Below are positions 1 through 64,000 of a stretch of DNA of 64,000 bases, piece after piece; positions within the stretch are counted from its first letter, which is position 1, and every line of letters begins with the position of its first letter. The position numbers and the translations under genes are program-made. Source of the stretch: Celeribacter neptunius. GTDB taxonomy: Bacteria > Pseudomonadota > Alphaproteobacteria > Rhodobacterales > Rhodobacteraceae. Location: the NCBI RefSeq assembly GCF_900113955.1, contig NZ_FORH01000002.1:186001-250000 (forward strand). Direction: 5' to 3'. The notes below the pieces were generated by a model that saw only the letters and a program-made list of their open reading frames with translations, was not told where the DNA came from and made no database searches.

Positions 1-307
1 CGAGCGCGTTCAGCGCCTCTGCCGCCGCTTCGGCATCGTCGATCCGGCAGGCGATCGCATGCAGCCCCTGCCCCATCCGCGCCAGGGTCTCCCGGCGCGC
101 GGCGTTCAGATCGGTGGCCGTCAGAATGCCCAGAAGCTCGAAATAATCCTCCGGGAACATGATGGTGTAATTCGCCGTGCCCTTGGCCGCCGAATGGGTG
201 CCGCGCGGCGACAGGGTGAAGCCCAGCGCCCGGTATTGCGCGGCGGCCGCGTCGAGATCGTCAACGAGGGCAAAGCAATGGTCGATGCCTTTGACGGGAT
301 GGGTCAT
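1..307 (-). CDS. VOC/glyoxalase-like protein, truncated by window edge
   Basis: Reading leftward from an ATG at 307, the N-terminal 102 codons are open to the window edge and begin MTHPVKGIDHCFALVDDLD. This matches the first beta-alpha-beta module of the glyoxalase-like (Glyoxalase_3/VOC) fold, including the GIDH motif whose His is usually a metal or substrate ligand and the later FPEDYFELLG strand. The start has a GGAGA ribosome site 5 bases upstream. It lies 43 bases downstream of the SDR gene on the same strand, so the two are probably co-transcribed. The C-terminal half is outside the window, so the metal-binding set cannot be checked and the substrate is unknown. Confidence 0.75.
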   Translation of the reverse strand, partial: MTHPVKGIDHCFALVDDLDAAAAQYRALGFTLSPRGTHSAAKGTANYTIMFPEDYFELLGILTATDLNAARRETLARMGQGLHAIACRIDDAEAAAEALNAL

Positions 308-350
308 GATTGTCTCCAAATGTGCGATTTCATTGAATTTTGATGAGGTC

Positions 351-1061
351 TTAACGGCGGACCGGCGCCAGCACGATTTCCGGCAGGCTGATCCCCGGCT
401 GCATCTCGGCCACGAAGAGCGCGGTCTTTGCCATATCCTCCGGCTGGATCATCGCCGCCATTTTCTCGGCGTCGAAACCGGGCCGTTTGGCGAGAAGCGG
501 CGTCGCCACCTCGGCGGGACAAAGCGCGGTGGAGCGAATGCCGTTCCTGCCCTCCTCGTCATTGAGGCTGAGCGAGAGATCCGAGAGCGCGTGTTTCGAG
601 GCACCATAGACGACGCCGCTCACCGGCGAATGGAACCGCCCGGCCCAGCTCGAGGTATGGATCATCACCCCGTCCTGTTGCGCCCGCATAATCGGCAGGC
701 AAGCGCCGATGACATTGAGCGCGCCGGTGATATTGACATTGATCACCTGATCCCAGCTCTGCCAATCCAGCTCAGCCCATGTGCGTTTGGGGATGTTGAG
801 CCCGGCATTGTTGCAGAGCACAGTGAGATCACCGGACCAGGCAGCGATCTCGCGGGCGGCCCCGGCCATGCCGCTGCGATCGGTGACATCGCCGGGCCGG
901 ATATAGATGTCCTCAGAGACCGGCAACGCGGCCGCGACGGCCTCGAGCGCCGCCGCATTGCGCGCCGTCAGCGCCACACGATAGCCCGCCTCGGCAAAGG
1001 CTTTTGCCATGGCCGCGCCGATTCCCGAGCCTGCGCCGGTAATCCATGCAGTTTTCTTCAT
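351..1061 (-). CDS. SDR family NAD(P)-dependent oxidoreductase
   Basis: A 236-residue classical short-chain dehydrogenase. The nucleotide-binding motif TGAGSGIG is near residues 8-15, NNAG sits in the middle of the fold, and the catalytic pair is in VYGASKHA (Tyr-x-x-x-Lys). The length is normal for a classical SDR. An AGGGAAA sequence precedes the ATG. It is cytoplasmic and should oxidise or reduce an alcohol/carbonyl; the substrate cannot be read from sequence. It is transcribed away from the ABC importer operon at 1258 across an AT-rich shared promoter region, so a metabolic link with that operon is possible, as is co-transcription with the VOC-like gene downstream. Confidence 0.9.
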   Translation of the reverse strand: MKKTAWITGAGSGIGAAMAKAFAEAGYRVALTARNAAALEAVAAALPVSEDIYIRPGDVTDRSGMAGAAREIAAWSGDLTVLCNNAGLNIPKRTWAELDWQSWDQVINVNITGALNVIGACLPIMRAQQDGVMIHTSSWAGRFHSPVSGVVYGASKHALSDLSLSLNDEEGRNGIRSTALCPAEVATPLLAKRPGFDAEKMAAMIQPEDMAKTALFVAEMQPGISLPEIVLAPVRR

Positions 1062-1257
1062 GTGTTTTCCCTAATTTTTCAAATTTATAGGATCGTAACA
1101 CCGATTTTTAATCAGAGTGTAGGTTAAAATACCAATTTTTGAAAAAATATTGGGTTTTAATGTTGACTGAGCGGAAAGCCTCTCGTCATGTGAAGCTGCG
1201 CAACACATGCACAGGGCCGCGAACAGGCCACCCAACCGACCGGGAGAACCAGAACAC
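1062..1257. promoter_or_regulatory. AT-rich divergent promoter region
   Basis: This 196-base gap separates the leftward SDR gene from the rightward importer operon and is far richer in A and T than its surroundings between about 1068 and 1165. It holds an imperfect inverted repeat, CCAAT at 1132-1136 and ATTGG at 1149-1153, with a run of T then A between, and a TTGACT hexamer at 1163-1168. These look like operator and promoter elements but no convincing -10/-35 pair could be fixed. Confidence 0.45.
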
Positions 1258-2865
1258 ATGAATTGGAAGATGAAAAACATGAGCCTGACGCTCGCCGTGA
1301 CCGGCGCGCTGTCCGGCGCGCTGAGCACCGTAGGCTTTGCCGCGGCGGCAGAGGAAGAGGTCCAGAAAGGCGGCACTGTCGTCGTTCACATGATTTCGGA
1401 ACAGCGCATCCTGAACCCGGGGCTGCGCGCCTCGACCGGGGTGTACAACATCACCGGCAAGATCATGGAGCCGCTGATCGACAAGAGCTATGACGGCTAT
1501 GAGCCGGTGCTGGCGACCGACTGGTCCGGCTCCGAGGATGGCAAGACCATCACGCTGAAACTGCGCGAGGAGGTGAACTGGCACGATGGCGAGCCCTTCA
1601 CCTGTGACGACGTGGCGTTTTCGGCGATGGAGCTCTGGAAAAAGCTGCTGAACTATTCCTCGGCGCTGCAGGCCAATCTCGAAAGCGTCGACTGCCCGGA
1701 CCCGCACACCGCGGTGTTCAACTACTCGAAGCCGATGCCGCTCGAACTGTTCGTCGCCGCCATGCCCGATCTCGGACACCCGGTGCCGAAACACCTCTAT
1801 GAGGGCACCGATATCCTGAAGAACGAATACAACACCGCGCCGGTCGGCACCGGCCCGTTCAAATTCGTAGAATATCAGCGCGGTCAATATGTTCTGGCCG
1901 AAAAGAACAAGGATTACTGGCGCGAAGGCTATCCCTATCTCGACCGCGTGGTCTGGCGCTTCATCAAGGACAAATCCGCCGCCGCCGCCGCGCTGGAGGC
2001 CGGTGAAGTGCAGGAATCCGGTTTCATCGGCGTCTCGATGGCCGATGTCGAACGGTTCAGCAAGGATGACAGTTTCTCGGTCGGCACCATGGGTTATGAG
2101 AACAACGTTGCCCACTCGACCGTGGAATTCAATCACCGCAACCCGATCCTCGCCGATCTGAAAGTGCGTCAGGCGATGTATCACGGGCTCGACATCGACT
2201 ATGCGATCAACACGATCATGCACGGTTTTGCCAAGCCCGGTCGCGGCCCGGTCCCGAGCGCCGGTGGCATCAACTACACCGACGATGTGCCGACCTATGA
2301 TTACGATCCGGAGCTGGCCAAGCAGATGCTCGACGAGGCCGGCTATCCGGTGAAGGACGACGGCTATCGTTTCCACCTGCGTCACCGTCCTGCGCCCTGG
2401 GGCGAATATACCCAGCTCTGGGCCGAATATTACGCCCAGGCGATGAAAGAAATCGGCATCGACGTCGAGATCCTGACCAATGATGCGCCGGGTTTCTTGA
2501 ACGGCGTTTACCGCGACCATGATTTCGACACCGCCAATGGCTGGCACCAGTTCCGTTCCGACCCGGCGGTCTCCACCATGGTCTGGCTGCGCTCCGGTCA
2601 GCCGGAAGGCACGCCCTGGACCAACCAGTTCGGCTGGAAGAGCGACGAGATCGACCAGATGATCGATGACGCGGCCTCCGAGCTCGATGTCGAGAAACGC
2701 GCCGCGATGTATCACGAGATCCAGGCCAAGGCGATGGCGGAACTGCCGGTGATCTTTGCCATCGAACACCCGTTCATCTCGGTCACCTCCAAGAAGCTTC
2801 ACAACCATCACAACACGCCGCGGTGGAACTCGTCGAGCTGGTACGATCTGTGGATCGAACAGTGA
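1258..2865 (+). CDS. ABC transporter substrate-binding protein (peptide/nickel family 5)
   Basis: A periplasmic solute receptor of the SBP_bac_5 (DppA/OppA/NikA) family, 535 residues. An N-terminal Sec signal (MNWKMKNM then a hydrophobic stretch ending AAAAEEE) is followed by typical landmarks: TLKLREEVNWHDGEPFTCDDV near residue 100, TGPFKFVEY, and the FNHRNPILADLKVRQAMYHGLD segment. The reading frame extends upstream to 1207, but the ATG at 1258 gives the natural signal peptide and has GGGAG upstream. It is the first gene of a seven-gene-plus operon; a stable stem-loop separates it from the permeases, as expected when the receptor is made in excess. Ligand unknown; the downstream hydrolases suggest a small nitrogen compound. 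Confidence 0.93.
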   Translation: MNWKMKNMSLTLAVTGALSGALSTVGFAAAAEEEVQKGGTVVVHMISEQRILNPGLRASTGVYNITGKIMEPLIDKSYDGYEPVLATDWSGSEDGKTITLKLREEVNWHDGEPFTCDDVAFSAMELWKKLLNYSSALQANLESVDCPDPHTAVFNYSKPMPLELFVAAMPDLGHPVPKHLYEGTDILKNEYNTAPVGTGPFKFVEYQRGQYVLAEKNKDYWREGYPYLDRVVWRFIKDKSAAAAALEAGEVQESGFIGVSMADVERFSKDDSFSVGTMGYENNVAHSTVEFNHRNPILADLKVRQAMYHGLDIDYAINTIMHGFAKPGRGPVPSAGGINYTDDVPTYDYDPELAKQMLDEAGYPVKDDGYRFHLRHRPAPWGEYTQLWAEYYAQAMKEIGIDVEILTNDAPGFLNGVYRDHDFDTANGWHQFRSDPAVSTMVWLRSGQPEGTPWTNQFGWKSDEIDQMIDDAASELDVEKRAAMYHEIQAKAMAELPVIFAIEHPFISVTSKKLHNHHNTPRWNSSSWYDLWIEQ

Positions 2866-2881
2866 GCTCTCCCCTGAACAA

Positions 2882-2908
2882 GAGCGCTGATCAGCATCCC
2901 TGATCGGC
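2882..2908 (+). terminator. Stem-loop between receptor and permease genes
   Basis: GCGCTGATCAG (2882-2892) pairs with CTGATCGGCGC (2898-2908), an 11-base stem with one G-U pair and a 5-base loop. No T-tract follows, so it is more likely a partial attenuator or mRNA 3'-end stabiliser for the solute-binding protein message than a full terminator. Confidence 0.6.
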
Positions 2909-3011
2909 GCCCCAATCCACACCGTGACGGGCGCGCTCCCTCCCCCTTTTCGCGCGCCCGTCTCTTCCCCTCCTGCCCTTCCTGCCCCTGATCCCGAAGG
3001 ATCCAAAGACA

Positions 3012-4001
3012 ATGACATTGCACATGCCCCCGATCCTGAGCTACGCGCTCAGACGCCTGGTTCAGGCGATCCCCGTGGTCATCCTGATCATGATCGGTAC
3101 GTTTCTCCTGCTCAAACTCGCCCCCGGCGACACGGTCGATGCGCTCGTCGGCGACATGGGCGGGGCCGACGCCGCCTTCATCGCCCGGCTGCGCGCCGAA
3201 TACGGGCTCGATCAGCCCGTCTGGGTGCAGCTCTGGCGCTATATGGTCAAGCTCGCCTCCTTCGATTTCGGCTGGTCCTTTGTCTATGAGCAGCCGGTCT
3301 CGACCGTGCTGATGGAGCGCCTCGGCACCACGCTGATGCTGATGGCCAGCTCGCTGTCCATCGCCTTTGTCGCCGGGATCGTGCTGGGGGCCATCGCCGC
3401 GCGCCGCGCCTATTCCGCGACCGACAACCTGATCTCCGTTCTGGGCCTGGTGTTCTACGCGACGCCGTCATTCTTTCTCTCGCTGATGCTGATGCTGGTG
3501 TTCTCCGTCAAGCTCGGCTGGCTGCCAGTGGGCGGGATCAAGACCATCGCCGCCTTCTACACCGGTTGGGACCATGTCTGGGACGTGGTGCGCCACCTGA
3601 TCATGCCGACCGCGGCGCTCTCATTGATCTATCTCGCCTTCTACCTGCGGCTGATGCGCGCCTCGGTGATGGAAGTGGCCGATCTCGATTACGTCCGCAC
3701 CGCCCGCGCCAAGGGCGCCCGCGAAGGCCGGCTGATGACCCATCACATCATGCGCAACGCGCTTTTGCCGGTGGTCACGCTTCTGGGGCTTCAGTTCTCC
3801 ACCGTTCTGGGTGGCTCCATCGTGGTCGAAACCATCTTCACCCTGCCGGGGCTGGGGCAACTGGCCTACCAGTCCGTGGTGCAGCGCGACATGAACACGC
3901 TGATGGGCATCATCTTTCTTTGCGCCATCATCGTCGTCGTCGTCAATTTCCTCACCGACCTGCTTTACGCACGTCTCGACAGCCGGATCGAACTCGCATG
4001 A
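3012..4001 (+). CDS. ABC transporter permease, DppB type
   Basis: A 329-residue inner-membrane permease of the dipeptide/oligopeptide class. The N-terminal TM helix begins at LVQAIPVVILIMIGTFLLLKL with the family's APGDxVDAL motif after it, and the cytoplasmic EAA loop appears as DYVRTARAKGAREGRLMTHH near residues 218-237. About six TM helices are visible. GAAGG lies a few bases upstream of the ATG. Its stop overlaps the start of the second permease (ATGA), so the two are translationally coupled and should form the heterodimeric channel. Confidence 0.95.
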   Translation: MTLHMPPILSYALRRLVQAIPVVILIMIGTFLLLKLAPGDTVDALVGDMGGADAAFIARLRAEYGLDQPVWVQLWRYMVKLASFDFGWSFVYEQPVSTVLMERLGTTLMLMASSLSIAFVAGIVLGAIAARRAYSATDNLISVLGLVFYATPSFFLSLMLMLVFSVKLGWLPVGGIKTIAAFYTGWDHVWDVVRHLIMPTAALSLIYLAFYLRLMRASVMEVADLDYVRTARAKGAREGRLMTHHIMRNALLPVVTLLGLQFSTVLGGSIVVETIFTLPGLGQLAYQSVVQRDMNTLMGIIFLCAIIVVVVNFLTDLLYARLDSRIELA

Positions 4002-4873
4002 CCCTTGCCGATACTGAAATCGCCCCGCCCGAGCCGCCGCGCTACGTGATGTTCTGGCGCCGTTACAAACGCAACCGCGCAGCCCTTCTGGGCCTTGTGC
4101 TCTTCGCCCTCGTGGTGCTGATGGCGCTCTCCGCCGGCATCATCGATCCGGGCGACCCGCTGCGTCGCGCCGGCGAGCCGCTGACCCCGCCTTTCGTCAA
4201 TTGGGAGACGCCTCTGGGCACCGACCAGCTGGGCCGCGATGTGCTGTCCGGCGTGTTCTACGGCGCCCGCATCTCGCTTCTGATCGGCGTGGTGGCCACA
4301 TTGGTCGCCATCGTCATCGGCGTCGTCATCGGTGCGCTGGCCGGCTATTTCGGCGGTTGGGTCGATGACGTGCTGATGCGCATCACCGAAGCCTTCCAGA
4401 CCATCCCGAACTTTGTCCTCTTGCTGACGCTGGTTGCCATCATGGGGTCCAAGATCGAATGGATCACCGTCGCCATCGGTATCGTCAGCTGGACCGCACC
4501 GGCCCGTATGGTGCGCGCCGAGTTCATGTCGCTGCGGCACCGCGAATTCGTCGATGCCGCGCGCAATTTGGGCGTGTCGAACACCTCGATCATCTTCCGC
4601 GAAATCCTGCCCAACGCCATGCCGCCGATCGTCGTTTACGCCTCCGTCATCATGGCGCTGTCGATCCTGATGGAAAGCGCGCTGGCCTTTCTGGCGCTGG
4701 GCGATCCGAACTACGCGAGCTGGGGCAATATGATTGGCCAAGGCCGCGCTGTGCTGCGCTCTGCCCCCTATTGCGCCGTCATCCCCGGCATCGCGATCAT
4801 CCTCACCGTGCTGTCTTTCTCGCTTCTGGGCGAGGGGCTGAACGATGCACTCAACCCGAGGCAGAAGAAATGA
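3998..4873 (+). CDS. ABC transporter permease, DppC type
   Basis: A 291-residue DppC-family permease. After a cytoplasmic N-terminus and first TM helix it shows the DPxxxLRRAGEPLTPP region, the signature TDQLGRDVLSGVFYGARISL and the EAA loop REFVDAARNLGVSNTSIIFREILPN (abridged) near residues 185-208. The true start is the ATG at 3998 overlapping the previous stop, although the frame is open well upstream. It overlaps the ATPase gene by ATGA. It pairs with the upstream DppB-type permease. Confidence 0.95.
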   Translation: MTLADTEIAPPEPPRYVMFWRRYKRNRAALLGLVLFALVVLMALSAGIIDPGDPLRRAGEPLTPPFVNWETPLGTDQLGRDVLSGVFYGARISLLIGVVATLVAIVIGVVIGALAGYFGGWVDDVLMRITEAFQTIPNFVLLLTLVAIMGSKIEWITVAIGIVSWTAPARMVRAEFMSLRHREFVDAARNLGVSNTSIIFREILPNAMPPIVVYASVIMALSILMESALAFLALGDPNYASWGNMIGQGRAVLRSAPYCAVIPGIAIILTVLSFSLLGEGLNDALNPRQKK

Positions 4874-6516
4874 CCAAGACACCTCCTCCCGTCCTCGAAC
4901 TGTGCAACGTACAGATTTCCCTGCCAAAAGGCGCTGACCGTCCCTATGCGCTCGAAGGGCTTGATTTGACCATCGAAGCGGGCGAAATCGTCTGCCTTGT
5001 CGGCGAAAGCGGCTCCGGCAAATCGCTCTGCGCCGGGGCCATCATGGGCCTTTTGCCGGAGCCGCATGTGCGCGTGACCGGCGGTGCGATCCGGTTCATG
5101 GGCGAAGAGCTTCGCGGGAAAACCGACGCCGAGATGCGCAAGCTGCGCGGCGCCGATATCTCGATGATCTTTCAGGAACCGATGACCGCGCTCAACCCGC
5201 AGAAGACCGTCGGCTGGCAGATCGATGAGGTGCTGCGGCTCCATACCAAGATGAGCAAGGCGGAGCGCAAGGTCCGGGCCATCGAGATGCTGGAGCGGGT
5301 ACATATCCCCGATCCGGCCTCGGCCTATAATGCCCATCCGCATCAGATCTCCGGCGGGCAAAGGCAGCGCGTCATGATCGCCATGTCGCTGGTGCTCTCG
5401 CCCAAGCTGATCATCGCCGACGAGCCGACCACCGCGCTCGACGTGACGACCCAGCTGCAGATCCTCAAACTCATTCGCGAGTTGCAGGAGGAAGAAGGCG
5501 CCGGCGTGTTGTTCATCACGCACGATTTTGGCGTGGTCGCCGAGATCGCCGACAAGGTCGCCGTGCTCTGCCGCGGCGAGCTGGTCGAAAGCGGCACCAC
5601 CGATGCGGTGCTCAACCACCCGCAGCACCCCTACACCAGGGCGCTGATCGGCGCCGTGCCCGCCCTCACCCCGCCGCCGATCAAAGCCGCCTCCGACGCC
5701 CCCGTGGTGCTCAAGGGCACGGGGTTGAAAAAGACCTTTGCCGCTCGTGGCGGGCTCCTGTCGGGCAAGCGCAAAGCGGTCACCGCGGTCAAGGATCTGA
5801 CCTTCGAGCTGCGTCAGGGCGAAACCCTGGGCGTGGTCGGCGAAAGCGGCTCCGGCAAGACCACCGTGTCGCGCATCGTCACGCGTCTTCTGGAATGCGA
5901 CCAAGGCTCCGTGGAACTCGACGGCACCGATCTTCTGGCCGCGACACCGCGTGAGCTGCGCGCCCTGCGCCAGCATATCCAGATGGTGTTCCAGGACCCG
6001 ATGGCCTCGCTCAACCCGCGCAAACGCGTGGTCGATCTCATCGCGCAAGGCCCCATCGTCCACGGTGCCGATCCGGCGAAAGCCCGCGAGGACGCCAAAC
6101 GGCTGCTGGAACTGGTGGAACTGTCGCCCGCCGCCGCCAACCGCTTTCCGCATGAGTTCTCCGGCGGTCAGCGTCAGCGCATCGGCATCGCCCGGGCGCT
6201 GGCGATGGAACCCAAGGTGATCGTCGCCGACGAGCCGGTCTCCGCCCTCGACGTATCGGTGCAGGCGCAGGTGCTCAAACTCCTGGCCGACCTGCGCGAC
6301 CGGCTCAACCTGTCGCTTCTCTTCGTCACCCATGACCTGCGGGTCGCGGCCCAGCTCTGCGACCGGATCATCGTCATGCAAAAGGGCGAGATCGTCGAAC
6401 ACGGGCTGACCGCCGAGGTCTTCGCCAACCCGCAACACCCCTATACGCAAAACCTGTTGTCTTCCATTCCCGGCCGCGACTGGACGCCACCGTCGCTCCA
6501 GACCGACGCCGCTTAA
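4870..6516 (+). CDS. Fused double ABC ATPase (DppD-DppF type)
   Basis: A 548-residue protein containing two complete ATPase domains. The first has Walker A GESGSGKS (about residues 41-48), signature ISGGQRQR and Walker [13 protein letters not shown]; the second has GESGSGKTT (about 324), FSGGQRQR and VIVADEPVSALD. Each half carries the oligopeptide-type C-terminal extension (HPQHPYT). In most Dpp/Opp systems these are two genes; here both are in one chain, so the transporter needs one copy per complex rather than a heterodimer. It starts at ATGA overlap with the permease and ends 9 bases before the class V enzyme. Confidence 0.95.
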   Translation: MTKTPPPVLELCNVQISLPKGADRPYALEGLDLTIEAGEIVCLVGESGSGKSLCAGAIMGLLPEPHVRVTGGAIRFMGEELRGKTDAEMRKLRGADISMIFQEPMTALNPQKTVGWQIDEVLRLHTKMSKAERKVRAIEMLERVHIPDPASAYNAHPHQISGGQRQRVMIAMSLVLSPKLIIADEPTTALDVTTQLQILKLIRELQEEEGAGVLFITHDFGVVAEIADKVAVLCRGELVESGTTDAVLNHPQHPYTRALIGAVPALTPPPIKAASDAPVVLKGTGLKKTFAARGGLLSGKRKAVTAVKDLTFELRQGETLGVVGESGSGKTTVSRIVTRLLECDQGSVELDGTDLLAATPRELRALRQHIQMVFQDPMASLNPRKRVVDLIAQGPIVHGADPAKAREDAKRLLELVELSPAAANRFPHEFSGGQRQRIGIARALAMEPKVIVADEPVSALDVSVQAQVLKLLADLRDRLNLSLLFVTHDLRVAAQLCDRIIVMQKGEIVEHGLTAEVFANPQHPYTQNLLSSIPGRDWTPPSLQTDAA

Positions 6517-6525
6517 GGACCTGAA

Positions 6526-8166
6526 ATGTCACTTGAATTCAAAGATATCCGCAGCGCTCTGATTGGTGAGGGGGCGGCGATGTCCGGCCCCTTCGGACCG
6601 CGTGCCATACTCTATGCCGATTATGTCGCCTCGGGCCGCGCGCTCGCCTTCATCGAGGATGCGATCCGCACCCATGTGCTGCCCTATTATGGCAACACCC
6701 ATACCGAGACCTCCTTTGTCGGGCGTCGCACCACCCAGCTGCGCGAAATGGCGCGCGAGAGCGTGCGCCGGGCGGTCAAGGCCGACGCGGATCACGCGGT
6801 GATCTTCACCGGTTCGGGCGCCACCGGCGCGGTGGACAAGCTGGTGCGCGGTTTCGCGATGAAAGGCCTCGCCCAAGGCGTTGTTTTCGTCGGACCTTAC
6901 GAGCATCATTCGAACGACCTGCCCTGGCGCGAAAGCGGTGCGGAACTGGTGCGTGTACCGCTCAATGACGCGGGAACGATCTGTCTCGAGACGCTGGAAC
7001 GCGAGCTTGCCGCCCATGCGGATCGCCCGCTCAAGATCGGCGCGTTCTCCGCGGCCTCCAACGTCACCGGGGTGCGCAGCGATCTGCGCGCCATCGCCAA
7101 ACTGCTCCACGCCCATGGCGCCTATTGTGTCGCCGATTTCGCCGCCGCCGCGCCCTATATGCCGGTGGAGCTTTCTGAGACCTCCGAGGGCGCGGGCGAC
7201 CGGATCGATGCCGCCGTGATCTCGCCGCATAAATTCCCCGGCGGCCCCGGCGCCTCCGGTGTGCTGATCGCCGAGCGCAGCCTGTTCGATGGCGCCCAAC
7301 CGACGCTCACCGGCGGCGGAACGGTGAGCTATGTCACCGCCGAGGGCCACAGCTATATCGCCGATCCCGAGCACCGCGAAGAAGGCGGCACGCCGGCGAT
7401 TGTCGACAACATCCGCGCCGGCATGGTGATGCAGCTCAAATGCGACATGGACGAGGCGCGGGTCGAAGCCCGCGAAACCGTGCTGACCCGCCGCATGGAA
7501 GAGGCGCTGCGCGCCATTCCGGGGATGGAACTTTTGGGGCCGTCGAACGTACCGCGTCTGGGGATTTTCTCCTTCAACCTGCGGGTTCGCGGCAAGCTTT
7601 TGCACCACAATTACGTCGTGGCTTTGCTCAATGACCTGTTCGGCATTCAGGCCCGCGGCGGCTGTTCCTGTGCCGGACCTTACGGCCATGCGCTTCTCGG
7701 CATCGACCTGACCACCAGCGCCCGGCACGAGGCCGCCGTGCAGCACGGTCACTCGATCTTTCGCCCCGGCTGGGCGCGGTTCGGCGTGAACTGGTTCTTC
7801 GACGAGGAAGATGTCGACAAGATCGCCGCCGCGATCCGCTTTGTCGCAGAGCACGGGCTCGACATGCTGGCCTATTACCAGCTCGACGCCGAGGAAGGCA
7901 TCTGGCGCGCCACGCCCGGCTTCGAGGACAGCTGTCCGCCCGCGCTGTCCGCGCTCTGGCAAGAGCCGGACATGTCGGCGGGGCCGGCACCGGATTTCGC
8001 CACCTGCCTCGCGCAGGCGCAAGAACTGGCCGACAGCGCCAAGGCTTTGGGTTGTGCTGCCGGGCCGGAGCTTTCGGCGGAAGAAGAAGCATTGCGTTGG
8101 TTCTGGCTGCCGCAGGAAGTGCGCGATGGCAACACCGGGCTGAGCACGGAAGGGGCCGCAGGATGA
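6526..8166 (+). CDS. Class V aminotransferase-fold PLP enzyme (cysteine desulfurase-like)
   Basis: A 546-residue fold-type I PLP enzyme. Visible motifs are FTGSGATGA (PLP phosphate region, about 94-102), EHHSN (126-130), the aspartate-containing VADFAAAAP (202-210), the PLP lysine in ISPHKFPGG (Lys236) and a Cys-rich loop GGCSCAGPYG near residue 383, placed like the active-site cysteine loop of SufS/CsdA enzymes. It is about 130 residues longer than SufS because of a C-terminal extension. It could be a desulfurase, a beta-lyase or an aminotransferase. Its setting beside an ATC-hydrolase homologue favours sulfur amino acid chemistry, but that is inference. Confidence 0.88.
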   Translation: MSLEFKDIRSALIGEGAAMSGPFGPRAILYADYVASGRALAFIEDAIRTHVLPYYGNTHTETSFVGRRTTQLREMARESVRRAVKADADHAVIFTGSGATGAVDKLVRGFAMKGLAQGVVFVGPYEHHSNDLPWRESGAELVRVPLNDAGTICLETLERELAAHADRPLKIGAFSAASNVTGVRSDLRAIAKLLHAHGAYCVADFAAAAPYMPVELSETSEGAGDRIDAAVISPHKFPGGPGASGVLIAERSLFDGAQPTLTGGGTVSYVTAEGHSYIADPEHREEGGTPAIVDNIRAGMVMQLKCDMDEARVEARETVLTRRMEEALRAIPGMELLGPSNVPRLGIFSFNLRVRGKLLHHNYVVALLNDLFGIQARGGCSCAGPYGHALLGIDLTTSARHEAAVQHGHSIFRPGWARFGVNWFFDEEDVDKIAAAIRFVAEHGLDMLAYYQLDAEEGIWRATPGFEDSCPPALSALWQEPDMSAGPAPDFATCLAQAQELADSAKALGCAAGPELSAEEEALRWFWLPQEVRDGNTGLSTEGAAG

Positions 8167-9461
8167 CCGTAGACTTCCCGAAATCGCTCTGGGCCGCCAC
8201 GGCACCGGAGCGCCCGCTCTCTGCCCCGCTCGCAGGCATCGAGGAAACCGATGTCGCCGTCATCGGCGCCGGGTTCACCGGGCTCTCGGCCGCCATCGAG
8301 GCCCGCAAACGCGGCCATGCGGTCACCGTTGTCGAGGGCAAGGCCGCCGGATGGGGCGCGTCGGGCCGCAACAATGGTCAGGTCATTCCGATCCTGACCT
8401 CCGCCGAACCCGATGTCTGGGTGTCGCGCTATGGCGAGGCCGGCAAGCGCATGGTGCGGCTCATCGGCAATTCCGGCGATGTGCTGTTCGATCTGGTGCG
8501 CGAGTTCGACATGCAGGCCGAGGCGGAACAGAACGGCTGGTTCCAGCCGGCGCATAGCCCCGGTCGTGTGAAACTGTCGCAAAAACGCGTCGAAGCATGG
8601 CAGCGGCATGGCTTTCCGGCGGAGCTGAAAGACGCCAAGGCCTGCGCCGATCTCTTGGGCACGGAGTTCTGGTATGGCGGCATGTTCAACCCGACCGGTG
8701 GGCATATCAATCCGCTTGCCCTGGCGCGCGAAATGGCACGGGTGGCCGAGCATCTCGGTGCGGTGATCCATGAGGACAGCCCCGTGGTGTCTTATGAGCG
8801 CGTCGGCTCAGAATGGGTGATCAAGACGGCGCAGGGCGCGCTCAAGGCCCGCGCGCTGATCCTTGCCACCAACGCCTATACGGGCGAATTGGCGCCGCGT
8901 CTGGCGCCCCGCATCGCGCGCTCCGTCGTCCCCGTGCTGAGCTGGCAAATGGCGACGGCGCCTTTGGGTGACAACCTGCGTCAGAAAATCCTGCCGGGGC
9001 GGCAGGCGGTGTCGGACACGCGCGGGGACTTGCGGTTTTTCCGCTATGATGCGCGCAATCGCCTGATCACCGGCGGTGCCGTGATGGGCTCGTTCGATGT
9101 CGCCAACCGGGTGCGCAAGAAAGCCGCGAAGAGCCTTGCCGAGGCCTTCCCCGAACTGGGCGTGCCGGAGATGACCCATGTCTGGTCCGGCTATATCGGC
9201 ATGAACTGGGACCGCTTCCCGCGTGTCCATAAACTCGGACCCGATGGCTGGGCTTGGGTCGGTTGCAACGGGCGTGGCGTGGCGCTCGGCACCTCTCTTG
9301 GGCGCGAGCTGGCCCGCGCCGCCACCGGTCAACCCGAAGACGAACTGGCCCTGCCGGTGACCGAGCCGCATCCCTTCCCGGTGCATGGCCTCATACGCCG
9401 CTTTGCCCCCACCTATCTCGCCTGGCTGAAGCGCCAAGACCACAAGGAGATCAACCTGTGA
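8163..9461 (+). CDS. FAD-dependent oxidoreductase, DAO family
   Basis: A 432-residue flavoprotein of the D-amino-acid oxidase/gamma-glutamylputrescine oxidase group. The Rossmann motif VIGAGFTGLSAA starts near residue 33, followed by GWGASGRNNGQV, typical of PuuB-like oxidases, and the C-terminal FAD segment GWAWVGCNGRGVALG. The ATG at 8163 overlaps the preceding stop; the frame is open upstream to 8052 but those codons lie within the previous gene. It likely oxidises a primary or secondary amine or imino acid derived from the imported substrate. Substrate unknown. Confidence 0.9.
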   Translation: MTVDFPKSLWAATAPERPLSAPLAGIEETDVAVIGAGFTGLSAAIEARKRGHAVTVVEGKAAGWGASGRNNGQVIPILTSAEPDVWVSRYGEAGKRMVRLIGNSGDVLFDLVREFDMQAEAEQNGWFQPAHSPGRVKLSQKRVEAWQRHGFPAELKDAKACADLLGTEFWYGGMFNPTGGHINPLALAREMARVAEHLGAVIHEDSPVVSYERVGSEWVIKTAQGALKARALILATNAYTGELAPRLAPRIARSVVPVLSWQMATAPLGDNLRQKILPGRQAVSDTRGDLRFFRYDARNRLITGGAVMGSFDVANRVRKKAAKSLAEAFPELGVPEMTHVWSGYIGMNWDRFPRVHKLGPDGWAWVGCNGRGVALGTSLGRELARAATGQPEDELALPVTEPHPFPVHGLIRRFAPTYLAWLKRQDHKEINL

Positions 9462-9952
9462 GTGACGAAAAATCCATGGATTTGAATGATATCCCGATCC
9501 TTCTGCGACGTCGGATCGAAGCGATGATGCTCAAACATGTGCTCGATGTGATCACCGAGCGGTCTGGCCGTGAAGAGGCCGAGGCCGTCATTGGTGCGGC
9601 GTGTTCAAAATCCGCGATCGAGCAGGGTCAGATGCTGGCCGAAGAGCTTGGCCACGCGCCCGACCTGACCGATTTCGCCGCGATCCAGCCCGCCTGGACC
9701 CGCGAGGACGCGCTTCGCATCGAGACGGTCGAAATGTCCGAGGAAAAGATGGATTTCAACGTGGTGAAATGCCGATACGCGGAGATGTATCAGGAGATGG
9801 GGCTGGGCGACATCGGTCACCTCCTGTCCTGCAACCGCGATGGCGATTTCTGCATCGGCTACAACCCGGAGATCGAAATGACCCGGACCCAGACGATCAT
9901 GAAAGGCGCCAGCCACTGTGATTTCCGCTACCGCATGAAAAAGGAGGCCTGA
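9458..9952 (+). CDS. L-2-amino-thiazoline-4-carboxylate (ATC) hydrolase-family protein
   Basis: A 164-residue protein matching the ATC hydrolase domain: the conserved C-terminal half has FNVVKCRYAEMYQEMG, LLSCNRDGDFC and RTQTIMKGASHCDFR. The known family member opens L-2-amino-thiazoline-4-carboxylate to N-carbamoyl-L-cysteine. I place the start at GTG 9458 (GTGA overlap with the FAD enzyme) because AAGGAG lies 8 bases upstream; an ATG at 9476 is the alternative. No signal peptide, so cytoplasmic. The next gene is an M20 amidohydrolase, consistent with a two-step hydrolysis, and its AAGGAGG ribosome site is inside the end of this gene. Confidence 0.88.
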   Translation: MSDEKSMDLNDIPILLRRRIEAMMLKHVLDVITERSGREEAEAVIGAACSKSAIEQGQMLAEELGHAPDLTDFAAIQPAWTREDALRIETVEMSEEKMDFNVVKCRYAEMYQEMGLGDIGHLLSCNRDGDFCIGYNPEIEMTRTQTIMKGASHCDFRYRMKKEA

Positions 9953-9954
9953 AG

Positions 9955-11124
9955 ATGGCTGTCGAAAATTGGGTCGCCGCACAGGTCGGAGAGCTGACGG
10001 AGTTTCGCCGCGATCTGCACATGAATCCCGAACTTCTGTATGACGTGGAACGCACGGCGCAGAAGGTCGCCGAAGCGCTCCGCGCCGCCGGGGTCGACGA
10101 GGTCTTTGAGGGCATCGGTCGTACCGGTGTGGTCGGGGTGATCAAGGGCCAGAGCAACAGCTCGGGCCGCACCATCGGGCTGCGTGCCGATATGGACGCG
10201 CTGCCGATCGAGGAAGAGACCGGCAAACCCTATGCCTCGCAGGTGCCCGGCAAGATGCATGCCTGTGGCCATGACGGTCACACCACCATGCTTCTGGGGG
10301 CGGCAAAACATCTGGCTGAAAGCCGGGGCTTCGATGGCACGGTGATCGTGATTTTCCAACCCGCCGAAGAGGGCGGCGCCGGGGCGCGGGCAATGATCGA
10401 GGACGGGTTGTTCAGCCGCTGGCCCTGCGATGAAGTCTACGGCATGCACAACCGTCCGAACCTGCCGGTCGGGCAGTTCACCATCAACTCCGGGCCGATC
10501 ATGGGCTCGGTCGACGAGGTGAAAATCACCATCACCGGGCGTGGCGGCCATGCGGCCCGGCCGGAGCAGACCATCGACCCGCTGCCCATCGCTGGCGCGC
10601 TGTTGCAGGCGGTGCAGACTCTGACCTCGCGCAACCTCGATCCCATCGACAGCGCGGTGATCTCGCTCTGCACCATTCAGGCGGGCAACGCGTTCAACGT
10701 CATTCCCCAGGACGTCACGATGACCGGCACCGTGCGGACGCTGCGCGAAGAGGTGCGCGACATGATCGAGGAGCGGCTCACCGCCATGGTCGGCAATATC
10801 GCCGCGGCCTATGGTGCCAAGGGCACGACCGATTACATCCGCCACTACCCGGTGACGGTGAACCACGAACATGAAACCGGGCTGGCGGCGACAGCGGCGC
10901 AGGAGGTCGCGGGGGTCGAGAATGTCCATCTCGACATGCCGCAGACCCTGGGTGGAGAGGATTTCTCCTTCATGCTCAATGAGGTGCCTGGCGCGATGAT
11001 CAATGTCGGCAACGGCCCGTCGGCGGCGCTGCATCACCCGGCCTATGATTTCAACGATGACATCATCAGCTGGGGCTGTTCCTACTGGACCACGCTGGTG
11101 CGGCAACGCCTGCCGCTGCGCTGA
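9955..11124 (+). CDS. M20 family amidohydrolase (hippurate hydrolase-like)
   Basis: A 389-residue metallo-amidohydrolase of the M20D type. Metal-site motifs are MHACGHDGH (Cys104, His106), AEEGG (Glu138-Glu139) and HNRPNLP near residue 164, with the C-terminal LHHPAYDFND His. The dimerisation (lid) domain lies in the middle (GRGGHAARP). Related enzymes cleave N-acyl amino acids such as hippurate or indole-acetyl amino acids; this subgroup differs from the true N-carbamoylases. A strong AAGGAGG precedes the ATG. Last gene of the importer operon, followed by a stem-loop at 11150. Confidence 0.92.
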   Translation: MAVENWVAAQVGELTEFRRDLHMNPELLYDVERTAQKVAEALRAAGVDEVFEGIGRTGVVGVIKGQSNSSGRTIGLRADMDALPIEEETGKPYASQVPGKMHACGHDGHTTMLLGAAKHLAESRGFDGTVIVIFQPAEEGGAGARAMIEDGLFSRWPCDEVYGMHNRPNLPVGQFTINSGPIMGSVDEVKITITGRGGHAARPEQTIDPLPIAGALLQAVQTLTSRNLDPIDSAVISLCTIQAGNAFNVIPQDVTMTGTVRTLREEVRDMIEERLTAMVGNIAAAYGAKGTTDYIRHYPVTVNHEHETGLAATAAQEVAGVENVHLDMPQTLGGEDFSFMLNEVPGAMINVGNGPSAALHHPAYDFNDDIISWGCSYWTTLVRQRLPLR

Positions 11125-11432
11125 GGCGCGCCAGACGGATCGCAACCTGTCCGGCCCGGGTCTCGCACGATGCCCGGGCCGGATCGGTGATGCCGACTTG
11201 CGGCAGAGCTCGACAATGTGGCCGCATGCTCTCCCGGCCTCTCCCGGCGGCTCTCACGCCCAACCTGCAGGGGCGCGATCCGGTCCATGTCCCGGCTTCG
11301 GATTTTCCCGGAGAAGACGCGCAAATATGCCTGAGAAAACCAACATTTCCGGCAAATCGCATTGTCAAAAATCCACGGGATTGCTTTACTATCGGTGACC
11401 GGAAACGTCACACACCAAAGAAACGCGACGCA
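11125..11432 (+). promoter_or_regulatory. Intergenic region before GntR gene: terminator and candidate promoter
   Basis: This 308-base gap has no plausible gene. Its left part carries the stem-loop at 11150-11183. Its right part is less GC-rich and holds a weak promoter candidate for the regulator: TTGTCA at 11362-11367 and TACTAT at 11387-11392, with a long 19-base spacer. No clear operator palindrome was found. Confidence 0.4.
11150..11183 (+). terminator. Stem-loop ending the ABC/ATC-hydrolase operon
   Basis: TCCGGCCCGGG (11150-11160) and CCCGGGCCGGA (11173-11183) form a perfect 11-base GC-rich stem around a 12-base loop, 25 bases after the amidohydrolase stop. No T-tract follows, so termination strength is uncertain. 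Confidence 0.6.
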
Positions 11433-12101
11433 ATGCAAGACCTCACCATCCCCTCCAAATCGGCGCCGCGCGAGCTGCACAGCACCTCGATTGCCGCCCA
11501 GCTCGAGAGCGAGATCGTCGCGGGCAAGATCAAGGCGGGGGAGAAACTCGACGAGCAATCTCTGACCAAGCGTTTCGGCGTCTCGCGCACCCCGATCCGC
11601 GAGGCGCTGCACGAGCTGGTGGCCCGCTCGCTGGCCGAACGTGTGCCCTACCGCGGCGTGCTCGTCGTCGATATCACCAAGGAGCGGATCGAGGAAATGT
11701 TCGAGGCCATGGGCGAGATCGAGGCGCTCTGCGGACGCTTTGCCGCCGAACGCATGACCGTCGGCGAGCGGGTCGAGCTCGAGGCGCTGCATCTGCGCAT
11801 GTCCGAGCTCTCGGAACTGGGCGATGCGACGGGCTATGAGGCGGTGAATTCGGAATTCCACCAGCTGATCTTCCGAGCCTCACACAATGCCGATCTGATC
11901 GATCTGGCGAACAACCTGCGCCTGAAACTGGCGCCGTTCCGCAAGTCGCAGCTGCAAAGCCACAAGCGGATGAAACGCTCCAATGTCGAACATGAGGCCA
12001 TCGTCACGGCGCTGATCGACCGGGATTCGAAGAAAGCCGAAAAAGCCTTGCGGCGACACCTTGTGAGTGCCGCCGCAGAAGTGATCACCACCATGTCGTG
12101 A
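11433..12101 (+). CDS. GntR family transcriptional regulator (FCD type)
   Basis: A 222-residue regulator with an N-terminal winged helix-turn-helix (residues about 15-80, including LDEQSLTKRFGVSRTPIREALHEL) and a C-terminal all-helical FCD ligand-binding domain (FHQLIFRASHN, then HEAIVTALIDRD and the last His-rich helix RRHL). FCD domains usually bind carboxylic acids through a metal held by Asp/His residues. The frame opens at 11187, but the ATG at 11433 gives the normal length. It is placed at the end of the importer operon and convergent with the TauE gene, so it probably controls one of these two neighbours. Confidence 0.92.
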   Translation: MQDLTIPSKSAPRELHSTSIAAQLESEIVAGKIKAGEKLDEQSLTKRFGVSRTPIREALHELVARSLAERVPYRGVLVVDITKERIEEMFEAMGEIEALCGRFAAERMTVGERVELEALHLRMSELSELGDATGYEAVNSEFHQLIFRASHNADLIDLANNLRLKLAPFRKSQLQSHKRMKRSNVEHEAIVTALIDRDSKKAEKALRRHLVSAAAEVITTMS

Positions 12102-12104
12102 GGC

Positions 12105-12125
12105 GGTCGGCCCGAGAGGCCAACC
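12105..12125. terminator. Short stem-loop between convergent genes
   Basis: GGTCGGCC (12105-12112) and GGCCAACC (12118-12125) pair with one wobble or mismatch around a 5-base loop, between the ends of the rightward GntR gene and the leftward TauE gene. It could terminate in both directions, but there is no T-tract. Confidence 0.4.
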
Positions 12126-12131
12126 CGAAAA

Positions 12132-12950
12132 TTACCCCAGCGCGCTGGACAGCATCCGCACCGCCGTGATCGCCAGGAAAACCGCAAAGGCGCGTTTGAT
12201 CCATTTGCCGTCGAGCTTGTGCGCCAAGGCGGCGCCGACCGGGGCGAATGTGACCGTGAAAGGCAGGATCAGCAGCGCCGCCGGCACGCTGACGAAACCC
12301 AGCGAGAAAGGCGGACGATCCGGCGTGCCGAGCCCGGAGAGGACAAAGCCGATCACCGCCGGAATGGCGATCAGGATGCCAAAGGCCGAAGCGGTGCCGA
12401 CAGCGCGGCGGATCTCGAAGGAAAACGCGCTGAGGATCGGCACCGACAGCGTTCCGCCACCGATCCCCATCAGCGAGGAAATCCCCCCGACGACATAGGA
12501 AATCATGACGTTCACGATACGGGCGCGCGGCATATGCGTGCTGAGCACGAGGGTTTTCGGTGTCGCCATATTGATCGAAACGAGCAAGGCGATCCCGCCG
12601 AAAATCAGTTTGAGACCGCTCGCATCGATATATTTCGCCGCCAGACCGCCGCTCAGCGCCCCGAGCACCAGTCCCGGCGCCCAAAGCTTCAACAGCCCGG
12701 CGTCCACGCCGCCGCGCTTGTAATGCGCCCGGGCCGAGGAGATGGAGGTGAAAATGATCGTCGCCAGCGAGGTGGCCACCGCCATATGCAGGGTCAGTTC
12801 CGGCGGGAAATCCGTCAGCGACAGGATCCAGAACAGCACGGGCACAAGCACGATGCCGCCGCCGACGCCCAGAAGCCCGGCCATGATCCCGGCGAGGATT
12901 GCGGTTGCGATAACGCCGATCACCAGCGGCAGAAGGTCAAGGAAAGTCAT
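12132..12950 (-). CDS. TauE/SafE family sulfite/sulfonate exporter
   Basis: A 272-residue inner-membrane protein with about eight hydrophobic helices in two homologous halves, each containing the family's glycine-rich turn (GLLGVGGGIVLVPVLF near residue 24 and SLMGIGGGTLSVPILS near 158). TauE/SafE proteins export sulfite, sulfoacetate or other small anions. It sits 25 bases downstream of the gamma-glutamyltransferase gene on the same strand and is probably the last gene of the TRAP operon. An exporter of sulfur anions would fit a pathway that breaks down a sulfur-containing gamma-glutamyl compound, but this is only contextual. Confidence 0.9.
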   Translation of the reverse strand: MTFLDLLPLVIGVIATAILAGIMAGLLGVGGGIVLVPVLFWILSLTDFPPELTLHMAVATSLATIIFTSISSARAHYKRGGVDAGLLKLWAPGLVLGALSGGLAAKYIDASGLKLIFGGIALLVSINMATPKTLVLSTHMPRARIVNVMISYVVGGISSLMGIGGGTLSVPILSAFSFEIRRAVGTASAFGILIAIPAVIGFVLSGLGTPDRPPFSLGFVSVPAALLILPFTVTFAPVGAALAHKLDGKWIKRAFAVFLAITAVRMLSSALG

Positions 12951-12975
12951 ATCAGTCTTCGTTTCAGTTGTCGTT

Positions 12976-14562
12976 TCAATAGCAAAGCGCTGCGCCGTCG
13001 GCGCGGGGGTCGGTTGCGGCTTCCAGGAGGCCGCCGGGGTGGCGCAGAACGGCGCCGGCGTGGCCGGCCAGATCGGAGAAGGGCGCGATCAGCTCGACCT
13101 CATGGCCGGCGGCCTCGAGCGCGTCGACCAGCGCCGGGTCGAACCGGTCTTCGAGTTTCAGCGACGTTGCCGCGTCGCCCCAGGTCCGGCCCAGAAGCCA
13201 GCGCGGCGCAGTGACGGCCGCTTGCAGGTCCATGCCGAATTGCACGTAGCGGCTGAACACGGCGGATTGGGTCTGCGGCTGGCCCTCACCGCCCATGGTG
13301 CCATAGGCCAGGACGCGACCGTCCTTGAGCTCGGCCAGGGCCGGATTGAGCGTGTGGAACGGGCGTTTGCCGGGCGCCAGTTGATTGGGCCCCGGGGTGA
13401 GCGAGAATCCGGCGCCGCGGTTCTGGAAATAGACCCCGGTCTCGGGACAGGTGAGCCCCGAACCGAATTCCCAATAGACGCTCTGGATGAAACTCACCAC
13501 CGTGCCCTCGGCATCGGCGGCGCCCATCCAGATCGTGTCGCCTTCTCGCGGCTCATAGGGCCACTCCAAGGCTTTTTCCCGATCGATCTTGGCCGCCATC
13601 GCATCGAGCCGGTCGGCGTCGAGCCAGCTCTGGGCCGGTTCCGCCATGCTGCGCGGATCGCCGAGCCCGGCGTTGCGCTGGAGGAAGGCCTGTTTCGTCG
13701 CCTCCACGAGGCCGTGGATATGCTCGAACCCCTCGCCCTCCTTGACGCCCAGCCGGTCGAACAAAGCGAGGATCATCAGCGAGGCCACGCCCTGGGTCGG
13801 GGCCACCATGTTGTAGAGCCTGCCGTGCGAAGTCTCGACCGAGAGCGGCGTGACGAACTCGGCTTCGCAGGCCGCAAAATCCGTCAGGCGCAGCGGGCTC
13901 CCCGCCGCTTCGAGAGTGCGGGCATGGGCCTCGGCGATCGGCCCCTCGTAGAAGCTCTTGAGCCCGTTTTCGACCAGCTTGTCGAGGGTCCGGGCCAGAG
14001 CCGGCTGGCGCAGGAGATGCCCCGGCGGCGGGGCGTCTCCGTCGATCAGAAACTGATCGGCAAACCCCGGAACCTCCTTGAGCCCCTCGAGCTTCTCGGC
14101 TGTGGTGCGCGACTGGTTGCCGGTCACCGCGATACCATTCGCGGCATAATCGATGGCCCGGGCGAGCAAGTGTGAGAGTGGTTTTCGCCGCCCCGCAGGC
14201 ACCAGCGACAGCGCCTTGTCCCAGCCGCGGATCGTGCAGGGCGCGGTCAGCGCCGCCGCCCCGCCGCGGGTCGGCAGGATCTCGGTATGGCCGCGCTCGG
14301 CATACCAGTCCGGCGCCGCCAGAGCGGCGGCCTGACCACAGGCGGAGATGCCCAGCGGCGCCTCGCCCGGGCGGTGGATGATCCAGAACCCGTCGCCGCC
14401 GATGCCGTTCATATGCGGATAGGTCACGGCGATGGTGGCGGCGGCGGCGACCATCGCCTCGATTGCCGTGCCCCCGGCGTCGAGAATTTCTTGCCCGGCC
14501 AGGGCCGCGGCGCGATGCGGGGCCGAGATTGCCCCTTTATATCCAAGTGCAGAATGTAGCAT
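12976..14562 (-). CDS. Gamma-glutamyltransferase family protein (first copy)
   Basis: A 528-residue Ntn-hydrolase of the gamma-glutamyltransferase family, normally made as a proenzyme that cuts itself before a catalytic threonine. That residue is visible as Thr343 in GDTIWMGAADAEG; the usual second Thr and His (TTH) are replaced by Ile-Trp. The large-subunit landmark GTAIEAMVAAAATIAVTYPHMNGIGGDGF (abridged) starts near residue 31 and the small-subunit GTMGGEGQPQ near 413. There is no signal peptide, so it acts in the cytoplasm on imported substrate. It follows the TRAP permease gene by 3 bases. It may be a gamma-glutamyl hydrolase or an acylase of the same family. Confidence 0.9.
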   Translation of the reverse strand: MLHSALGYKGAISAPHRAAALAGQEILDAGGTAIEAMVAAAATIAVTYPHMNGIGGDGFWIIHRPGEAPLGISACGQAAALAAPDWYAERGHTEILPTRGGAAALTAPCTIRGWDKALSLVPAGRRKPLSHLLARAIDYAANGIAVTGNQSRTTAEKLEGLKEVPGFADQFLIDGDAPPPGHLLRQPALARTLDKLVENGLKSFYEGPIAEAHARTLEAAGSPLRLTDFAACEAEFVTPLSVETSHGRLYNMVAPTQGVASLMILALFDRLGVKEGEGFEHIHGLVEATKQAFLQRNAGLGDPRSMAEPAQSWLDADRLDAMAAKIDREKALEWPYEPREGDTIWMGAADAEGTVVSFIQSVYWEFGSGLTCPETGVYFQNRGAGFSLTPGPNQLAPGKRPFHTLNPALAELKDGRVLAYGTMGGEGQPQTQSAVFSRYVQFGMDLQAAVTAPRWLLGRTWGDAATSLKLEDRFDPALVDALEAAGHEVELIAPFSDLAGHAGAVLRHPGGLLEAATDPRADGAALCY

Positions 14563-14565
14563 GTT

Positions 14566-15891
14566 TCACCATCCGATTGCTTCGGGCAGCCATGTGGCCA
14601 ATCCCGGAAAGAAGAACACCATCAGCAGGCCGACGAGTTGCAGGCCGATGAAGGGCAGCACCCCTTTGTAGATCTGCGAGGTCTTGACCGAATCCGGCGC
14701 CACCCCTTTGAGAAAGAACAGCGCCCAGCCGAAGGGCGGCGTCAGGAAAGAGGTCTGCAGGTTCACCGCCACCAGAATGGCGATCCAGGACATATCGACC
14801 CCGGCATTGAGGAAGATCGGCAGGAACAAAGGCAGGGCGATATAGGAGATCTCGATCCATTCAAGAAAGAAGCCCAGCACGAACAGCAGCAGCATCAGGA
14901 AGAAGATCTGACCGTTCAGCCCGCCGGGCACGAGGGCGAAAGCGTCCTGCACCAGTTTTTCGCCGCCAAGGCCACGGAAGGCGAGGCCAAAGGGTTGGGC
15001 GAAGACCAGAATGAGAAAGACCATGGCGCTGGTCACGAATGCCCCGCGCACCGCATCGGTGAGCACCGAAAGGGTAAGACGGCGGGAGAAGGCGGCCAGC
15101 AGGATACTGCCCAGCGCCCCCATGGAGGCGGCTTCGGTCGGCGCCGCGATCCCGCCGATGATCGAGCCGAGAACGGCGACGATGAGCGCAATCGGCGGCA
15201 ACACCACCTGAAACACTTTCTGGCCCAGCATGGCGCGGGAATATTGCGCCCGCTCCTCGGCCTCGATGGCCGGAACCATCTCGGGTTTGAACACCCCGAG
15301 CAAGAGGACATAGGCGACGAAGAGACCCGCCAGCAGCAGCCCGGGAAAGAGCGCCGCGGCAAACAGCGTGCCAACGGATTCGCCCATGATATCGGCCAGA
15401 AGGATCAACACGAGGCTCGGCGGGATGATCTGTCCCAGCGTGCCGGAGGCGCAGATCACGCCGGCGGCGACGCCCGTGTCATAGCCACGGCGCAGGATCG
15501 GTCCTAAGGCAATGAGCCCCATGGTCACCACGGTGGCGCCGACGACGCCGGAGGCCGCGCCCATCAGCACGCCCACGAGGATGATCGCCAGCGCCATACC
15601 ACCGCGCAGCCCCCCCATGGCGAGGCCTATGACGTCCAATAACTCCTCGGCGATCTTGGATTTCTCCAACATGATCCCCATGAAGATGAACAGCGGCAGC
15701 GCCAGCAGCGTGTAATTGGTGATCACGCCAAAGATCCGCGCCGGCAGCAGGGTGAAGAGAAACGGGCCGAAACCGGCATAGCCAAAGACCAGGCCGGTGA
15801 TCCCGAGACAGGCGGCCACGGGGATCCCCCCGAGCAGCAGGATGAAAAAGCCCCCGATCATACACAGGGCGAGGATTTCGTTAATGGGCAT
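14566..15891 (-). CDS. TRAP transporter large permease (DctM)
   Basis: A 441-residue polytopic membrane protein of the DctM family, the Na+-coupled transport subunit of a TRAP importer. About 12 hydrophobic helices are seen, with the family motifs GAASGVVGATVVTMGLIALGPILRRGYD (abridged), GTLGQIIPPSLVLILLAD and, near the end, LQTSFLTPPFGWALFFLKG. This last motif and the long middle insertion resemble the larger DctM subgroup that moves amino acids or mannitol-type substrates in FcbT3-like systems. It sits 9 bases after the DctQ stop. Confidence 0.94.
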   Translation of the reverse strand: MPINEILALCMIGGFFILLLGGIPVAACLGITGLVFGYAGFGPFLFTLLPARIFGVITNYTLLALPLFIFMGIMLEKSKIAEELLDVIGLAMGGLRGGMALAIILVGVLMGAASGVVGATVVTMGLIALGPILRRGYDTGVAAGVICASGTLGQIIPPSLVLILLADIMGESVGTLFAAALFPGLLLAGLFVAYVLLLGVFKPEMVPAIEAEERAQYSRAMLGQKVFQVVLPPIALIVAVLGSIIGGIAAPTEAASMGALGSILLAAFSRRLTLSVLTDAVRGAFVTSAMVFLILVFAQPFGLAFRGLGGEKLVQDAFALVPGGLNGQIFFLMLLLFVLGFFLEWIEISYIALPLFLPIFLNAGVDMSWIAILVAVNLQTSFLTPPFGWALFFLKGVAPDSVKTSQIYKGVLPFIGLQLVGLLMVFFFPGLATWLPEAIGW

Positions 15892-15900
15892 CTGGGGGTC

Positions 15901-16425
15901 TTATTCTGCTTGAGGGGAGGAAGGGCGCAAGAGCGTCAACAGGCTGTGCCCGGTCATCGCCAGGCATTGCAGCGCCAAGACGGCAAAAGCCACGGGCATC
16001 GTGCCTTTCAACAGGTAGCGATAGCCAAGGCCACCGGGATCGGGCGAGCCCTCGTTGATCGCGTAGCTGCTCTGGACATAGGCGATGGAGAGCCAGGCGA
16101 TGATCAGCGCCACGCTGGTCATCAGGAGATTGGCGATCAGATCGACAAAGGCCTGAAGCCGCGGCGACATGCGCGCGTAGAAAATATCGACCCGCACCTC
16201 GCCGCCCTGATTGAGCCCGTAGGACATGCCAAACAGCGCGCCGACGGCCATCAGGTGCCATTCGGCCTCCTGCAGCGCGACGGTGCCAAAGGAGATCAGA
16301 TAGCGCGACAGCACGTTGAACGCGACCAGCAACACGAGCGCCAGCCCGGTCCAGGCCGAGATCTGGCCGATGACGCGAACGGTGCCCTGGGCACCGTTCG
16401 ACAGTTTTTCGATCAGGGAGATCAT
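15901..16425 (-). CDS. TRAP transporter small permease (DctQ)
   Basis: A 174-residue four-helix membrane protein typical of DctQ, which scaffolds the large permease. TM1 is around GLALVLLVAFNVLSRYLI; the family motif LQEAEWHLMAVGALFGMSY follows it. Although the frame is open to 16512, the ATG at 16425 gives the usual length and lies directly after the receptor stop (16430). It ends at 15901, 9 bases before the DctM start. Confidence 0.92.
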   Translation of the reverse strand: MISLIEKLSNGAQGTVRVIGQISAWTGLALVLLVAFNVLSRYLISFGTVALQEAEWHLMAVGALFGMSYGLNQGGEVRVDIFYARMSPRLQAFVDLIANLLMTSVALIIAWLSIAYVQSSYAINEGSPDPGGLGYRYLLKGTMPVAFAVLALQCLAMTGHSLLTLLRPSSPQAE

Positions 16426-16429
16426 CGGA

Positions 16430-17509
16430 TCAGCCCGGCAGGTTGTGGTACGGCTTCTCGGAGATCGCCGCCCATTCCTGATGCTCGGATTTGAAAGCCA
16501 TGAAAGCGTCATGCACCTTCTGCGCCGCCGGGTCCTGGGCCGCGAACTCGGCCAGCACCTTGTCGGTGACGGTCTTCAGTTCCGCCACCACCTCGTCGGG
16601 CAGAACCTGAGCGATCACGCCCTCGTTCTCGACCAGATCGCGCAGCGCCGCGGCGTTGTTGGCCTCGCACCAAGTGTGGCTCTCGAGGTTGCACGCCATG
16701 GCGGCGGTCTGAACGATCGCCTGCAGATCGGCCGGCAGGCTCGACCAGGCGGCCTCGTTGATCAACAGCTCGGTGACGTTCGACGGCTCGTGCCAACCGG
16801 TGGTGTAGTAATATTTCGCGGCGTTCTGAAGCCCCAGACGACGGTCCTGATAGGGGCCGACGAATTCGGCGGCGTCGATCACGCCACGTTCCAGCGCCGG
16901 GAAGATCTCGCCACCCGGCAAGAGTTTCACATCGACGCCGAGCGCGGCATAGACCTTGCCGGCGAGGCCCGGAATGCGCATTTTCAGATCCTTGAAATCA
17001 GCGACGCTCTCGATCGGTTTGCGGAACCAGCCGGTCATCTGCACCCCGGTGTTACCCATCGGCAGGGCCTTGAGCCCGAGCGGTGCGTAAAGCTCGTCCC
17101 AGAGCTCCATGCCGCCGCCATGGTAGAGCCAGGCGTTCATACCCTGAAAGTTCAGACCAAAGGGCACGGTGGTGAAATATTGCGCGGCGGGGATCTTGCC
17201 GGCCCAGAAATAGGCATTGCCGGCGTTCATCTCGACCGCGCCGGAGCGCACGGCGTCGAACCCTTCGAGCGCCGGGATCAGCTCGCCAGCGGCGAAATGC
17301 TGGATCTTGATCCGGCCGTCGGACATGGCCTCGACCTTTTTGCAGAAATCCGTCGGGCTGCCCGGGCCTTCGACATAAAACGGCGAGCCAGGCCCGTAGG
17401 CATTGGTCATTTTCCAGTTGAAGCTGGATTGCGCATGCGCGATCGAGGGGGCCGCGAGCGGGGCCACACCGAGCGTTGCAGAGGCTGCGAGAAACTTACG
17501 TCTGTCCAT
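16430..17509 (-). CDS. TRAP transporter solute-binding protein (DctP family)
   Basis: A 359-residue periplasmic receptor. It begins MDRRKFLAASATLGVAPLAAPSIAHAQ (abridged in use), a twin-arginine signal ending in a clear AHA cleavage site. The C-terminal domain shows the 'DAAEFVGPYQDRRLGLQ' region, where an Arg and a carboxylate usually contact the ligand's carboxyl group. A GTG at 17524 is in frame, but the ATG at 17509 has AAAGGA 7 bases upstream and puts the RR motif at the N-terminus. First gene of a TRAP-GGT-TauE operon, reading from the region holding the GTATAC palindromes. Confidence 0.93.
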   Translation of the reverse strand: MDRRKFLAASATLGVAPLAAPSIAHAQSSFNWKMTNAYGPGSPFYVEGPGSPTDFCKKVEAMSDGRIKIQHFAAGELIPALEGFDAVRSGAVEMNAGNAYFWAGKIPAAQYFTTVPFGLNFQGMNAWLYHGGGMELWDELYAPLGLKALPMGNTGVQMTGWFRKPIESVADFKDLKMRIPGLAGKVYAALGVDVKLLPGGEIFPALERGVIDAAEFVGPYQDRRLGLQNAAKYYYTTGWHEPSNVTELLINEAAWSSLPADLQAIVQTAAMACNLESHTWCEANNAAALRDLVENEGVIAQVLPDEVVAELKTVTDKVLAEFAAQDPAAQKVHDAFMAFKSEHQEWAAISEKPYHNLPG

Positions 17510-17606
17510 TTGTTTTCCTTTCACAAGAGAGCGTCACTTGAGGAAATGAAGACGCAAGTTTTCCCGATTCCCCATGGAAATAAGGGGTTTCACCGGAATA
17601 ACACCG

Positions 17607-17626
17607 ATATTTTGTATACAAAATAT
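17607..17626. promoter_or_regulatory. Perfect 20-bp palindromic operator (GTATAC core)
   Basis: The 20 bases from 17607 to 17626 are a perfect palindrome whose half-site is ATATTTTGTA; the core TTGTATACAA is the form bound by many GntR/FCD regulators. It lies about 98 bases upstream of the TRAP receptor start, overlapping the best -10 candidate, so it would act as a repressor site. A 10-bp palindrome GATAATTATC directly adjoins it at 17627-17636. Confidence 0.7.
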
Positions 17627-17640
17627 GATAATTATCGCAA

Positions 17641-17654
17641 TCTTGAATACAAAA
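17641..17654. promoter_or_regulatory. Second, imperfect copy of the GTATAC operator
   Basis: TCTTGAATACAAAA matches 12 of the 14 central bases of the perfect palindrome next to it (TTTTGTATACAAAA). The two centres are 31 bases apart, about three helical turns, so dimers bound at both would lie on the same DNA face. Confidence 0.5.
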
Positions 17655-17784
17655 TAAGCACGAAAAAAACGACCTGTCCGGATTTGGCCTTGCCGCAGAG
17701 CACGTGATTCCCGAGATCGTTTGACACCACGCCCTCTGACAGAGACCTCTGCCAGCGCCCCCTGCCCGCGCATAGCCTTGGCCC

Positions 17785-17818
17785 CAAAAACAAGAAACGC
17801 GGGCCAAGCCCGCGTTTC
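17785..17818 (-). terminator. Rho-independent terminator of the second GGT/ABC operon
   Basis: On the minus strand GAAACGCGGGC (17818 to 17808) pairs perfectly with GCCCGCGTTTC (17804 to 17794) around a 3-base loop, followed by CTTG and TTTTTGGGG at 17793-17782. An 11-base stem, tight loop and T-run 43 bases beyond the GGT stop make this the clearest intrinsic terminator in the window. Confidence 0.85.
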
Positions 17819-17860
17819 CCCTGCTCGATACTGGCCGCGTTTGCGGTCCCTCTTGTCGGC

Positions 17861-19450
17861 TCAATAACCGGCGGCATAGCCGTCTTTGCGCGGGTCGGAC
17901 CCGCCGGCATAGCTGCCGTCCGGCAGGCGCTCGATCAGCTGCGCCCCGCCGAAGCCAAAGGCATTGTCCGGCGCTTCGATCTGGATCTGGTGCCCCAGCG
18001 CCCGCAGCCCGTCGAGCACCGCCTCGGGCATGGTCGGTTCACAGGCCACTTCGAGCCCTTCGATCATCCGCCAGCGCGGCGCATCGGCGGCGGTCTGCGG
18101 GTCCTGATCCCAGAGCTGGGTGCGCAGGAGAAGTTGCAAATGGCCCTGCGCCTGGATCGGTCCGCCCATCATGCCAAAGGCCATGAGCGGCGCGCCGTTC
18201 TTCATCGCGAAGCCCGGAATGATCGTGTGGAAAGGCCGCTTGCCACCGGCGACACAGTTCGGGTGCCCGATCTCGGTGTTGAAGCCGAAACCGCGGTTCT
18301 GCATCGACACGCCGGTGCCCGGCACCACCACACCGGAGCCGAAGCCCGCGTAATTCGACTGGATAAAACTCACCATCATGCCCGACGCATCGGCGACGCT
18401 CATCAAGACGGTGCCACCGCGTTTCGGCGCGCCGGGGCCGAAATCCTGCGCTTGCGAGAGATCCAAGAGCGCCGCGCGCGATTTGAGATACTCCGCATCG
18501 AGCAGCGACTCTTCGGTCACATCGGTCATAAAGCGGCGATCGGCGACGAAGGCGTGCAGGTCGCTATAGGCGAGCTTGATCGCCTCGATCTGCAGATGCA
18601 CCGCCTCGAGATCGTCGGGGCCATAGTCGCGGATCGGACTGTGCTGCAGGATGCCCAGCGCCATCAGCGCCGCGATCCCCTGCCCGTTCGGCGGGATCTC
18701 GTGCAGCTCGACATCGTCGAAACTCTGGCTGATCGTGCCGCACCATTCCGGCTTGTGCGCCGCGAGGTCTTCGAGCGTCATCGCCCCGCCATGAGCCTTG
18801 GCAAAACCGACGATCTCTTCGGCGATCTCACCCTCGTAGAAGGCCCGCCCCTTGGTCTCGGCGATGGCGCGCAGGGTGCGGGCCGCGCCCGGGTTGCGGA
18901 ACCGTTCACCGGCCTTGGGCGCGCGCCCGCCCGGCATGAAGGTCTCGGCAAAACCGGGCTGGCTGCCCAGCCGCTCCGCGCCGCGCTGCCAGAGCGCGCC
19001 GATGACCGGCGAGACGATGAACCCGTCCTCGGCATATTTGATCGCCGGCGCCAGAACCGTCGCCAGATCGAGCTTGCCAAAGCGTTCGGACAGTTCGACC
19101 CAGGCGCTCACCGCACCGGGGACGGTGACCGCATCCCAGCCGAGCTGCGGCATGCCATCGGGGAAGCGCTCCGGCGACCAGGCGGCAGGGGCACAGCCCG
19201 AGGCGTTCAGCCCGTGCAGCTCCTGGCCGTCCCAGAGAATGCAGAACGCGTCCGAGCCGAGACCGTTGCCGGTCGGCTCGACGATGGTGAGCGTGGCAGC
19301 GGTGGCGATGGCGGCATCGACGGCGTTGCCGCCCTGGGCCAGGATCGACAGGCCGGCCTGGGTCGCCAGCGGTTGTGAGGTGGCCACGACGTTTTCGGCC
19401 AGAACCGGCGAGCGGCGGGTGGGATATACGGGATCATGACGCAGCTGCAT
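17861..19450 (-). CDS. Gamma-glutamyltransferase family protein (second copy)
   Basis: A 529-residue gamma-glutamyltransferase-family Ntn-hydrolase. The predicted autoprocessing threonine is Thr347 in KRGGTVLMSVADASG. Family landmarks are GGNAVDAAIATAATLTIVEPTGNGLGSDAF (abridged) from residue 40, and FGMMGGPIQAQGHLQ near 435. No signal peptide is present, so it is cytoplasmic. AGAGG lies 7 bases before the ATG. It is the last gene of an ABC peptide-importer operon and ends in a strong terminator. It differs substantially from the copy at 12976, so the two are not a recent duplication. Confidence 0.92.
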   Translation of the reverse strand: MQLRHDPVYPTRRSPVLAENVVATSQPLATQAGLSILAQGGNAVDAAIATAATLTIVEPTGNGLGSDAFCILWDGQELHGLNASGCAPAAWSPERFPDGMPQLGWDAVTVPGAVSAWVELSERFGKLDLATVLAPAIKYAEDGFIVSPVIGALWQRGAERLGSQPGFAETFMPGGRAPKAGERFRNPGAARTLRAIAETKGRAFYEGEIAEEIVGFAKAHGGAMTLEDLAAHKPEWCGTISQSFDDVELHEIPPNGQGIAALMALGILQHSPIRDYGPDDLEAVHLQIEAIKLAYSDLHAFVADRRFMTDVTEESLLDAEYLKSRAALLDLSQAQDFGPGAPKRGGTVLMSVADASGMMVSFIQSNYAGFGSGVVVPGTGVSMQNRGFGFNTEIGHPNCVAGGKRPFHTIIPGFAMKNGAPLMAFGMMGGPIQAQGHLQLLLRTQLWDQDPQTAADAPRWRMIEGLEVACEPTMPEAVLDGLRALGHQIQIEAPDNAFGFGGAQLIERLPDGSYAGGSDPRKDGYAAGY

Positions 19451-19533
19451 CAGGAGACCTCTTTCTGTTTCTTGTTCTTCTCAGATGGCGGAAATACCGG
19501 TCGGACCGAGGCCCGACCGGGCGCCGGGTGGGG

Positions 19534-20412
19534 TTAAATGGCCTTTTGGCGGACATCGAGCGCATCGCGCAACCAGTCGCCGATGAAATTGATCGACAGC
19601 ACCACGAGCATGATCGCGAGGCCGGGGAAGACGCCGAGCCACCAGGCCTGGGTGATAAAGCTGCGGCCATCGGCGAGGATCAGACCCCAGGTCGGGGTGC
19701 TGACATCGACGCCGAGGCCCAGAAAGGACAGGCTCGCCTCGCCGAGAATGGCGTAGGACACGCTGACCGTGGCCTGAACGATGATCGGCGCCACGGCATT
19801 CGGCAGGATATGGACGAACAGCGTGCGCGGCTTGGAAAAACCCAAGGTGCGGGCGGCGTCGACATATTGCTCCTCGCGCAGCGTCAGGGTCATCGACCGG
19901 GCGATCCGGGCGAAATCATCGACGAAGGCCAGCGAAATCGCGACGATCACGTTCAGGAGCCCGGTGCCGAACACCGCCACGAGATAGACCGCGATGATGA
20001 AATTCGGGAAGGCCCATTGCAGATCGATGTAGCGCATGATGATCGTGTCGATCCAGCCGCCGAAATAGCCCGCGACGAGACCGAGGGTGACGCCGATGGC
20101 CAGCGCCAGCGCGACGGTGGAAATGCCGATGAACAGCGACACCTGCGTGCCGTAGAGGATGCGCGAGAGCAGATCGCGCCCGAGATCGTCGGTGCCCAGC
20201 GGATGCGCTGCGGACAGCCCCGCCATCATGTCGAGCGTCATCTCATTGGGATCATATTGCGCCAGAAGCGGCGCAAAGATCCCAGCCAGAGCGAAGAGTG
20301 CCAGCACGATCAAGCCGAACTGTGCCTTGCGGTCGCCGGCCAGCGTCACCAGGAGGCGCGAACGCCGCTTTGGCCGGGTGTTGTCTGCGGGGGAAAGGGT
20401 CGCGTCGCTCAT
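19534..20412 (-). CDS. ABC transporter permease, DppC type
   Basis: A 292-residue DppC-family inner-membrane permease. It has the N-terminal helix FGLIVLALFALAGIFAPLLA, the signature AHPLGTDDLGRDLLSRILYGTQVSL (abridged) and the EAA loop EEQYVDAARTLGFSKPRTLFVHILPN (abridged) near residues 180-205. Its start codon shares one base with the stop of the DppB-type gene (TGATG), so the two are translated together. It precedes the second gamma-glutamyltransferase gene by 83 bases. Confidence 0.95.
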   Translation of the reverse strand: MSDATLSPADNTRPKRRSRLLVTLAGDRKAQFGLIVLALFALAGIFAPLLAQYDPNEMTLDMMAGLSAAHPLGTDDLGRDLLSRILYGTQVSLFIGISTVALALAIGVTLGLVAGYFGGWIDTIIMRYIDLQWAFPNFIIAVYLVAVFGTGLLNVIVAISLAFVDDFARIARSMTLTLREEQYVDAARTLGFSKPRTLFVHILPNAVAPIIVQATVSVSYAILGEASLSFLGLGVDVSTPTWGLILADGRSFITQAWWLGVFPGLAIMLVVLSINFIGDWLRDALDVRQKAI

Positions 20413-21359
20413 CAGTGCAGCCTAATTCTGGGGTCGATCACGCCATAGAGCAGATCGACGATGAGGTTGGAAAAGACGAAGATGGCCGAAACCACCAGAA
20501 TGGCGCCCTGCACCACCGGGTAATCACGATTGAGGATGCCTTCGATCAGCACCCGGCCGAGACCTTTGATGGCAAAGACATTCTCGACCACCACCGCGCC
20601 CGAGATCAAAAGCGCGAAGGCGATGCCCATCACCGTGATCACCGGGATCATCGCATTGGGCAGCGCATGGCCGAACATCAGCATTCGCGGCGTCAGCCCT
20701 TTTGAGCGCGCGGTGCGCATATAGTCGGAGCTCAGCACCTCCAAGAGAGAGGAGCGGATCATCCGGGCGATGATCGCCGAAAACGCCGTGCCGATGGCGA
20801 TCGCCGGCAGGATCAGATGCCGGAGCCAGGGCCAGAAGCCTTCCGCGAGCGGGATATAGCCCACCGCCGGCAACCATTGCAGATTGGCAGCGAAAATGAT
20901 GATCAACAGGATGGCGAGCCAGAAATCCGGCATCGACAGGCCGAGAAAGGCCAGGAAGGACACCGCATTGTCGGTGAGCGTGTTGCGCCGCGTCGCCGAG
21001 ATAATGCCCGCGGGCAGCGCGATGACAATGGCGATGACGAAGGACAGAAGCGACAGCGACAGGGTGCGCGGGATCGCCTCGGCGATGATCTGGGTCACCG
21101 GCACGCGGCTGCCATAGATCGAGGCGCCGAGATCGCCCTGCAAGGCGTTGGAAAACCAGAGCCCGTATTGCACGAGCAGCGAGCGGTCGAGCCCGAGCTT
21201 GGCCTTCATCGCGGCGATCTCTTCCGGCCCGCCGACATCGGCGAGCATGGCGGCGATCGGATCGCCGGGGACGAGGCGCAGCATGAAAAACACCAGCGTC
21301 GCGACGGCCCACATGACCAGAACCGAGCCGATTAATCTGCGAAGCACATAGGCTGCCAT
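20412..21359 (-). CDS. ABC transporter permease, DppB type
   Basis: A 315-residue DppB-family permease with about six TM helices. The first is followed by LRLVPGDPIAAMLADVGG, the typical periplasmic start of the family; the EAA loop is DYMRTARSKGLTPRMLMFGHALPN (abridged) near 215-238, and AISGAVVVENVFAIKGLG-type motif appears near 255. GGAGAGATC precedes the ATG. It is separated from the upstream receptor gene by a hairpin-containing spacer of 67 bases. Confidence 0.95.
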   Translation of the reverse strand: MAAYVLRRLIGSVLVMWAVATLVFFMLRLVPGDPIAAMLADVGGPEEIAAMKAKLGLDRSLLVQYGLWFSNALQGDLGASIYGSRVPVTQIIAEAIPRTLSLSLLSFVIAIVIALPAGIISATRRNTLTDNAVSFLAFLGLSMPDFWLAILLIIIFAANLQWLPAVGYIPLAEGFWPWLRHLILPAIAIGTAFSAIIARMIRSSLLEVLSSDYMRTARSKGLTPRMLMFGHALPNAMIPVITVMGIAFALLISGAVVVENVFAIKGLGRVLIEGILNRDYPVVQGAILVVSAIFVFSNLIVDLLYGVIDPRIRLH

Positions 21360-21376
21360 GGATCTCTCCTGATTGA

Positions 21377-21408
21377 AACCCGGCCGGACCGGATTGCCCG
21401 GCCGGGTT
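21377..21408 (-). terminator. Stem-loop between receptor and permease genes
   Basis: AACCCGGCCGG (21377-21387) and CCGGCCGGGTT (21398-21408) form a perfect 11-base stem with a 10-base loop in the gap between the solute-binding protein stop and the DppB-type start. It resembles the receptor-distal hairpins at 2882 and 29291 and probably sets receptor-to-permease expression ratio. Confidence 0.6.
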
Positions 21409-21426
21409 GGGGGGGGGTATCTGCCC

Positions 21427-23202
21427 TTAGCCCAGCGTCACCCGATCGAGATCGGTGAGGCCGGGGATGCGGCTTTCGGCCGGGACATTGACCGACTTGG
21501 CGTAGACCAGCACATCGACCGGGTGATAGAGAAAGCCACAGGCGACCTTGTCGGAGGTCAGTTGGTTGGCCTTGCGCACCAGCTCACGGCGGGCTTCCGG
21601 ATCGGCGGTGACGGCCTGTTGTGCCGACAGGGCATCCACTTCGCTCTCGGCAAAATAGCCAATCGGATATTTCACCGTGTCGCGGGTCCGGCCGTTGAAC
21701 TTCGAATCCGAAATCATCCAGTCGATGAGACCGTCATCGGGATCGTAGTCTCCGCCCGAGCCGCCGAGGCGCATGTCGAATTCCATATTGTTGAAATCCT
21801 CGATGCCGACGGAGAATTCCTTCACCGCGAGATTGACGGTGATGCCGAGCACCTGTTTGAAGATATTGGCAACCACGAGCCCGTTGCGCTTGCCCGAAGG
21901 TGTCACCAGCATTTCAAGTTCCGGGAAGCCCTTGCCGCCCGGATAGCCAGCCTCGGCCAGAAGTGCGCGCGCGCCTTCCGGATCGAAGGCCTGCTCGGAA
22001 GTCTCTGCGATGCCCTCATCGTAATAGAAGGCCATGGCCGGATTGATCGTGCCATAGGCCGGCAGGGCGTAGCCAAAGCTCGCCTGTTGCACATAGGTGT
22101 CACGATCGAGCGCCTTGGCCATCGCCAGACGCACCATGAAACCCGGCTCTTTCTTCAACTCGTCCAGCGGCTTGTCGAAATCGGTGACCTTCATCGGATC
22201 GCGATGCGGGTTCATCCAGACCGACTGGAAGCCCGGGCCCGGCTTGATATCGACCACCAGATCGGGGTTCGCTTTGAACCGGTCGATCAGCTGCGGCGCG
22301 ATCGGGTTGCCACCGATATACTGGATGTCGCCGGCTTCCAGCGCTGCGGCCAGCGGCTCCACCCCGTCGATCGGCTTGATCGTCACCTTGTCGAGCTTCG
22401 GACGTTCCGGATCATAGTAATCGGCGAATTTCTCGAGCGTCACCCCCTGACCCAGCACATGTTCGGTCACTTTGAACGGACCGGTGCCGACCGGGGCGAG
22501 GCCGTAGTCCGAGGCACCCATGCTCTCGAGCGCGCCTTTGCAGACGATGGTCATCGCCCGACCGGAGGCGCGTTCGAGAGTCTTGGTGAGGAAGGAGGCC
22601 TGCGGCTTCTTGAGGGTGAATTTCACCTCATGAGTGCCGAGTTTCTCGAGGCTCGCGACATTGGCCAGCACACCGGAATGGATCGATTGCTCCGGATCGG
22701 AAGAGCGCGCGTAGGTGTAGAGCACGTCATCGGCGGAGAACGCATCCCCATTGTGGAAGGTCACGCCCTCGCGCAGCTTGAAGACATATTCGAGACCGTC
22801 GTCGGACACGGTCCAAGTCTCGGCGAGATCGCCGCGCGCCACCAGATCGGCATCGATATGCATCAGGCCCGAGAGCACGTTCGAGGTGATCTGGAACTGC
22901 AGCACCTGACCGATCTGGGCCGGATCGAGGGTCTGGATCTCGGCCACACCGGCCCAACCGCAATTGAGCGTGCCACCCGGGGTGGCGGCTTCGGCCATGG
23001 CGGTCAGCCCGCCGGGCATCAGATGCGCCGCAGTTAGGGTGCCGGAGGCAGCCAGAAGACGCAGCGTAGCACGGCGCGACAGAACCGGGCCGGACATGTC
23101 CTTGGCGCTGAGGCCAAAGAGCGGGTCTTTCGGATCGAAATCGTGAGCCTCTTTCCACAGGGCGCGCAGCTTGCCACGCAGTTTGGTTTTATCGGCAGAC
23201 AT
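21427..23202 (-). CDS. ABC transporter substrate-binding protein (family 5), Tat-type signal
   Basis: A 591-residue receptor of the DppA/OppA family. The N-terminus is unusually long: a 40-residue charged region (KLRGKLRALWKEAHDFDPKD) precedes SRRATLRLLAASGTL, a twin-arginine-like signal, and mature sequence begins near AEAATPGGTLN. Typical landmarks follow: TFHNGDAFSADDVLYTYAR and TGPFKVTEHVLGQG. The ATG at 23202 has AAAGGA upstream; the frame is open further but without a ribosome site. Export in folded form through Tat suggests an unusual folding need or cofactor. Serves the DppBC permeases downstream and the two ATPases upstream. Confidence 0.92.
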   Translation of the reverse strand: MSADKTKLRGKLRALWKEAHDFDPKDPLFGLSAKDMSGPVLSRRATLRLLAASGTLTAAHLMPGGLTAMAEAATPGGTLNCGWAGVAEIQTLDPAQIGQVLQFQITSNVLSGLMHIDADLVARGDLAETWTVSDDGLEYVFKLREGVTFHNGDAFSADDVLYTYARSSDPEQSIHSGVLANVASLEKLGTHEVKFTLKKPQASFLTKTLERASGRAMTIVCKGALESMGASDYGLAPVGTGPFKVTEHVLGQGVTLEKFADYYDPERPKLDKVTIKPIDGVEPLAAALEAGDIQYIGGNPIAPQLIDRFKANPDLVVDIKPGPGFQSVWMNPHRDPMKVTDFDKPLDELKKEPGFMVRLAMAKALDRDTYVQQASFGYALPAYGTINPAMAFYYDEGIAETSEQAFDPEGARALLAEAGYPGGKGFPELEMLVTPSGKRNGLVVANIFKQVLGITVNLAVKEFSVGIEDFNNMEFDMRLGGSGGDYDPDDGLIDWMISDSKFNGRTRDTVKYPIGYFAESEVDALSAQQAVTADPEARRELVRKANQLTSDKVACGFLYHPVDVLVYAKSVNVPAESRIPGLTDLDRVTLG

Positions 23203-23267
23203 GGTCGTGGGTCCTTTTCGTTCGGTGTTCAAGGAATGAGATGTCAGGTGAGATGTGATCGGTCGCT

Positions 23268-24248
23268 TCAGCCCGCATTCCAGCAGGCCACGCTGTGCTC
23301 CGGCGCGACCGGCCCGAGATCGGGCGCCTCTTGCCGGCAGCGGTCCGTCGCCAAAGGGCAACGGGGATGAAAAACGCATCCCGAGGGCGGGTTGGCCGGG
23401 CTTGGCACCTCGCCTTGTAGGGGTTCGATATGCCGCCCGGCCTCGGCCGCGGGATCGGGGTTGGGCACCGCATCGATCAGCGCCCGCGTATAGGGATGGG
23501 TCGGATTGGCAAACAGCTCCTCGGAGGGGGCCATTTCGACGATCCGCCCGAGATACATCACCGCCACCTGATCGCAGATGTGACGCACCACCGAAAGATC
23601 GTGGCCAATAAACAGGTAGGTCAGCCCGAGATCGCGTTGCAGGTCTTCCAACAGGGTGATGATCTGCGCCTGGATCGACACATCGAGCGCCGAGACCGCC
23701 TCATCGGCGACAATCAGCTCCGGCCCGAGCGCCAGCGCCCGGGCGATGCCAATCCTCTGGCGCTGCCCGCCCGACATTTCATGCGGGTAGAGATTGGCAA
23801 AGCGCAGCGGCAGCCCGACCAGTTCCAACAGACGGTCGACCTCGGCCCTGACCTCGCCCGCCGGTTTGACCCCGTGCACCCGGATCGGCTCGGCAATGAT
23901 CTGGCCGGCTTTCATGCGCGGGTTAAGCGAGGAGAACGGGTCCTGGAACACCGCCTGCATGCGCTTGCGAAATTTGATCCGCTCCTCACCGGTGAACAGC
24001 GAGATATGCTCACCCGCATAGCGGATACTGCCCGAAGTCGCCTCTTCGAGCCTGAGCGCGGCACGGGCGACGGTGGATTTGCCACAGCCGCTTTCGCCGA
24101 CCAGACCAAAGGCCTGCCCCTTGCGAATGGTGAAGGAGACGCCGTTGACCGCGCGGATGCGGCCAACCTCTTTCTTGAAGAACCCGGCGCGGATCGGGAA
24201 ATGCACATGGACATCGGTGAATTCGAGCAGCGGCAAGGCTTTGGTCAT
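23268..24248 (-). CDS. ABC transporter ATP-binding protein, DppF type
   Basis: A 326-residue ATPase. Walker A is GESGCGKST (about residues 48-56), the Q-loop follows in [14 protein letters not shown], the signature is [15 protein letters not shown] and Walker B is [12 protein letters not shown]. The C-terminal oligo_HPY region ends with a CxFHPRC-x-C cluster ([14 protein letters not shown]) that binds an Fe-S cluster in some family members. The start at 24248 overlaps the DppD-type stop (ATGA). Partner of the DppD-type ATPase. Confidence 0.95.
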
Positions 24249-25237
24249 GCCAGTTCCTCCGAAATCGTCTGATCGGCCGGCACCGGGTTCCAACAGGCCA
24301 CCTCATGCCCTGCCCTCTGTTCCATCTTCGGCACCTCTTGTGCGCAGGCCGCGGTGGCCGCGGCACAGCGCGGGTGGAACCGGCATCCGGGAACATGTTG
24401 CATCGGATCGGGCGGCGCGCCGGCGATGGGCCGGAGCGGCAGGTCGCGCGGCGTGTCGAGCCGCGGCACCGAGCTCAGCAGCCCGCGCGTATAGTGATGC
24501 ATCGGTGCGGCATAGAGCGCGGCGGCCGTCCCCGCCTCGACGATCCGCCCGCCATACATCACCGCCACTTTCTGGGCATAACGGGCGACGATGCCGAGAT
24601 TATGGGTGATCAGCACCAGACCGACGCCATGGTCGCGACAGATCCGCGCCGTCAGCGACAGGATCTGCGCCTGAATCGTCACGTCGAGCGCAGTGGTCGG
24701 CTCGTCGGCGAGGATCAGGCTCGGTTTTGACGACAGGGCAATCGCGATCATCACCCGTTGGCGCATGCCGCCGGAGAGCTGATGCGGATATTGCCTGAGC
24801 CGCTGCGCCGGATCGGAAATCCCGACCTCCTCCAGAAGCTCGATGGCCCGCGCCGTGGCCTGTTTGCGATTGAGCCCGAGCTTGAGCCGCATGCCTTCGG
24901 TGATCTGATGGCCGATGGTGCGCACCGGGTTCAGCGAGGTCATCGGCTCCTGAAACACCATGGCGATCTCGCTGCCGCGCAACTGGTTGCGCGCGCGCTC
25001 GTCAAAATGAGTGATGTCCTGCCCCTTGTAGCGAATCGTCCCGGCGCCGACCGAGAGCCCTTCGCTCAGAAGCCCCATGACCGCGAGCGCACTCAGGGAC
25101 TTGCCAGAGCCGGATTCGCCAACAATCGCCAGCGTTTCCCCCGGCTCCACCGAAAAGCTCGCATCATGCACGAGGCGGTGACACGCCTCACCAACCGCCA
25201 CATCGATCGCCAGATTTTCCACCGCCAGAAGGCTCAT
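24245..25237 (-). CDS. ABC transporter ATP-binding protein, DppD type
   Basis: A 330-residue ATPase with Walker A GESGSGKS (about 36-43), [10 protein letters not shown]-loop, signature [15 protein letters not shown], Walker [13 protein letters not shown] and a C-terminal [11 protein letters not shown] cysteine cluster. I choose the ATG at 25237 (MSLLAVENL) because GAGGAAA lies just upstream; the GTG at 25249 overlaps that ribosome site. First gene of the leftward operon, facing the GntR gene at 25339 across a 101-base shared promoter region. Confidence 0.95.
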
Positions 25238-25338
25238 TCTTTTCCTCACTTTGCATCGATGTCTTGCTGGACATCCGCGCGACTTATCATTATCAATATT
25301 GTTATCGATAATTAAGTCCAGTCAAAAAAGAGTTGTCA
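25238..25338. promoter_or_regulatory. Divergent operator region for GntR gene and ABC/GGT operon
   Basis: The 101 bases between the divergent genes include an AT-rich stretch (25281-25316) with nested symmetry: ATTATC (25289-25294) mirrored by GATAAT (25307-25312), the 10-bp palindrome TTATCGATAA (25302-25311) and CAATATTG (25294-25301). Such a region between a GntR gene and its target operon is the expected autoregulatory operator. It differs from the GTATAC type at 17607. Confidence 0.55.
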
Positions 25339-26073
25339 ATGGGTTCGAGACAGTCACTTCAGGATATGATCGCCGCTGCCCCAAAAATCGGCGGAAAAAA
25401 GTCGGATGTTGCCTACGGAATAATCAAACGGGCGATCATCTTCCGCTATTACGCACCCGGCACCCTGCTCCGCGAACAGGAACTGGCGCGCGAGCTTCAG
25501 TGCAGCCAGGGCACCGTGCGCGAGGCGCTGATGCATCTGGTCGAGGACGGGCTGGTGCAGCGCTCGGGCTATCGCGGCACCCAGGTCACCGACATCAGCC
25601 ATGCCGAAGCCGCCGAGATGGTCCGCGTCCGCCTCTCCATCGAACGTTCGGTCGCTCAGGGCATCGCGCAAAACGGCATTTCCGCCGTGGATCGCGACGC
25701 CCTGGAGGCGATGATCGCCGACATGGAACAGGCGCATATTCGCGAGGACCAGTTTCAGGGTGCCGAGCTCGACCGCGCCTTTCACGCCCGTATCGCCGAG
25801 GCCGCCGGCATGGCGCTGCTTTCGCCGATTCTGCAACGCTGCTCGCTGCATATCCATCGCTTCACCCTCGGCGGGCTGGAAGTGCCCCGCGACTTCTTTC
25901 AGGAAAGCGGCGTCGGCAAGGAACATCAGGCGCTCCTCGACGAGCTTCTGTCCCGTGACGAGGCGCGCGCCACCGCAGCGATGGCCGGGCATCTGCGGCA
26001 CATCCTGACCCGTTGGGCCCCCTCCCTGCTCGAGACCGTCGGCGATGCCGCCTTCAGCATGCCCGCAGCCTGA
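25339..26073 (+). CDS. GntR family transcriptional regulator (FCD type)
   Basis: A 244-residue regulator. The winged helix-turn-helix spans about residues 25-90 (YGIIKRAIIFRYYAPGTLL, then ELARELQCSQGTVREALMHL), and the FCD ligand domain follows, with FHARIAEAAGM and HQALLDELLSRDEA where metal-coordinating Asp/His residues usually fall. The ATG at 25339 has AAGAG 7 bases upstream; a TTG two codons earlier is possible. It faces the ABC/GGT operon and reads into the DUF1028 gene, so it likely controls both. Confidence 0.92.
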   Translation: MGSRQSLQDMIAAAPKIGGKKSDVAYGIIKRAIIFRYYAPGTLLREQELARELQCSQGTVREALMHLVEDGLVQRSGYRGTQVTDISHAEAAEMVRVRLSIERSVAQGIAQNGISAVDRDALEAMIADMEQAHIREDQFQGAELDRAFHARIAEAAGMALLSPILQRCSLHIHRFTLGGLEVPRDFFQESGVGKEHQALLDELLSRDEARATAAMAGHLRHILTRWAPSLLETVGDAAFSMPAA

Positions 26074-26123
26074 GCCCAAGAGCCCAAACGACAGCCAGCC
26101 CAAATAACAGAAGAGACACTCAG

Positions 26124-26876
26124 ATGACCTATTCGATCGTCGCCCGGGACCCGGACACCGGCCATCTCGGCATTGCCGTCGCCAGCCGCTTTTTCGCCGT
26201 CGGCTCGCTGGTACCGCAGATCGACGGTAAGGTCGCGGTGGCCAGCCAGGCTTTCGTCAACCCGCTCTGGGGCGTCGACGGGGCTGCGCAAATGGCCGAA
26301 GGCCTCTCTGCCGCCACGGTGATCACCGGGCTGGCCGCGCGCGACACGTTTCAATCCCAGCGCCAGGCCCATATGATCGATCTCGAGGGGCGCTCTGCCG
26401 CCCATACCGGGGCGGATTGTATCGACTGGGCCGGGCACCGGATCGCCGACGGGGTGTCGGTCGCCGGCAATATGCTGGTGGGGCCGGCGGTGGTCGAGGA
26501 CACGCTCGCCGCCTATCTCGATCATATGGACCTGCCCTTTGCCGAGCGCCTGCTTCTGGCGATGGAGGCCGGTGAGGCCGCCGGCGGCGACAAGCGCGGC
26601 AAACAAGCTGCGGCCCTGCGCATCCATCGTGGCGAAGCCTTCCCCTGGATCGACATCCGCGCCGACGATCACGCCGATCCGCTGGCCGAGCTGCGCCGAC
26701 TGCTCTCTGTGGCCGGCGAACGCGCCCTGTTCTTTGCCGACGAGCTGGGGCATTCCGGATCGTTCAGCGGGCGCGCCGACCGCAGCATTCTCGAAGCGGG
26801 CATCGCAAAGGCCGAACAAGACCGCGCCGCGCGCGGTCTGAGCTCGCAATCTTTCGCCACCAACACAGACATCTGA
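26124..26876 (+). CDS. DUF1028 family putative Ntn-hydrolase
   Basis: A 250-residue protein of the DUF1028 family. The start TYSIVARDPDTGHLGIAVASRFFAVGS (abridged) is the family hallmark; after removal of Met1 the chain begins with Thr2, the position expected of an N-terminal nucleophile. The fold is predicted to be proteasome/Ntn-hydrolase-like, but I know of no settled enzymatic role. It lies 50 bases after the GntR gene and opposite a GGT-containing peptide importer operon, which suggests a role in breaking an amide bond of the imported substrate. Cytoplasmic; no signal peptide. Confidence 0.88.
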   Translation: MTYSIVARDPDTGHLGIAVASRFFAVGSLVPQIDGKVAVASQAFVNPLWGVDGAAQMAEGLSAATVITGLAARDTFQSQRQAHMIDLEGRSAAHTGADCIDWAGHRIADGVSVAGNMLVGPAVVEDTLAAYLDHMDLPFAERLLLAMEAGEAAGGDKRGKQAAALRIHRGEAFPWIDIRADDHADPLAELRRLLSVAGERALFFADELGHSGSFSGRADRSILEAGIAKAEQDRAARGLSSQSFATNTDI

Positions 26877-27250
26877 CCGGGCGCCCAATCGGGACCCCAA
26901 TCAGAAGCCCGACAAGACGCGCAATCCGCTCCTGCAGAGATCACGATCGGCGGGGGCGACAAGCACGCCCTGCCCGATCCGCCGGTCTCTTCCGGCCGCT
27001 TTGCCCAGCCCGGGAACCGCGCCGCAACACCGGCGCGACGCAACCTCCCGCCGCCCGGCCCCACTCCACACGCATCCCCTACCCGCGGAGATCGCGAATC
27101 TGACGCGGTCAATTTATTCGGGAGGCGTTTTGGAATCCCCCTTGCGACGCCCTGCAATTCATGCTTGTCTCATATTTGAGACAAATCTCTTTGCGTGGCC
27201 AAAATTTAGGCTCCGCACTCAGATTTCATGAGATTTCAAACGAGTCCACC
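26877..27250 (+). promoter_or_regulatory. Intergenic region before the XRE gene
   Basis: This 374-base gap has no convincing gene. An imperfect GC-rich inverted repeat at 26947-26959 and 26967-26979 (10 of 13 pairs, 7-base loop) could end the GntR-DUF1028 transcript. The right third becomes AT-rich and holds the TTGTCTCA/TGAGACAA operator at 27165-27184. Confidence 0.4.
27165..27184. promoter_or_regulatory. Inverted-repeat operator upstream of the XRE regulator
   Basis: TTGTCTCA (27165-27172) and TGAGACAA (27177-27184) are perfect 8-base arms around TATT. The central 16 bases (27167-27182) match 14 of 16 with a site at 28189-28204 before the TRAP operon, so this is a strong candidate for the regulator's own binding site, 67 bases before the chosen start. 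Confidence 0.7.
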
Positions 27251-28132
27251 GTGGAAGAGACGCAAATCAATTTCAAAGACATCGGCGCGCGGCTGAAGGC
27301 CCATCGCCTTGGTCGCAACCTGTCGCCCGAGGATCTGGCCACGCGGCTGAACATTTCCCGCGCCGCCCTGTATCGCGCCGAGAAAGGCGAAATCGCCAAG
27401 ATTGACATGCTGTCCGCGATTGCCGGCGAGCTGCAAGTATCGCTCCCGAGCCTCCTGGGCGTCGGCATCGAATATGTCGACAATGCCCTGAGCTTTTTCG
27501 AGCGCATGCGTCAGATCGAGGAAGATTGCGACCAGATCATCGGCCTGTTCAGCCCGATTTCCTATCTCGTCACCACCGATCAATATGACACGATCCTCAA
27601 GGATGTGCTCGAGGAGGGAGCACAGCCTGACGAGCACGAGGATATCGCAAGAATATTGGAGATCCTGAAACAAAGAAAGCGGAGTTTTGGCCAGCGGCGA
27701 CCGCTGCTCGCCTCGATCATCGCCGACGCGGACATCCGGAAGTTCCTGCGCGAAGGACTTGAAGGCAGCGCCGAACTGACGCCCGAAGTGCACCGGCAGC
27801 GCCGTCAGATGGCGCTCCGCGAAGTGCGCCATATCGTGGAAATGCTGCGCTCTCCCGACATCGGCGTGCAGATCGGCGTCGCGCGCGAACCGATCCCGTC
27901 CACCTCGTTTCAGATCATGCGCCAGGCCGGGCGCTCGATCCTGACCATCAGCCCCTTTCGCCTCGGCCACAACCCGAACACCCGCATCGGCGTGGGCCTG
28001 ATCACCTCTGCGCCCGAAGCTCTGGAGCTGCACGAGGGTATCGCGGAGCGACTCTGGAACACCGCCCTGAAAGGCCGCGAAGCCGCCGACCATGTGGAGG
28101 CGCTCATCGCGCATGAGGGGGTGAAAGCCTGA
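27251..28132 (+). CDS. XRE-type helix-turn-helix transcriptional regulator
   Basis: A 293-residue protein. The N-terminal lambda-Cro-like HTH is clear (IGARLKAHRLGRNLSPEDLATRLNISRAALYRAEKGE, residues about 11-47). The rest is helical with no family I recognise; a C-terminal block around SFQIMRQAGRSILTISPFRLG may be a ligand-binding beta region. I prefer the GTG at 27251: the frame is open to an ATG at 27161, but that would place the operator inside the coding region and adds residues unlike an HTH N-terminus. No strong ribosome site is seen. It lies upstream of, and in line with, the TRAP/dihydroorotate operon. Confidence 0.82.
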   Translation: MEETQINFKDIGARLKAHRLGRNLSPEDLATRLNISRAALYRAEKGEIAKIDMLSAIAGELQVSLPSLLGVGIEYVDNALSFFERMRQIEEDCDQIIGLFSPISYLVTTDQYDTILKDVLEEGAQPDEHEDIARILEILKQRKRSFGQRRPLLASIIADADIRKFLREGLEGSAELTPEVHRQRRQMALREVRHIVEMLRSPDIGVQIGVAREPIPSTSFQIMRQAGRSILTISPFRLGHNPNTRIGVGLITSAPEALELHEGIAERLWNTALKGREAADHVEALIAHEGVKA

Positions 28133-28188
28133 AACATGCGCCCAAAAATGCGGCACAAAAATAAATCAACTGATCAAAACTGAGTTTC

Positions 28189-28204
28189 GTCTCATTTTTT
28201 AGAC
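28189..28204. promoter_or_regulatory. Second XRE-type operator, before the TRAP/pyr operon
   Basis: GTCTCATTTTTTAGAC matches 14 of 16 bases with the core of the inverted repeat upstream of the XRE gene (GTCTCATATTTGAGAC), keeping the GTCT and AGAC ends and their 8-base spacing. It lies 73 bases before the TRAP receptor start, in a promoter-like AT-rich stretch. Confidence 0.65.
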
Positions 28205-28276
28205 TTTGCTATTGACCTCACCGGAGCTTTCGGGAGTCAATGCTGTCATAACAAACCTGACAACCGGGAGCACCTC

Positions 28277-29284
28277 ATGCCTCACCCCCAATCCCTTCTT
28301 TCCGCTGCATTGCTTGCCGGGCTGGCGATGACCAGCCCCGCACTCGCCCAGGACTACGTGGCCCGTATCGGCCATCTCGAAAGCACCCAGCAAAGCCGCC
28401 ACATCCATCTCGAGAAAGTGGCAGAGCTCGTCGCAGAGCGCACCGATGGCGATGTCGAATTCCAGCTCTTTCCGCAGGGCCAGCTCGGCAACCAGCGTCA
28501 GATGAACGAAGGCGTGCAGCTCGGCACGCTCGAGGCCACCGTTGCCCCCGCCGCCTTCCTCGGCGGTTTCAACCCGCTGGTCTCGGTCCTCGACATCCCC
28601 TATCTGATCCCGGAAGACGCCGACAAAGCCGCCGCGCTGCGCGACGGTCCCTTCGGTCAGGCGCTGCTCGACAGTTTCTCCGACAAGGGCATGGTGGCGA
28701 TCGACCTCTGGCCCAATGGCAAGAAACAGTTCACCTCGAACGAACCGCTCGACACGCTTGCCGATTTCGCCGGTCAGAAATTCCGCGTGATGGACAGCTC
28801 GATCCTGATCGAACAGTTCAACGCGCTTGGCGCCTCCGCCATCGCACTGCCGTTCGGCGAGCTTTACACCTCGCTGCAAACCGGCGTTGTGGACGGCGAG
28901 GAAAACCCGCTCGACACGATCAAGGCGATGAAATTCTACGAGGTGCAAAAGAACCTCGTGGTGTCTGACCATGGCGCGATGGAGGATGTGATCCTGTTCA
29001 ACCCGATGTTCTGGAACAGCCTGCCGGAAGACTACCAGACCATCATCAAGGATGCCTTTGCCGAGGTGATCCCGGATCTGACCGCGCACAAGGCCGCCGC
29101 CGTCGACGCCGCGCTTGAGACCATCAAGGAGGCGGGCACCAATGTGCGTGTCGCCGACGAGGCCGAACGCGCCGAATTCCGCGAAAAAATGTTCGGCCCG
29201 GCCTCTGCCGCCTATGTCGCCAAGACCGGCGACGCGGGCCAGGCGCTTCTGGACATCTACACCGAGGCCTACGGCAGCCTCTAA
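28277..29284 (+). CDS. TRAP transporter solute-binding protein (DctP family)
   Basis: A 335-residue periplasmic receptor with a Sec signal (hydrophobic core LLSAALLAGLAM, cleavage after ALA, mature start QDYVARIGH). The DctP core shows AEFQLFPQGQLGNQRQMNEGVQLG-like residues 70-95, QKFRVMDSSILIEQFNALGA and the ligand-binding YTSLQTGVVDGEENPLDTI block near residue 195. GGGAGCACCTC precedes the ATG. It leads an operon with dihydroorotate dehydrogenase-like and carbamoylase genes, so a carboxylated pyrimidine such as orotate or dihydroorotate is the suggested ligand (inference). Confidence 0.94.
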   Translation: MPHPQSLLSAALLAGLAMTSPALAQDYVARIGHLESTQQSRHIHLEKVAELVAERTDGDVEFQLFPQGQLGNQRQMNEGVQLGTLEATVAPAAFLGGFNPLVSVLDIPYLIPEDADKAAALRDGPFGQALLDSFSDKGMVAIDLWPNGKKQFTSNEPLDTLADFAGQKFRVMDSSILIEQFNALGASAIALPFGELYTSLQTGVVDGEENPLDTIKAMKFYEVQKNLVVSDHGAMEDVILFNPMFWNSLPEDYQTIIKDAFAEVIPDLTAHKAAAVDAALETIKEAGTNVRVADEAERAEFREKMFGPASAAYVAKTGDAGQALLDIYTEAYGSL

Positions 29285-29290
29285 ATCCCT

Positions 29291-29319
29291 GAGGGACCCG
29301 GGTTCATCCCGGGCCCCTC
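29291..29319 (+). terminator. Stem-loop after TRAP receptor gene
   Basis: GAGGGACCCGGG (29291-29302) and CCCGGGCCCCTC (29308-29319) pair at 11 of 12 positions around a 5-base loop, 6 bases after the receptor stop and before the small permease. Likely stabilises the receptor message or attenuates read-through. Confidence 0.65.
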
Positions 29320-29383
29320 GCGCCCCGCCCCGGCCCTGTCCGACCGCGGTGCCTCTCCTTCCACGGTGATCGAAAGCCCTCTC

Positions 29384-29875
29384 ATGAAAGCTCTCAATCT
29401 GCTCCGTACGGTCGAAAGAACCGTGCTCATCGCGCTATTTCTCTTCATGGTGTTTCTCTACACCGGCTCGGTGGTGACCCGCGAAATCGGCGGCACCTTT
29501 GCCAGCCGCTTTGCCTGGATCGAGGAAGCGGTGCGGATCATGAACCTGTTTCTGGTGTTTCTGGCCCTCGGGCTGGCGCTGGAACGCGGCAAACATGTGG
29601 GCATCACCAACCTGCGCGACAGGCTTCCGGCTCCGATCATCTCCCTGTTGTTGAAGATCATCGATCTGGTCGGCCTCGGCATGAGCCTCTACGTGGCCTG
29701 GCTGGCGCTCGATCTGGTGCAATTCGTGCTCAAAACCGGCCAGAAATCCCCGACCCTGGGCGTGCCCATGGGCTATATCTACCTCGCTCCCGTCGCCGGT
29801 TTCGCCCTCCTGGGCCTGCGCTACGGGCTGAGCCTTCTCGGCCTCATCGACCGCTATCAGGAGGCCTCCGAATGA
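29384..29875 (+). CDS. TRAP transporter small permease (DctQ)
   Basis: A 163-residue four-helix protein. TM1 is VLIALFLFMVFLYTGSVVTREI, the conserved amphipathic motif FAWIEEAVRIMNLFLVFLALGLALERGKHVGI (abridged) follows, and the last two helices end near residue 150. The ATG at 29384 is chosen over an in-frame GTG at 29366; either leaves the first helix intact. It overlaps the DctM gene by ATGA. Confidence 0.9.
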   Translation: MKALNLLRTVERTVLIALFLFMVFLYTGSVVTREIGGTFASRFAWIEEAVRIMNLFLVFLALGLALERGKHVGITNLRDRLPAPIISLLLKIIDLVGLGMSLYVAWLALDLVQFVLKTGQKSPTLGVPMGYIYLAPVAGFALLGLRYGLSLLGLIDRYQEASE

Positions 29876-31155
29876 TCTTTGCCCTCATCCTCCTTCTGGC
29901 CGTCCTGCTTCTGGTGGCAGGCTTTGAAATGCTCCTCGTGCTGAGCATTCCGGCACTCGCTTACAAGGAAGCCTTCTACGCCCGCCTGCCCGACGCCGCC
30001 GTGGTGCAAAAAATCGTCGGCGGCATCGATCACTCGACGCTTCTGGCGATCCCGTTCTTCATCTTCGCGGCCAATCTCATGGGCTCGGGCCAGATCGCGC
30101 GCCAGCTCATCTCCGTCGTCAAGGCGCTCGTCGGCCACACCAAGGGCGGCATGGGCCATGTCGTCGTCGGCGGTTCCATGGCGTTCGGCGCGGTCTCCGG
30201 CTCGGCGCCGGCCACCGTGGCCGCGATGGGCCGCATGGTCTATCCGGAGCTGCGCAAGGCCGGATATTCCGACCGGTTCAGCCTCGGACTTCTGGTCTCC
30301 TCCGCCGAAACCGCGCTTTTGATCCCGCCGTCGATCACCCTGATCGTCTATGGCTGGATCACCGGCACCTCGATCTCGAAACTCTTCGCGGGCGGGCTGG
30401 CCGTCGGCATCGTCCTCGGCCTCGCCTTTTCCGTCTATGTCCGCATTCAGGCGGCCCGCGATGGTGTCAGCCATGATGCGCGCCTGCCCTGGTCCGCGCG
30501 GTTCAAGGCGATCTGGGAGGCGAAATGGGCCTTGGGCATGCCGGTGATCATCCTCGGAGGCATCTATTCCGGCATCATCACCCCCACGGAGGCCGCCGCC
30601 GTCAGCGTGGTCTATGCCATCCTTGTCGAGATGTTCGTGTTCCGCGCGCTCGATCTCAAAGGCCTCGCCAAGATCACCGAGGACAGCGCGGTGAACACCT
30701 CGATCATCTTTGTCCTGCTGGCGATGGGCGGGTTGATTTCCTTCTTCGTCACGCTGGCGCAGGTGCCGAATGAGATCATCGGCTTTCTCGAGGCCACAGG
30801 GGCCGGCAAGATCACCTTCCTGATCGCAGTCAACCTGTTGTTCTTCGTCGCGGGCATGTTCATCGATCCGAACTCGACGCTTCTGGTGCTGGTGCCGCCG
30901 CTCTACCCTGTGGCGATGAGCTTTGGCATCGACCCGGTGCATTTCGGCATGCTGGTGACATTGAACGTCAGCCTCGGGATGATCACACCGCCCTTCGGGC
31001 TCGACATTTTCGTCGCCTCCTCGACGCTCAACAAACCGGTGGCGGATATCATCCGCGGCGTCTGGCCCTTCGTGCTGGTGAACCTGATCGTGTTGTTGCT
31101 GATCACCTATATTCCGCAAATCTCCCTCTTCATTCCCAAGCTGATCTACGGCTGA
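29872..31155 (+). CDS. TRAP transporter large permease (DctM)
   Basis: A 427-residue membrane protein with about 12 helices. Family motifs include GGSMAFGAVSGSAPATVAAMGRMVYPELRKAGY (abridged, about residues 100-130), SAETALLIPPSITLIVYG and LNVSLGMITPPFGLDIF near the end. This is the short DctM subgroup, unlike the longer one at 14566. It carries the Na+-dependent substrate step. Its stop is 14 bases before the PyrK-like gene. Confidence 0.95.
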   Translation: MIFALILLLAVLLLVAGFEMLLVLSIPALAYKEAFYARLPDAAVVQKIVGGIDHSTLLAIPFFIFAANLMGSGQIARQLISVVKALVGHTKGGMGHVVVGGSMAFGAVSGSAPATVAAMGRMVYPELRKAGYSDRFSLGLLVSSAETALLIPPSITLIVYGWITGTSISKLFAGGLAVGIVLGLAFSVYVRIQAARDGVSHDARLPWSARFKAIWEAKWALGMPVIILGGIYSGIITPTEAAAVSVVYAILVEMFVFRALDLKGLAKITEDSAVNTSIIFVLLAMGGLISFFVTLAQVPNEIIGFLEATGAGKITFLIAVNLLFFVAGMFIDPNSTLLVLVPPLYPVAMSFGIDPVHFGMLVTLNVSLGMITPPFGLDIFVASSTLNKPVADIIRGVWPFVLVNLIVLLLITYIPQISLFIPKLIYG

Positions 31156-31169
31156 GAAAAGGCAGACCA

Positions 31170-32012
31170 ATGACCCACATTCCGACCACCGTGTCCGTCC
31201 CTGTTCCGCAGGGGCTGCGGCCCCGCTGTTCCGAAGCCACCTGTCGCGTGGTCTCGAACACCCCGGTGAATGGCGAATATCGCCTGCTCACGCTCGACGC
31301 CCCCGAAGCCATTCTCGACTGCCAGCCCGGTCAGTTCTTTCAACTGCTCTGTCCGGCACCCGAGGGGGAAAGCCCGTTCCTGCGCCGTCCGATGAGCATC
31401 TACGGCTATGACAAAGCCGCAGGCCGGCTGGAGTTTCTCTACAAGATCGCGGGGGCCGGCACGCGCGGCCTTGCCACGCTCACGCCCGGCGACGCCTTCA
31501 ACGTGCTCGGCCCGCTGGGGCATGGGTTTTCCATGCCGGACGTTTGGCAGAACCTCCTGCTGGTGGCGCGCGGCGTCGGGCTTGCCACCCTCGCCCCTCT
31601 GGCGCGCATGGCGCAGGACAAGGGCCGCAAGCTGACCGCGATCTGTTCCGCACGCCGCCCCGATCTGGCGATGTCTACCGCCCTGTTCGAAAGCTACGGC
31701 GCCGAGGTGATCGTGGTGCATGACGAGGACGGCAGCTCCACCCCCGAGGCGCTGCGCCCGCTGATCGAAGCGCGCATCGCCCGTGGAGACGTGGACGCCT
31801 TCTACACCTGCGGCTCCTCAAGGCTTCTGCGCCTGTTGCAGGAGCTTGGCGAGATCCACGGCATCCCCGGCGAGATCGCCATGGAACAGCAAATGGCCTG
31901 TGGCCTCGGCATGTGTCAGGCCTGTGTGCGCAGCTTCCGGGTCGGCGAGCGGATCATTCAGCGCCGGGTCTGCCGCGAAGGGCCGGTGTTCGCCATTTCG
32001 GAGGCCATGTAA
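31170..32012 (+). CDS. Dihydroorotate dehydrogenase electron-transfer subunit-like protein (PyrK family)
   Basis: A 280-residue FAD/[2Fe-2S] reductase subunit. The FAD-binding segment FLRRPMSIYG is near residue 72, the NAD-binding half starts at LLLVARGVGLATLAPLARMA, and four C-terminal cysteines (Cys244, 249, 252, 268) have PyrK spacing. PyrK lets class 1B dihydroorotate dehydrogenase use NAD(H), so the enzyme can run toward orotate or, with NADH, toward dihydroorotate. It overlaps the PyrD-like gene by one base. I avoid a firm gene name because the operon looks catabolic or salvage rather than biosynthetic. Confidence 0.85.
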   Translation: MTHIPTTVSVPVPQGLRPRCSEATCRVVSNTPVNGEYRLLTLDAPEAILDCQPGQFFQLLCPAPEGESPFLRRPMSIYGYDKAAGRLEFLYKIAGAGTRGLATLTPGDAFNVLGPLGHGFSMPDVWQNLLLVARGVGLATLAPLARMAQDKGRKLTAICSARRPDLAMSTALFESYGAEVIVVHDEDGSSTPEALRPLIEARIARGDVDAFYTCGSSRLLRLLQELGEIHGIPGEIAMEQQMACGLGMCQACVRSFRVGERIIQRRVCREGPVFAISEAM

Positions 32013-32950
32013 TGAAAGATCTGTTCTCTCCCGACCTGAGCGCCCGGATCGGATCGCTGACGCTGCAAAACCCGATCATGCCCGCCTCCGGCACGTTTTC
32101 CGAGGACCTTGCCGATGTCTTTGACCTCGATGTTCTGGGCGCGCATGTGCTCAAGACCATCATGCACGGCACCCGCGCGGGCAATCCGACGCCGCGGGTC
32201 TGTGACATGCAATCGGGCATGATCAACGCCATCGGCATCCCGTCCAAGGGCATCGACTATTTCCGCGACGACATGCTGCCCTATTGGGCCGGGTTCAGAT
32301 CCCCGCTCGTGGTGTCGATCTCGGCGCATTCCATGGATGAATTCGCAAGGCTGTGTTCCGAGGTCAGCCTGCCCGGCGTCACCGCGATCGAGGCGAATAT
32401 CTCCTGCCCCAACATCGAGGCCGACGGCAACGCCTTTGCCATGCGCCCCGATACCACCCATGAGGTCGTGACGCGGCTGCGCGCGGAGACCGATCTGCCG
32501 CTCTGGGCCAAGCTGACGCCCAACACCGGCACCCCGGTCGAGGTGGCCCAGGCCGCCGAAGCCGCAGGCGCCGACGCTCTGGTCACCGCCAACACCATGC
32601 TCGGCATGTCGATCGACATCGACAGCCGCCGCCCGCGTCTCGGCAATGTCATGGGCGGCATGTCCGGCCCGGCGATCAAACCCATCGCGCTCCGCATGAC
32701 CTACCAATGCGCCCGGGCCTGCAACATTCCGGTGATCGGCTGCGGCGGCATCTCGACCCTCTCCGATGTGCTCGAATTCCTCATCGCCGGCGCACGCGCG
32801 GTGCAGATCGGCACCGCGACCTTCCAGTCGCCCACCGTCATGGCACGTCTCATCACCGAGCTGCAGGGCTGGATGGTGGCACGCGGCATCGCCTCGCTCG
32901 ACGAGATCATCGGCAGCATCGAGGCGCCCGAGGCCGGGGTGTTCGAATGA
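32012..32950 (+). CDS. Dihydroorotate dehydrogenase catalytic subunit-like protein (class 1B)
   Basis: A 312-residue FMN-dependent TIM-barrel enzyme. Landmarks: NPIMPASGTFSED at residues 20-32, the catalytic cysteine Cys132 in EANISCPNIE (class 1 enzymes use Cys, class 2 Ser), the NTM-x-G-x-x-x-D region in VTANTMLGMSIDID, and the FMN phosphate sites GCGGISTLSD and AGARAVQIGTA near the end. It pairs with the upstream PyrK-like subunit. The start ATG shares a base with the previous TAA. Converts dihydroorotate and orotate, or a related dihydropyrimidine; the latter is not excluded since dihydropyrimidine dehydrogenases share this fold. Confidence 0.86.
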   Translation: MKDLFSPDLSARIGSLTLQNPIMPASGTFSEDLADVFDLDVLGAHVLKTIMHGTRAGNPTPRVCDMQSGMINAIGIPSKGIDYFRDDMLPYWAGFRSPLVVSISAHSMDEFARLCSEVSLPGVTAIEANISCPNIEADGNAFAMRPDTTHEVVTRLRAETDLPLWAKLTPNTGTPVEVAQAAEAAGADALVTANTMLGMSIDIDSRRPRLGNVMGGMSGPAIKPIALRMTYQCARACNIPVIGCGGISTLSDVLEFLIAGARAVQIGTATFQSPTVMARLITELQGWMVARGIASLDEIIGSIEAPEAGVFE

Positions 32951-34212
32951 AACATCATCGCACAGAGGAACTCTCCGTCCTCGCGGCTGAGATATTCGAG
33001 GACATTCGCGCTCTGTCCCGCGACACGGCGGGCGTCAGCCGTCCGGCCTTTTCCGAGACCGAGAGCGAAACGCTGGACTATCTCGCCGCCCGCGCCCGGG
33101 CGGAAGGCTTGTGCGTTACAGAAGATGCGGGACACAACCTTTTGTTTTCTCTTCCGGAACACGAGGAGGCCGGCAGGTTCTCCGTCATCGGCAGCCACGT
33201 AGACAGCGTCCCCATGGGCGGGAATTACGACGGGCTCGCGGGTGTGATCGCCGGGCTGATCGTGCTGATCGCCGCCCGCCGCGGGCAGCGCAGCCTCTCT
33301 CGCCCGGTCAAGGTTCTGGCCATGCGCGGCGAGGAAAGCGCCTGGTTCGGGGCCTGTTACATCGGTTCGAAAATGCTCACCGGCACCCTGCCCGAGGGCG
33401 AATTCAACGCCGCGCACAAGGGCGACGGTCGCCCCCTGAGCGCACATCTCGAAGACCTCGGCATCGACACCGCACCGGTCAAGGCGCATCGGCCGCTCTG
33501 CGATCTGAACCGGATCGACGCCTATCTCGAACTGCATATCGAACAGGGGCCGCTTCTGGTCGAACGCAACATCCCCGCCGCTGTGGTCACCGGCATTCGC
33601 GGCAATTTCCGCTACCGCGACGCGCGCTGTATCGGCCAGGCCGGGCATTCGGGCGCGGTGCCGCGCGCCTATCGCCACGACCCGGTTCTGGCCTTTGCCG
33701 AGCTGATGCACCGGCTCGACGGCACCTGGCGGCATCTGCTCAACACCGGACAGGATCTCGTCTTGACCTCGGGCGTGGTCGGCACCGATCCGACCCGGCA
33801 CGCCATCGCCCGCATCCCCGACGAGATCGCCTTTTCCCTCGACATCCGCTCGCAGGACGCCGCCACGCTCGACCGGATGCGCAGCTATCTCAAGAGCGAG
33901 ATGGAGGATATCGCCCGCAGCCGTGGTGTGCGTTTCACCCTCGGCGCCGAGGTCGCCGTGGCCCCGGCGCTCATGGACCCGACACTGGTCAAAGCGCTGG
34001 AAGAGGCCATGGCAAATGTCACCGGAGAGGCCTTTTCCATGGCTTCGGGCGGCGGTCACGACGCGGCGGTGTTCGCGCAGGCGGGCGTGCCCTCGGGCAT
34101 GGTCTTCGTGCGCAACCGCAACGGCTCGCACAATCCCGACGAGGCGATGGAGATCGCCGATTTCATGGTGGGCGTCGATATTCTTTCCAACTACATGGAG
34201 GCGGCATCATGA
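32947..34212 (+). CDS. M20 family N-carbamoyl-L-amino acid hydrolase / ureidosuccinase-like
   Basis: A 421-residue Zn-dependent amidase of the hydantoinase/carbamoylase family. Metal and substrate motifs: GSHVDSVPMGGNYDG (about residues 84-98), GEESAWFG (about 132-139), LHIEQGP (about 198-204) and RNGSHNPDE near the end; the lid domain has GQAGHSGAVP. Relatives cleave N-carbamoyl amino acids, beta-ureidopropionate or allantoate. Next to dihydroorotate dehydrogenase-like genes, N-carbamoyl-L-aspartate is the attractive substrate, giving aspartate, CO2 and ammonia. ATGA overlaps tie it to both neighbours. Confidence 0.88.
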   Translation: MKHHRTEELSVLAAEIFEDIRALSRDTAGVSRPAFSETESETLDYLAARARAEGLCVTEDAGHNLLFSLPEHEEAGRFSVIGSHVDSVPMGGNYDGLAGVIAGLIVLIAARRGQRSLSRPVKVLAMRGEESAWFGACYIGSKMLTGTLPEGEFNAAHKGDGRPLSAHLEDLGIDTAPVKAHRPLCDLNRIDAYLELHIEQGPLLVERNIPAAVVTGIRGNFRYRDARCIGQAGHSGAVPRAYRHDPVLAFAELMHRLDGTWRHLLNTGQDLVLTSGVVGTDPTRHAIARIPDEIAFSLDIRSQDAATLDRMRSYLKSEMEDIARSRGVRFTLGAEVAVAPALMDPTLVKALEEAMANVTGEAFSMASGGGHDAAVFAQAGVPSGMVFVRNRNGSHNPDEAMEIADFMVGVDILSNYMEAAS

Positions 34213-34955
34213 AGGACCCTCGCGCCATGCCCAAGACTCTCCCCCAGCCCCTCTCCCAGACCATGCCCCTCAGCCCCGAGACCCGGGCCGATTTCGCCCG
34301 CCGCACCGCGCTGGCGCTGCTCGACATCCGGGCCGTGGAAGTGGCCGGTGCCCGACCGTTCATCCTGTCCTCGGGGATCGCCAGCCCGGTCTATATCAAC
34401 GTGCGCAAGGTGATTTCCGTCCCCGCCCTGCGCGAGAAACTCATGAGCTTTGCCACAGAGGTGATCGACGCCGAGATCGGCCGCACCAATATCGACGCCA
34501 TCGCCGGTGCCGAAACCGCCGGCATCCCCTTTGCCGCCTGGATCGCCGCCCTGACCGGCCTGCCGATGCACTATGTGCGCAAGCGCGCGCAGGGCTTTGG
34601 ACCAGAGGCGCATATCGAAGGCATATGGGAGCCGGGCCAACGCGTCCTTCTGGTCGAGGACCTGACCACCGACGGCGCCTCGAAACTGCGGTTCTGCGAG
34701 GCGCTGCGGGCGGCGGGGCTCGCGGTGCAGGACGTGTTCATGCTGTTCCAGTATGACATCTTTCCCGAGACCCGGGTGGCGATGTCGGAGGCCGGCATCC
34801 GCCTGCATGCGCTGGCCACCTGGCAAGATATTCTCGACGTGGCCCGCGCGCATGACCGGTTCACCCCGCAACAGCGTGATATGATCGCCGACTTCCTCGA
34901 CAACCCGCTCGACTGGTCCGCCGCCCATGGTGGCGCACGCAGCCTGACGTTTTAA
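34209..34955 (+). CDS. pyrE: Orotate phosphoribosyltransferase
   Basis: A 248-residue phosphoribosyltransferase joining orotate and PRPP to make OMP. Motifs: FILSSGIASPVYINVRK (abridged; orotate site, about residues 51-67), HYVRKRAQGFG (about 121-131), and the PRPP loop VLLVEDLTTDGAS (146-158). The family usually has TTGGS at the loop; TDGAS is an acceptable variant. A 20-residue N-terminal extension precedes the family start. It overlaps the carbamoylase stop. Within this operon it would salvage imported or locally formed orotate into UMP synthesis; a second biosynthetic pyrE elsewhere is possible. Confidence 0.9.
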   Translation: MKDPRAMPKTLPQPLSQTMPLSPETRADFARRTALALLDIRAVEVAGARPFILSSGIASPVYINVRKVISVPALREKLMSFATEVIDAEIGRTNIDAIAGAETAGIPFAAWIAALTGLPMHYVRKRAQGFGPEAHIEGIWEPGQRVLLVEDLTTDGASKLRFCEALRAAGLAVQDVFMLFQYDIFPETRVAMSEAGIRLHALATWQDILDVARAHDRFTPQQRDMIADFLDNPLDWSAAHGGARSLTF

Positions 34956-34981
34956 TCCCCCGATGTTTTAAGGAGACACCG

Positions 34982-35299
34982 ATGTTCACCTTCCTTCTCG
35001 ATCTGATCACCGAAAAAGGCCGCGGCATTCACGCCTATTCGGCGGCGGCCAAAGCCGCATTCGAACGCGCCCTGACAGAGCCCGAACATGCCGCCGCCTT
35101 CTATTTCCTCGCCACCAGCGCCGAGAATTTCGTTGACCTGCACGAACGCCAGCCGCTCTCGAGCGAGGCGCTCGAACGGAACTTCAACGCTTTTCAGGCC
35201 GACATCCAGGCCCTTGAAAAAGTGGCGCAAGACAGCCCCGAAAAGCGGCTGTCCGTGCTCAACACGATGGTGAAAACCAGAATCGCGCAGAGCCGCTGA
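34982..35299 (+). CDS. Small conserved-looking protein of unknown function
   Basis: A 105-residue, mostly helical soluble protein beginning MFTFLLDLITEKGRGIHAYS, with no signal peptide and one clear amphipathic C-terminal helix (FNAFQADIQALEKVAQ). I recognise no family. AAGGAG 6 bases upstream of the ATG and its place 26 bases after pyrE show it is a true operon member. It may be a pathway accessory or assembly factor. It has no cysteines, so iron-sulfur binding is unlikely. Confidence 0.75.
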   Translation: MFTFLLDLITEKGRGIHAYSAAAKAAFERALTEPEHAAAFYFLATSAENFVDLHERQPLSSEALERNFNAFQADIQALEKVAQDSPEKRLSVLNTMVKTRIAQSR

Positions 35300-35348
35300 A
35301 CCTGCCCGCCAACATGCCAACCTGACGGACGGCCTGGCGGCCCGGCAC

Positions 35349-35375
35349 GAGAGGGCGAGCTGTATCCGCCCTCTC
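35349..35375 (+). terminator. Stem-loop ending the TRAP/pyr operon
   Basis: GAGAGGGCG (35349-35357) and CGCCCTCTC (35367-35375) form a perfect 9-base stem with a 9-base loop, 50 bases after the last gene of the operon and before the metal-sensor gene. No T-tract. Confidence 0.55.
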
Positions 35376-35467
35376 CCCTGAACACCGGAACGGGCGCCGG
35401 GCGGGGACCGAGACCGGGCGCAGACAATGGGTCGATACCGGTTGCGACCTCGCATCTTGCCACATCC

Positions 35468-35479
35468 TCCCCCGGGGGA
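35468..35479. promoter_or_regulatory. GC-tract palindrome, candidate CsoR/RcnR-type operator
   Basis: TCCCCCGGGGGA is a perfect 12-bp palindrome 12 bases before the metal-sensor start. RcnR/CsoR/DmeR regulators recognise runs of G/C of this kind flanked by A/T, so it fits autoregulation of the sensor-exporter pair. Confidence 0.6.
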
Positions 35480-35491
35480 TAGTGATGAGCC

Positions 35492-35746
35492 ATGACACAC
35501 CCGCATCGGCATGCAAGCCACCCCAAGGTCATCGCCCGCCTCAAACGCGCCGACGGGCATCTGCGCTCGGTCATAGAGATGATCGAAGAGGGCAGGTCCT
35601 GCCGCGACATCGCCCAGCAATTGCAGGCGGTGGAGAGCGCGATCCGCAATGCCAAACAGACGCTGATCCACGACCACATGGAGCATTGCCTCGATGCGGG
35701 CGAAGCCGACCGGGCGGAGATGAAAGCCATCTCGCGCTACCTGTGA
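35492..35746 (+). CDS. CsoR/RcnR family metal-sensing repressor, DmeR-like
   Basis: An 84-residue all-helical repressor of the DUF156 family. Candidate metal ligands are the N-terminal histidines (His3, 5, 7, 10), Cys37 in EEGRSCRDIAQQL, His60, His62, His65 and Cys66 in LIHDHMEHC. An N-terminal His together with Cys37 and His60/62 is the nickel/cobalt type of site (RcnR, DmeR) rather than copper (CsoR) or formaldehyde (FrmR). It likely releases the palindrome at 35468 on metal binding. It is 7 bases upstream of the exporter gene. Confidence 0.88.
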   Translation: MTHPHRHASHPKVIARLKRADGHLRSVIEMIEEGRSCRDIAQQLQAVESAIRNAKQTLIHDHMEHCLDAGEADRAEMKAISRYL

Positions 35747-35753
35747 GGCCCCG

Positions 35754-37073
35754 ATGCTCGACATTCTCAAGGACCGAACCTATCGCCATCTCTTCCTGGC
35801 GCAGATCGTGGCGCTTCTGGGCACCGGGCTCGCCACGGTGGCGCTCGGGCTTCTGGCCTATGATCTCGCCGGTGAAAATGCCGCCCTTGTGCTGGGCACG
35901 GTGTTCACCATCAAGATGGTGGCCTATGTCGGCATCGCGCCCGTGGCGGGAGCATTCGCCGATCGGGTGAACCGGCGGGCCTTTCTGGTGACGCTCGATC
36001 TGATCCGGGGCGCTGCGGCGCTCGCCCTGCCCTTCGTCACCGAGGTCTGGCAGGTCTATGCGCTCATATTCCTGCTGCAATCGGCCTCCGCCGCGTTCAC
36101 CCCGACATTTCAGGCAACGATCCCCGATGTCCTGCCCGAGGAGGCGCGCTACACCCGCGCGCTCTCTCTTTCTCGTCTGGCCTATGATCTGGAGAATATC
36201 GTCAGCCCGACGCTCGCTGCGCTCCTGCTCGCGGTGATGAGCTACAACAGCCTGTTTCTCGGCACGGTGGCGGGGTTCATCGCATCGGCTCTGCTCGTAG
36301 TCTCGATTCTGCTGCCGAGCCCGAAAGCCTCGGAGCCGCGCGGCATCTATGAGCGCACCACACGGGGGCTGCGCATCTATCTTGCCACGCCGCGGCTGCG
36401 CGGGCTTCTCGCCGTCAACCTCGCGGCGGCGGCGGCGGGCGCCATGGTGTTGGTCAATTCGGTGGTGATCGTGCGCGGCGAACTTGGCCTCTCCGAGAGT
36501 GCCCTGGCCTGGACCATGTTCGCCTTTGGCATGGGCTCGATGGCGGCGGCGCTGTTTCTGCCGCGCCTGCTCGAGCGCCGGCCCGACCGGCCGGTCATGC
36601 TCACCGGGGCGGCGCTGATGATCGCGGTGCTGCTGGCGCTGGCGGTCTGGATCTCGTTGCGGGGGCTGTCATGGCCGGCGCTGCTTGCCGCATGGGCGCT
36701 CACCGGCTTGGGCTATTCGACGGTGCTGACGCCGTCGGGGCGGCTCCTGCGCCGCTCCGCCCATGCCGAGGACCGGCCGGCACTTTTCGCCGCGCAATTC
36801 GCCCTGTCGCATGCCTGCTGGCTCCTGACCTATCCGCTCTCGGGCTGGTTGATCACCCGTTTCGGCACCGTACCGGCGCTGATCGCGCTCTCGCTGCTCG
36901 CGGCCCTCGGCCTTGCCGTCGCGCTGCGCCTCTGGCCCAGGGGCGACCCGGTGGAGATCGAGCACAGCCACGACAACCTGCCGCCGGATCATCCGCATCT
37001 ACAGGGGCACGCGACCCACCGTCATCCGCTGGTGGTCGACGATCTGCATCCGCGCTGGGGCACCCGGTTCTGA
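35754..37073 (+). CDS. MFS exporter with histidine-rich C-terminal tail, possible Ni/Co efflux
   Basis: A 439-residue major facilitator of the MFS_3/enterobactin-exporter type, with about 12 helices from LFLAQIVALLGTGLATVALG and the inter-helix motif GAFADRVNRR. The last 40 residues (EHSHDNLPPDHPHLQGHATHRH region) carry many His residues, as in the nickel-resistance protein NreB. With the DmeR/RcnR-like repressor just upstream, export of nickel or cobalt is the best guess. GAGG precedes the ATG. It converges on the multicopper oxidase gene with an 18-base gap. Confidence 0.85.
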   Translation: MLDILKDRTYRHLFLAQIVALLGTGLATVALGLLAYDLAGENAALVLGTVFTIKMVAYVGIAPVAGAFADRVNRRAFLVTLDLIRGAAALALPFVTEVWQVYALIFLLQSASAAFTPTFQATIPDVLPEEARYTRALSLSRLAYDLENIVSPTLAALLLAVMSYNSLFLGTVAGFIASALLVVSILLPSPKASEPRGIYERTTRGLRIYLATPRLRGLLAVNLAAAAAGAMVLVNSVVIVRGELGLSESALAWTMFAFGMGSMAAALFLPRLLERRPDRPVMLTGAALMIAVLLALAVWISLRGLSWPALLAAWALTGLGYSTVLTPSGRLLRRSAHAEDRPALFAAQFALSHACWLLTYPLSGWLITRFGTVPALIALSLLAALGLAVALRLWPRGDPVEIEHSHDNLPPDHPHLQGHATHRHPLVVDDLHPRWGTRF

Positions 37074-37091
37074 GCGCCCCTCGCCGGAGGT

Positions 37092-38477
37092 TCAGGCCAC
37101 CTCGATCCAGGTGGTCATGCCCGAGGCGGCATGGCCGAGCATATGACAGTGGAACAGCCATTTGCCGGGGTTGTCGGCCGTAAAGGCAATCTCGGTCGTT
37201 TGCCCCGGCAGGCTCAGCAGCGTGTCACGCATCGGTCCCTGCACCTCCCCGACGATTTCGCGGAAATGCTGGCCGTGCAAATGCATCGCATGCGGAAAGA
37301 CCGTGTCGTTGATCAGTTTCAATCGCACCGGTTCGCCGCGCGACAGCCGGGCAAACGGCGCCTCGTCCATGCCCGCCACGCCCGCCAGCGTCCAGAACAT
37401 GCCGTCTTGCATCATCTGGCGAAAGCCCATCATCTGACCGTTCATCCGGCCCGAGGGCATATTGCCCATGGCACCGCCCTCCATCCGCATCTCGAGCTTT
37501 GTGGCGCGGCCGAGATCGACCGGGGCCATGCCCGGGTTGGGCGGCAACGGCAGCGGCTCCGCCGCGCGCCCTGTTGCCTCACCGGACAGATCGAACCCGA
37601 CCTGCACCCGCCATTCTTCGTCATCGTCGGCGCGCAGGATGGCAACCTCCTGGGTCTCCTCGGCGCTGACATCGACGATGAGATCGACCCGCTGTGCCGG
37701 CGCGAGGATGATCTCGCCATCGACCTTCTCAGGCGCGTCCAGAGGCATGCCGTCGAGCGCCACGGTCCAGCCGGAAAGCCCGGCGAGCCGCAGCACGAAA
37801 ATCCGCGCATTCGCGGCGTTGATCAACCTGAGCCGCAACCGCTCGCCACGTTTTGCGGTGAGCCGATAGCCATAGCGGCCGTTGGTGCCAATCAGATTGC
37901 CCCGGCGCCCGGCATGGCTGAGATCCATCGGATGGTCAAAAGCCGGATCGATCTGCGCCGTTTCGGGATCGAGCAGCCAGTCATCGAGCATCAGCACCTC
38001 ATCGCGATCGACATCCGGGCCGTCGGCTTCCTCCACGATCAGCGGGCCATAGAGCCCGCGCGCGACCTGTTCCATCGAGCTGGTATGGGCGTGATACCAA
38101 TAGGTTCCGGCATCCGGCAGGGTGAAATCATAGGTGAAGCTCTGCCCGGGCGACACCGCTTCCTGGGTCAGACCGGCCACCCCGTCCATCGCATTGTCGA
38201 TGCGGATGCCATGCCAATGTATCGAGGTCGGCACCGGCAAATTGTTGAGGAGTTCGCGTCTGATCCGCCCGCCTTGCGGGAGACGGATCATCGGGCCGGG
38301 GAAGGCTCCGCCATAGCTGTAGACTTCGGTCACGGGATAGGTCTCCGGCGCGATCTGCGCCTGTGCGACCTCCGCGGTCAGCCCTTCCGGCCCTGCGGCA
38401 AGGCTTGCCCGGGGCAACAGGCTCAGCGCGCCCGTCCCGGCAAGGAACTGACGACGGGAAAATGCAATCGGCTTCAT
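37092..38477 (-). CDS. Multicopper oxidase, CueO/CopA-like
   Basis: A 461-residue periplasmic oxidase exported by Tat (SRRQFLAG at residues 7-14). All four copper motifs are present: HWHG (87-90), YHAH (128-131), HAMHLHG near 395, and HCHMLGHAASGM with His443, Cys444, His445, His449 and axial Met454. A Met-rich segment (MEGGAMGNMPSGRMNGQMM, roughly 335-355) resembles the Cu(I)-collecting region of CueO. It oxidises Cu(I) to Cu(II). It starts 1 base after the cytochrome c stop and is the last gene of the cueR-led unit. Confidence 0.93.
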   Translation of the reverse strand: MKPIAFSRRQFLAGTGALSLLPRASLAAGPEGLTAEVAQAQIAPETYPVTEVYSYGGAFPGPMIRLPQGGRIRRELLNNLPVPTSIHWHGIRIDNAMDGVAGLTQEAVSPGQSFTYDFTLPDAGTYWYHAHTSSMEQVARGLYGPLIVEEADGPDVDRDEVLMLDDWLLDPETAQIDPAFDHPMDLSHAGRRGNLIGTNGRYGYRLTAKRGERLRLRLINAANARIFVLRLAGLSGWTVALDGMPLDAPEKVDGEIILAPAQRVDLIVDVSAEETQEVAILRADDDEEWRVQVGFDLSGEATGRAAEPLPLPPNPGMAPVDLGRATKLEMRMEGGAMGNMPSGRMNGQMMGFRQMMQDGMFWTLAGVAGMDEAPFARLSRGEPVRLKLINDTVFPHAMHLHGQHFREIVGEVQGPMRDTLLSLPGQTTEIAFTADNPGKWLFHCHMLGHAASGMTTWIEVA

Positions 38478-38478
38478 C

Positions 38479-38919
38479 TCAGTTGATCCCGTTCGCCAGT
38501 TGCATTTCCCGGACATAGGCGACGATCGCCTTGACGTCGCCCCGTGTCACGCCCGGTTGCGGCGGCATATTGCCGAAGCGCCAGTGATGCGCCTGCACAC
38601 CGCGTTCGGCGGCCATGACAAAGGCCATGTCGCCATGATGTGAAGGCTCATAGATCTTATGCACGAGCGGCGGACCGAAGCCCTCTTTGCCGGCGGCATT
38701 TTCGCCATGGCAGGCGGCGCAGACCGCATCAAAGGCGCGTTTGCCGATCTCGGCATTGGCCGAAAGCATATCCGGCAGGGCGACCTGGACGATGGCGGCG
38801 CCTTCGGCGGGTTTCGAGGAGGCGGCCATGGGGGCGCTCGCCGGTGCGGGTTTCAAGGTGAGATAGGCCCCGAGCGCCAGTGCAATGACACCGGCTGCGG
38901 GCAGGACAAATTTGTTCAT
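38479..38919 (-). CDS. Class I cytochrome c
   Basis: A 146-residue protein with an N-terminal membrane helix or uncleaved signal (FVLPAAGVIALALGAYL) and one haem site CAACH at residues 67-71. The likely axial Met is in FGNMPPQPG near residue 119, with the usual C-terminal helix KAIVAYVREMQ after it. Periplasmic and possibly tethered, it could carry electrons for the multicopper oxidase encoded immediately downstream. Confidence 0.9.
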   Translation of the reverse strand: MNKFVLPAAGVIALALGAYLTLKPAPASAPMAASSKPAEGAAIVQVALPDMLSANAEIGKRAFDAVCAACHGENAAGKEGFGPPLVHKIYEPSHHGDMAFVMAAERGVQAHHWRFGNMPPQPGVTRGDVKAIVAYVREMQLANGIN

Positions 38920-38970
38920 GGGTGTTTCCGTATCGAGACGTGACGCGAGGCTGCGCCACCGAAAAAAGGT

Positions 38971-39378
38971 TCAGACGAGGCCGAACCCGATACGGGGAGG
39001 CGGCAGATCGAGCGCCGGCGCGCGCGTCACGGGAGTTGCGATCGCAAGCGTCGGATAATCGACAAAGCGCATGGCGCGCGCGACGCGCAACTCCGCCATA
39101 CCTGTCACCGTGACGATCATGCACAATGCGCCATGCGGGCATGGGATATCCCCCTGGGCGAGATCGCTCATACCCCCGGGACAGTCCGGGCAGGCGCTGT
39201 GCTGATGCGCCAAGACGATCATAGTCAACGCGGCGGCATCCTCAGAGGTAGTGTCTTGGGCGACGGCGTCCTGTGCGGCGCGCGCCATGTCATGCCCCAT
39301 CCCCATCGCACCGCCTGTCCGAGGGACGGAGAACAAGGCCAGAAGCCCGATCAGCAAGAGGGTGACGATGCGATGCAC
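38971..39378 (-). CDS. Small secreted or membrane-tethered protein in copper operon
   Basis: A 135-residue protein starting at GTG 39378, chosen because CGGAGA lies 5 bases upstream. A signal peptide (IVTLLLIGLLALFSVP) precedes a Met/His segment (GAMGMGHDMA), a cysteine pair in HQHSACPDCPGG and another in PCPHGALCM. Such Met, His and Cys residues could bind copper in the periplasm. No family is recognised with confidence, though it has the look of the short copper-operon proteins often called DUF2946-like. Flanked by cueR-like and cytochrome c genes on the same strand. Confidence 0.7.
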   Translation of the reverse strand: MHRIVTLLLIGLLALFSVPRTGGAMGMGHDMARAAQDAVAQDTTSEDAAALTMIVLAHQHSACPDCPGGMSDLAQGDIPCPHGALCMIVTVTGMAELRVARAMRFVDYPTLAIATPVTRAPALDLPPPRIGFGLV

Positions 39379-39428
39379 GGGATCTCCGGGGTTGCTTCGT
39401 TGGACGATGTGTCTTCTCAGCCCTCAGG

Positions 39429-39833
39429 TCAAGCCCGGGACTGCGGCGCCCCGTGGCACAGCCCGTCGAGGATCGCGCATTCCGGGGCCTCATCGCCGTG
39501 ACAGCGCCCGATCAGATCGGTGAGCCGCGCCTCAAGCGCCTGAAGGCTGGTGATCTTGTCGCGCACGGCCTGCAGGTTGTGTTCGGCCAGGGCCCGGACA
39601 TCGCGGCTGTGGCGCTCCGGATCGGCATCGAGCGCCAGGAGGCTGCGGCACTCCTCGAGCGAGAACCCCATGATCCGCGCCTGTGCCAGAAGATTGAGCT
39701 GATCGAGCGCGCCGTCATCGAAGTCACGATAGCCGTTTTCCGCCCGATCCGGTCTGATCAGATCGATTTCCTCGTAATAGCGGATGGTTTTGATCGGCAA
39801 TCCGCTGCGCGCCGAAGCCTGTCCGATGTTCAT
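39429..39833 (-). CDS. cueR: MerR family Cu(I)-responsive regulator, CueR-like
   Basis: A 134-residue MerR-type activator. The winged HTH starts MNIGQASARSGLPIKTIRYYEEIDLI, followed by the dimerisation helix. The metal loop is Cys-x7-Cys (CHGDEAPEC near residues 111-119), the monovalent-metal arrangement of CueR, with an extra downstream cysteine. The ATG at 39833 has AAAGGAG upstream. The promoter has a matching operator with 19-base spacing. It is first in a leftward copper operon, which implies autoactivation by Cu(I). Confidence 0.92.
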   Translation of the reverse strand: MNIGQASARSGLPIKTIRYYEEIDLIRPDRAENGYRDFDDGALDQLNLLAQARIMGFSLEECRSLLALDADPERHSRDVRALAEHNLQAVRDKITSLQALEARLTDLIGRCHGDEAPECAILDGLCHGAPQSRA

Positions 39834-40225
39834 GGTGGTCTCCTTTGATCCCGTTCTAAACCCTCCAGCCACTGGAGGGTAAAGTCACATCGGCGTGAAC
39901 ACGGGGCGCCCTAGGCACGACGCCGGGCACGCGAGACAGCGAGGATGCTCGCGCGACCTTCCGCGCCCGGCAAACCTGTGACGCGCAAGTTTTGACGCAG
40001 CCGGGGAGGCGGACCGGGATGAGAGACCAGACCTTCGGCCGTTCACCGATCGGCAGCAGGCGCTCGCCCCCTGCCCGGCTCAGCGCCCGAAATCATCCCG
40101 GGACTGTGGCGGGAAAGGCCGCTGCCCCCGCATGGTCCTAGTCGCATCGACACCTGCGCCAAGGCAACTCAGACGCAGAAACCAGAGAAGGATGTGAAAC
40201 ATGGGGTTTCCTCGCGGGTCATTCC
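39834..40225 (-). promoter_or_regulatory. Copper-operon promoter region; remainder without visible gene
   Basis: The 392-base gap between the leftward cueR-like gene and the leftward EamA gene holds the MerR-type promoter at 39853-39883. I see no gene in the rest (39890-40225), which is GC-rich and includes the 3' region of the EamA transcript, and no clear terminator. Confidence 0.45.
39853..39883 (-). promoter_or_regulatory. CueR-type promoter with 19-bp spacer operator
   Basis: On the minus strand -35 TTTACC (39883 to 39878) and -10 TAGAAC (39858 to 39853) are 19 bases apart, the overlong spacing typical of MerR-family promoters. Between them is the perfect inverted repeat ACCCTCCAG/CTGGAGGGT (39860-39880, 3-base centre), closely resembling the E. 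coli copA site (CCTTCC...GGAAGG). Confidence 0.8.
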
Positions 40226-41086
40226 TCAGGCGAAACGCTTGGCGCCGGCAACGCAGAGCACGGTGATCCCGGTGCAGGCGACCATCTGCCAGGCGATGGG
40301 CTCGTTCAGCAGCAGCGCCGCCAGCAGCAGACCGAAAAAGGGCTGCAAAAGCTGCAATTGCCCGACTTGCGAGATCCCGCCGAGCGCAAGCCCGCGATAC
40401 CAGAAGACAAAGCCCAGCATCATGCTGAACAGGGCAACATAGCCGAGGCCGATCCAGCCGGGGCCGGACACCGTGGACAGCGTCTCGGGCCAGGTCAGCA
40501 TTGCCAGACCCGCCATCGCCGGCAGAGCGATCAGAAGTGCCCAGGAGATCACCTGCCAGCCGCCCAGACGGCGCGACAGGGTCGCCCCTTCGGCATAGCC
40601 GAGACCACAGATCACGATGGCCGCGAGCATCAACAGGTCTCCGCGCAGCGCGCCACCCGCGCCTTGCGACCAGGCAAAGCCGGAGACGGTCGCAGCGCCC
40701 AAAAGCGAAAAAAGCCAGAACGCCGGTTTCGGTCGTTCGCCGCCACGGATCACGCCGAAGATCGCCGTGGCGAGTGGCAAAAGCCCGATGAAGACGATCG
40801 AACGCGCCGCCGGAATGGATTGCAGCGCCAGCGCGGTCAGAAGCGGAAACCCGATGACCACGCCAAGCGCGACCACGGCCAGCGCGCCGAGATCACGCCG
40901 ATCAGGGCGGGTCTGGCGCAGGGCCAGGAGGCAGAGCAGCCCCAGCAGCGCCGCGATCACCGCCCGCGCCGAGGTCAGGAACAGCGGCGCGAAATCCGCC
41001 ACCGCCACCCGCGTCGCCGGCAGCGAGCCGCTGAATATCAGAACGCCAAGAAACCCGCTGCCCCAGCCCGTCAGTTTGTGATCCAT
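40226..41086 (-). CDS. EamA (drug/metabolite) family exporter
   Basis: A 286-residue membrane protein with ten hydrophobic helices in two EamA repeats (SGSLPATRVAVADFAPLFLTSARA near residue 20; EGATLSRRLGGWQVISWALLIALPA near 165). Such proteins usually export amino acids or metabolites. GAGG is 4 bases before the ATG. It faces a MocR-type regulator, the commonest partnership for this family, so regulation by that protein is likely. Confidence 0.92.
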   Translation of the reverse strand: MDHKLTGWGSGFLGVLIFSGSLPATRVAVADFAPLFLTSARAVIAALLGLLCLLALRQTRPDRRDLGALAVVALGVVIGFPLLTALALQSIPAARSIVFIGLLPLATAIFGVIRGGERPKPAFWLFSLLGAATVSGFAWSQGAGGALRGDLLMLAAIVICGLGYAEGATLSRRLGGWQVISWALLIALPAMAGLAMLTWPETLSTVSGPGWIGLGYVALFSMMLGFVFWYRGLALGGISQVGQLQLLQPFFGLLLAALLLNEPIAWQMVACTGITVLCVAGAKRFA

Positions 41087-41145
41087 GATGCCTCACCTCA
41101 TTTTCCTCTGGGTATGTGGGAGACACCGGGATAGACAGGGACAAT

Positions 41146-41173
41146 CCCATACAATTTCACAGAACTGTATGGG
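41146..41173. promoter_or_regulatory. Inverted repeat between divergent EamA and MocR genes
   Basis: CCCATACA (41146-41153) and TGTATGGG (41166-41173) are perfect 8-base arms, 12 bases apart, in the 124-base divergent promoter. The arm centres lie 20 bases apart, two helical turns, which suits a MocR dimer. Confidence 0.6.
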
Positions 41174-41210
41174 GTGTTCGAGCGATACACTTTTCCTGCG
41201 GGGGACCGGA

Positions 41211-42590
41211 ATGGCCGCGACGAAAACCGATATGTTGATGCAGGTCCTGCGGGATCGGATTGCCCGCCGCGCGCTTGGACCCGGCGACCGCATGCCGTCG
41301 ATCCGACGCTTTGCCGAGCAGATGAAAGTCTCGCCCTCGACCGTGGTCGAAGCCTATGACCGGCTCGCCGCCGAAGGCGTGATCAGCGCCAAACGTGGCT
41401 CCGGTTTCTATGTGTCGAACAGCAACCTGCCGCCGATGAAACTGACCCCGGCGGGATCGCCGCAGACCCGCAATGTCGATCCGTTCTGGGTCTCGCGCCA
41501 GTCGCTCGATGCCCAGCCCGGCGCGGTGCAACCGGGGTGCGGCTGGCTGCCCGAGGATTGGATGCCCCATGAGGCGATGCGCAAAGGGTTGAGAACGCTG
41601 GCGAAAAGCGATGCGGCGACCCTGACCAATTACGCCCCGGCGCGCGGGTCGCTGGTGCTGCGGCGCTGCCTTCTCGGGCGGTTCGCCGAGGAAAGCCTGA
41701 GCGCCACGCCGGAACACCTCATGCTGACCGCCTCGGCCTCGCAGGCGCTGGATCTGATCTGCCGGCTGCTGTTGCGGCCCGGCGACACGGTGCTGGTCGA
41801 CGATCCGGGTTATTTCAATTTCCGCGCCCTGCTCCGGGCGCATCAGGTGAATGTCATCGGCGTTCCCTATACCCGGGAGGGGCCGGATCTCGCGGCATTC
41901 GAAGCGGCTCTGGCCGGGGCGCCCCGGCTCTACATCACCAATTCGGCGCTGCACAATCCGACCGGCGCGACCCTCTCGCCGCAGATCGCGCATCGGCTGT
42001 TGGCCCTGGCCGCGGCGCATGAGCTGACGATTGTCGAGGATGACACGTTCGTCGATCTCGAGCCGGAGCCGTCACCGCGGCTGGCCGTGCTTGACGGGCT
42101 CAATCGGGTGTTGAAGATCGGCGGGTTTTCCAAGACGCTCTCGGCCTCGGTGCGCTGCGGCTACATTGCCGGGCGTGCCGACTGGATCGAAGCGCTGGTC
42201 GATTTGCAGGTGGCAACGAGTTTCGGCGGGCCGAGCCCAGTGGCCACCGAATTGCTGGCCCATGTCCTCACCGGGGGCGGCTATCGCAAACATATTGCCG
42301 AGCTGCACCGCCGCCTGGCCGGCGCGCGCAAGGCCGTGGCAGCACAGCTCGCGCCTCTGGGGATCACGCCGTGGACCCTGCCCCGGGGCGGTTTCTACCT
42401 CTGGTGTCGCTTTCCGGAGGGCACGGACACCGGTGACATCGCGCAACGTGCCATGGAAGACAACGTGATGCTGGCCCCGGGCAATGTTTTCAGCCCGTCG
42501 CAATCCGCCACCCGGTTCATGCGGTTCAACGTCACCCAGATGAGCGATCCGCGTGCCCATGAGGCGCTAGCGAAGGCCATGGCCGCGTGA
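41211..42590 (+). CDS. MocR-type regulator (GntR HTH fused to aminotransferase domain)
   Basis: A 459-residue fusion. The N-terminal GntR winged helix (ARRALGPGDRMPSIRRFAEQMKVSPSTVVEAYDRL, abridged; about residues 18-70) joins a fold-type I aminotransferase domain. PLP contacts are visible: VDDPGYF, VEDDTFVDL and the Schiff-base lysine in GGFSKTLSASVRCG near residue 308. Such proteins sense PLP or an amino acid rather than catalyse. GGGGGAC precedes the ATG at 41211; the frame is open further upstream. Divergent from the EamA gene. Confidence 0.93.
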   Translation: MAATKTDMLMQVLRDRIARRALGPGDRMPSIRRFAEQMKVSPSTVVEAYDRLAAEGVISAKRGSGFYVSNSNLPPMKLTPAGSPQTRNVDPFWVSRQSLDAQPGAVQPGCGWLPEDWMPHEAMRKGLRTLAKSDAATLTNYAPARGSLVLRRCLLGRFAEESLSATPEHLMLTASASQALDLICRLLLRPGDTVLVDDPGYFNFRALLRAHQVNVIGVPYTREGPDLAAFEAALAGAPRLYITNSALHNPTGATLSPQIAHRLLALAAAHELTIVEDDTFVDLEPEPSPRLAVLDGLNRVLKIGGFSKTLSASVRCGYIAGRADWIEALVDLQVATSFGGPSPVATELLAHVLTGGGYRKHIAELHRRLAGARKAVAAQLAPLGITPWTLPRGGFYLWCRFPEGTDTGDIAQRAMEDNVMLAPGNVFSPSQSATRFMRFNVTQMSDPRAHEALAKAMAA

Positions 42591-42619
42591 CCGGGCATGG
42601 CAACAGACTTGGCAACGGG

Positions 42620-42655
42620 CCTGAAGTTGGACCTGAAGTTGGGCCTGGGGTTGCA
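42620..42655. repeat. Three tandem 12-bp units
   Basis: CCTGAAGTTGGA, CCTGAAGTTGGG and CCTGGGGTTGCA follow each other directly between the convergent MocR and metallo-beta-lactamase genes. The first two differ by one base, the third by three to four. Probably a small slippage-derived repeat. Confidence 0.6.
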
Positions 42656-42731
42656 CAGGCGATGGCCCCTGCCCTGCGCCCGTGACATAAGACACCTGCG
42701 GCTCCCGTCCCGGTCGGCGCGGAGAGGTTCC

Positions 42732-44102
42732 TTAGAGATCGAAACTCTCATGCGGCTCGGGGATTTCGACCTTCGGACCTTTGATCCCTTCGGCGAAATG
42801 GTGCATCGCGCCCGTTTCGCCATGGACCAGAAAGACCCGCTCGACCCCCTTGATCCGGCCCAGCCAGCGGGTGAGATCCTCGGCATCGGCATGGGCGGAG
42901 AACCCGTTGATCGTGTGGATATGCGCCCGCACCGGAATTTCATCGCCAAAAAGTTTCACCTGTTTCGCCCCATCGATGATGATCCGCGCCAGCGTGCCCT
43001 CGGCGGCATAACCAACGAAAATGACGCTGCAATCCGAATGCGGCAGGTTGTGGCGCAGGTGATGGCGCACCCGCCCGCCGGTGCACATGCCGGAGCCCGC
43101 CATGATCACCGCGCCGGAGCGGATGCGGTTCAAGGACATGGAGTCATGCGCCTCGCGGATGAAATGCAGATCCGGCAGGGCAAAGGGATCGCCGCCATGT
43201 TCGATCTTCTGGCGCAGCTCGGGACGCAGGGCCTCCTTGTGGCGCTGAAAGATCCGGGTCGCAGAGATCGCCATGGGGGAATCGAGGAACACCGGCATGG
43301 TCTTGCGCAACCGGCCGCTGTTCATGCCCACCCGCAGATACCACAGCAATTCCTGCGCCCGCTCGAGCGCGAAGGTCGGAATGATCACATTGCCGCCGCG
43401 GGCATCCGCCGCTTCGACCGCCTCGTAGAATTCCTCGATCGAGGCCGGCAGGCTGCGGTGATTGCGATCGCCATAGGTGGTTTCCATCACCACGATATCC
43501 GCCTCTTCCGGCGGCGCGGCATCGTTGAGCAGCGGCCGCCCCTCCGGCCCCAGATCGCCCGAGAACAGGATCTTGCGCGTCTTGCCGTCTTCCGACAGCT
43601 CGAGCAGGATCGACGCCGAGCCGAGGATATGCCCGGCATCGTGGAAACTCGCGGTGATTCCGGGAAAGAGATGGATCGGCTGGCGGTATTTGGCGATGCG
43701 CCCGAACCGGTCCACCGCATCGAGCGCGTCCATCGTGTCATAGAGCGGCTCGGCGCGTTCACCGTGGCGATGGTGCCGACGCGCGTTTTCCTCGTGCAGA
43801 TGCGCCGAATCCATCATCACCAGCCGCGCCAGATCGCGGGTCGCGGAGGTGGCGATGATCTCGCCCCTGAACCCCTGATTGACCAGAAGCGGCAGGCGGC
43901 CGCAGTGGTCGAGATGGGCATGGGTGAGCAGCACGACATCGATCTCGGCGGGCGCGAAACCGAAGGGGGCGGCATTGTCCGCATGCAGCCCGTGCCCGCC
44001 CTGGAACATGCCGCAATCGATCAGGATCTTGCGCCCGGCACATTCGATCAGATGGCAGGAGCCGGTGACCTGGTGCGCGGCACCATGGCTTGTGAGTTTC
44101 AT
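42732..44102 (-). CDS. Metallo-beta-lactamase/beta-CASP protein (RNA-metabolising type)
   Basis: A 456-residue hydrolase of the beta-CASP group (CPSF73/Int11-like bacterial homologues). The N-terminal GAAHQVTGSCHLI and LIDCGMFQG are typical; the zinc motif HAHLDHCG is near residue 62, the second-domain motif AGSGMCTGGRVRHHL near 345, and GFSAHADAEDL near 395. An RNA 5'-exonuclease or endonuclease role is known for relatives. ATGA-coupled to the LOG gene at the end of the N-ATPase operon. Confidence 0.92.
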   Translation of the reverse strand: MKLTSHGAAHQVTGSCHLIECAGRKILIDCGMFQGGHGLHADNAAPFGFAPAEIDVVLLTHAHLDHCGRLPLLVNQGFRGEIIATSATRDLARLVMMDSAHLHEENARRHHRHGERAEPLYDTMDALDAVDRFGRIAKYRQPIHLFPGITASFHDAGHILGSASILLELSEDGKTRKILFSGDLGPEGRPLLNDAAPPEEADIVVMETTYGDRNHRSLPASIEEFYEAVEAADARGGNVIIPTFALERAQELLWYLRVGMNSGRLRKTMPVFLDSPMAISATRIFQRHKEALRPELRQKIEHGGDPFALPDLHFIREAHDSMSLNRIRSGAVIMAGSGMCTGGRVRHHLRHNLPHSDCSVIFVGYAAEGTLARIIIDGAKQVKLFGDEIPVRAHIHTINGFSAHADAEDLTRWLGRIKGVERVFLVHGETGAMHHFAEGIKGPKVEIPEPHESFDL

Positions 44103-45154
44103 CGTGAACCTCCTCTTTCGAGATCTTCCTCATGCGGCGCGACGATCTCGCGCCCGCTCAGCTTGTACCAATGCAGGATATCGTGCCAGATTTCCTGCGC
44201 CTCCTCGGCATACCAGAACAGATCCCGGTCCTCGGGATCGATCACCCCTTCCTCGACCAGAAAATCGACATCGAACACCCGCTGCCAATAGGCCCGCCCG
44301 ACGAGAACCACCGGCACCGGGGCAATCTTGCGGGTCTGGATCAGGGTCAGGGTCTCGAACAGCTCGTCCAGCGTGCCATAGCCGCCGGGAAACACCACCA
44401 GCGCCCGCGCGCGCAGCAGGAAATGCAGCTTGCGCAGGGAGAAATAGTGAAACCGGAAACACAGGCCGGGGGTGACATAGGGGTTGGGATATTGCTCATG
44501 GGGCAGCGAGATGTTCAACCCGACCGTGCGCGCCCCGGCCTCGGCGGCGCCACGGTTCGCGGCTTCCATCATGCCGGGGCCACCGCCGGTCATCACCACG
44601 AGGCGGTTGCCGCGCGGCCCTTCGGAGGCGCCGACAATGCGCCCGAACTCGCGCGCAACCTCGTAATAGCGGCTCTTCTCGACCAGCCGTTCCGCGATCC
44701 GGCGCTGGCGCTCGAGATCCCCATCGTCGGGGCAGCGCGCGCATTGCGCCTCGAGCGCCTGCAGCCGGGTCCTCGCCTCTTCCGGTTCGGCGATGCGGGT
44801 GCCGCCGAACACGATGATCGAATGGGCGATGCCATGGGCGCGCAGCAGGGTCTCGGTTTTCTGATAGTCGAGCATCAGGCGCGTGCCCCGCATCTCCGCA
44901 CGGTCGAGAAAATCCGTGTCCTCTTCGGCCATGAGGTAATTCGGATCTTGCATGATCGCCTCGACCAGTTCCGGGGCAAGACGATCCTCCTGCGAGGATT
45001 TCGGCCGGCATTCCGGCAGATCGACGAGGCGTTTCAGGGTGTGGGGCGGACGTGGTTTGGCCCCCGCCCCGCTCTGCGCCCCGGACTCCCTTTGCCCCCT
45101 TGTCTCCGTCTGCGCGGTCACACCCTCTGCAGTGTTCTTTTTCTCATCTTGCAT
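44099..45154 (-). CDS. LOG family (TIGR00730-type) nucleotide hydrolase
   Basis: A 351-residue Rossmann-fold protein. The LOG signature PGGYGTLDE is near residue 268 and TGGGPGMMEAANRGA near 190, both needed for nucleotide N-glycosidase activity in LOG/YgdH-type proteins, which cut AMP-like substrates to free base and ribose 5-phosphate. It has a 70-residue charged, low-complexity N-terminal extension. I choose ATG 45154 because GAGG is 7 bases upstream; ATG 45160 or GTG 45220 are alternatives. It follows atpG by about 66 bases and overlaps the beta-CASP gene by ATGA. Confidence 0.88.
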   Translation of the reverse strand: MQDEKKNTAEGVTAQTETRGQRESGAQSGAGAKPRPPHTLKRLVDLPECRPKSSQEDRLAPELVEAIMQDPNYLMAEEDTDFLDRAEMRGTRLMLDYQKTETLLRAHGIAHSIIVFGGTRIAEPEEARTRLQALEAQCARCPDDGDLERQRRIAERLVEKSRYYEVAREFGRIVGASEGPRGNRLVVMTGGGPGMMEAANRGAAEAGARTVGLNISLPHEQYPNPYVTPGLCFRFHYFSLRKLHFLLRARALVVFPGGYGTLDELFETLTLIQTRKIAPVPVVLVGRAYWQRVFDVDFLVEEGVIDPEDRDLFWYAEEAQEIWHDILHWYKLSGREIVAPHEEDLERGGSR

Positions 45155-45220
45155 GTTCATGCCTCTTCTTGCCCCGCATGGGGTCTCCTCCCCAGGTTGT
45201 TCTCTTGTCCGAACCTCCAC

Positions 45221-46066
45221 TCACAGATCCGCCGTCGCCAGTTCGATGATCTCCTCGGTGATCTCTTCCTGGCGCAACCGGCGCGCCAGTCTGGTCATGT
45301 CGTCGAGCGTCTCCGCAGTATTGTCCTGTGCTGCGATCATCGCGCGCATCCGCGCTTCGTTCTCGGCCGCGAAAGACAGCATCACCGCAGCGCTCAGCTC
45401 GGCAAAGAGATATTCCTCGACCAGCCGCTGCAGCAGCCGCTCGGGCGGCAGGGTGATCCGCGGCGGCACCTGGCTCTGCGGAGGGGCGAAGCGGTCATAG
45501 TCGAAGGGCAGCAACGGCTTATGCGCGATCTGCACCTCTTCGGAGAGCGAAGGAATGGCATGCAGGATGCTGAGCGAGGTGATCTCGCCCGCCGCCATCG
45601 GCGCAAAGAGCGCATCGCCGATCCGGGTGGCAAGGCTGGCTGCCTGCGCCGCATGGGCAATCATCGGCGCGGACCAGGCAAGCTCGACGTCGTGCTCCTC
45701 GGCCATGGCGAGACCGCGCTCGCCGACGAGAAACACCAGCGGCGCCGGGTCCTGCCCGAGCTCTTGCTGCAACGCCTCGAAAATGCGTTCGGAATAGCTG
45801 CCGACGAACCCCTGTTCCGTGGCAAAGACCAAAAGCCCCGGGCGTGCCCTGCCGGCCGTCTGTGCCTCGGCCTGTGGTGCCGGGAATAGCGCCAGAGCTT
45901 CACCGATGGCACGCCCAATGGTCTCTTCGAAACGGTGAATGCTGTCGAGATGGGCCTGTGCCTCATGCACCCGGGCGGCGGCGATGCCGCGCATGGCGCC
46001 GATCACCGTGTCGAGCTTGTGCACGGTTTCGATCCGGGCGGTGATATCGGCAAAACGTTCGCTCAT
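45221..46066 (-). CDS. atpG: N-type ATPase F1 gamma subunit
   Basis: A 281-residue central-stalk subunit. The N-terminal helix ([24 protein letters not shown], abridged) and C-terminal helix ([23 protein letters not shown], abridged) form the coiled-coil rotor, with the [13 protein letters not shown] core between them, matching GLCGGYN of standard gamma only loosely. This degeneracy is normal for N-ATPases. It is the last of nine atp genes and overlaps atpA by ATGA. Confidence 0.9.
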
Positions 46067-47688
46067 GGCGCCTCGCCTTCCGCGCCGGAGACAGCCGCGC
46101 CCCGTTCGGCGCTCTGTTCGGCGCCGTGTCCCGCGCCTGTCGTCGCCAGCCCTTTTGCCAGGGCCCGGACCTCCGCCACCAGCCGGTCGCGCAAGGCGTC
46201 ATTCAGGGCCTTCTGCTCCGTCAACTCCCTCAACGCGTCGGGCGCCCGGGCGCCGAGCCAACCGGGCAGTTGCCGTTTCAGCTCGGGGATCGCCTCCGGC
46301 GCCAGATCATCGAGCACACCATCGGCCAGCGCCGCCAAAAGCGCCACCTGATCGACCATGCCCAGCCCGCTGAAGCGTGGCTGGGTCAGAAGCGCGCGGA
46401 TGCGACTGCCGCGGGCGATCTGCGCCTTGACCCGCGGGTTGGAGATACCGCCGAAGCGGGTGAACATTTCAAGCTCGAGAAACTGCGCATAGTCCAGCCG
46501 CACCCGGCCCGAGACCATGCGCAGCCCCGGCGCCTGCGCCTTGCCGCCGACCCGGCTCACCGAGAGGCCGACATCGACGGCGGGGCGCTGATCGGCGGAG
46601 AACAGATGGCTGTCGAAGACGATCTGGCCATCGGTGATCGAGATCAGATTGGTCGGGATATAACCGGACAGATTCCCCGCTTCGGTCTGGGCGATCGGCA
46701 GCGCCGTGATCGAGCCGCCGCCCAGCTCCGGCGCCAGTTTCGCGGCGCGTTCCAACAGCCGCGCGTGGAGATAGAAAATATCGCCCGGATAGGCCTCGCG
46801 CCCCGGCGGCTCGCGGGTCAGAAGCGCCAGTTCGCGATGGGTGGCGGCATGCAGCGTCAGATCGTCGATGACGATCAACACATCCTGCCCCCGGTCACGG
46901 AAATATTCCGCCATGCTCATCGCCGCGAACGGCGCGATCCATTGCAGCCCCGGCGGAGACGAGGCCAGCCCCAGCACGAAGATACAGCGCTCCGGCGCGC
47001 CATGGTCGCGCACCGCGGCCACGACCCGTTCGACCGCCGAGGCACGTTGACCGATGGCCACATAAATGGTGATCACATCGGTGGATTTCTGATTGATGAT
47101 CGCATCGACGGCGAGCGCGGTCTTGCCGGTGGCGTGATCGCCGACGAGCAATTCGCGCTGGCCGCGGCCGATGGCAAAGAGGCTGTCAACCAAGAGCACG
47201 CCGGTTTCCAACGGTTCGGCGACCAGATCGCGCTCGATGATCTCCGGCGCCGGGCGTTCGATTGGCAGGCGTTCCGAGGTCTTCGGCACCGGCCCGGCGT
47301 CCAGTGGCCGCCCCAGCGGGTCGATGATGCGCCCGAGCAGCGCCTCGCCCACCGGCACCTGCAGGACCTCGCCCGTGTCATAGACCTTTTGCCCGACCTC
47401 GACCGAGGCGCTCTCGTCCAGAAGCACCGCGTGGATCAGATCCGGCGCGAGGCTCCGGGCAAAGCCGGAACTGCCGCTCTCAAAGCGCAAGAGCGCCCCC
47501 AGCGGCGCCTCTGTGAGCCCGGTGACCTGCACGATGCCATCGGCGACATGCGACACCCGGCCAATGGCCTCGGCCGCAGGCTGAAGCGCGGTCCGGGCCA
47601 GCCTGGCGCGGCTGGTCTCGAGCCAGTCCTCAAGCCCTGTGTCCTCCGGATACTTCTCTGGATGCTTCTCAGGGCGTTTGTCACTCAT
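46063..47688 (-). CDS. atpA: N-type ATPase F1 alpha subunit
   Basis: A 541-residue non-catalytic nucleotide-binding subunit. P-loop GDHATGKT near residue 185, [13 protein letters not shown] near 215, and the signature [17 protein letters not shown] near 375 are all present; the C-terminal helical domain ends with a low-complexity Gly/Ala tail. The typical alpha Gln at the P-loop (GDRQTGKT) is replaced by His-Ala, seen in other N-ATPases. It overlaps atpF by 8 bases at its start and atpG by 4 at its end. Confidence 0.93.
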
Positions 47689-48412
47689 CGCTCAACTCCG
47701 CCTTGATCCGCTCGAGATCGGCCCGAAGATTGTTGCGCACCATGGCCGTGCTGGCATCGAGCTCCAGCCCGGCGATCAGCCCCGGGTCGGTCGTCACGTC
47801 AATCTCGACCGGGCGCCCGAGCACTGTGCCGAGGCGGCTCTTGAGCGCCTCGCGCTCGGCTTCGGTCGGCTCTGCCGCCGCCCGCAGGCCAATCGGTCCG
47901 GTGCGGCCCAGCTCCGTCCGGGTCGCCTCCGGCAGCTCCGCCACGGCCTCGGCGAGCCCGTCGATGAACCCCGAGAGCGGCAGCGGATCGGGCAGACGGC
48001 TGAGCAGGCGTTCGGCGATCTCGAGTGCCAGCGTGCCAGCCTTGTCCCGAAGCTCGCCCTGTTGCGCGCGCCTGAGCCCGGCGAGCTCCGCCTCGGCGGC
48101 ATCACGCGCCTTCTCGAGTGCCGCCTCGGTCTCTGCCATGAGCCGGGATTTCTCGCGCGCCGCCGCGTCGCGGGCCTCGGCCAGCCGGGCAGCATGCGCG
48201 GCATTGAGCGCCTCAGCCTCTGCCTCGGCCGTCGCACGGGCCCGATCAGCCCCCTGTTGCGCGGCCTCCGCCGCGTCCAATGCGGCCTGGGTGACGGCCT
48301 GACGCTCGTCGAGCATGCGCGCAACCGGGCGGAACAGGAACCGCGCCAGAATCCAGATCAGGATCACGGCGTTGATGGTTTGCAGCCCCAGGGTCCACCA
48401 GTCGATATGCAT
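47681..48412 (-). CDS. atpF: N-type ATPase b subunit with delta-like C-terminus
   Basis: A 243-residue peripheral stalk subunit. One N-terminal TM helix ([20 protein letters not shown]) is followed by a long Ala/Glu/Arg-rich coiled coil (residues about 35-140). It is some 80 residues longer than a usual b subunit, and the last 60 residues ([21 protein letters not shown]) resemble the C-terminal domain of subunit delta (DPSLIGG motif). As no delta gene is present in the operon, this extension probably supplies that contact with F1. GGAG lies 6 bases before the ATG. Confidence 0.92.
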
Positions 48413-48424
48413 GGTCTGCTCCGA

Positions 48425-48673
48425 TCAGACGAAAGGATTGGCGAAAAGCACCAGAAGCGCGATCACCAGCGTGTAGATCGCCATGGTTTCGATCATGGCG
48501 AGGCCGACGAACAGGGTCCGGCTCAGCGTGCCCGCGGCTTCGGGCTGGCGCGCGATGGCATCCATGGCGGCGGCCACGGCACGCCCTTCGGCGAGTGCCG
48601 GTCCGATGGCGCCGAAGCTCACGGCGATGGCCGCGGCGAGGATCGAGACGATTTCAATGAGATTACCGGTCAT
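48425..48673 (-). CDS. atpE: N-type ATPase c subunit, probable Na+-binding type
   Basis: An 82-residue two-helix proteolipid of the ion-carrying ring. Helix 1 contains GPALAEGRA, with Glu at the place of Gln32 of the Ilyobacter Na+ ring. Helix 2 contains GLAMIETMAIY: the carboxylate Glu, then Thr (Ser66 position) and Tyr (Tyr70 position). The Thr67 position is Met. ARQPEA is the conserved polar loop. These features favour Na+ binding, with less certainty than a full set. The frame extends far upstream but the real ATG at 48673 overlaps atpB. Confidence 0.93.
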   Translation of the reverse strand: MTGNLIEIVSILAAAIAVSFGAIGPALAEGRAVAAAMDAIARQPEAAGTLSRTLFVGLAMIETMAIYTLVIALLVLFANPFV

Positions 48674-49368
48674 GGTTTTGAGACCTCCTGCGAAGATAAA
48701 TTGCGTTTGGGGCGCTCGCCGACGGCGGCGCCGATAAAGACGGTGGCGAGAACGGCGAAAATATAGGCCTGCACGGCGCCGGTCAGCAGCTCCAGCGCCA
48801 TCAAGGGGATCGGCACGAAGAGCCCGGCGAGCGACAAAACGATGCCGACGACAAACACCCCGCTCATGATATTGCCGAACAGGCGCACGATCAGCGAGAA
48901 AGTGCGGGTGATCTGCTCGATGATATTGAGCGGGATCATCACCCAGCTCGGTTCGGCAAAGGTGGCGAGATAACCCCTGAGCCCGCGCGTGGCGACGCCA
49001 TATCCGAGCGTGGCGGCAAAGACGACGAGCGCCAGCGCCGCGTCGGTTTCGATATGTGCGGTGGGCGGCTCGATCCCGGGGATCAGCGAGCACCAGTTGG
49101 CGAGCAGCACAAACAGGAACACCGTGCCAATGAGCGCCCGGTAGGGCGCCGGATCGCGGTTCAGCGTGTCGCGCAGCTGGCCGTCGATGGTGGTGACGAA
49201 AAGCTCGAGCAGGGTCTGGATCTTGCCGGGTCTGAGCGTGAGATGCCGGGTGGCGAAATAGGCGCCGCCGCCGATCAGCACGATCAGCCCCCAGGTGACC
49301 AGAACCGGCGCGGTGATCGGCACCGGGCCAAGCTGGAACAGCGGGTCGAGCGTGAGCGGATTGTCCAT
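48670..49368 (-). CDS. atpB: N-type ATPase a subunit
   Basis: A 232-residue membrane subunit forming the half-channels. The essential arginine lies in SLIVRLFGNIMSG near residue 163, and the C-terminal helix has LLTGAVQAYIFAVLATVFIG with the conserved Gln. FVLLANWCSLIPG near 88 is the aNxxxxxPG motif. About five TM helices. Start shares one base with the AtpR stop; end overlaps atpE. Confidence 0.94.
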   Translation of the reverse strand: MDNPLTLDPLFQLGPVPITAPVLVTWGLIVLIGGGAYFATRHLTLRPGKIQTLLELFVTTIDGQLRDTLNRDPAPYRALIGTVFLFVLLANWCSLIPGIEPPTAHIETDAALALVVFAATLGYGVATRGLRGYLATFAEPSWVMIPLNIIEQITRTFSLIVRLFGNIMSGVFVVGIVLSLAGLFVPIPLMALELLTGAVQAYIFAVLATVFIGAAVGERPKRNLSSQEVSKP

Positions 49369-49667
49369 CAGCCCTGCCCCCTTTCACCAGTCGCCTTTGC
49401 GCCTCTGAGAACGACAAAGCGGGCGATCAGCACGCCGAGCGCGCCCGCCAGAAGCGGCAGCGCGCCTTGTCGCGCCAGGAACACCATGACCAGCGCCAGA
49501 AGCACCAGCCGTATGATTTGCAGCGCCACGGCCCAGATCACCCGGCCGCCGCCGAGATAGAGCGCGGTGACACGTTTGAGCGTCGAGAAATGCACAAAGC
49601 CCAGCGCCAGCCCGAGCAGGAGGCCGAGAAGCGGGATCAATATCGTGTCGGTCATAGAATGTGTCAT
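49368..49667 (-). CDS. atpR: N-ATPase accessory membrane subunit AtpR
   Basis: A 99-residue protein with three hydrophobic helices: ILIPLLGLLLGLALGFVHF, a second with an intramembrane Arg (WAVALQIIRLVLLALVMVFLA), and a third (LLAGALGVLIARFVVL) also with Arg. Buried arginines are the hallmark of AtpR, thought to interact with the carboxylates of the c ring during assembly. I choose the ATG at 49667, which overlaps the AtpQ stop by ATGA. Found only in N-ATPase operons, so it is diagnostic. Confidence 0.9.
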   Translation of the reverse strand: MTHSMTDTILIPLLGLLLGLALGFVHFSTLKRVTALYLGGGRVIWAVALQIIRLVLLALVMVFLARQGALPLLAGALGVLIARFVVLRGAKATGERGQG

Positions 49668-49992
49668 TGGCTGTGCATCCATTTCCAGGCGGCGTGAAAC
49701 CCGATCCCGGCGCCGATGAAGATCAGCGGCGCGGTGAAGAAGATCCCGGTGGCGAGGCTGCGGTCGAGAAACCGGCCCAGAAGGATCGCCAGGAGGATCG
49801 GCGCGACGATGGCCCAGCCGAGAATGCCGATCTGGCCAAGCCGGGCGCCCAAGGAGGGCTCCGGGTCGTCACGGCTGAGCTGATCGCGCTCGACCGCCCG
49901 CCGGGCAGCCCGTTCGATCTCCTTATGCCCGCCGTTTTGCTCACCGTTGCCTTGTTCAGGCTCGACGCGTGGTGTTTCGGGTCTCTCCGCCA

Positions 49993-49993
<1 letters not shown>
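49664..49993 (-). CDS. atpQ: N-ATPase accessory membrane subunit AtpQ (AtpI/AtpZ-like)
   Basis: A 109-residue protein with a charged N-terminal half (EIERAARRAVERDQ) and two TM helices (IGILGWAIVAPILLAILLGRFLD and GIFFTAPLIFIGAGIGFHAAW), the AtpZ/AtpI plan. Starts at ATG 49993 sharing one base with the atpC stop; an in-frame GTG one codon earlier is also possible. Its place between atpC and atpR gives the name. Role in N-ATPase is probably ring assembly or cation supply. Confidence 0.86.
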
Positions 49994-51908
<1,915 letters not shown>

Positions 51909-52240
51909 TCAGCCTCCGGACATCTGTCTGTCATAAGATATAGTGCGTTTCCCGAGAGTTGTACGACTTGTGTCAATCTTCTCCAAAATGCTTTGAGCAG
52001 CGCGGAAGATCTGATGAAGCTACTGTGCCTTTCGCATCGCAACAAAACAAGGCGGAGGATTTCGGCGCCGTCAGACCATCACCTGTGCCTTCACCGGGAA
52101 CATCACCGAGGACTTCACCGACGACTTTATCGGGGCTTGTCGGCAGTTCCCCGCAAATCCCGAAGCGTGACGCCGCAAGAATGCGCCCGGCCTTTGGTCC
52201 GCACCTGCAGTGGCCCCCATAGCCCCCTCAATCGCGCCGG

Positions 52241-52276
52241 CAATTTCCGCTGTATTTTCAATTTCCGTTGCATTTT
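52241..52276. repeat. Tandem 18-bp direct repeat upstream of GT2 gene
   Basis: CAATTTCCGCTGTATTTT and CAATTTCCGTTGCATTTT follow one another directly with two mismatches (16 of 18 identical), just upstream of a promoter candidate at 52301. Direct repeats so placed may be binding sites of a response regulator. Confidence 0.6.
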
Positions 52277-52300
52277 CACGGCCATGCCTGAGCTGGGAAA

Positions 52301-52329
52301 TTGTCTCGGAGACGAAGCTGCGCTAGACT
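52301..52329 (+). promoter_or_regulatory. Candidate sigma-70 promoter for glycosyltransferase operon
   Basis: TTGTCT (52301-52306) and TAGACT (52324-52329) have a 17-base spacer and each match the consensus at four of six positions. The -10 ends 37 bases before the ATG at 52367. Confidence 0.45.
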
Positions 52330-52366
52330 CGCCGTGCTGCATCCTGGGGAAGCTTGTGGGGGACAC

Positions 52367-53398
52367 ATGTCGAAGTTGGACACATCGGTCGAACGATCGG
52401 GACAAACGGCACAGGAACCCGTCACGGGCATTTCCGTCGTCGTCCCCATTTTCAACGAAATCGAGAATATCGATCTTCTCTATCAGGAGCTGACTGCGGC
52501 GCTCGAGCAGATTGGCAAGCCCTATGAGATCGTCCTCGTGGATGACGGATCGACCGATGGCAGCGGCGCGGCGCTGGCCGAGAAAGCGCGGCTGGATACC
52601 CGGGTGCGGGTGGTGCAGTTCCGCCGCAACTACGGGCAGACCGCCGCGATGAAGGCCGGGCTGGATTTCGCCTCGCATGACGCCATCGTCACCATCGACG
52701 GCGATCTGCAGAACGATCCCGCGGATATCGCACCGATGCTGGCCAAGCTCGAAGAGGGATACGATCTCGTGCATGGCTGGCGGCGGCATCGCCAGGATGC
52801 GATGCTGAACCGCAAACTGCCCTCGATGATCGCCAACCGGCTGATCTCCTGGAGCACCGGTTTTCCGATCCATGATCTGGGCTGCACACTCAAGGTGATG
52901 CGGCGAGATCTGGTGTCGGAGATCGAGCTTTACGGCGACATGCATCGCTTTATCCCGATCCTGCTGTTCGAGCGCGGTGCGCGCTGTTTCGAGATGGAGA
53001 CCCATCATCGGCCGCGCCTCCACGGCGAGACGAAATACGGCATCAGCCGCACCTTCGTCGTGATCCTCGATCTGTTGACGGTGCGTTTCCTGCTCGGCAA
53101 TGCCGGGCATCCGATGATGGTCTTCGGCGGGCTCGGGCTTTTCAGCTTCGTGCTGTCTTTCCTCGCCGCGCTGATCACCGTGGCCATGAAGATCTGGGGC
53201 GATGTCGATATGACCGGCAACCCGTTCCTGCTGCTGTCGGTTCTCTCCGTTCTGGCCGGGTTCCAGCTTCTGAGCATCGGCCTGATCGGTGAAGTTCTCG
53301 CCCGGGTCTATTTCAACCAACGCGGTCGCAAACCCTACACGGTGCGGCATGCCCTGAATTTCGACGCGCACCCCACCCATACGGGGCCGGAACAGTGA
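52367..53398 (+). CDS. Polyprenyl-phosphate sugar synthase (GT2, GtrB/ArnC-like)
   Basis: A 343-residue membrane-anchored GT2 enzyme that moves a nucleotide-sugar residue to undecaprenyl phosphate. VVPIFNEIENI begins the domain near residue 24; VDDGSTDGS, the metal-binding DGDLQND near 109, and RLHGETKYG near 218 follow, with two C-terminal TM helices (MMVFGGLGLFSFVLSFLAAL; LLLSVLSVLAGFQLLSIGL) placing the active site on the cytoplasmic side. GGGGGAC precedes the ATG. GTGA overlap with the GT39-like gene. Confidence 0.93.
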   Translation: MSKLDTSVERSGQTAQEPVTGISVVVPIFNEIENIDLLYQELTAALEQIGKPYEIVLVDDGSTDGSGAALAEKARLDTRVRVVQFRRNYGQTAAMKAGLDFASHDAIVTIDGDLQNDPADIAPMLAKLEEGYDLVHGWRRHRQDAMLNRKLPSMIANRLISWSTGFPIHDLGCTLKVMRRDLVSEIELYGDMHRFIPILLFERGARCFEMETHHRPRLHGETKYGISRTFVVILDLLTVRFLLGNAGHPMMVFGGLGLFSFVLSFLAALITVAMKIWGDVDMTGNPFLLLSVLSVLAGFQLLSIGLIGEVLARVYFNQRGRKPYTVRHALNFDAHPTHTGPEQ

Positions 53399-55038
53399 GC
53401 GAGGCGCATGTCGTGACGCCCACCAACACAGCAAAACCTGTCGCAGCGAAACCTGTCGCGCCGAAACCCGTCGCAGCGAACTCGGGACCATTGCCGTTCG
53501 GAACATTCGATCAGCTGGCCTTCTTCGCGATCCTCGCCTTTGCGCTCTACCTCCGGCTGCCCTACATGACCCAGCCGCTTGTCGATGTTTTCAGCTGGCG
53601 TGAGGCCAGCACGGCGATGATCGCCGAGAATTATTGGCAACATGGCTGGAACATCTTCCTGCCGGAAGTGAACTGGTCCGGCCCCGGCCCGAGCTATCAG
53701 GGCCGTGAATTCGGCCTCTATGGCTATCTCGTCGCCATTCTGAATGCGGTTTTCGGCTGGCATGACTGGTTTGGCCGGCTGGTCGCCATTGGTTTCGGAT
53801 TGCTGACGGTCTTCGCCCTGCATCGGCTGGTCGCGCTGATCTGGGATGAGCGGCACGCCCATGCGGCGGCGCTTGCCTATGCGGTGATGCCGGGCGCGAT
53901 CGCGATCGAAAGCTCGGTCCTCCCCGATCCGGCGATGCTCGGGCTGATCACCCTCGGGATCTGGCTCTACGCCCGCGCCTGGGCCGCCGGGAGCAAAGCC
54001 TATCCGGTCTGGGCCGCTCTGGCGTTCACTTTGGGAGCCCTGTCGAAATTGCCGGGGCTCGGCGTCGGGCTGGCCATCCTGTGGTTGATGGTGCTGTCGC
54101 TTCTGCGCGGTGATCGCACGACATTTCTCAGAACATTGATCGCGGTTGCCATCGGACTGGCGGCGATCATCGGCTATTACGCCTGGGCCATTCACCTCGG
54201 GCGCTCCACCCCGCCCTACCATGTCGCCGGCAGCGGCTATGTCTGGGACCACGGGCTCTCGGCCTTCATCGCCGAAGCGTTTTATGCCCAGAGCCTCTGG
54301 GATATCTCGATCTGGTGGTTCTATGGCTATGCCTTCCTCGCGCTGATCGCGCTCGGTCTCTGGTTGCCGCCACGCTTTGCGAAAGAAGAACCGCGAGCCC
54401 CGGGACTGACCCGTCTGCCCTATGTCTGGTTGCTCGCCGCGATCATCGTCTACCTCTGTGCCGCCAAGGAGATCAGTACCAATCCCTGGAACCTGCATCT
54501 CTTCCATGTGCCGCTGGCGATCTTTGCCGGACGGGCTCTGATCCTGCTTGCGGAACTGGGCGGCGTCAGCTTCCCGTCGCTGGCGGGCGTTGCCCGTTTC
54601 ATCGTCATGGGGGCGATCCTGGCTGCCCTGTCGCAGTTTCAGATCCTGCCGCGGCTGAAAACCCCGCAGGGCGAAGAAGCGCGATTGATGGGTCAGGCCA
54701 TCGATCGTCTGGCGGGGCCGGATGATCTCGTCGTCACCATCAGCCCGGAGGTTGGCGACCCGATCGCGGTCTATTACAGCCGCCGGAACGGCTGGACCCT
54801 GCCGCCGGGCGGTGGCGCAAGCGACTGGTCGACCTTTGCCGAGGACGATGCGACACCGATCGCCCAGCTCAACGACATGAAATCCCAGGGCGCGCGCTGG
54901 TTCGGTGTAACCAGGAATGCCGAGGACCGCCTGGACCGTCCGTTTCTCGAGCATCATGCCGGCGTGATCGCCTATCTCGATCAAACCGCCGAACGGGTCC
55001 TGGAGACGCCGGAGTTCATCCTCTTCCGGCTGCAGTAG
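53395..55038 (+). CDS. GT39/ArnT-like membrane glycosyltransferase
   Basis: A 547-residue multi-helix protein, GTG start overlapping the GT2 stop. After a Lys-Pro-Val-Ala repeat (residues 14-28; the DNA has matching 15-bp repeats around 53431-53479), the first helix ends in RLPYMTQPLVDVFSWREAS, where the acidic residue and RE pair occupy the catalytic loop of PMT/ArnT-type enzymes. About 11-12 helices and a periplasmic C-terminal domain follow. It would use the lipid-linked sugar from GT2 to modify a periplasmic acceptor (lipid A, polysaccharide or protein). Confidence 0.9.
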   Translation: MSEAHVVTPTNTAKPVAAKPVAPKPVAANSGPLPFGTFDQLAFFAILAFALYLRLPYMTQPLVDVFSWREASTAMIAENYWQHGWNIFLPEVNWSGPGPSYQGREFGLYGYLVAILNAVFGWHDWFGRLVAIGFGLLTVFALHRLVALIWDERHAHAAALAYAVMPGAIAIESSVLPDPAMLGLITLGIWLYARAWAAGSKAYPVWAALAFTLGALSKLPGLGVGLAILWLMVLSLLRGDRTTFLRTLIAVAIGLAAIIGYYAWAIHLGRSTPPYHVAGSGYVWDHGLSAFIAEAFYAQSLWDISIWWFYGYAFLALIALGLWLPPRFAKEEPRAPGLTRLPYVWLLAAIIVYLCAAKEISTNPWNLHLFHVPLAIFAGRALILLAELGGVSFPSLAGVARFIVMGAILAALSQFQILPRLKTPQGEEARLMGQAIDRLAGPDDLVVTISPEVGDPIAVYYSRRNGWTLPPGGGASDWSTFAEDDATPIAQLNDMKSQGARWFGVTRNAEDRLDRPFLEHHAGVIAYLDQTAERVLETPEFILFRLQ

Positions 55039-55065
55039 GAATGGCAGAGGAACATCGGGAGATGA

Positions 55066-55905
55066 TCAGTCGCGGGTTGCAACCCGCGCGCCGCCAAGAC
55101 GGCTGACCACCCGGTCAAAGGTCTGGCCTAATGGCGTCGGTGTCAGATTGTCGCTCACCAGATTGATCTTCGGATAGCGTCCGTTCTCGACATCCGGGTT
55201 GGCGGCAAACCAGGCGTGACGTTCGACAAAGGGCAGCTTTTCCATCATCACCATCGCGGCTTCGGCGAAGGCGGCATTCTTGGCATAGCTGGCAGAACCC
55301 GGCCTCCCCCAGTCGACATAGGCATATTCGGTGACCCAGATCGGCCGTTTGTATTCGGCATGGACGGCTTTCAGCCAGGTCTCGAATTCCTTGACGCTGC
55401 CGGAGGTCGAATAGTAATGCACGGCCATGAAATCGACGCGCAACCCGCGCTTTTCCACCTCTGTCATGAAGCGGCGCTGCCAGGAGTTCCTGCCCAATGT
55501 GCCGCTCTGAAGCGTTGCCGGGCTGCCAAGACGCAAGCCGCGCCTTTCGAGCTTAGGCCAAAGCGCGACAGCCTCTTCGACCGTCATTTTCGGCGTACCA
55601 CGGCTGGCGCCCGCGTCGGGTTCGTTGAAGCCCAGAAGCGTCGAGACCCGCAGATCGGAGACGATCCGCTTGTTCACATCGCGACGGTTGTGGATCATCG
55701 GCACGAATTCGACCGAGCGGCGGGGTCTGCCCTCGGCCCACATCTGATCCGGGCGCCAGTTGTAATACCAGCCCAGCGCCGGCGTATCCTCGATCCAGCC
55801 CAACATGGTGTAATCGGAATTTTCCCACGCACCGATCCCGGCCTTGCCGGCAAAAAGCGCGCCAGGCATCAGCATCAAACCGATCAGGAGCAGTGTTCTA
55901 AGCAT
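55066..55905 (-). CDS. Secreted glycoside hydrolase, GH128-like
   Basis: A 279-residue protein with a signal peptide (LRTLLLIGLMLMPGALFAG) and a Glyco_hydro_cc (Asl1/GH128) domain. Likely catalytic glutamates are in LLGFNEPD (acid/base, about residue 91) and IWVTEYAY (nucleophile, about residue 184). The family cuts beta-1,3-glucans. The ATG at 55905 is chosen because AAAAGG is 6 bases upstream. It converges with the GT39-like gene, so the three may act on one cell-surface polymer, though co-regulation is not shown. Confidence 0.88.
   Translation of the reverse strand: MLRTLLLIGLMLMPGALFAGKAGIGAWENSDYTMLGWIEDTPALGWYYNWRPDQMWAEGRPRRSVEFVPMIHNRRDVNKRIVSDLRVSTLLGFNEPDAGASRGTPKMTVEEAVALWPKLERRGLRLGSPATLQSGTLGRNSWQRRFMTEVEKRGLRVDFMAVHYYSTSGSVKEFETWLKAVHAEYKRPIWVTEYAYVDWGRPGSASYAKNAAFAEAAMVMMEKLPFVERHAWFAANPDVENGRYPKINLVSDNLTPTPLGQTFDRVVSRLGGARVATRD
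55071..55088. repeat. Perfect 18-bp palindrome at gene end
   Basis: CGCGGGTTG followed directly by its reverse complement CAACCCGCG, lying in the last codons of the GH128-like gene and 33 bases after the GT39-like stop. It could be a hairpin helping to terminate the convergent glycosyltransferase transcript. Confidence 0.5.
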
Positions 55906-56035
55906 GGCGACCTTTTCATGAGACGCCACGTTTATTCCGGAGAATTTGGGTCACAATAGGGCAGAAATGTAGTGAAATCCGTCTAGGCCAGGCCCGCGAA
56001 CCGATGGGTCACGCATGGCAGGCAGGGCATGCGGA

Positions 56036-57019
56036 TCAGAGATAGGGCACGAGCGCCTCCGTGAGCGCCGGCCCTGTCAGCCCCTTGCCGATCAGCGCGG
56101 CGAGCAGAAGGCGCGCCTTGATCGCCGAGAGATCGCCCGCCAGCACCGCGCCTTGCGCCACCAGAGTGACGCCGCCGCTGTCCTTGCCATAGATCGCCTG
56201 TGTGCGCCCTTCATGACAGCGGGAGGCGACCAGCACCGGACAGCCCGCAGCGACCAGACGCCCGGTCTCATCGGCGAAGCCCTTGGGGGCATTGCCGCGC
56301 CCGAAGGCAGAAAGGACAATCCCTGTCGCGCCATCCGCGGCGGCGAGCCGCATCAGCCGCGGCGTGGCGCCGAGGCCCAGCGCAATCAGTTCCACATCTG
56401 GATCGATTGCCGGCGTCTCGAGACCCGGGCGCGCATGCGCCGGACGGCTGTAGAGATGGACCTGTCCGCCATCGACCTCGCCCAGCTTGCCCTGCCCGAC
56501 GGAGCGGAAGGTGTCGACCCGCGAGCTATGTGCCTTGGTGACGTAGCGCGCACCGTGGATATCGCCTTCGAACAGGATCACCGGACCGATGCCGCGCATC
56601 GCCGGGCTGGCTGCGGCACAGATCGCCTCATGGATGTTGCGCGGACCATCGGTGTCGGGCTGACCGGCATGGCGCTGCGCCCCGGTGAACACCACCGGCT
56701 TGTCGCTTTTCACCAGAAGCCAGGCGAGAAAGGCGCTTTCCTCCATCGTGTCGGTGCCATGGGTCACCACGACCCCGTCCACCGCATCGCTGGCCAGAAC
56801 CGCGTCGATCCGGAGACAAAGCCGGTGGATCGTCGCCAGATCGAGCGCATAGCTGCCGGCGGCTTCGAAATTCTCGACCGAGACAGCGATCCCGTCGAGC
56901 GGTGCATGCAGGCTTTGCAGCAAGGTTTCACCGCTCAGCCCGGCATTGACGGCACCGGCCGATTTATCCGCAGAAGAGGCAATGGTCCCGCCAGTGGCGA
57001 TCAATGTGACGTTTTTCAT
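56036..57019 (-). CDS. Asparaginase (type II-like fold)
   Basis: A 327-residue asparaginase-family amidohydrolase. The nucleophile Thr12 is in IATGGTIAS and the second catalytic triad is in VVTHGTDTMEES (Thr86-Asp90 region), both conserved; SEDAP-like substrate residues follow. No signal peptide is present, so it is cytoplasmic. The family hydrolyses asparagine or glutamine; given its neighbours it might act on another half-amide. It lies 11 bases downstream of the solute-binding-like gene and ends the leftward cluster. Confidence 0.9.
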   Translation of the reverse strand: MKNVTLIATGGTIASSADKSAGAVNAGLSGETLLQSLHAPLDGIAVSVENFEAAGSYALDLATIHRLCLRIDAVLASDAVDGVVVTHGTDTMEESAFLAWLLVKSDKPVVFTGAQRHAGQPDTDGPRNIHEAICAAASPAMRGIGPVILFEGDIHGARYVTKAHSSRVDTFRSVGQGKLGEVDGGQVHLYSRPAHARPGLETPAIDPDVELIALGLGATPRLMRLAAADGATGIVLSAFGRGNAPKGFADETGRLVAAGCPVLVASRCHEGRTQAIYGKDSGGVTLVAQGAVLAGDLSAIKARLLLAALIGKGLTGPALTEALVPYL

Positions 57020-57030
57020 CGAAGACTTTC

Positions 57031-58227
57031 TCAGCTTGCGCGACGCTGTGTCCGCCCTTTCGCGGCGGCAAGGGTCACAAGTTCGTTCCAGCGACGGACG
57101 AGGTAATTGTGCTCATCCATCGTCGAATTCCAGATCGCGATATGGCGCGCGCGATCCAGCCGCGAGCCGCCGGAGCGGGTCTCACCGGCCTTGATCGCCG
57201 GGCGTCCGGCGATGTCGTTCAGATCCTGCGCCGCCGGACGACCTTCGTACCAGTAGTCCCAATCGGCCTCGGGAAGATGGGCTTTTACCCGCTCCGGCAC
57301 CGACATGTAATAGCCCTGACGCGCCACCACCGAGCCGGCGTAACCGTCGAGATACCAGTTCAGCCAGTCATAGGCCCGGTCGAGCTTTTCGCCGGCCAGC
57401 GCTTTCGACAGGCACATGCCGCCATGCCAGGCCCGATAGCCTTCGGCCGGCCGCGCCTGACGCACCTTGATGCCGTTTCGCTTCATCTCGACGATGGTCG
57501 GCGACCAGATCGAAGCGAGTTTCAGCTCGCCGCTCAGGAACCGGTCGACGGGCTCGGTGGCGCGCAGCCAGAACGGGCTCAGATGACCGTTCTGGATCAG
57601 GCCGATACCATGTTCGATGAGCGCGTCGATCTCTTCCACCGACATGTTGCCCATGTCCTCGAACTGCATCCGCCCGGCCGAGGACAGCGCCATCGCCAGA
57701 TCGAACAGGCCGATTGCCGGCTCGTCCACCAGCGCCACGCGCCCGGCCCATTTCGGATCGAGCAGCGCCGACCAGCTCTTGATCTCCTGATCGACATCGA
57801 TATCCGATGCTTCGACCGCGAAACTGTCGAAATTGTAGAAGGTCGGCAGCATCGAGATCCGCTCGCTCGGCGTGTCCGAAAGCGTCATGTCCTGCTGCAC
57901 GAAAAGCCGTGTCGCCGGGACATCGCCCATGCCGCTGCGGCCATTGGCCCGCGACACCCGGGCGAATTCGTCGAGATTGTCCCATTCGGTGATGCGGCGC
58001 GTGTCAATCGGCTGCACGGCCCGCCAGTACCAGACGATGTCGAGGTTGTGAAAACACTGGTCATAGACATCGTAGCTGGTCGGTTCGAGCGCCGCGGTCC
58101 GCTGCGCATTGTTGAAATCCATCTCGATGAATTCCAGCGGAAAGCCGAGATCGGCCTCGGCGCGGTCCTTGATCAGGCGCCAGGGTTGGATTTCGGTCGT
58201 GAGAATGCGGAGCGGCTCTCTGGTCAC
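57031..58227 (-). CDS. Solute-binding-like protein lacking a signal peptide
   Basis: A 398-residue protein of the spermidine/putrescine-type (PotD) binding fold. It starts at GTG 58227 (GTGA overlap with the CobW stop) directly with VTREPLRILTTEIQPWRL, so no signal peptide exists; a longer frame to 58344 adds only an Arg-rich shadow of cobW. It is homologous to the exported receptor at 61731: shared blocks include WLNWYLDGYAGSVVARQGYY, DYWYEGRPA and the C-terminal DEHNYLVRRWNEL. A cytoplasmic binding protein could be a sensor or chaperone; a missed start is the alternative. Confidence 0.85.
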   Translation of the reverse strand: MTREPLRILTTEIQPWRLIKDRAEADLGFPLEFIEMDFNNAQRTAALEPTSYDVYDQCFHNLDIVWYWRAVQPIDTRRITEWDNLDEFARVSRANGRSGMGDVPATRLFVQQDMTLSDTPSERISMLPTFYNFDSFAVEASDIDVDQEIKSWSALLDPKWAGRVALVDEPAIGLFDLAMALSSAGRMQFEDMGNMSVEEIDALIEHGIGLIQNGHLSPFWLRATEPVDRFLSGELKLASIWSPTIVEMKRNGIKVRQARPAEGYRAWHGGMCLSKALAGEKLDRAYDWLNWYLDGYAGSVVARQGYYMSVPERVKAHLPEADWDYWYEGRPAAQDLNDIAGRPAIKAGETRSGGSRLDRARHIAIWNSTMDEHNYLVRRWNELVTLAAAKGRTQRRAS

Positions 58228-59276
58228 GCAGCGGCCCTCACGTCCGAAAGACCGGTGAAAGCGGTAAAGGAGCGCCGGATCAGATCGGGCGAGAGGCCTT
58301 CGAGAATGAACACCAGGCGCGACTGGCGCGGGCCTTCGGGCCAATGATCCATATGGGTGGGGGCATGAACAAGATGCTGCACGCCATGCACCGCGACCGG
58401 TCTGTCTTCGCCTTCGAGCGCCAAAATACCCTTCACCCTGAAAATTCTTTCGCCATGTTTATGCAGAAGCAACGTAAGCCAGGTCCCGAACATTGTCCAA
58501 TCGATCGCGCCCTCGATGACGAGGGAAAAACTCGTCACCCCGAGGGTCTCGTCATGATGCGGTTGGGCATGGTGGTGATGGTCGTGATGGGGATCGGGGT
58601 GATGATGCTCCGGATGATCGCAGGACGGGCCACAGCCATGCGCACCGCCCTGCCCCTCTGAGAAGGCCCGCAGAAACTCCGCCGGGCCGAAGCCGCCGAG
58701 AATCGCCTCGATCGGATCAGCCGTGGTGAGGATACCGGCCGCCGGGTTGAGCTGCGCCAGGCGAAACCGCAGGGCGGCTTCCTGGCCCGGCTCGGCCAGA
58801 TCGGTTTTGGTCAACACGATCCGGTCCGCCGCCGCGATCTGGCGCACCGCTTCGGCGCGGTGTTCGACCTGCAGGCGGGCATTGACGGCATCGACCGTGG
58901 TCAGCACCCCGCCATTGGTGAAATGCGATCGCAAAACCGGATGCGCGGTCAGGGTCTGGAGCACCGGATAGGGATCGGCGAGCCCGGTGGTCTCGATCAC
59001 CACCCGGTCAAAGCCGATTTCGCCGCGCGTGCGCAGGCTCTCGAGATTGGAGAGCGCATCGGCCACTTCGCCGCGCACGGTGCAACAGATGCAGCCAGAT
59101 TTCAAAAGCACGACCGTGTCGTCGATCCGGTCGAGCAGATGGTGATCGAGCCCGACCTCGCCGAATTCATTGATCAGCACCGCCGCCCCGGCCATCGACG
59201 GGTCCGTGAGCAGACGCTGCAACAGTGTGGTTTTCCCGGAGCCGAGAAACCCGGTCAGCAAAATCACCGGCGTCAT
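58224..59276 (-). CDS. CobW/COG0523 family GTPase metallochaperone
   Basis: A 350-residue G3E GTPase. Walker A GFLGSGKTT (residues 9-17), the metal motif GCICC (61-65), LTKTDLAE (NKxD position) and a His-rich loop of more than a dozen histidines (CDHPEHHHPDPHHDHHHHAQPHHD region, about 205-235) before the CobW C-terminal domain. Relatives deliver Zn2+ or other metals to client enzymes in a GTP-dependent way. The nearest metalloenzyme is the PgdA/imidase-like protein at 59683. ATGA overlap with the small gene upstream. Confidence 0.92.
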   Translation of the reverse strand: MTPVILLTGFLGSGKTTLLQRLLTDPSMAGAAVLINEFGEVGLDHHLLDRIDDTVVLLKSGCICCTVRGEVADALSNLESLRTRGEIGFDRVVIETTGLADPYPVLQTLTAHPVLRSHFTNGGVLTTVDAVNARLQVEHRAEAVRQIAAADRIVLTKTDLAEPGQEAALRFRLAQLNPAAGILTTADPIEAILGGFGPAEFLRAFSEGQGGAHGCGPSCDHPEHHHPDPHHDHHHHAQPHHDETLGVTSFSLVIEGAIDWTMFGTWLTLLLHKHGERIFRVKGILALEGEDRPVAVHGVQHLVHAPTHMDHWPEGPRQSRLVFILEGLSPDLIRRSFTAFTGLSDVRAAA

Positions 59277-59605
59277 ACCCGCCCCCTCTCTTCCATCCAG
59301 GCGATCAGCCCCTCGTCCAAAGGGTCGAAATCGCGCCCGGCAAGTGTTTCTGCCTCGGGCCAGAGATGCGACAGGGCTTCGAACACGCTCGAGGCGCCGG
59401 TCGGCGAGCTGACCACATAGGAGCGGCCCTGCCAGACATCGAGCGTGACACGACGAAAGGAGAGGATGGCATTCGCCGCCTTGATCCGCCGCGCACTTTC
59501 GGTCCGGCGCGATTGCGCATCATGGTTGCGCGAATAGACGCCCGGACGCGCGATCGCGTTGGTCCAGTGGTCGTCACAGCCGAGAATGCCGCAGAGCGAA
59601 CACAT
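59273..59605 (-). CDS. Small Cys-containing protein of unknown function
   Basis: A 110-residue protein starting MCSLCGILGCDDHW, with three cysteines and a His in the first 15 residues, as in a metal-binding knuckle. The rest has an arginine-rich helix and a beta segment (LSFRRVTLDVWQGRSYVVSS). No family recognised. AAAGGAG precedes the ATG by 6 bases and the stop overlaps the CobW start, so it is a real, coupled partner of the metallochaperone and could be its client or a metal donor. Confidence 0.78.
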   Translation of the reverse strand: MCSLCGILGCDDHWTNAIARPGVYSRNHDAQSRRTESARRIKAANAILSFRRVTLDVWQGRSYVVSSPTGASSVFEALSHLWPEAETLAGRDFDPLDEGLIAWMEERGRV

Positions 59606-59682
59606 GCTCCACTCCTTTCAATTTATTCAAAAAGGGCGGACGGAACAGGGGAAGTCCGTCCGCCTAGGGAACCTGCGAGGGG

Positions 59683-60561
59683 TCAGCCGCGCGGGAATTT
59701 CGCGTCGTAATTGTCGGCCATCTCATCCATGGTCACGAATTTCACACCCTCATGCGAGGCCATGTGCTTGAACAGGCGTTCGAGCATCAAAAGCACCTGC
59801 GGACGGCCGGAGACGTCGGGGTGAATGGTGATCGGGAAGACGGCGTAATCCATGTTCTCATAGACCCAGTCGAACTGGTCCTGCCACATCTGTTCGATGT
59901 CGCGCGGGTTCACGAAACCATGCGAGTTCGGCGATTTCTTGATGAACATCATCGGCGGCAGGTCGTCGAGATACCAGTTGGCCGGGATCTCGATCAGATC
60001 GGTCTCCTCACCGCGCACCAAGGGCTTCATCCAGTCCTCGGGCTTGCCAGCATAGTCGATCTTGGTCCAGCTGTCGCCAACGCGCACGCGGTAGGGTTCG
60101 AAATCCTTGTGCATCAGGGAGTGGTCGTACTTGATGCCCTTCTTGAGCAGGAGCTCGTTGGACACCGGCGAGAATTCCCACCACGGCGCCACGTAACCGG
60201 TCGGGCGTTTGCCGGAGATCTCGGTGATCAGGTCGATACACTTGTCGAGAACGGCCTCTTCCTGCTCGGGCGTCATGGCGATCGGGTTCTCGTGGCTGTA
60301 GCCGTGAATGCCGATCTCGTGGCCGCGTTTGGCGACCTCTTTCATCTGCTCCGGAAAGGTCTCGGCCGAGTGGCCGGGGATGAACCAGGTGGTCTTGATG
60401 CCGAGCTTGTCGAACAGATCGAGCAGACGGATCGAGCCGACCTCGCCCGCGAACATGCCGCGCGAAATATCGTCCGGGCTGTCTTCGCCACCGTAAGAGC
60501 CGAGCCAGCCGGCCACGGCGTCCACATCGATCCCGAAACCGACGAGAATTTCTTTTGCCAT
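59683..60561 (-). CDS. Polysaccharide deacetylase-fold enzyme, PgdA/cyclic imidase-like
   Basis: A 292-residue protein starting [21 protein letters not shown], very like Helicobacter PgdA and bacterial cyclic imide hydrolases. The metal ligands expected from that group are Asp12 or Asp14 in GIDVD and the histidines in [12 protein letters not shown] near residues 82-90; APWWEFSP and [19 protein letters not shown] are further family blocks. No signal peptide, so a cell-wall deacetylase role is unlikely and a cytoplasmic imidase acting on small cyclic imides is favoured. AGGAGA precedes the ATG. The CobW gene is two genes away. Confidence 0.88.
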
Positions 60562-60584
60562 TGGATTTGTCTCCTGTTGGATGA

Positions 60585-61652
60585 TTAAGCGTGAATGAGA
60601 GTGACCGAGGCCGGGTCGATGCCGAGGGTCACCGGGGCACCCGGAATGAGCGCCCGGACCTCGGGGCGATCGGCGCTGACCTCGACCGCGACCTCGCGAT
60701 CGCCGGGCAGACGGACCTTGAGATGCCCGACCGCGCCGACCAGCTGGCGTTCGGCCAGGGTGCCGTCGAGGCGGATTTCATCGGGCGTACCCAGGGGCGC
60801 GATGCGGAAGGCTTCGGCCGGGACCACGGCCAGGGTCTCGTTCCCCTGCCCCACGCCCTCGAAAGTGCCCAGAGGGGTTTCCAGACGACCGAAGCCCGCA
60901 GCCCCGGCACCCCTGGGAATGCCTTCGAACACCGTGTTCGAGCCGATGAAATCGGCGACAAACGGCGTCGCGGGCCGGCGATAAAGTTCTTTCGGCGGGG
61001 AAATCTGTTCAACCACGCCATTCGACATGACCACCACCCGATCCGACAGGCCAAGTGCCTCGGACTGGGCATGCGTCACGAAGATGAAAGTGATCCCCAG
61101 TTCGCGCTGCAACAGCTTGAGCTCGTTCTGGATGATCCGCCGCAGGTTCGCGTCAAGTGCACCGAGCGGTTCGTCAAGCAACAGGATCTCGGGTTCGACC
61201 ACCAACCCGCGCGCCAGGGCGATCCGTTGGCGCTGGCCGCCCGACAGCTTGTCAGCCTTGCGGTCGGCGAAAACCTCGAGATCGAACATGTCGAGGATGC
61301 GGTCCACCTTGCGGTCGCGTTCCGCCCTGGGCGTGCCCTTGACATCCAGCCCGAAGGCCACGTTTTCGCGCACCGTCATATGTGGAAACAGCGCATAGTT
61401 CTGGAAGATCATCGAGGTCGGGCGTTTTTCCGGCGGCACATGGGTCACGTTGTGCCCCATCATCATCACCTCGCCATTGGTGATATCTTCGAATCCGGCG
61501 ATCATCCGCAGGGTCGTGGATTTGCCACAGCCCGACGGGCCGAGAAAGGCCACGAACTCGCCCTTTTCTACCTTGAGATCAAAATCGGAGACGGCAACGG
61601 TGCCGTCTGAATAGGTTTTGCCGACGGAAATCAGCTCGAGGTCATGGACCAT
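60585..61652 (-). CDS. ABC transporter ATP-binding protein, PotA-like
   Basis: A 355-residue ATPase with Walker [10 protein letters not shown] (about residues 37-45), signature [15 protein letters not shown], Walker [13 protein letters not shown] and a C-terminal TOBE domain ([11 protein letters not shown] onward). Typical of spermidine/putrescine or Fe3+/sugar importers. The ATG at 61652 is chosen; upstream codons are only TTG-initiated. No permease genes lie in the window, so its membrane partners must be encoded elsewhere. Confidence 0.93.
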
Positions 61653-61687
61653 GGCGGGCAACTTTCGATTTTCAAGCGTTTGCAATG

Positions 61688-61722
61688 GGCGGGCGCCCGA
61701 AGAGGTAGGGAGAGCGCCCGCC
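61688..61722 (-). terminator. Stem-loop between receptor and ATPase genes
   Basis: GGCGGGCGC (61688-61696) and GCGCCCGCC (61714-61722) make a perfect 9-base stem with a 17-base loop in the gap just after the solute-binding protein stop. It is the fourth receptor-distal hairpin of this window. Confidence 0.5.
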
Positions 61723-61730
61723 GTCTCGGA

Positions 61731-62951
61731 TCAGGCGTTCAGGAACTCGTCCCAACGCATGATCAGGTGATCGTACTCATCCGGCCACTGGTGCCAGTAA
61801 GCGACGTTGGAGGCGCGCTCTTCGAGCGACCCGCCATCGCGCAGATCCCCCGGGTTGATGCCGCGCTCGGCCTCGCCTTTCCACGGCTGGCCTTCGTACC
61901 AGAAGGCGTATTTGTCCGGGTCCATTGCCGCTTTGATGTTGGTCGAGGGCGAGTAGTAGCCCTGTTCCGTCACGGCGATCCCCGGCTCACCCGAGAGCCA
62001 GAAGTTGGCATAGGCGATCACGGCTTCGCGGTTCGGCGTGCCCTTGAGCATCGACGGGCCGATGGCCCAACCGCGATAGCCCTCTTTCGGGGTCGCGTAT
62101 TTCGCCGGTTTACCTTGGGCTTTCACCGCCATGACGGCCGGCTGCCAAGCATCGCAGACCACCATTTCGCCGGAGGCCATCAGGTTCACCAGCTCGCCGA
62201 AATCGCCCCAGAGCGCACGGAACTGACCGGCTTTCTTCTTGGCAATCAGGAATTTGGCAGCTTCGTCGATCTCAGCCATCGTCGGGTTGCCCGGGTTCTT
62301 GGCTTCCAGAAGGCCCAGCGAATTCATTGCCAGGACGGCCTGACCGATGGCGATCAGCGGATCGACGTTGAGGCCGGATTTGCCCTTCCATTTTTCGTCG
62401 AACAGCGCGGTCCAGGTGTTGGCTTCCTCAGCGGAGAGCACGTCCGGATTGTAGCCGATCGAGTCATAGTTATAGACCGCCGGCACCATGTAGAGCTGGG
62501 TCTGCGCCTCATCGGCCCAGATCTGGCCGGAGATTTGCGCGCGGGCGTCCCATTTCGGGTCGGTCTTGGTGAAGGTGTCGCGGATCGAAGCCCAGTTCGG
62601 CAGCTCGGCCGCCGGAATGGTTTCGACATTGTCGGTGGCGATCAGCGCCGGCAGACGTTCGCCGATGATTTCCCAGCAATCGTAATCCGAGGAACCGGAA
62701 AGGATCTTGGTCTGGGCATCCGGGTAGGTCGAGGGCGTGCCGGAGGTGGCGCCGACACCGGTCTGTGCCTTGAACATCTCAAGGATGCGGTCCTGCACCG
62801 TGGTCGACAGACCGGTGGTGCGCAGCTCCTGATCGGACAGGTTCGCGGCATAGGCCATGCGCGACCACGGATGGATACCGGACCCGAGAGCCGCGGCGCC
62901 GGCAGCGGCCCCGTATTTCAGGAAGGTGCGGCGGTTGGAAGTCAAAGTCAT
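61731..62951 (-). CDS. Extracellular solute-binding protein (PotD-like), Tat-exported
   Basis: A 406-residue receptor with a twin-arginine signal (SNRRTFLKYGAAAGAAAL, then AYA cleavage). Mature landmarks: YDCWEIIGERLP, PAVYNYDSIGYNPD, the domain-crossing NVDPLIAIGQAVL, and VTEQGYYSP near residue 335. ATG 62951 is preferred since AGGGA is 8 bases upstream; ATG 62957 is too close to it. Homologous to the signal-less protein at 57031. Ligand unknown; polyamine-like or imide substrates are possible. Confidence 0.92.
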   Translation of the reverse strand: MTLTSNRRTFLKYGAAAGAAALGSGIHPWSRMAYAANLSDQELRTTGLSTTVQDRILEMFKAQTGVGATSGTPSTYPDAQTKILSGSSDYDCWEIIGERLPALIATDNVETIPAAELPNWASIRDTFTKTDPKWDARAQISGQIWADEAQTQLYMVPAVYNYDSIGYNPDVLSAEEANTWTALFDEKWKGKSGLNVDPLIAIGQAVLAMNSLGLLEAKNPGNPTMAEIDEAAKFLIAKKKAGQFRALWGDFGELVNLMASGEMVVCDAWQPAVMAVKAQGKPAKYATPKEGYRGWAIGPSMLKGTPNREAVIAYANFWLSGEPGIAVTEQGYYSPSTNIKAAMDPDKYAFWYEGQPWKGEAERGINPGDLRDGGSLEERASNVAYWHQWPDEYDHLIMRWDEFLNA

Positions 62952-63030
62952 TTTCATTTTCCCTATTGGTGAGAGCTTGACGTTGAGTGTGGGCTTGCGG
63001 GGCGTTCATCACCCCTTGTCGTTGGCGTTC

Positions 63031-63798
63031 TCAGTAGCGGCCGGGGGTCAGCCCCCCATCCACCGTGATGACCTGACCGGTCAGGTAAGAGGCATCTGAG
63101 GACGCAAGAAACTTGATGACATTAGCGATCTCGGAGGGCTCGCCGAGACGTTTCATCGGGATGTAGGGCGAGGCGATCTCGGCCGCGTCCGGCCCGAGGC
63201 TATGGCCCGGGTTCAGAAGCTGGGCGGTCCGGATATACCCCGGCGCCACGCCGTTCACGCGGATGCCCTTGTCGGCGAATTCGACGGCAAGACCACGGAT
63301 CAGACCGATCACACCGGATTTGGCGGTCGAGTAATGGACATGCTCATCCCAGCCGTAATTCGTGCCCATGATCGAAGAGAGACAGATGATCGACGCGCCT
63401 TCCTTCATCGCCGGAAGCGCCGGGCGAATGACCCGCAGCATGCCGTAGAGATCGACATCGAGCGTCTCGTGCCAGGTTTCATCACTCATCTCCGCCATCG
63501 GCACGCGCAGGGCGATACCGGCATTGGCGACGATCACGTCGATGCCACCAAAGCGCGCGTTGAGATCCCCGACCAAGGCGTCGGCGGCCTCGGTCGAACG
63601 CACGTTGAGCGCCTGGAATTCGGCGGAACCACCTGCGGCTTCGATCTCGGCGACGGCCGCAAGCCCCTTGTCTTCGAGCACATCGGTGACGATCACATGA
63701 TCGCCCTGGGCGCCAAAGGCCAGGGCCGCGGCCCGACCGATGCCGATGCCGGCACCGGTGATGAGAACAATACGTTTATCCATTTGATCCATATCCAT
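63031..63798 (-). CDS. SDR family NAD(P)-dependent oxidoreductase
   Basis: A 255-residue classical SDR. Cofactor motif TGAGIGIGRAAALAFG near residue 14, DV-type loop LNVRST, NAG in VIVANAGIAL, catalytic Ser-Tyr-Lys in SSIMG and HYSTAKSG near 152-158, and the C-terminal GQVITVDGG. The start could be ATG 63798 or the ATG five codons later. It follows another SDR gene by 9 bases and precedes the receptor gene by 79 bases. Substrate unknown. Confidence 0.92.
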   Translation of the reverse strand: MDMDQMDKRIVLITGAGIGIGRAAALAFGAQGDHVIVTDVLEDKGLAAVAEIEAAGGSAEFQALNVRSTEAADALVGDLNARFGGIDVIVANAGIALRVPMAEMSDETWHETLDVDLYGMLRVIRPALPAMKEGASIICLSSIMGTNYGWDEHVHYSTAKSGVIGLIRGLAVEFADKGIRVNGVAPGYIRTAQLLNPGHSLGPDAAEIASPYIPMKRLGEPSEIANVIKFLASSDASYLTGQVITVDGGLTPGRY

Positions 63799-63807
63799 TT
63801 TCTGGGG

Positions 63808-64000
63808 TCAAAGCATGACGTCGCCGGAATTCGGCCCGAGCGTCTGTCCAACAAAGAGCGCCGCATCGTCGGAGACGAGGAAGGCGACGACACCGCCGAC
63901 CTCGGCCGGGCTGCCAAAGCGCCCGAGCGGCAATTCGGCGCGTTTCGCGGCTTTCCAGTCTTCGGAAAGCGCCTCGACCAGCGGTGTGTTGATCGGCCCC
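63808..64000 (-). CDS. SDR family oxidoreductase, C-terminal fragment at window edge
   Basis: The last 63 codons of a short-chain dehydrogenase: GPINTPLVEAL, LPLGRFGSPAEVGGVVAFLVSDDA and a C-terminal FVGQTLGPNSGDVML ending at TGA 63810. The PLGRFG-x-PAEVG block is diagnostic of classical SDRs; the usual GG in the final GQ-x-x-x-x-x-GG motif is replaced by NSG. The N-terminal half is beyond the window. Co-oriented with the SDR at 63031, 9 bases apart. Confidence 0.8.
   Translation of the reverse strand, partial: GPINTPLVEALSEDWKAAKRAELPLGRFGSPAEVGGVVAFLVSDDAALFVGQTLGPNSGDVML

Follow-up and report, generated by a model that had tools for sequence, protein, structure and literature searches.

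A predicted operon for the import and catabolism of orotate in Celeribacter neptunius

Why would a TRAP transporter be encoded in one tightly packed cluster with enzymes of pyrimidine metabolism and an amidohydrolase? The question is raised by a locus of Celeribacter neptunius, a probably marine bacterium (contig NZ_FORH01000002.1), for which the initial annotation had proposed an XRE-controlled operon for the import and turnover of orotate or dihydroorotate. In the window, the whole 64,000 nucleotide stretch of DNA that was analysed, nine ORFs, all on the + strand, are packed at 27161-35299, where they had been placed before. From DctQ to PyrE, neighbouring genes overlap by 1-4 bases, except for DctM and PyrK, which are separated by 14 bases. 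The reported gene set of XRE, DctPQM, PyrK, PyrD, M20, PyrE paralogue and small protein is confirmed, with the ORFs present and the families holding in Pfam and NCBIfam. The features are as follows.

27165..27184, + strand: operator-like palindrome TTGTCTCATATTTGAGACAA, 5′ of the likely XRE start codon
27251..28132, + strand: XRE-family regulator (Pfam HTH_3; N-terminal helix-turn-helix)
28188..28204, + strand: second operator-like site CGTCTCATTTTTTAGAC, 5′ of dctP
28277..29284, + strand: TRAP solute-binding protein DctP, predicted orotate binder (Pfam DctP, 278.5 bits)
29366..29875, + strand: TRAP small permease DctQ, GTG start (Pfam DctQ, 86.4 bits)
29872..31155, + strand: TRAP large permease DctM (Pfam DctM, 358.1 bits; TIGR00786)
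31170..32012, + strand: PyrK-like electron-transfer subunit (FAD, 2Fe-2S) of class 1B dihydroorotate dehydrogenase (Pfam DHODB_Fe-S_bind; PDB 5ksw_B/1ep1_B)
32012..32950, + strand: PyrD, class 1B-type dihydroorotate dehydrogenase catalytic subunit (TIGR01037, PRK07259; PDB 5ue9/1ep1)
32947..34212, + strand: M20 amidohydrolase, predicted N-carbamoyl-L-aspartate amidohydrolase (ureidosuccinase) (TIGR01879; PDB 3n5f; cassette-specific arginines)
34209..34955, + strand: orotate phosphoribosyltransferase paralogue, Gln for catalytic-loop Lys (NF001729; loop alignments)
34982..35299, + strand: orf105, helical protein of 105 aa, probably a partner or an accessory domain of M20 (structure model, conservation, fusion)

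The next downstream gene, at 35492, is CsoR-like and appears to be unrelated to the operon. Functional ties to the downstream CsoR-like and MFS genes, and to the upstream genes (two gamma-glutamyltranspeptidases, a peptide ABC transporter, another TRAP set, and DUF1028), were rejected.

The substrate is suggested by DctP, for which the top PDB match is 4nn3 (E 1.6e-130, 438 bits over residues 19-333), with a lead of 270 bits over the next PDB entry, at 168 bits. According to one report, the structure of the TRAP binding protein 4NN3 contains orotic acid, and the protein has a Lys at the position of the second carboxylate-site Arg in other TRAP binding proteins and, as a second peculiarity, an Asn at position 76 in 4P47 numbering (PMC11668362). 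In the window DctP, K150 is the 4NN3-type site Lys and is invariant in the alignment of nine operon DctPs. Position 76 aligns with Q73, beside N72, in the window and in 4nn3 alike, a placement by sequence alignment that is unsure. The 4NN3 structure is reported to stem from a 2015 screen of TRAP binding proteins. The operon DctP is thus a predicted orotate-binding TRAP protein of the 4NN3 type, and the proposed uptake of orotate is supported by an orthologue solved with orotic acid and a site Lys common to both.

The 4nn3 protein is encoded letter-for-letter (339/339) in one genome, and beside its gene, as at the other seven of the eight Desulfovibrionaceae-group loci, are XRE, DctQM, M20, PyrC, and PyrE. 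Apart from PyrC, these neighbours are shared, as are a DctP 64 % identical (compared with the genome-encoded copy) and the ligand-site Lys, between the window and the Maridesulfovibrio salexigens 4NN3 locus. The latter differs in that PyrK and PyrD stand off at a distance, beyond other genes, and pyrC is present; neither orf105 nor the operator motif was found at that locus. Throughout the eight loci of the Desulfovibrionaceae group, PyrK and PyrD are set apart, on the opposite strand from dctP, and may be housekeeping genes; orf105 was not found in any of the eight.

A genome-context search for the gene set had been suggested, and among named genomes the top 80 DctP loci were surveyed. PyrK, PyrD, and M20 recur together at 63 of these (the same 63 for each, PyrD being weak in L115), and among the 63 there are 61 with XRE, 31 with PyrC, 52 with PyrE, and 55 with orf105. 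These are loci with any match; to enter the sequence sets, a match had to span 60 % or more of the query (PyrE 51, PyrC 28, M20 62, PyrK 61, PyrD 63, orf105 55). All nine genes have dN/dS of 0.03-0.23 in pairwise comparisons of the window with six relatives; for some pairs dS comes close to saturation, with values up to 1.97. Recurrence at 63 of 80 loci and these dN/dS values indicate that the gene set is not a chance assembly. PyrK, PyrD, and M20 are all missing from the surroundings of 14 DctP relatives, 13 of them with more than 10 kb of downstream DNA and L059 with 4.5 kb, therefore the transporter is not tied to catabolism; among 20 neighbouring genes scanned from nine of these 14 loci there was no dihydroorotate dehydrogenase or carbamoylase. 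The enzyme core PyrK-PyrD-M20 is also found on plasmids, with MFS carriers and two classes of dihydroorotase, based on 14 of the 75 plasmid records with a PyrK match.

The pyrK gene adjoins pyrD in the window. In PyrK the DHODB Fe-S domain scores 45.5 bits (cut-off 23.9), cysteines C244, C249, C252, and C268 are invariant in 10 aligned sequences, and the cysteine pattern is present in 61 of 62 operon sequences. The subunit is labelled PyrK-like because it falls below all of the NCBIfam PyrK equivalog cut-offs (121.1 against 314, 120.6 against 270, 113.2 against 219, and 91.9 against 224). PyrD passes both PRK07259 (337.7 bits, cut-off 269) and TIGR01037 (306.4 bits, cut-off 270) and has the catalytic-loop motif N-x-S-C-P-N, as do 64 out of 64 sequences; the Cys of this motif is the catalytic-loop Cys. 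The two-subunit build and active-site motif are shared with the class 1B dihydroorotate dehydrogenase of Lactococcus (PyrD-PyrK, 1EP1 and kin), whereas the window pair is predicted to be reductive and catabolic, and its PyrK is divergent.

The pair could instead belong to a variant reductive uracil pathway, with a PreTA-type dihydropyrimidine dehydrogenase, a dihydropyrimidinase, and a ureidopropionase. PyrD has weak similarity to PreA and ureidopropionase is counted among the M20 enzymes, however at 132.5 bits PyrD is far below the PreA cut-off of 335 while passing the dihydroorotate dehydrogenase equivalog. In addition, what looks like a separate uracil cluster, by resemblance, is present at C9:7605-14188, with another DHO_dh-family gene, a dihydroorotase-like gene under the cut-off, and a second M20 (26 % identical). 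It is extremely unlikely that the operon serves uracil. In all, the genome has two DHO_dh-family genes elsewhere besides the operon PyrD.

No dihydroorotase gene is present in the window operon, and it had been argued that this enzyme must be supplied from elsewhere. A housekeeping class II pyrC at C5:322970-324004 would fill this role, and 31 of the 63 related operons carry their own pyrC, including three of eight fetched operons from the window's own family (419-429 bits to TIGR00856, cut-off 293). Of the 32 operons lacking it, four (L052, L060, L103, and L108) have less than 8.7 kb after the dctP start.

The M20 enzyme passes TIGR01879 (267 bits, cut-off 204) and has the metal-site motifs, being under the equivalog cut-offs for ErtE (258.5, cut-off 520) and allantoate amidohydrolase (244.2, cut-off 479). 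It belongs to the same family as the M20 enzymes of the hydantoinase/carbamoylase type (3N5F, allantoate amidohydrolase, ErtE) and has their metal-site motifs. The cassette M20s differ from 3N5F in lacking its Asn and in having arginines of their own (RGNxR and (S/A/T)RI), which are also absent from another M20 of the same genome. Based on family, context, and these conserved arginines, the enzyme is a predicted ureidosuccinase. Since the family names span hydantoin, allantoate, and carbamoyl-glutamate chemistry, the true substrate of the operon might be an orotate analogue (aspartate hydantoin or a substituted orotate, for example), with the orotate in the crystal as a mimic only. In L034 and L208, a related PyrKD pair has an asparaginase, a Rieske oxygenase, and a molybdenum hydroxylase as neighbours, so that PyrKD can serve other pathways. 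Against this, dihydroorotase genes, of class I in P. putida and otherwise of class II, adjoin the M20 gene and indicate dihydroorotate and carbamoyl-aspartate, and an analogue as the true substrate is very unlikely.

The protein encoded by orf105 has no matches in Pfam or NCBIfam. A five-helix fold is predicted (model pLDDT 95.2), with no significant match in PDB (best E 2.6). The gene is present in 55 of 63 operons, the sequence set comprising 47 of 56 orf105 sequences with the window included, and is fused to M20 in four Rhizobiaceae plasmid records; a natural fusion is found in Neorhizobium. Beyond what the initial annotation reported, most such operons conserve this small protein, which in some bacteria is M20-fused; it probably acts with the M20 enzyme as a partner or an accessory domain.

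Salvage to OMP had also been proposed for this locus. The operon PyrE does pass the family cut-off of NF001729 (284.6 bits, cut-off 245), falling just short of TIGR00336 (104 against 106.8), however its catalytic-loop Lys (K103 in E. coli numbering) is replaced by Gln, which weakens the route through this enzyme. Across 52 operon PyrE rows, window included, the loop residue is Q in 17, M in one, and K in 34; Q is found in all nine same-genus operon copies and K in all 46 further PyrE matches. PyrE dN/dS of 0.065-0.156 points to purifying selection, so that a dead gene was rejected. Likewise rejected was a recent copy of the housekeeping PyrE, a second PyrE being encoded elsewhere in the genome, since the two fall into separate groups of the PyrE tree: 46 rows (35 operon, 11 genome) make up the starred group that includes the window copy, and 38 genome rows the starred group with the other copy, in a quick tree with SH-aLRT only, 48 of 101 inner branches open, and some long rows.

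The whole operon could be read as salvage rather than breakdown, with imported orotate, dihydroorotate or carbamoyl-aspartate converted to OMP through PyrC, PyrDK, and PyrE and the M20 acting on some other substrate. PyrE (52/63) and PyrC (31/63) are biosynthetic enzymes, pyrF adjoins the cassette in one Agrobacterium plasmid, and the 13 DctP relatives that stand without the enzymes despite ample flanking DNA fit uptake for salvage. Yet M20 is present at all 63 PyrK loci while PyrE is missing from 11, salvage of orotate requires no dihydroorotate dehydrogenase, and both a PyrC and a further PyrE are encoded in the genome. In PMC10087573, the loop Lys that is Gln in the window is called essential, and one species is said to have naturally an OPRT without K103, so the window enzyme could still work. 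Salvage as the purpose of the operon is unlikely, and OMP salvage by the operon PyrE is doubtful, the loop change lowering the claim with activity still possible.

Control by the XRE protein, as first proposed, is supported by operator-like palindromes that precede both the regulator gene and dctP. The mechanically called XRE ORF opens at 27161, GTG 27251 being the preferred and likely start. An exact pattern match on both strands lies at 27167-27182, within the first palindrome, and there is one further exact match in the window, at 48669. The motif is present in 43 of 67 XRE-dctP regions against a mean of 0.03 in shuffles, and in none of eight Desulfovibrionaceae-group regions; the counted motif is a post hoc choice, and related loci are not independent of each other. 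With one mismatch allowed, the pattern is not enriched in the window (10 observed, 12.3 expected); the operator claim is therefore based on the two placed sites and their conservation, not on loose-pattern frequency. The C-terminal domain of the regulator has a phospholipase-D-like predicted fold (AlphaFold model, pLDDT 89.1), matched by Foldseek to PLD-like folds and TrmBL2 with E of 6e-5 to 1e-3 and low TM-scores. The regulator set combined 46 of the 66 regulators at the loci with that of the window and three from the Desulfovibrionaceae group.

Based on gene families and context, it is highly likely that this is an inducible orotate-use operon, with TRAP import followed by catabolism to aspartate, ammonia, and CO2. 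The 4NN3-type DctP, the PyrK, PyrD, and M20 genes that co-occur in 63 of 80 loci (31 with dihydroorotase), and the plasmid cores with MFS carriers all point to a route from orotate through dihydroorotate and carbamoyl-aspartate to aspartate, in agreement with the catabolic route first suggested. The XRE protein would bind GTCTCA-N4-TGAGAC-like sites in front of its own gene and of dctP, and would release them in the presence of orotate or an early product. Orotate would be imported by DctP-DctQM and reduced to dihydroorotate by PyrD-PyrK, driven by NADH against the biosynthetic direction. Dihydroorotase, here presumably the housekeeping enzyme and in about half of the relatives encoded in the operon, would open the ring to give N-carbamoyl-L-aspartate, which the M20 enzyme, partnered by the 105-aa protein, would hydrolyse to aspartate, ammonia, and CO2. 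The operon PyrE would be a retained paralogue, and due to its altered catalytic loop OMP salvage, if any, would probably be via the housekeeping PyrE.

Orotate breakdown is long-known biochemistry, Clostridium oroticum degrading orotate via NADH-dependent dihydroorotate dehydrogenase, dihydroorotase, and ureidosuccinase. The three predicted steps are in common; the window operon adds a TRAP importer, XRE operators, the PyrE paralogue, and the small protein. No description of this operon was known to the initial annotation, and there is none among the literature matches listed, by titles and abstract starts, which do include mentions of the orotate-bound structure. Nor, among those matches, is any gene set assigned to orotate breakdown in Proteobacteria.

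It is possible, if rather doubtful as a whole, that the M20 and the 105-aa protein are the two components of a dedicated ureidosuccinase, with the small protein as an accessory domain of new fold that is enzyme-fused in some Rhizobiaceae; that PyrE paralogues of the window's group have no part in OMP synthesis and another role, such as orotate or PRPP sensing; and that the catabolic cassette as a whole is mobile, can exchange its transporter, and occurs in Alpha-, Beta-, and Gammaproteobacteria as well as in Desulfovibrionaceae, where the small protein is mostly missing. The PyrE paralogue is a case of an orotate phosphoribosyltransferase kept under selection without its catalytic-loop Lys. 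A previously unannotated small protein is now tied to a named enzyme, the M20, for which the cassette offers a candidate ureidosuccinase sequence. As one regulated cassette with an importer whose orotate-binding structure is already solved, the predicted pathway has every step open to testing.

All nine genes of the initial annotation were found on the + strand at window 27161-35299: an XRE regulator, TRAP transporter genes dctP, dctQ and dctM, PyrK-like, PyrD-like, M20 and PyrE-like enzymes, and orf105, encoding a terminal 105-aa product (34982-35299, +). From dctQ through pyrE the genes overlap slightly, except that a gap of 14 bases separates dctM from pyrK. Profile matches in Pfam and NCBIfam back the named families, with PyrK scoring under its NCBIfam equivalog cut-offs; the 105-aa product has no match in either database.

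Upstream (window 12976-26876) are two gamma-glutamyltranspeptidases, a peptide ABC transporter, a second TRAP set, a GntR regulator and a DUF1028 protein, perhaps for gamma-glutamyl peptide use. Downstream (35492-38919) a CsoR-like repressor, assigned by profile, is followed by an MFS gene, with a multicopper oxidase and cytochrome c on the other strand, these three assigned by eye; metal handling is perhaps their role.

The top PDB match of DctP is 4nn3 (438 bits; runner-up 168 bits), from Maridesulfovibrio salexigens DSM 2638, which, in the portion of PMC11668362 describing it, has orotic acid bound and a lysine replacing the second carboxylate-site arginine. Orotic acid is listed among new TRAP ligands in a section of a review (PMC5812351). 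The window DctP shares this lysine (K150), which, like R170, F193 and N210, is invariant in an alignment of nine operon DctPs. A further 4nn3 feature given in PMC11668362, Asn at position 76, is placed with less certainty, since Q73, adjacent to N72, occupies the aligned position in both proteins. Locus L115 is from a Pseudodesulfovibrio; among 149 genomes searched from its family, nine, its own included, had a close DctP, and one of these encodes the 4nn3 protein exactly (339/339 residues). In 8/8 fetched loci of this family, XRE is divergent from DctP-DctQ-DctM-M20-PyrC-PyrE, and the orotate-crystallised protein therefore comes from a gene set that closely resembles this one. PyrK and PyrD of these loci (27-34 % and 41-42 % identical) are on the far side of XRE, separated from it by a gene of 658-662 aa; the one such gene scanned is a U32 peptidase. 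This PyrKD pair may be housekeeping. The window operon differs in that XRE is co-directional, pyrC is absent and PyrKD is inside.

From 188 stretches, 132 DctP relatives in named genomes and MAGs were obtained, and the gene content of the best 80 was scored by tblastn. This context search, proposed initially, shows that the enzyme trio recurs: PyrK, PyrD and M20 are in 63 of the best 80 loci (PyrD weak in L115), and every locus with PyrK or M20 has the other. Among the 63, XRE is beside dctP in 61, with class II dihydroorotase in 31, PyrE in 52 and orf105 in 55. Of the other 17, three run out of contig within 2.5 kb, and 14 show transporter genes but none of the enzymes (L053, L056, L059, L061-L066, L068, L078, L086, L104 and L114); L059 ends after 4.5 kb and L104 shows DctP alone. 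The 20 neighbour genes scanned in nine of these 14 are all unrelated. L063, L068 and L114 have the same XRE regulator, although PyrKD and M20 are not nearby. Could these 14 loci be stand-alone orotate uptake systems?

The initial annotation placed the operon under XRE control, which two operator-like sites support. The XRE ORF opens at 27161, with a preferred GTG start at 27251, placing the palindrome upstream of the start codon.

27165-27184, +, operator-like palindrome TTGTCTCATATTTGAGACAA, before the preferred XRE start
28189-28204, +, second operator-like site GTCTCATTTTTTAGAC, before dctP

The motif, counted on either strand as GTCTCA-N4-N(G/T)AGA or TCT(A/C)N-N4-TGAGAC, is present in 43/67 XRE-dctP regions (100 dinucleotide shuffles: mean 0.03 regions, maximum 1). 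The best site in the remaining 24 matches 8-10 of the 12 positions of GTCTCA-N4-TGAGAC, a raw score without chance comparison. The regulator C-terminal domain has, at modest scores, a predicted phospholipase-D-like fold, as in TrmBL2; that it might sense orotate is a guess.

PyrD is above the DHODH cut-offs and aligns with a class 1B enzyme through NISCPN; N-x-S-C-P-N is kept in 64/64 PyrD sequences. Metal-site motifs are retained in the window M20 protein. R127, W133, R218, N220, R222 and R289 are each at least 95 % conserved in 67 cassette M20s, and R218, R222 and R289 are also in all four plasmid cassettes compared; the other M20 of the host genome has Arg at 0/3 of these positions. The M20-family relative 3N5F has Asn-Val where the window protein has Ala-Arg. 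The extra arginines would fit a dicarboxylate substrate such as carbamoyl-aspartate.

The operon PyrE loop reads VRKRAQGFG; lysine stands in place of the Q in two relatives of solved structure and in the housekeeping copy. Passages of PMC10087573 call this lysine (K103) essential, citing earlier glutamine or alanine substitution, and conserved in all compared organisms except one. At this position the 52 operon PyrEs, counting that of the window, have 34 K, 17 Q and one M, and the other matches examined have K in 46/46. None of the 18 Q/M operons has pyrC. Seventeen of these PyrEs and nine same-genus copies (9/9 Q) form a fully supported tree group, whose stem has a length of roughly 1.2 changes per column. 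L067, the eighteenth, falls just outside, with L098 (K). The window PyrE has dN/dS of 0.065-0.156 against six relatives, therefore some protein function is kept and, given the changed residue, it is called neither a working orotate phosphoribosyltransferase nor dead. The proposed salvage to OMP through the operon's own PyrE, with Gln for the loop Lys, is doubtful.

The orf105 AlphaFold model has five helices (pLDDT 95.2), and its best fold match in the PDB has E 2.6. An HMM built from 47 sequences matches in the cassettes of Klebsiella, P. putida, Variovorax and Cupriavidus. It also matches the C-terminal end (residues 442-547) of M20 proteins of 552-556 residues on two Agrobacterium plasmids, where each is annotated as a single hydrolase, and two Neorhizobium plasmids, whose records have no annotation.

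L199:10754-12412, M20-orf105 fusion
L203:10700-12358, M20-orf105 fusion
L204:10751-12421, M20-orf105 fusion
L205:10787-12457, M20-orf105 fusion

This natural fusion strongly hints at the small protein acting together with the M20 enzyme. A search of eight Desulfovibrionaceae-group loci did not find the small protein, which is therefore not needed everywhere; L115, of the Desulfovibrionaceae, has it.

The enzyme core is also present on plasmids without the TRAP transporter. PyrK matched 75 plasmid records by tblastn (53 Klebsiella), of which 14 were opened (one Klebsiella); the cassette M20 adjoins PyrKD in 12. Dihydroorotase, an XRE-type regulator and an orf105 homologue accompany them in Klebsiella, Pseudomonas putida, two Variovorax and Cupriavidus. 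An MFS transporter is annotated next to PyrK in all of these except Cupriavidus, where the record carries no annotation there. In P. putida a dihydroorotase of the other class takes this place, suggesting more than one recruitment of the step. Paroceanicella and Roseivivax plasmids have PyrKD without the cassette M20, the latter with another M20/M25/M40 gene 2 kb away. On the opened Klebsiella pneumoniae IncFIB plasmid (L197), copper and lac genes flank a cassette of MFS carrier, PyrKD, M20, PyrC, XRE-type regulator and orf105 homologue; the 52 further Klebsiella records, tblastn matches alone, often annotate PyrK as a hypothetical protein. A related PyrKD pair is in a different cluster with asparaginase, a Rieske-type oxygenase and a molybdenum hydroxylase (L034:4379-12810, L208:3106-12054).

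The host genome has 4.40 Mb, with the window at C9:186001-250000. Celeribacter strains are among the nearest named DctP loci (91-96 % identity), which makes a Celeribacter the probable host. Few genomes of the family have PyrK-like genes (10/394, E up to 1e-20); nine of the ten, this one included, have the operon and one (L034) another context. Operon-type PyrE is in 9/16 genomes (this one and 15 of the genus). Dihydroorotase, which had been expected from elsewhere, is indeed absent from the operon, and class II pyrC is at C5:322970-324004, adjoining a second pyrE (C5:322225-322926), which shows 45 % identity to that of the operon. Eight fetched operons of the family include three with pyrC (419-429 bits to TIGR00856), and at its position L031:7689-7973 has a 94-aa dihydroorotase remnant (33.6 bits). 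The host also has an other-class dihydroorotase (C7:151362-152498; 301.8 bits, cut-off 279) and two further DHO_dh-family genes. One of these two stands at C9:7605-14188 with an M20 gene and a dihydroorotase-like gene that scores under its cut-off; the three look like a uracil cluster.

With separate pyrC, pyrE, dihydroorotase and DHO_dh genes in the genome, the operon is therefore an addition to basic pyrimidine metabolism. The main idea of the initial annotation was right: from its 4nn3-type DctP and recurrent PyrK/PyrD/M20 set, the operon is predicted to be an orotate import and breakdown system, with the small orf105 protein a probable added component of its last enzyme, M20.
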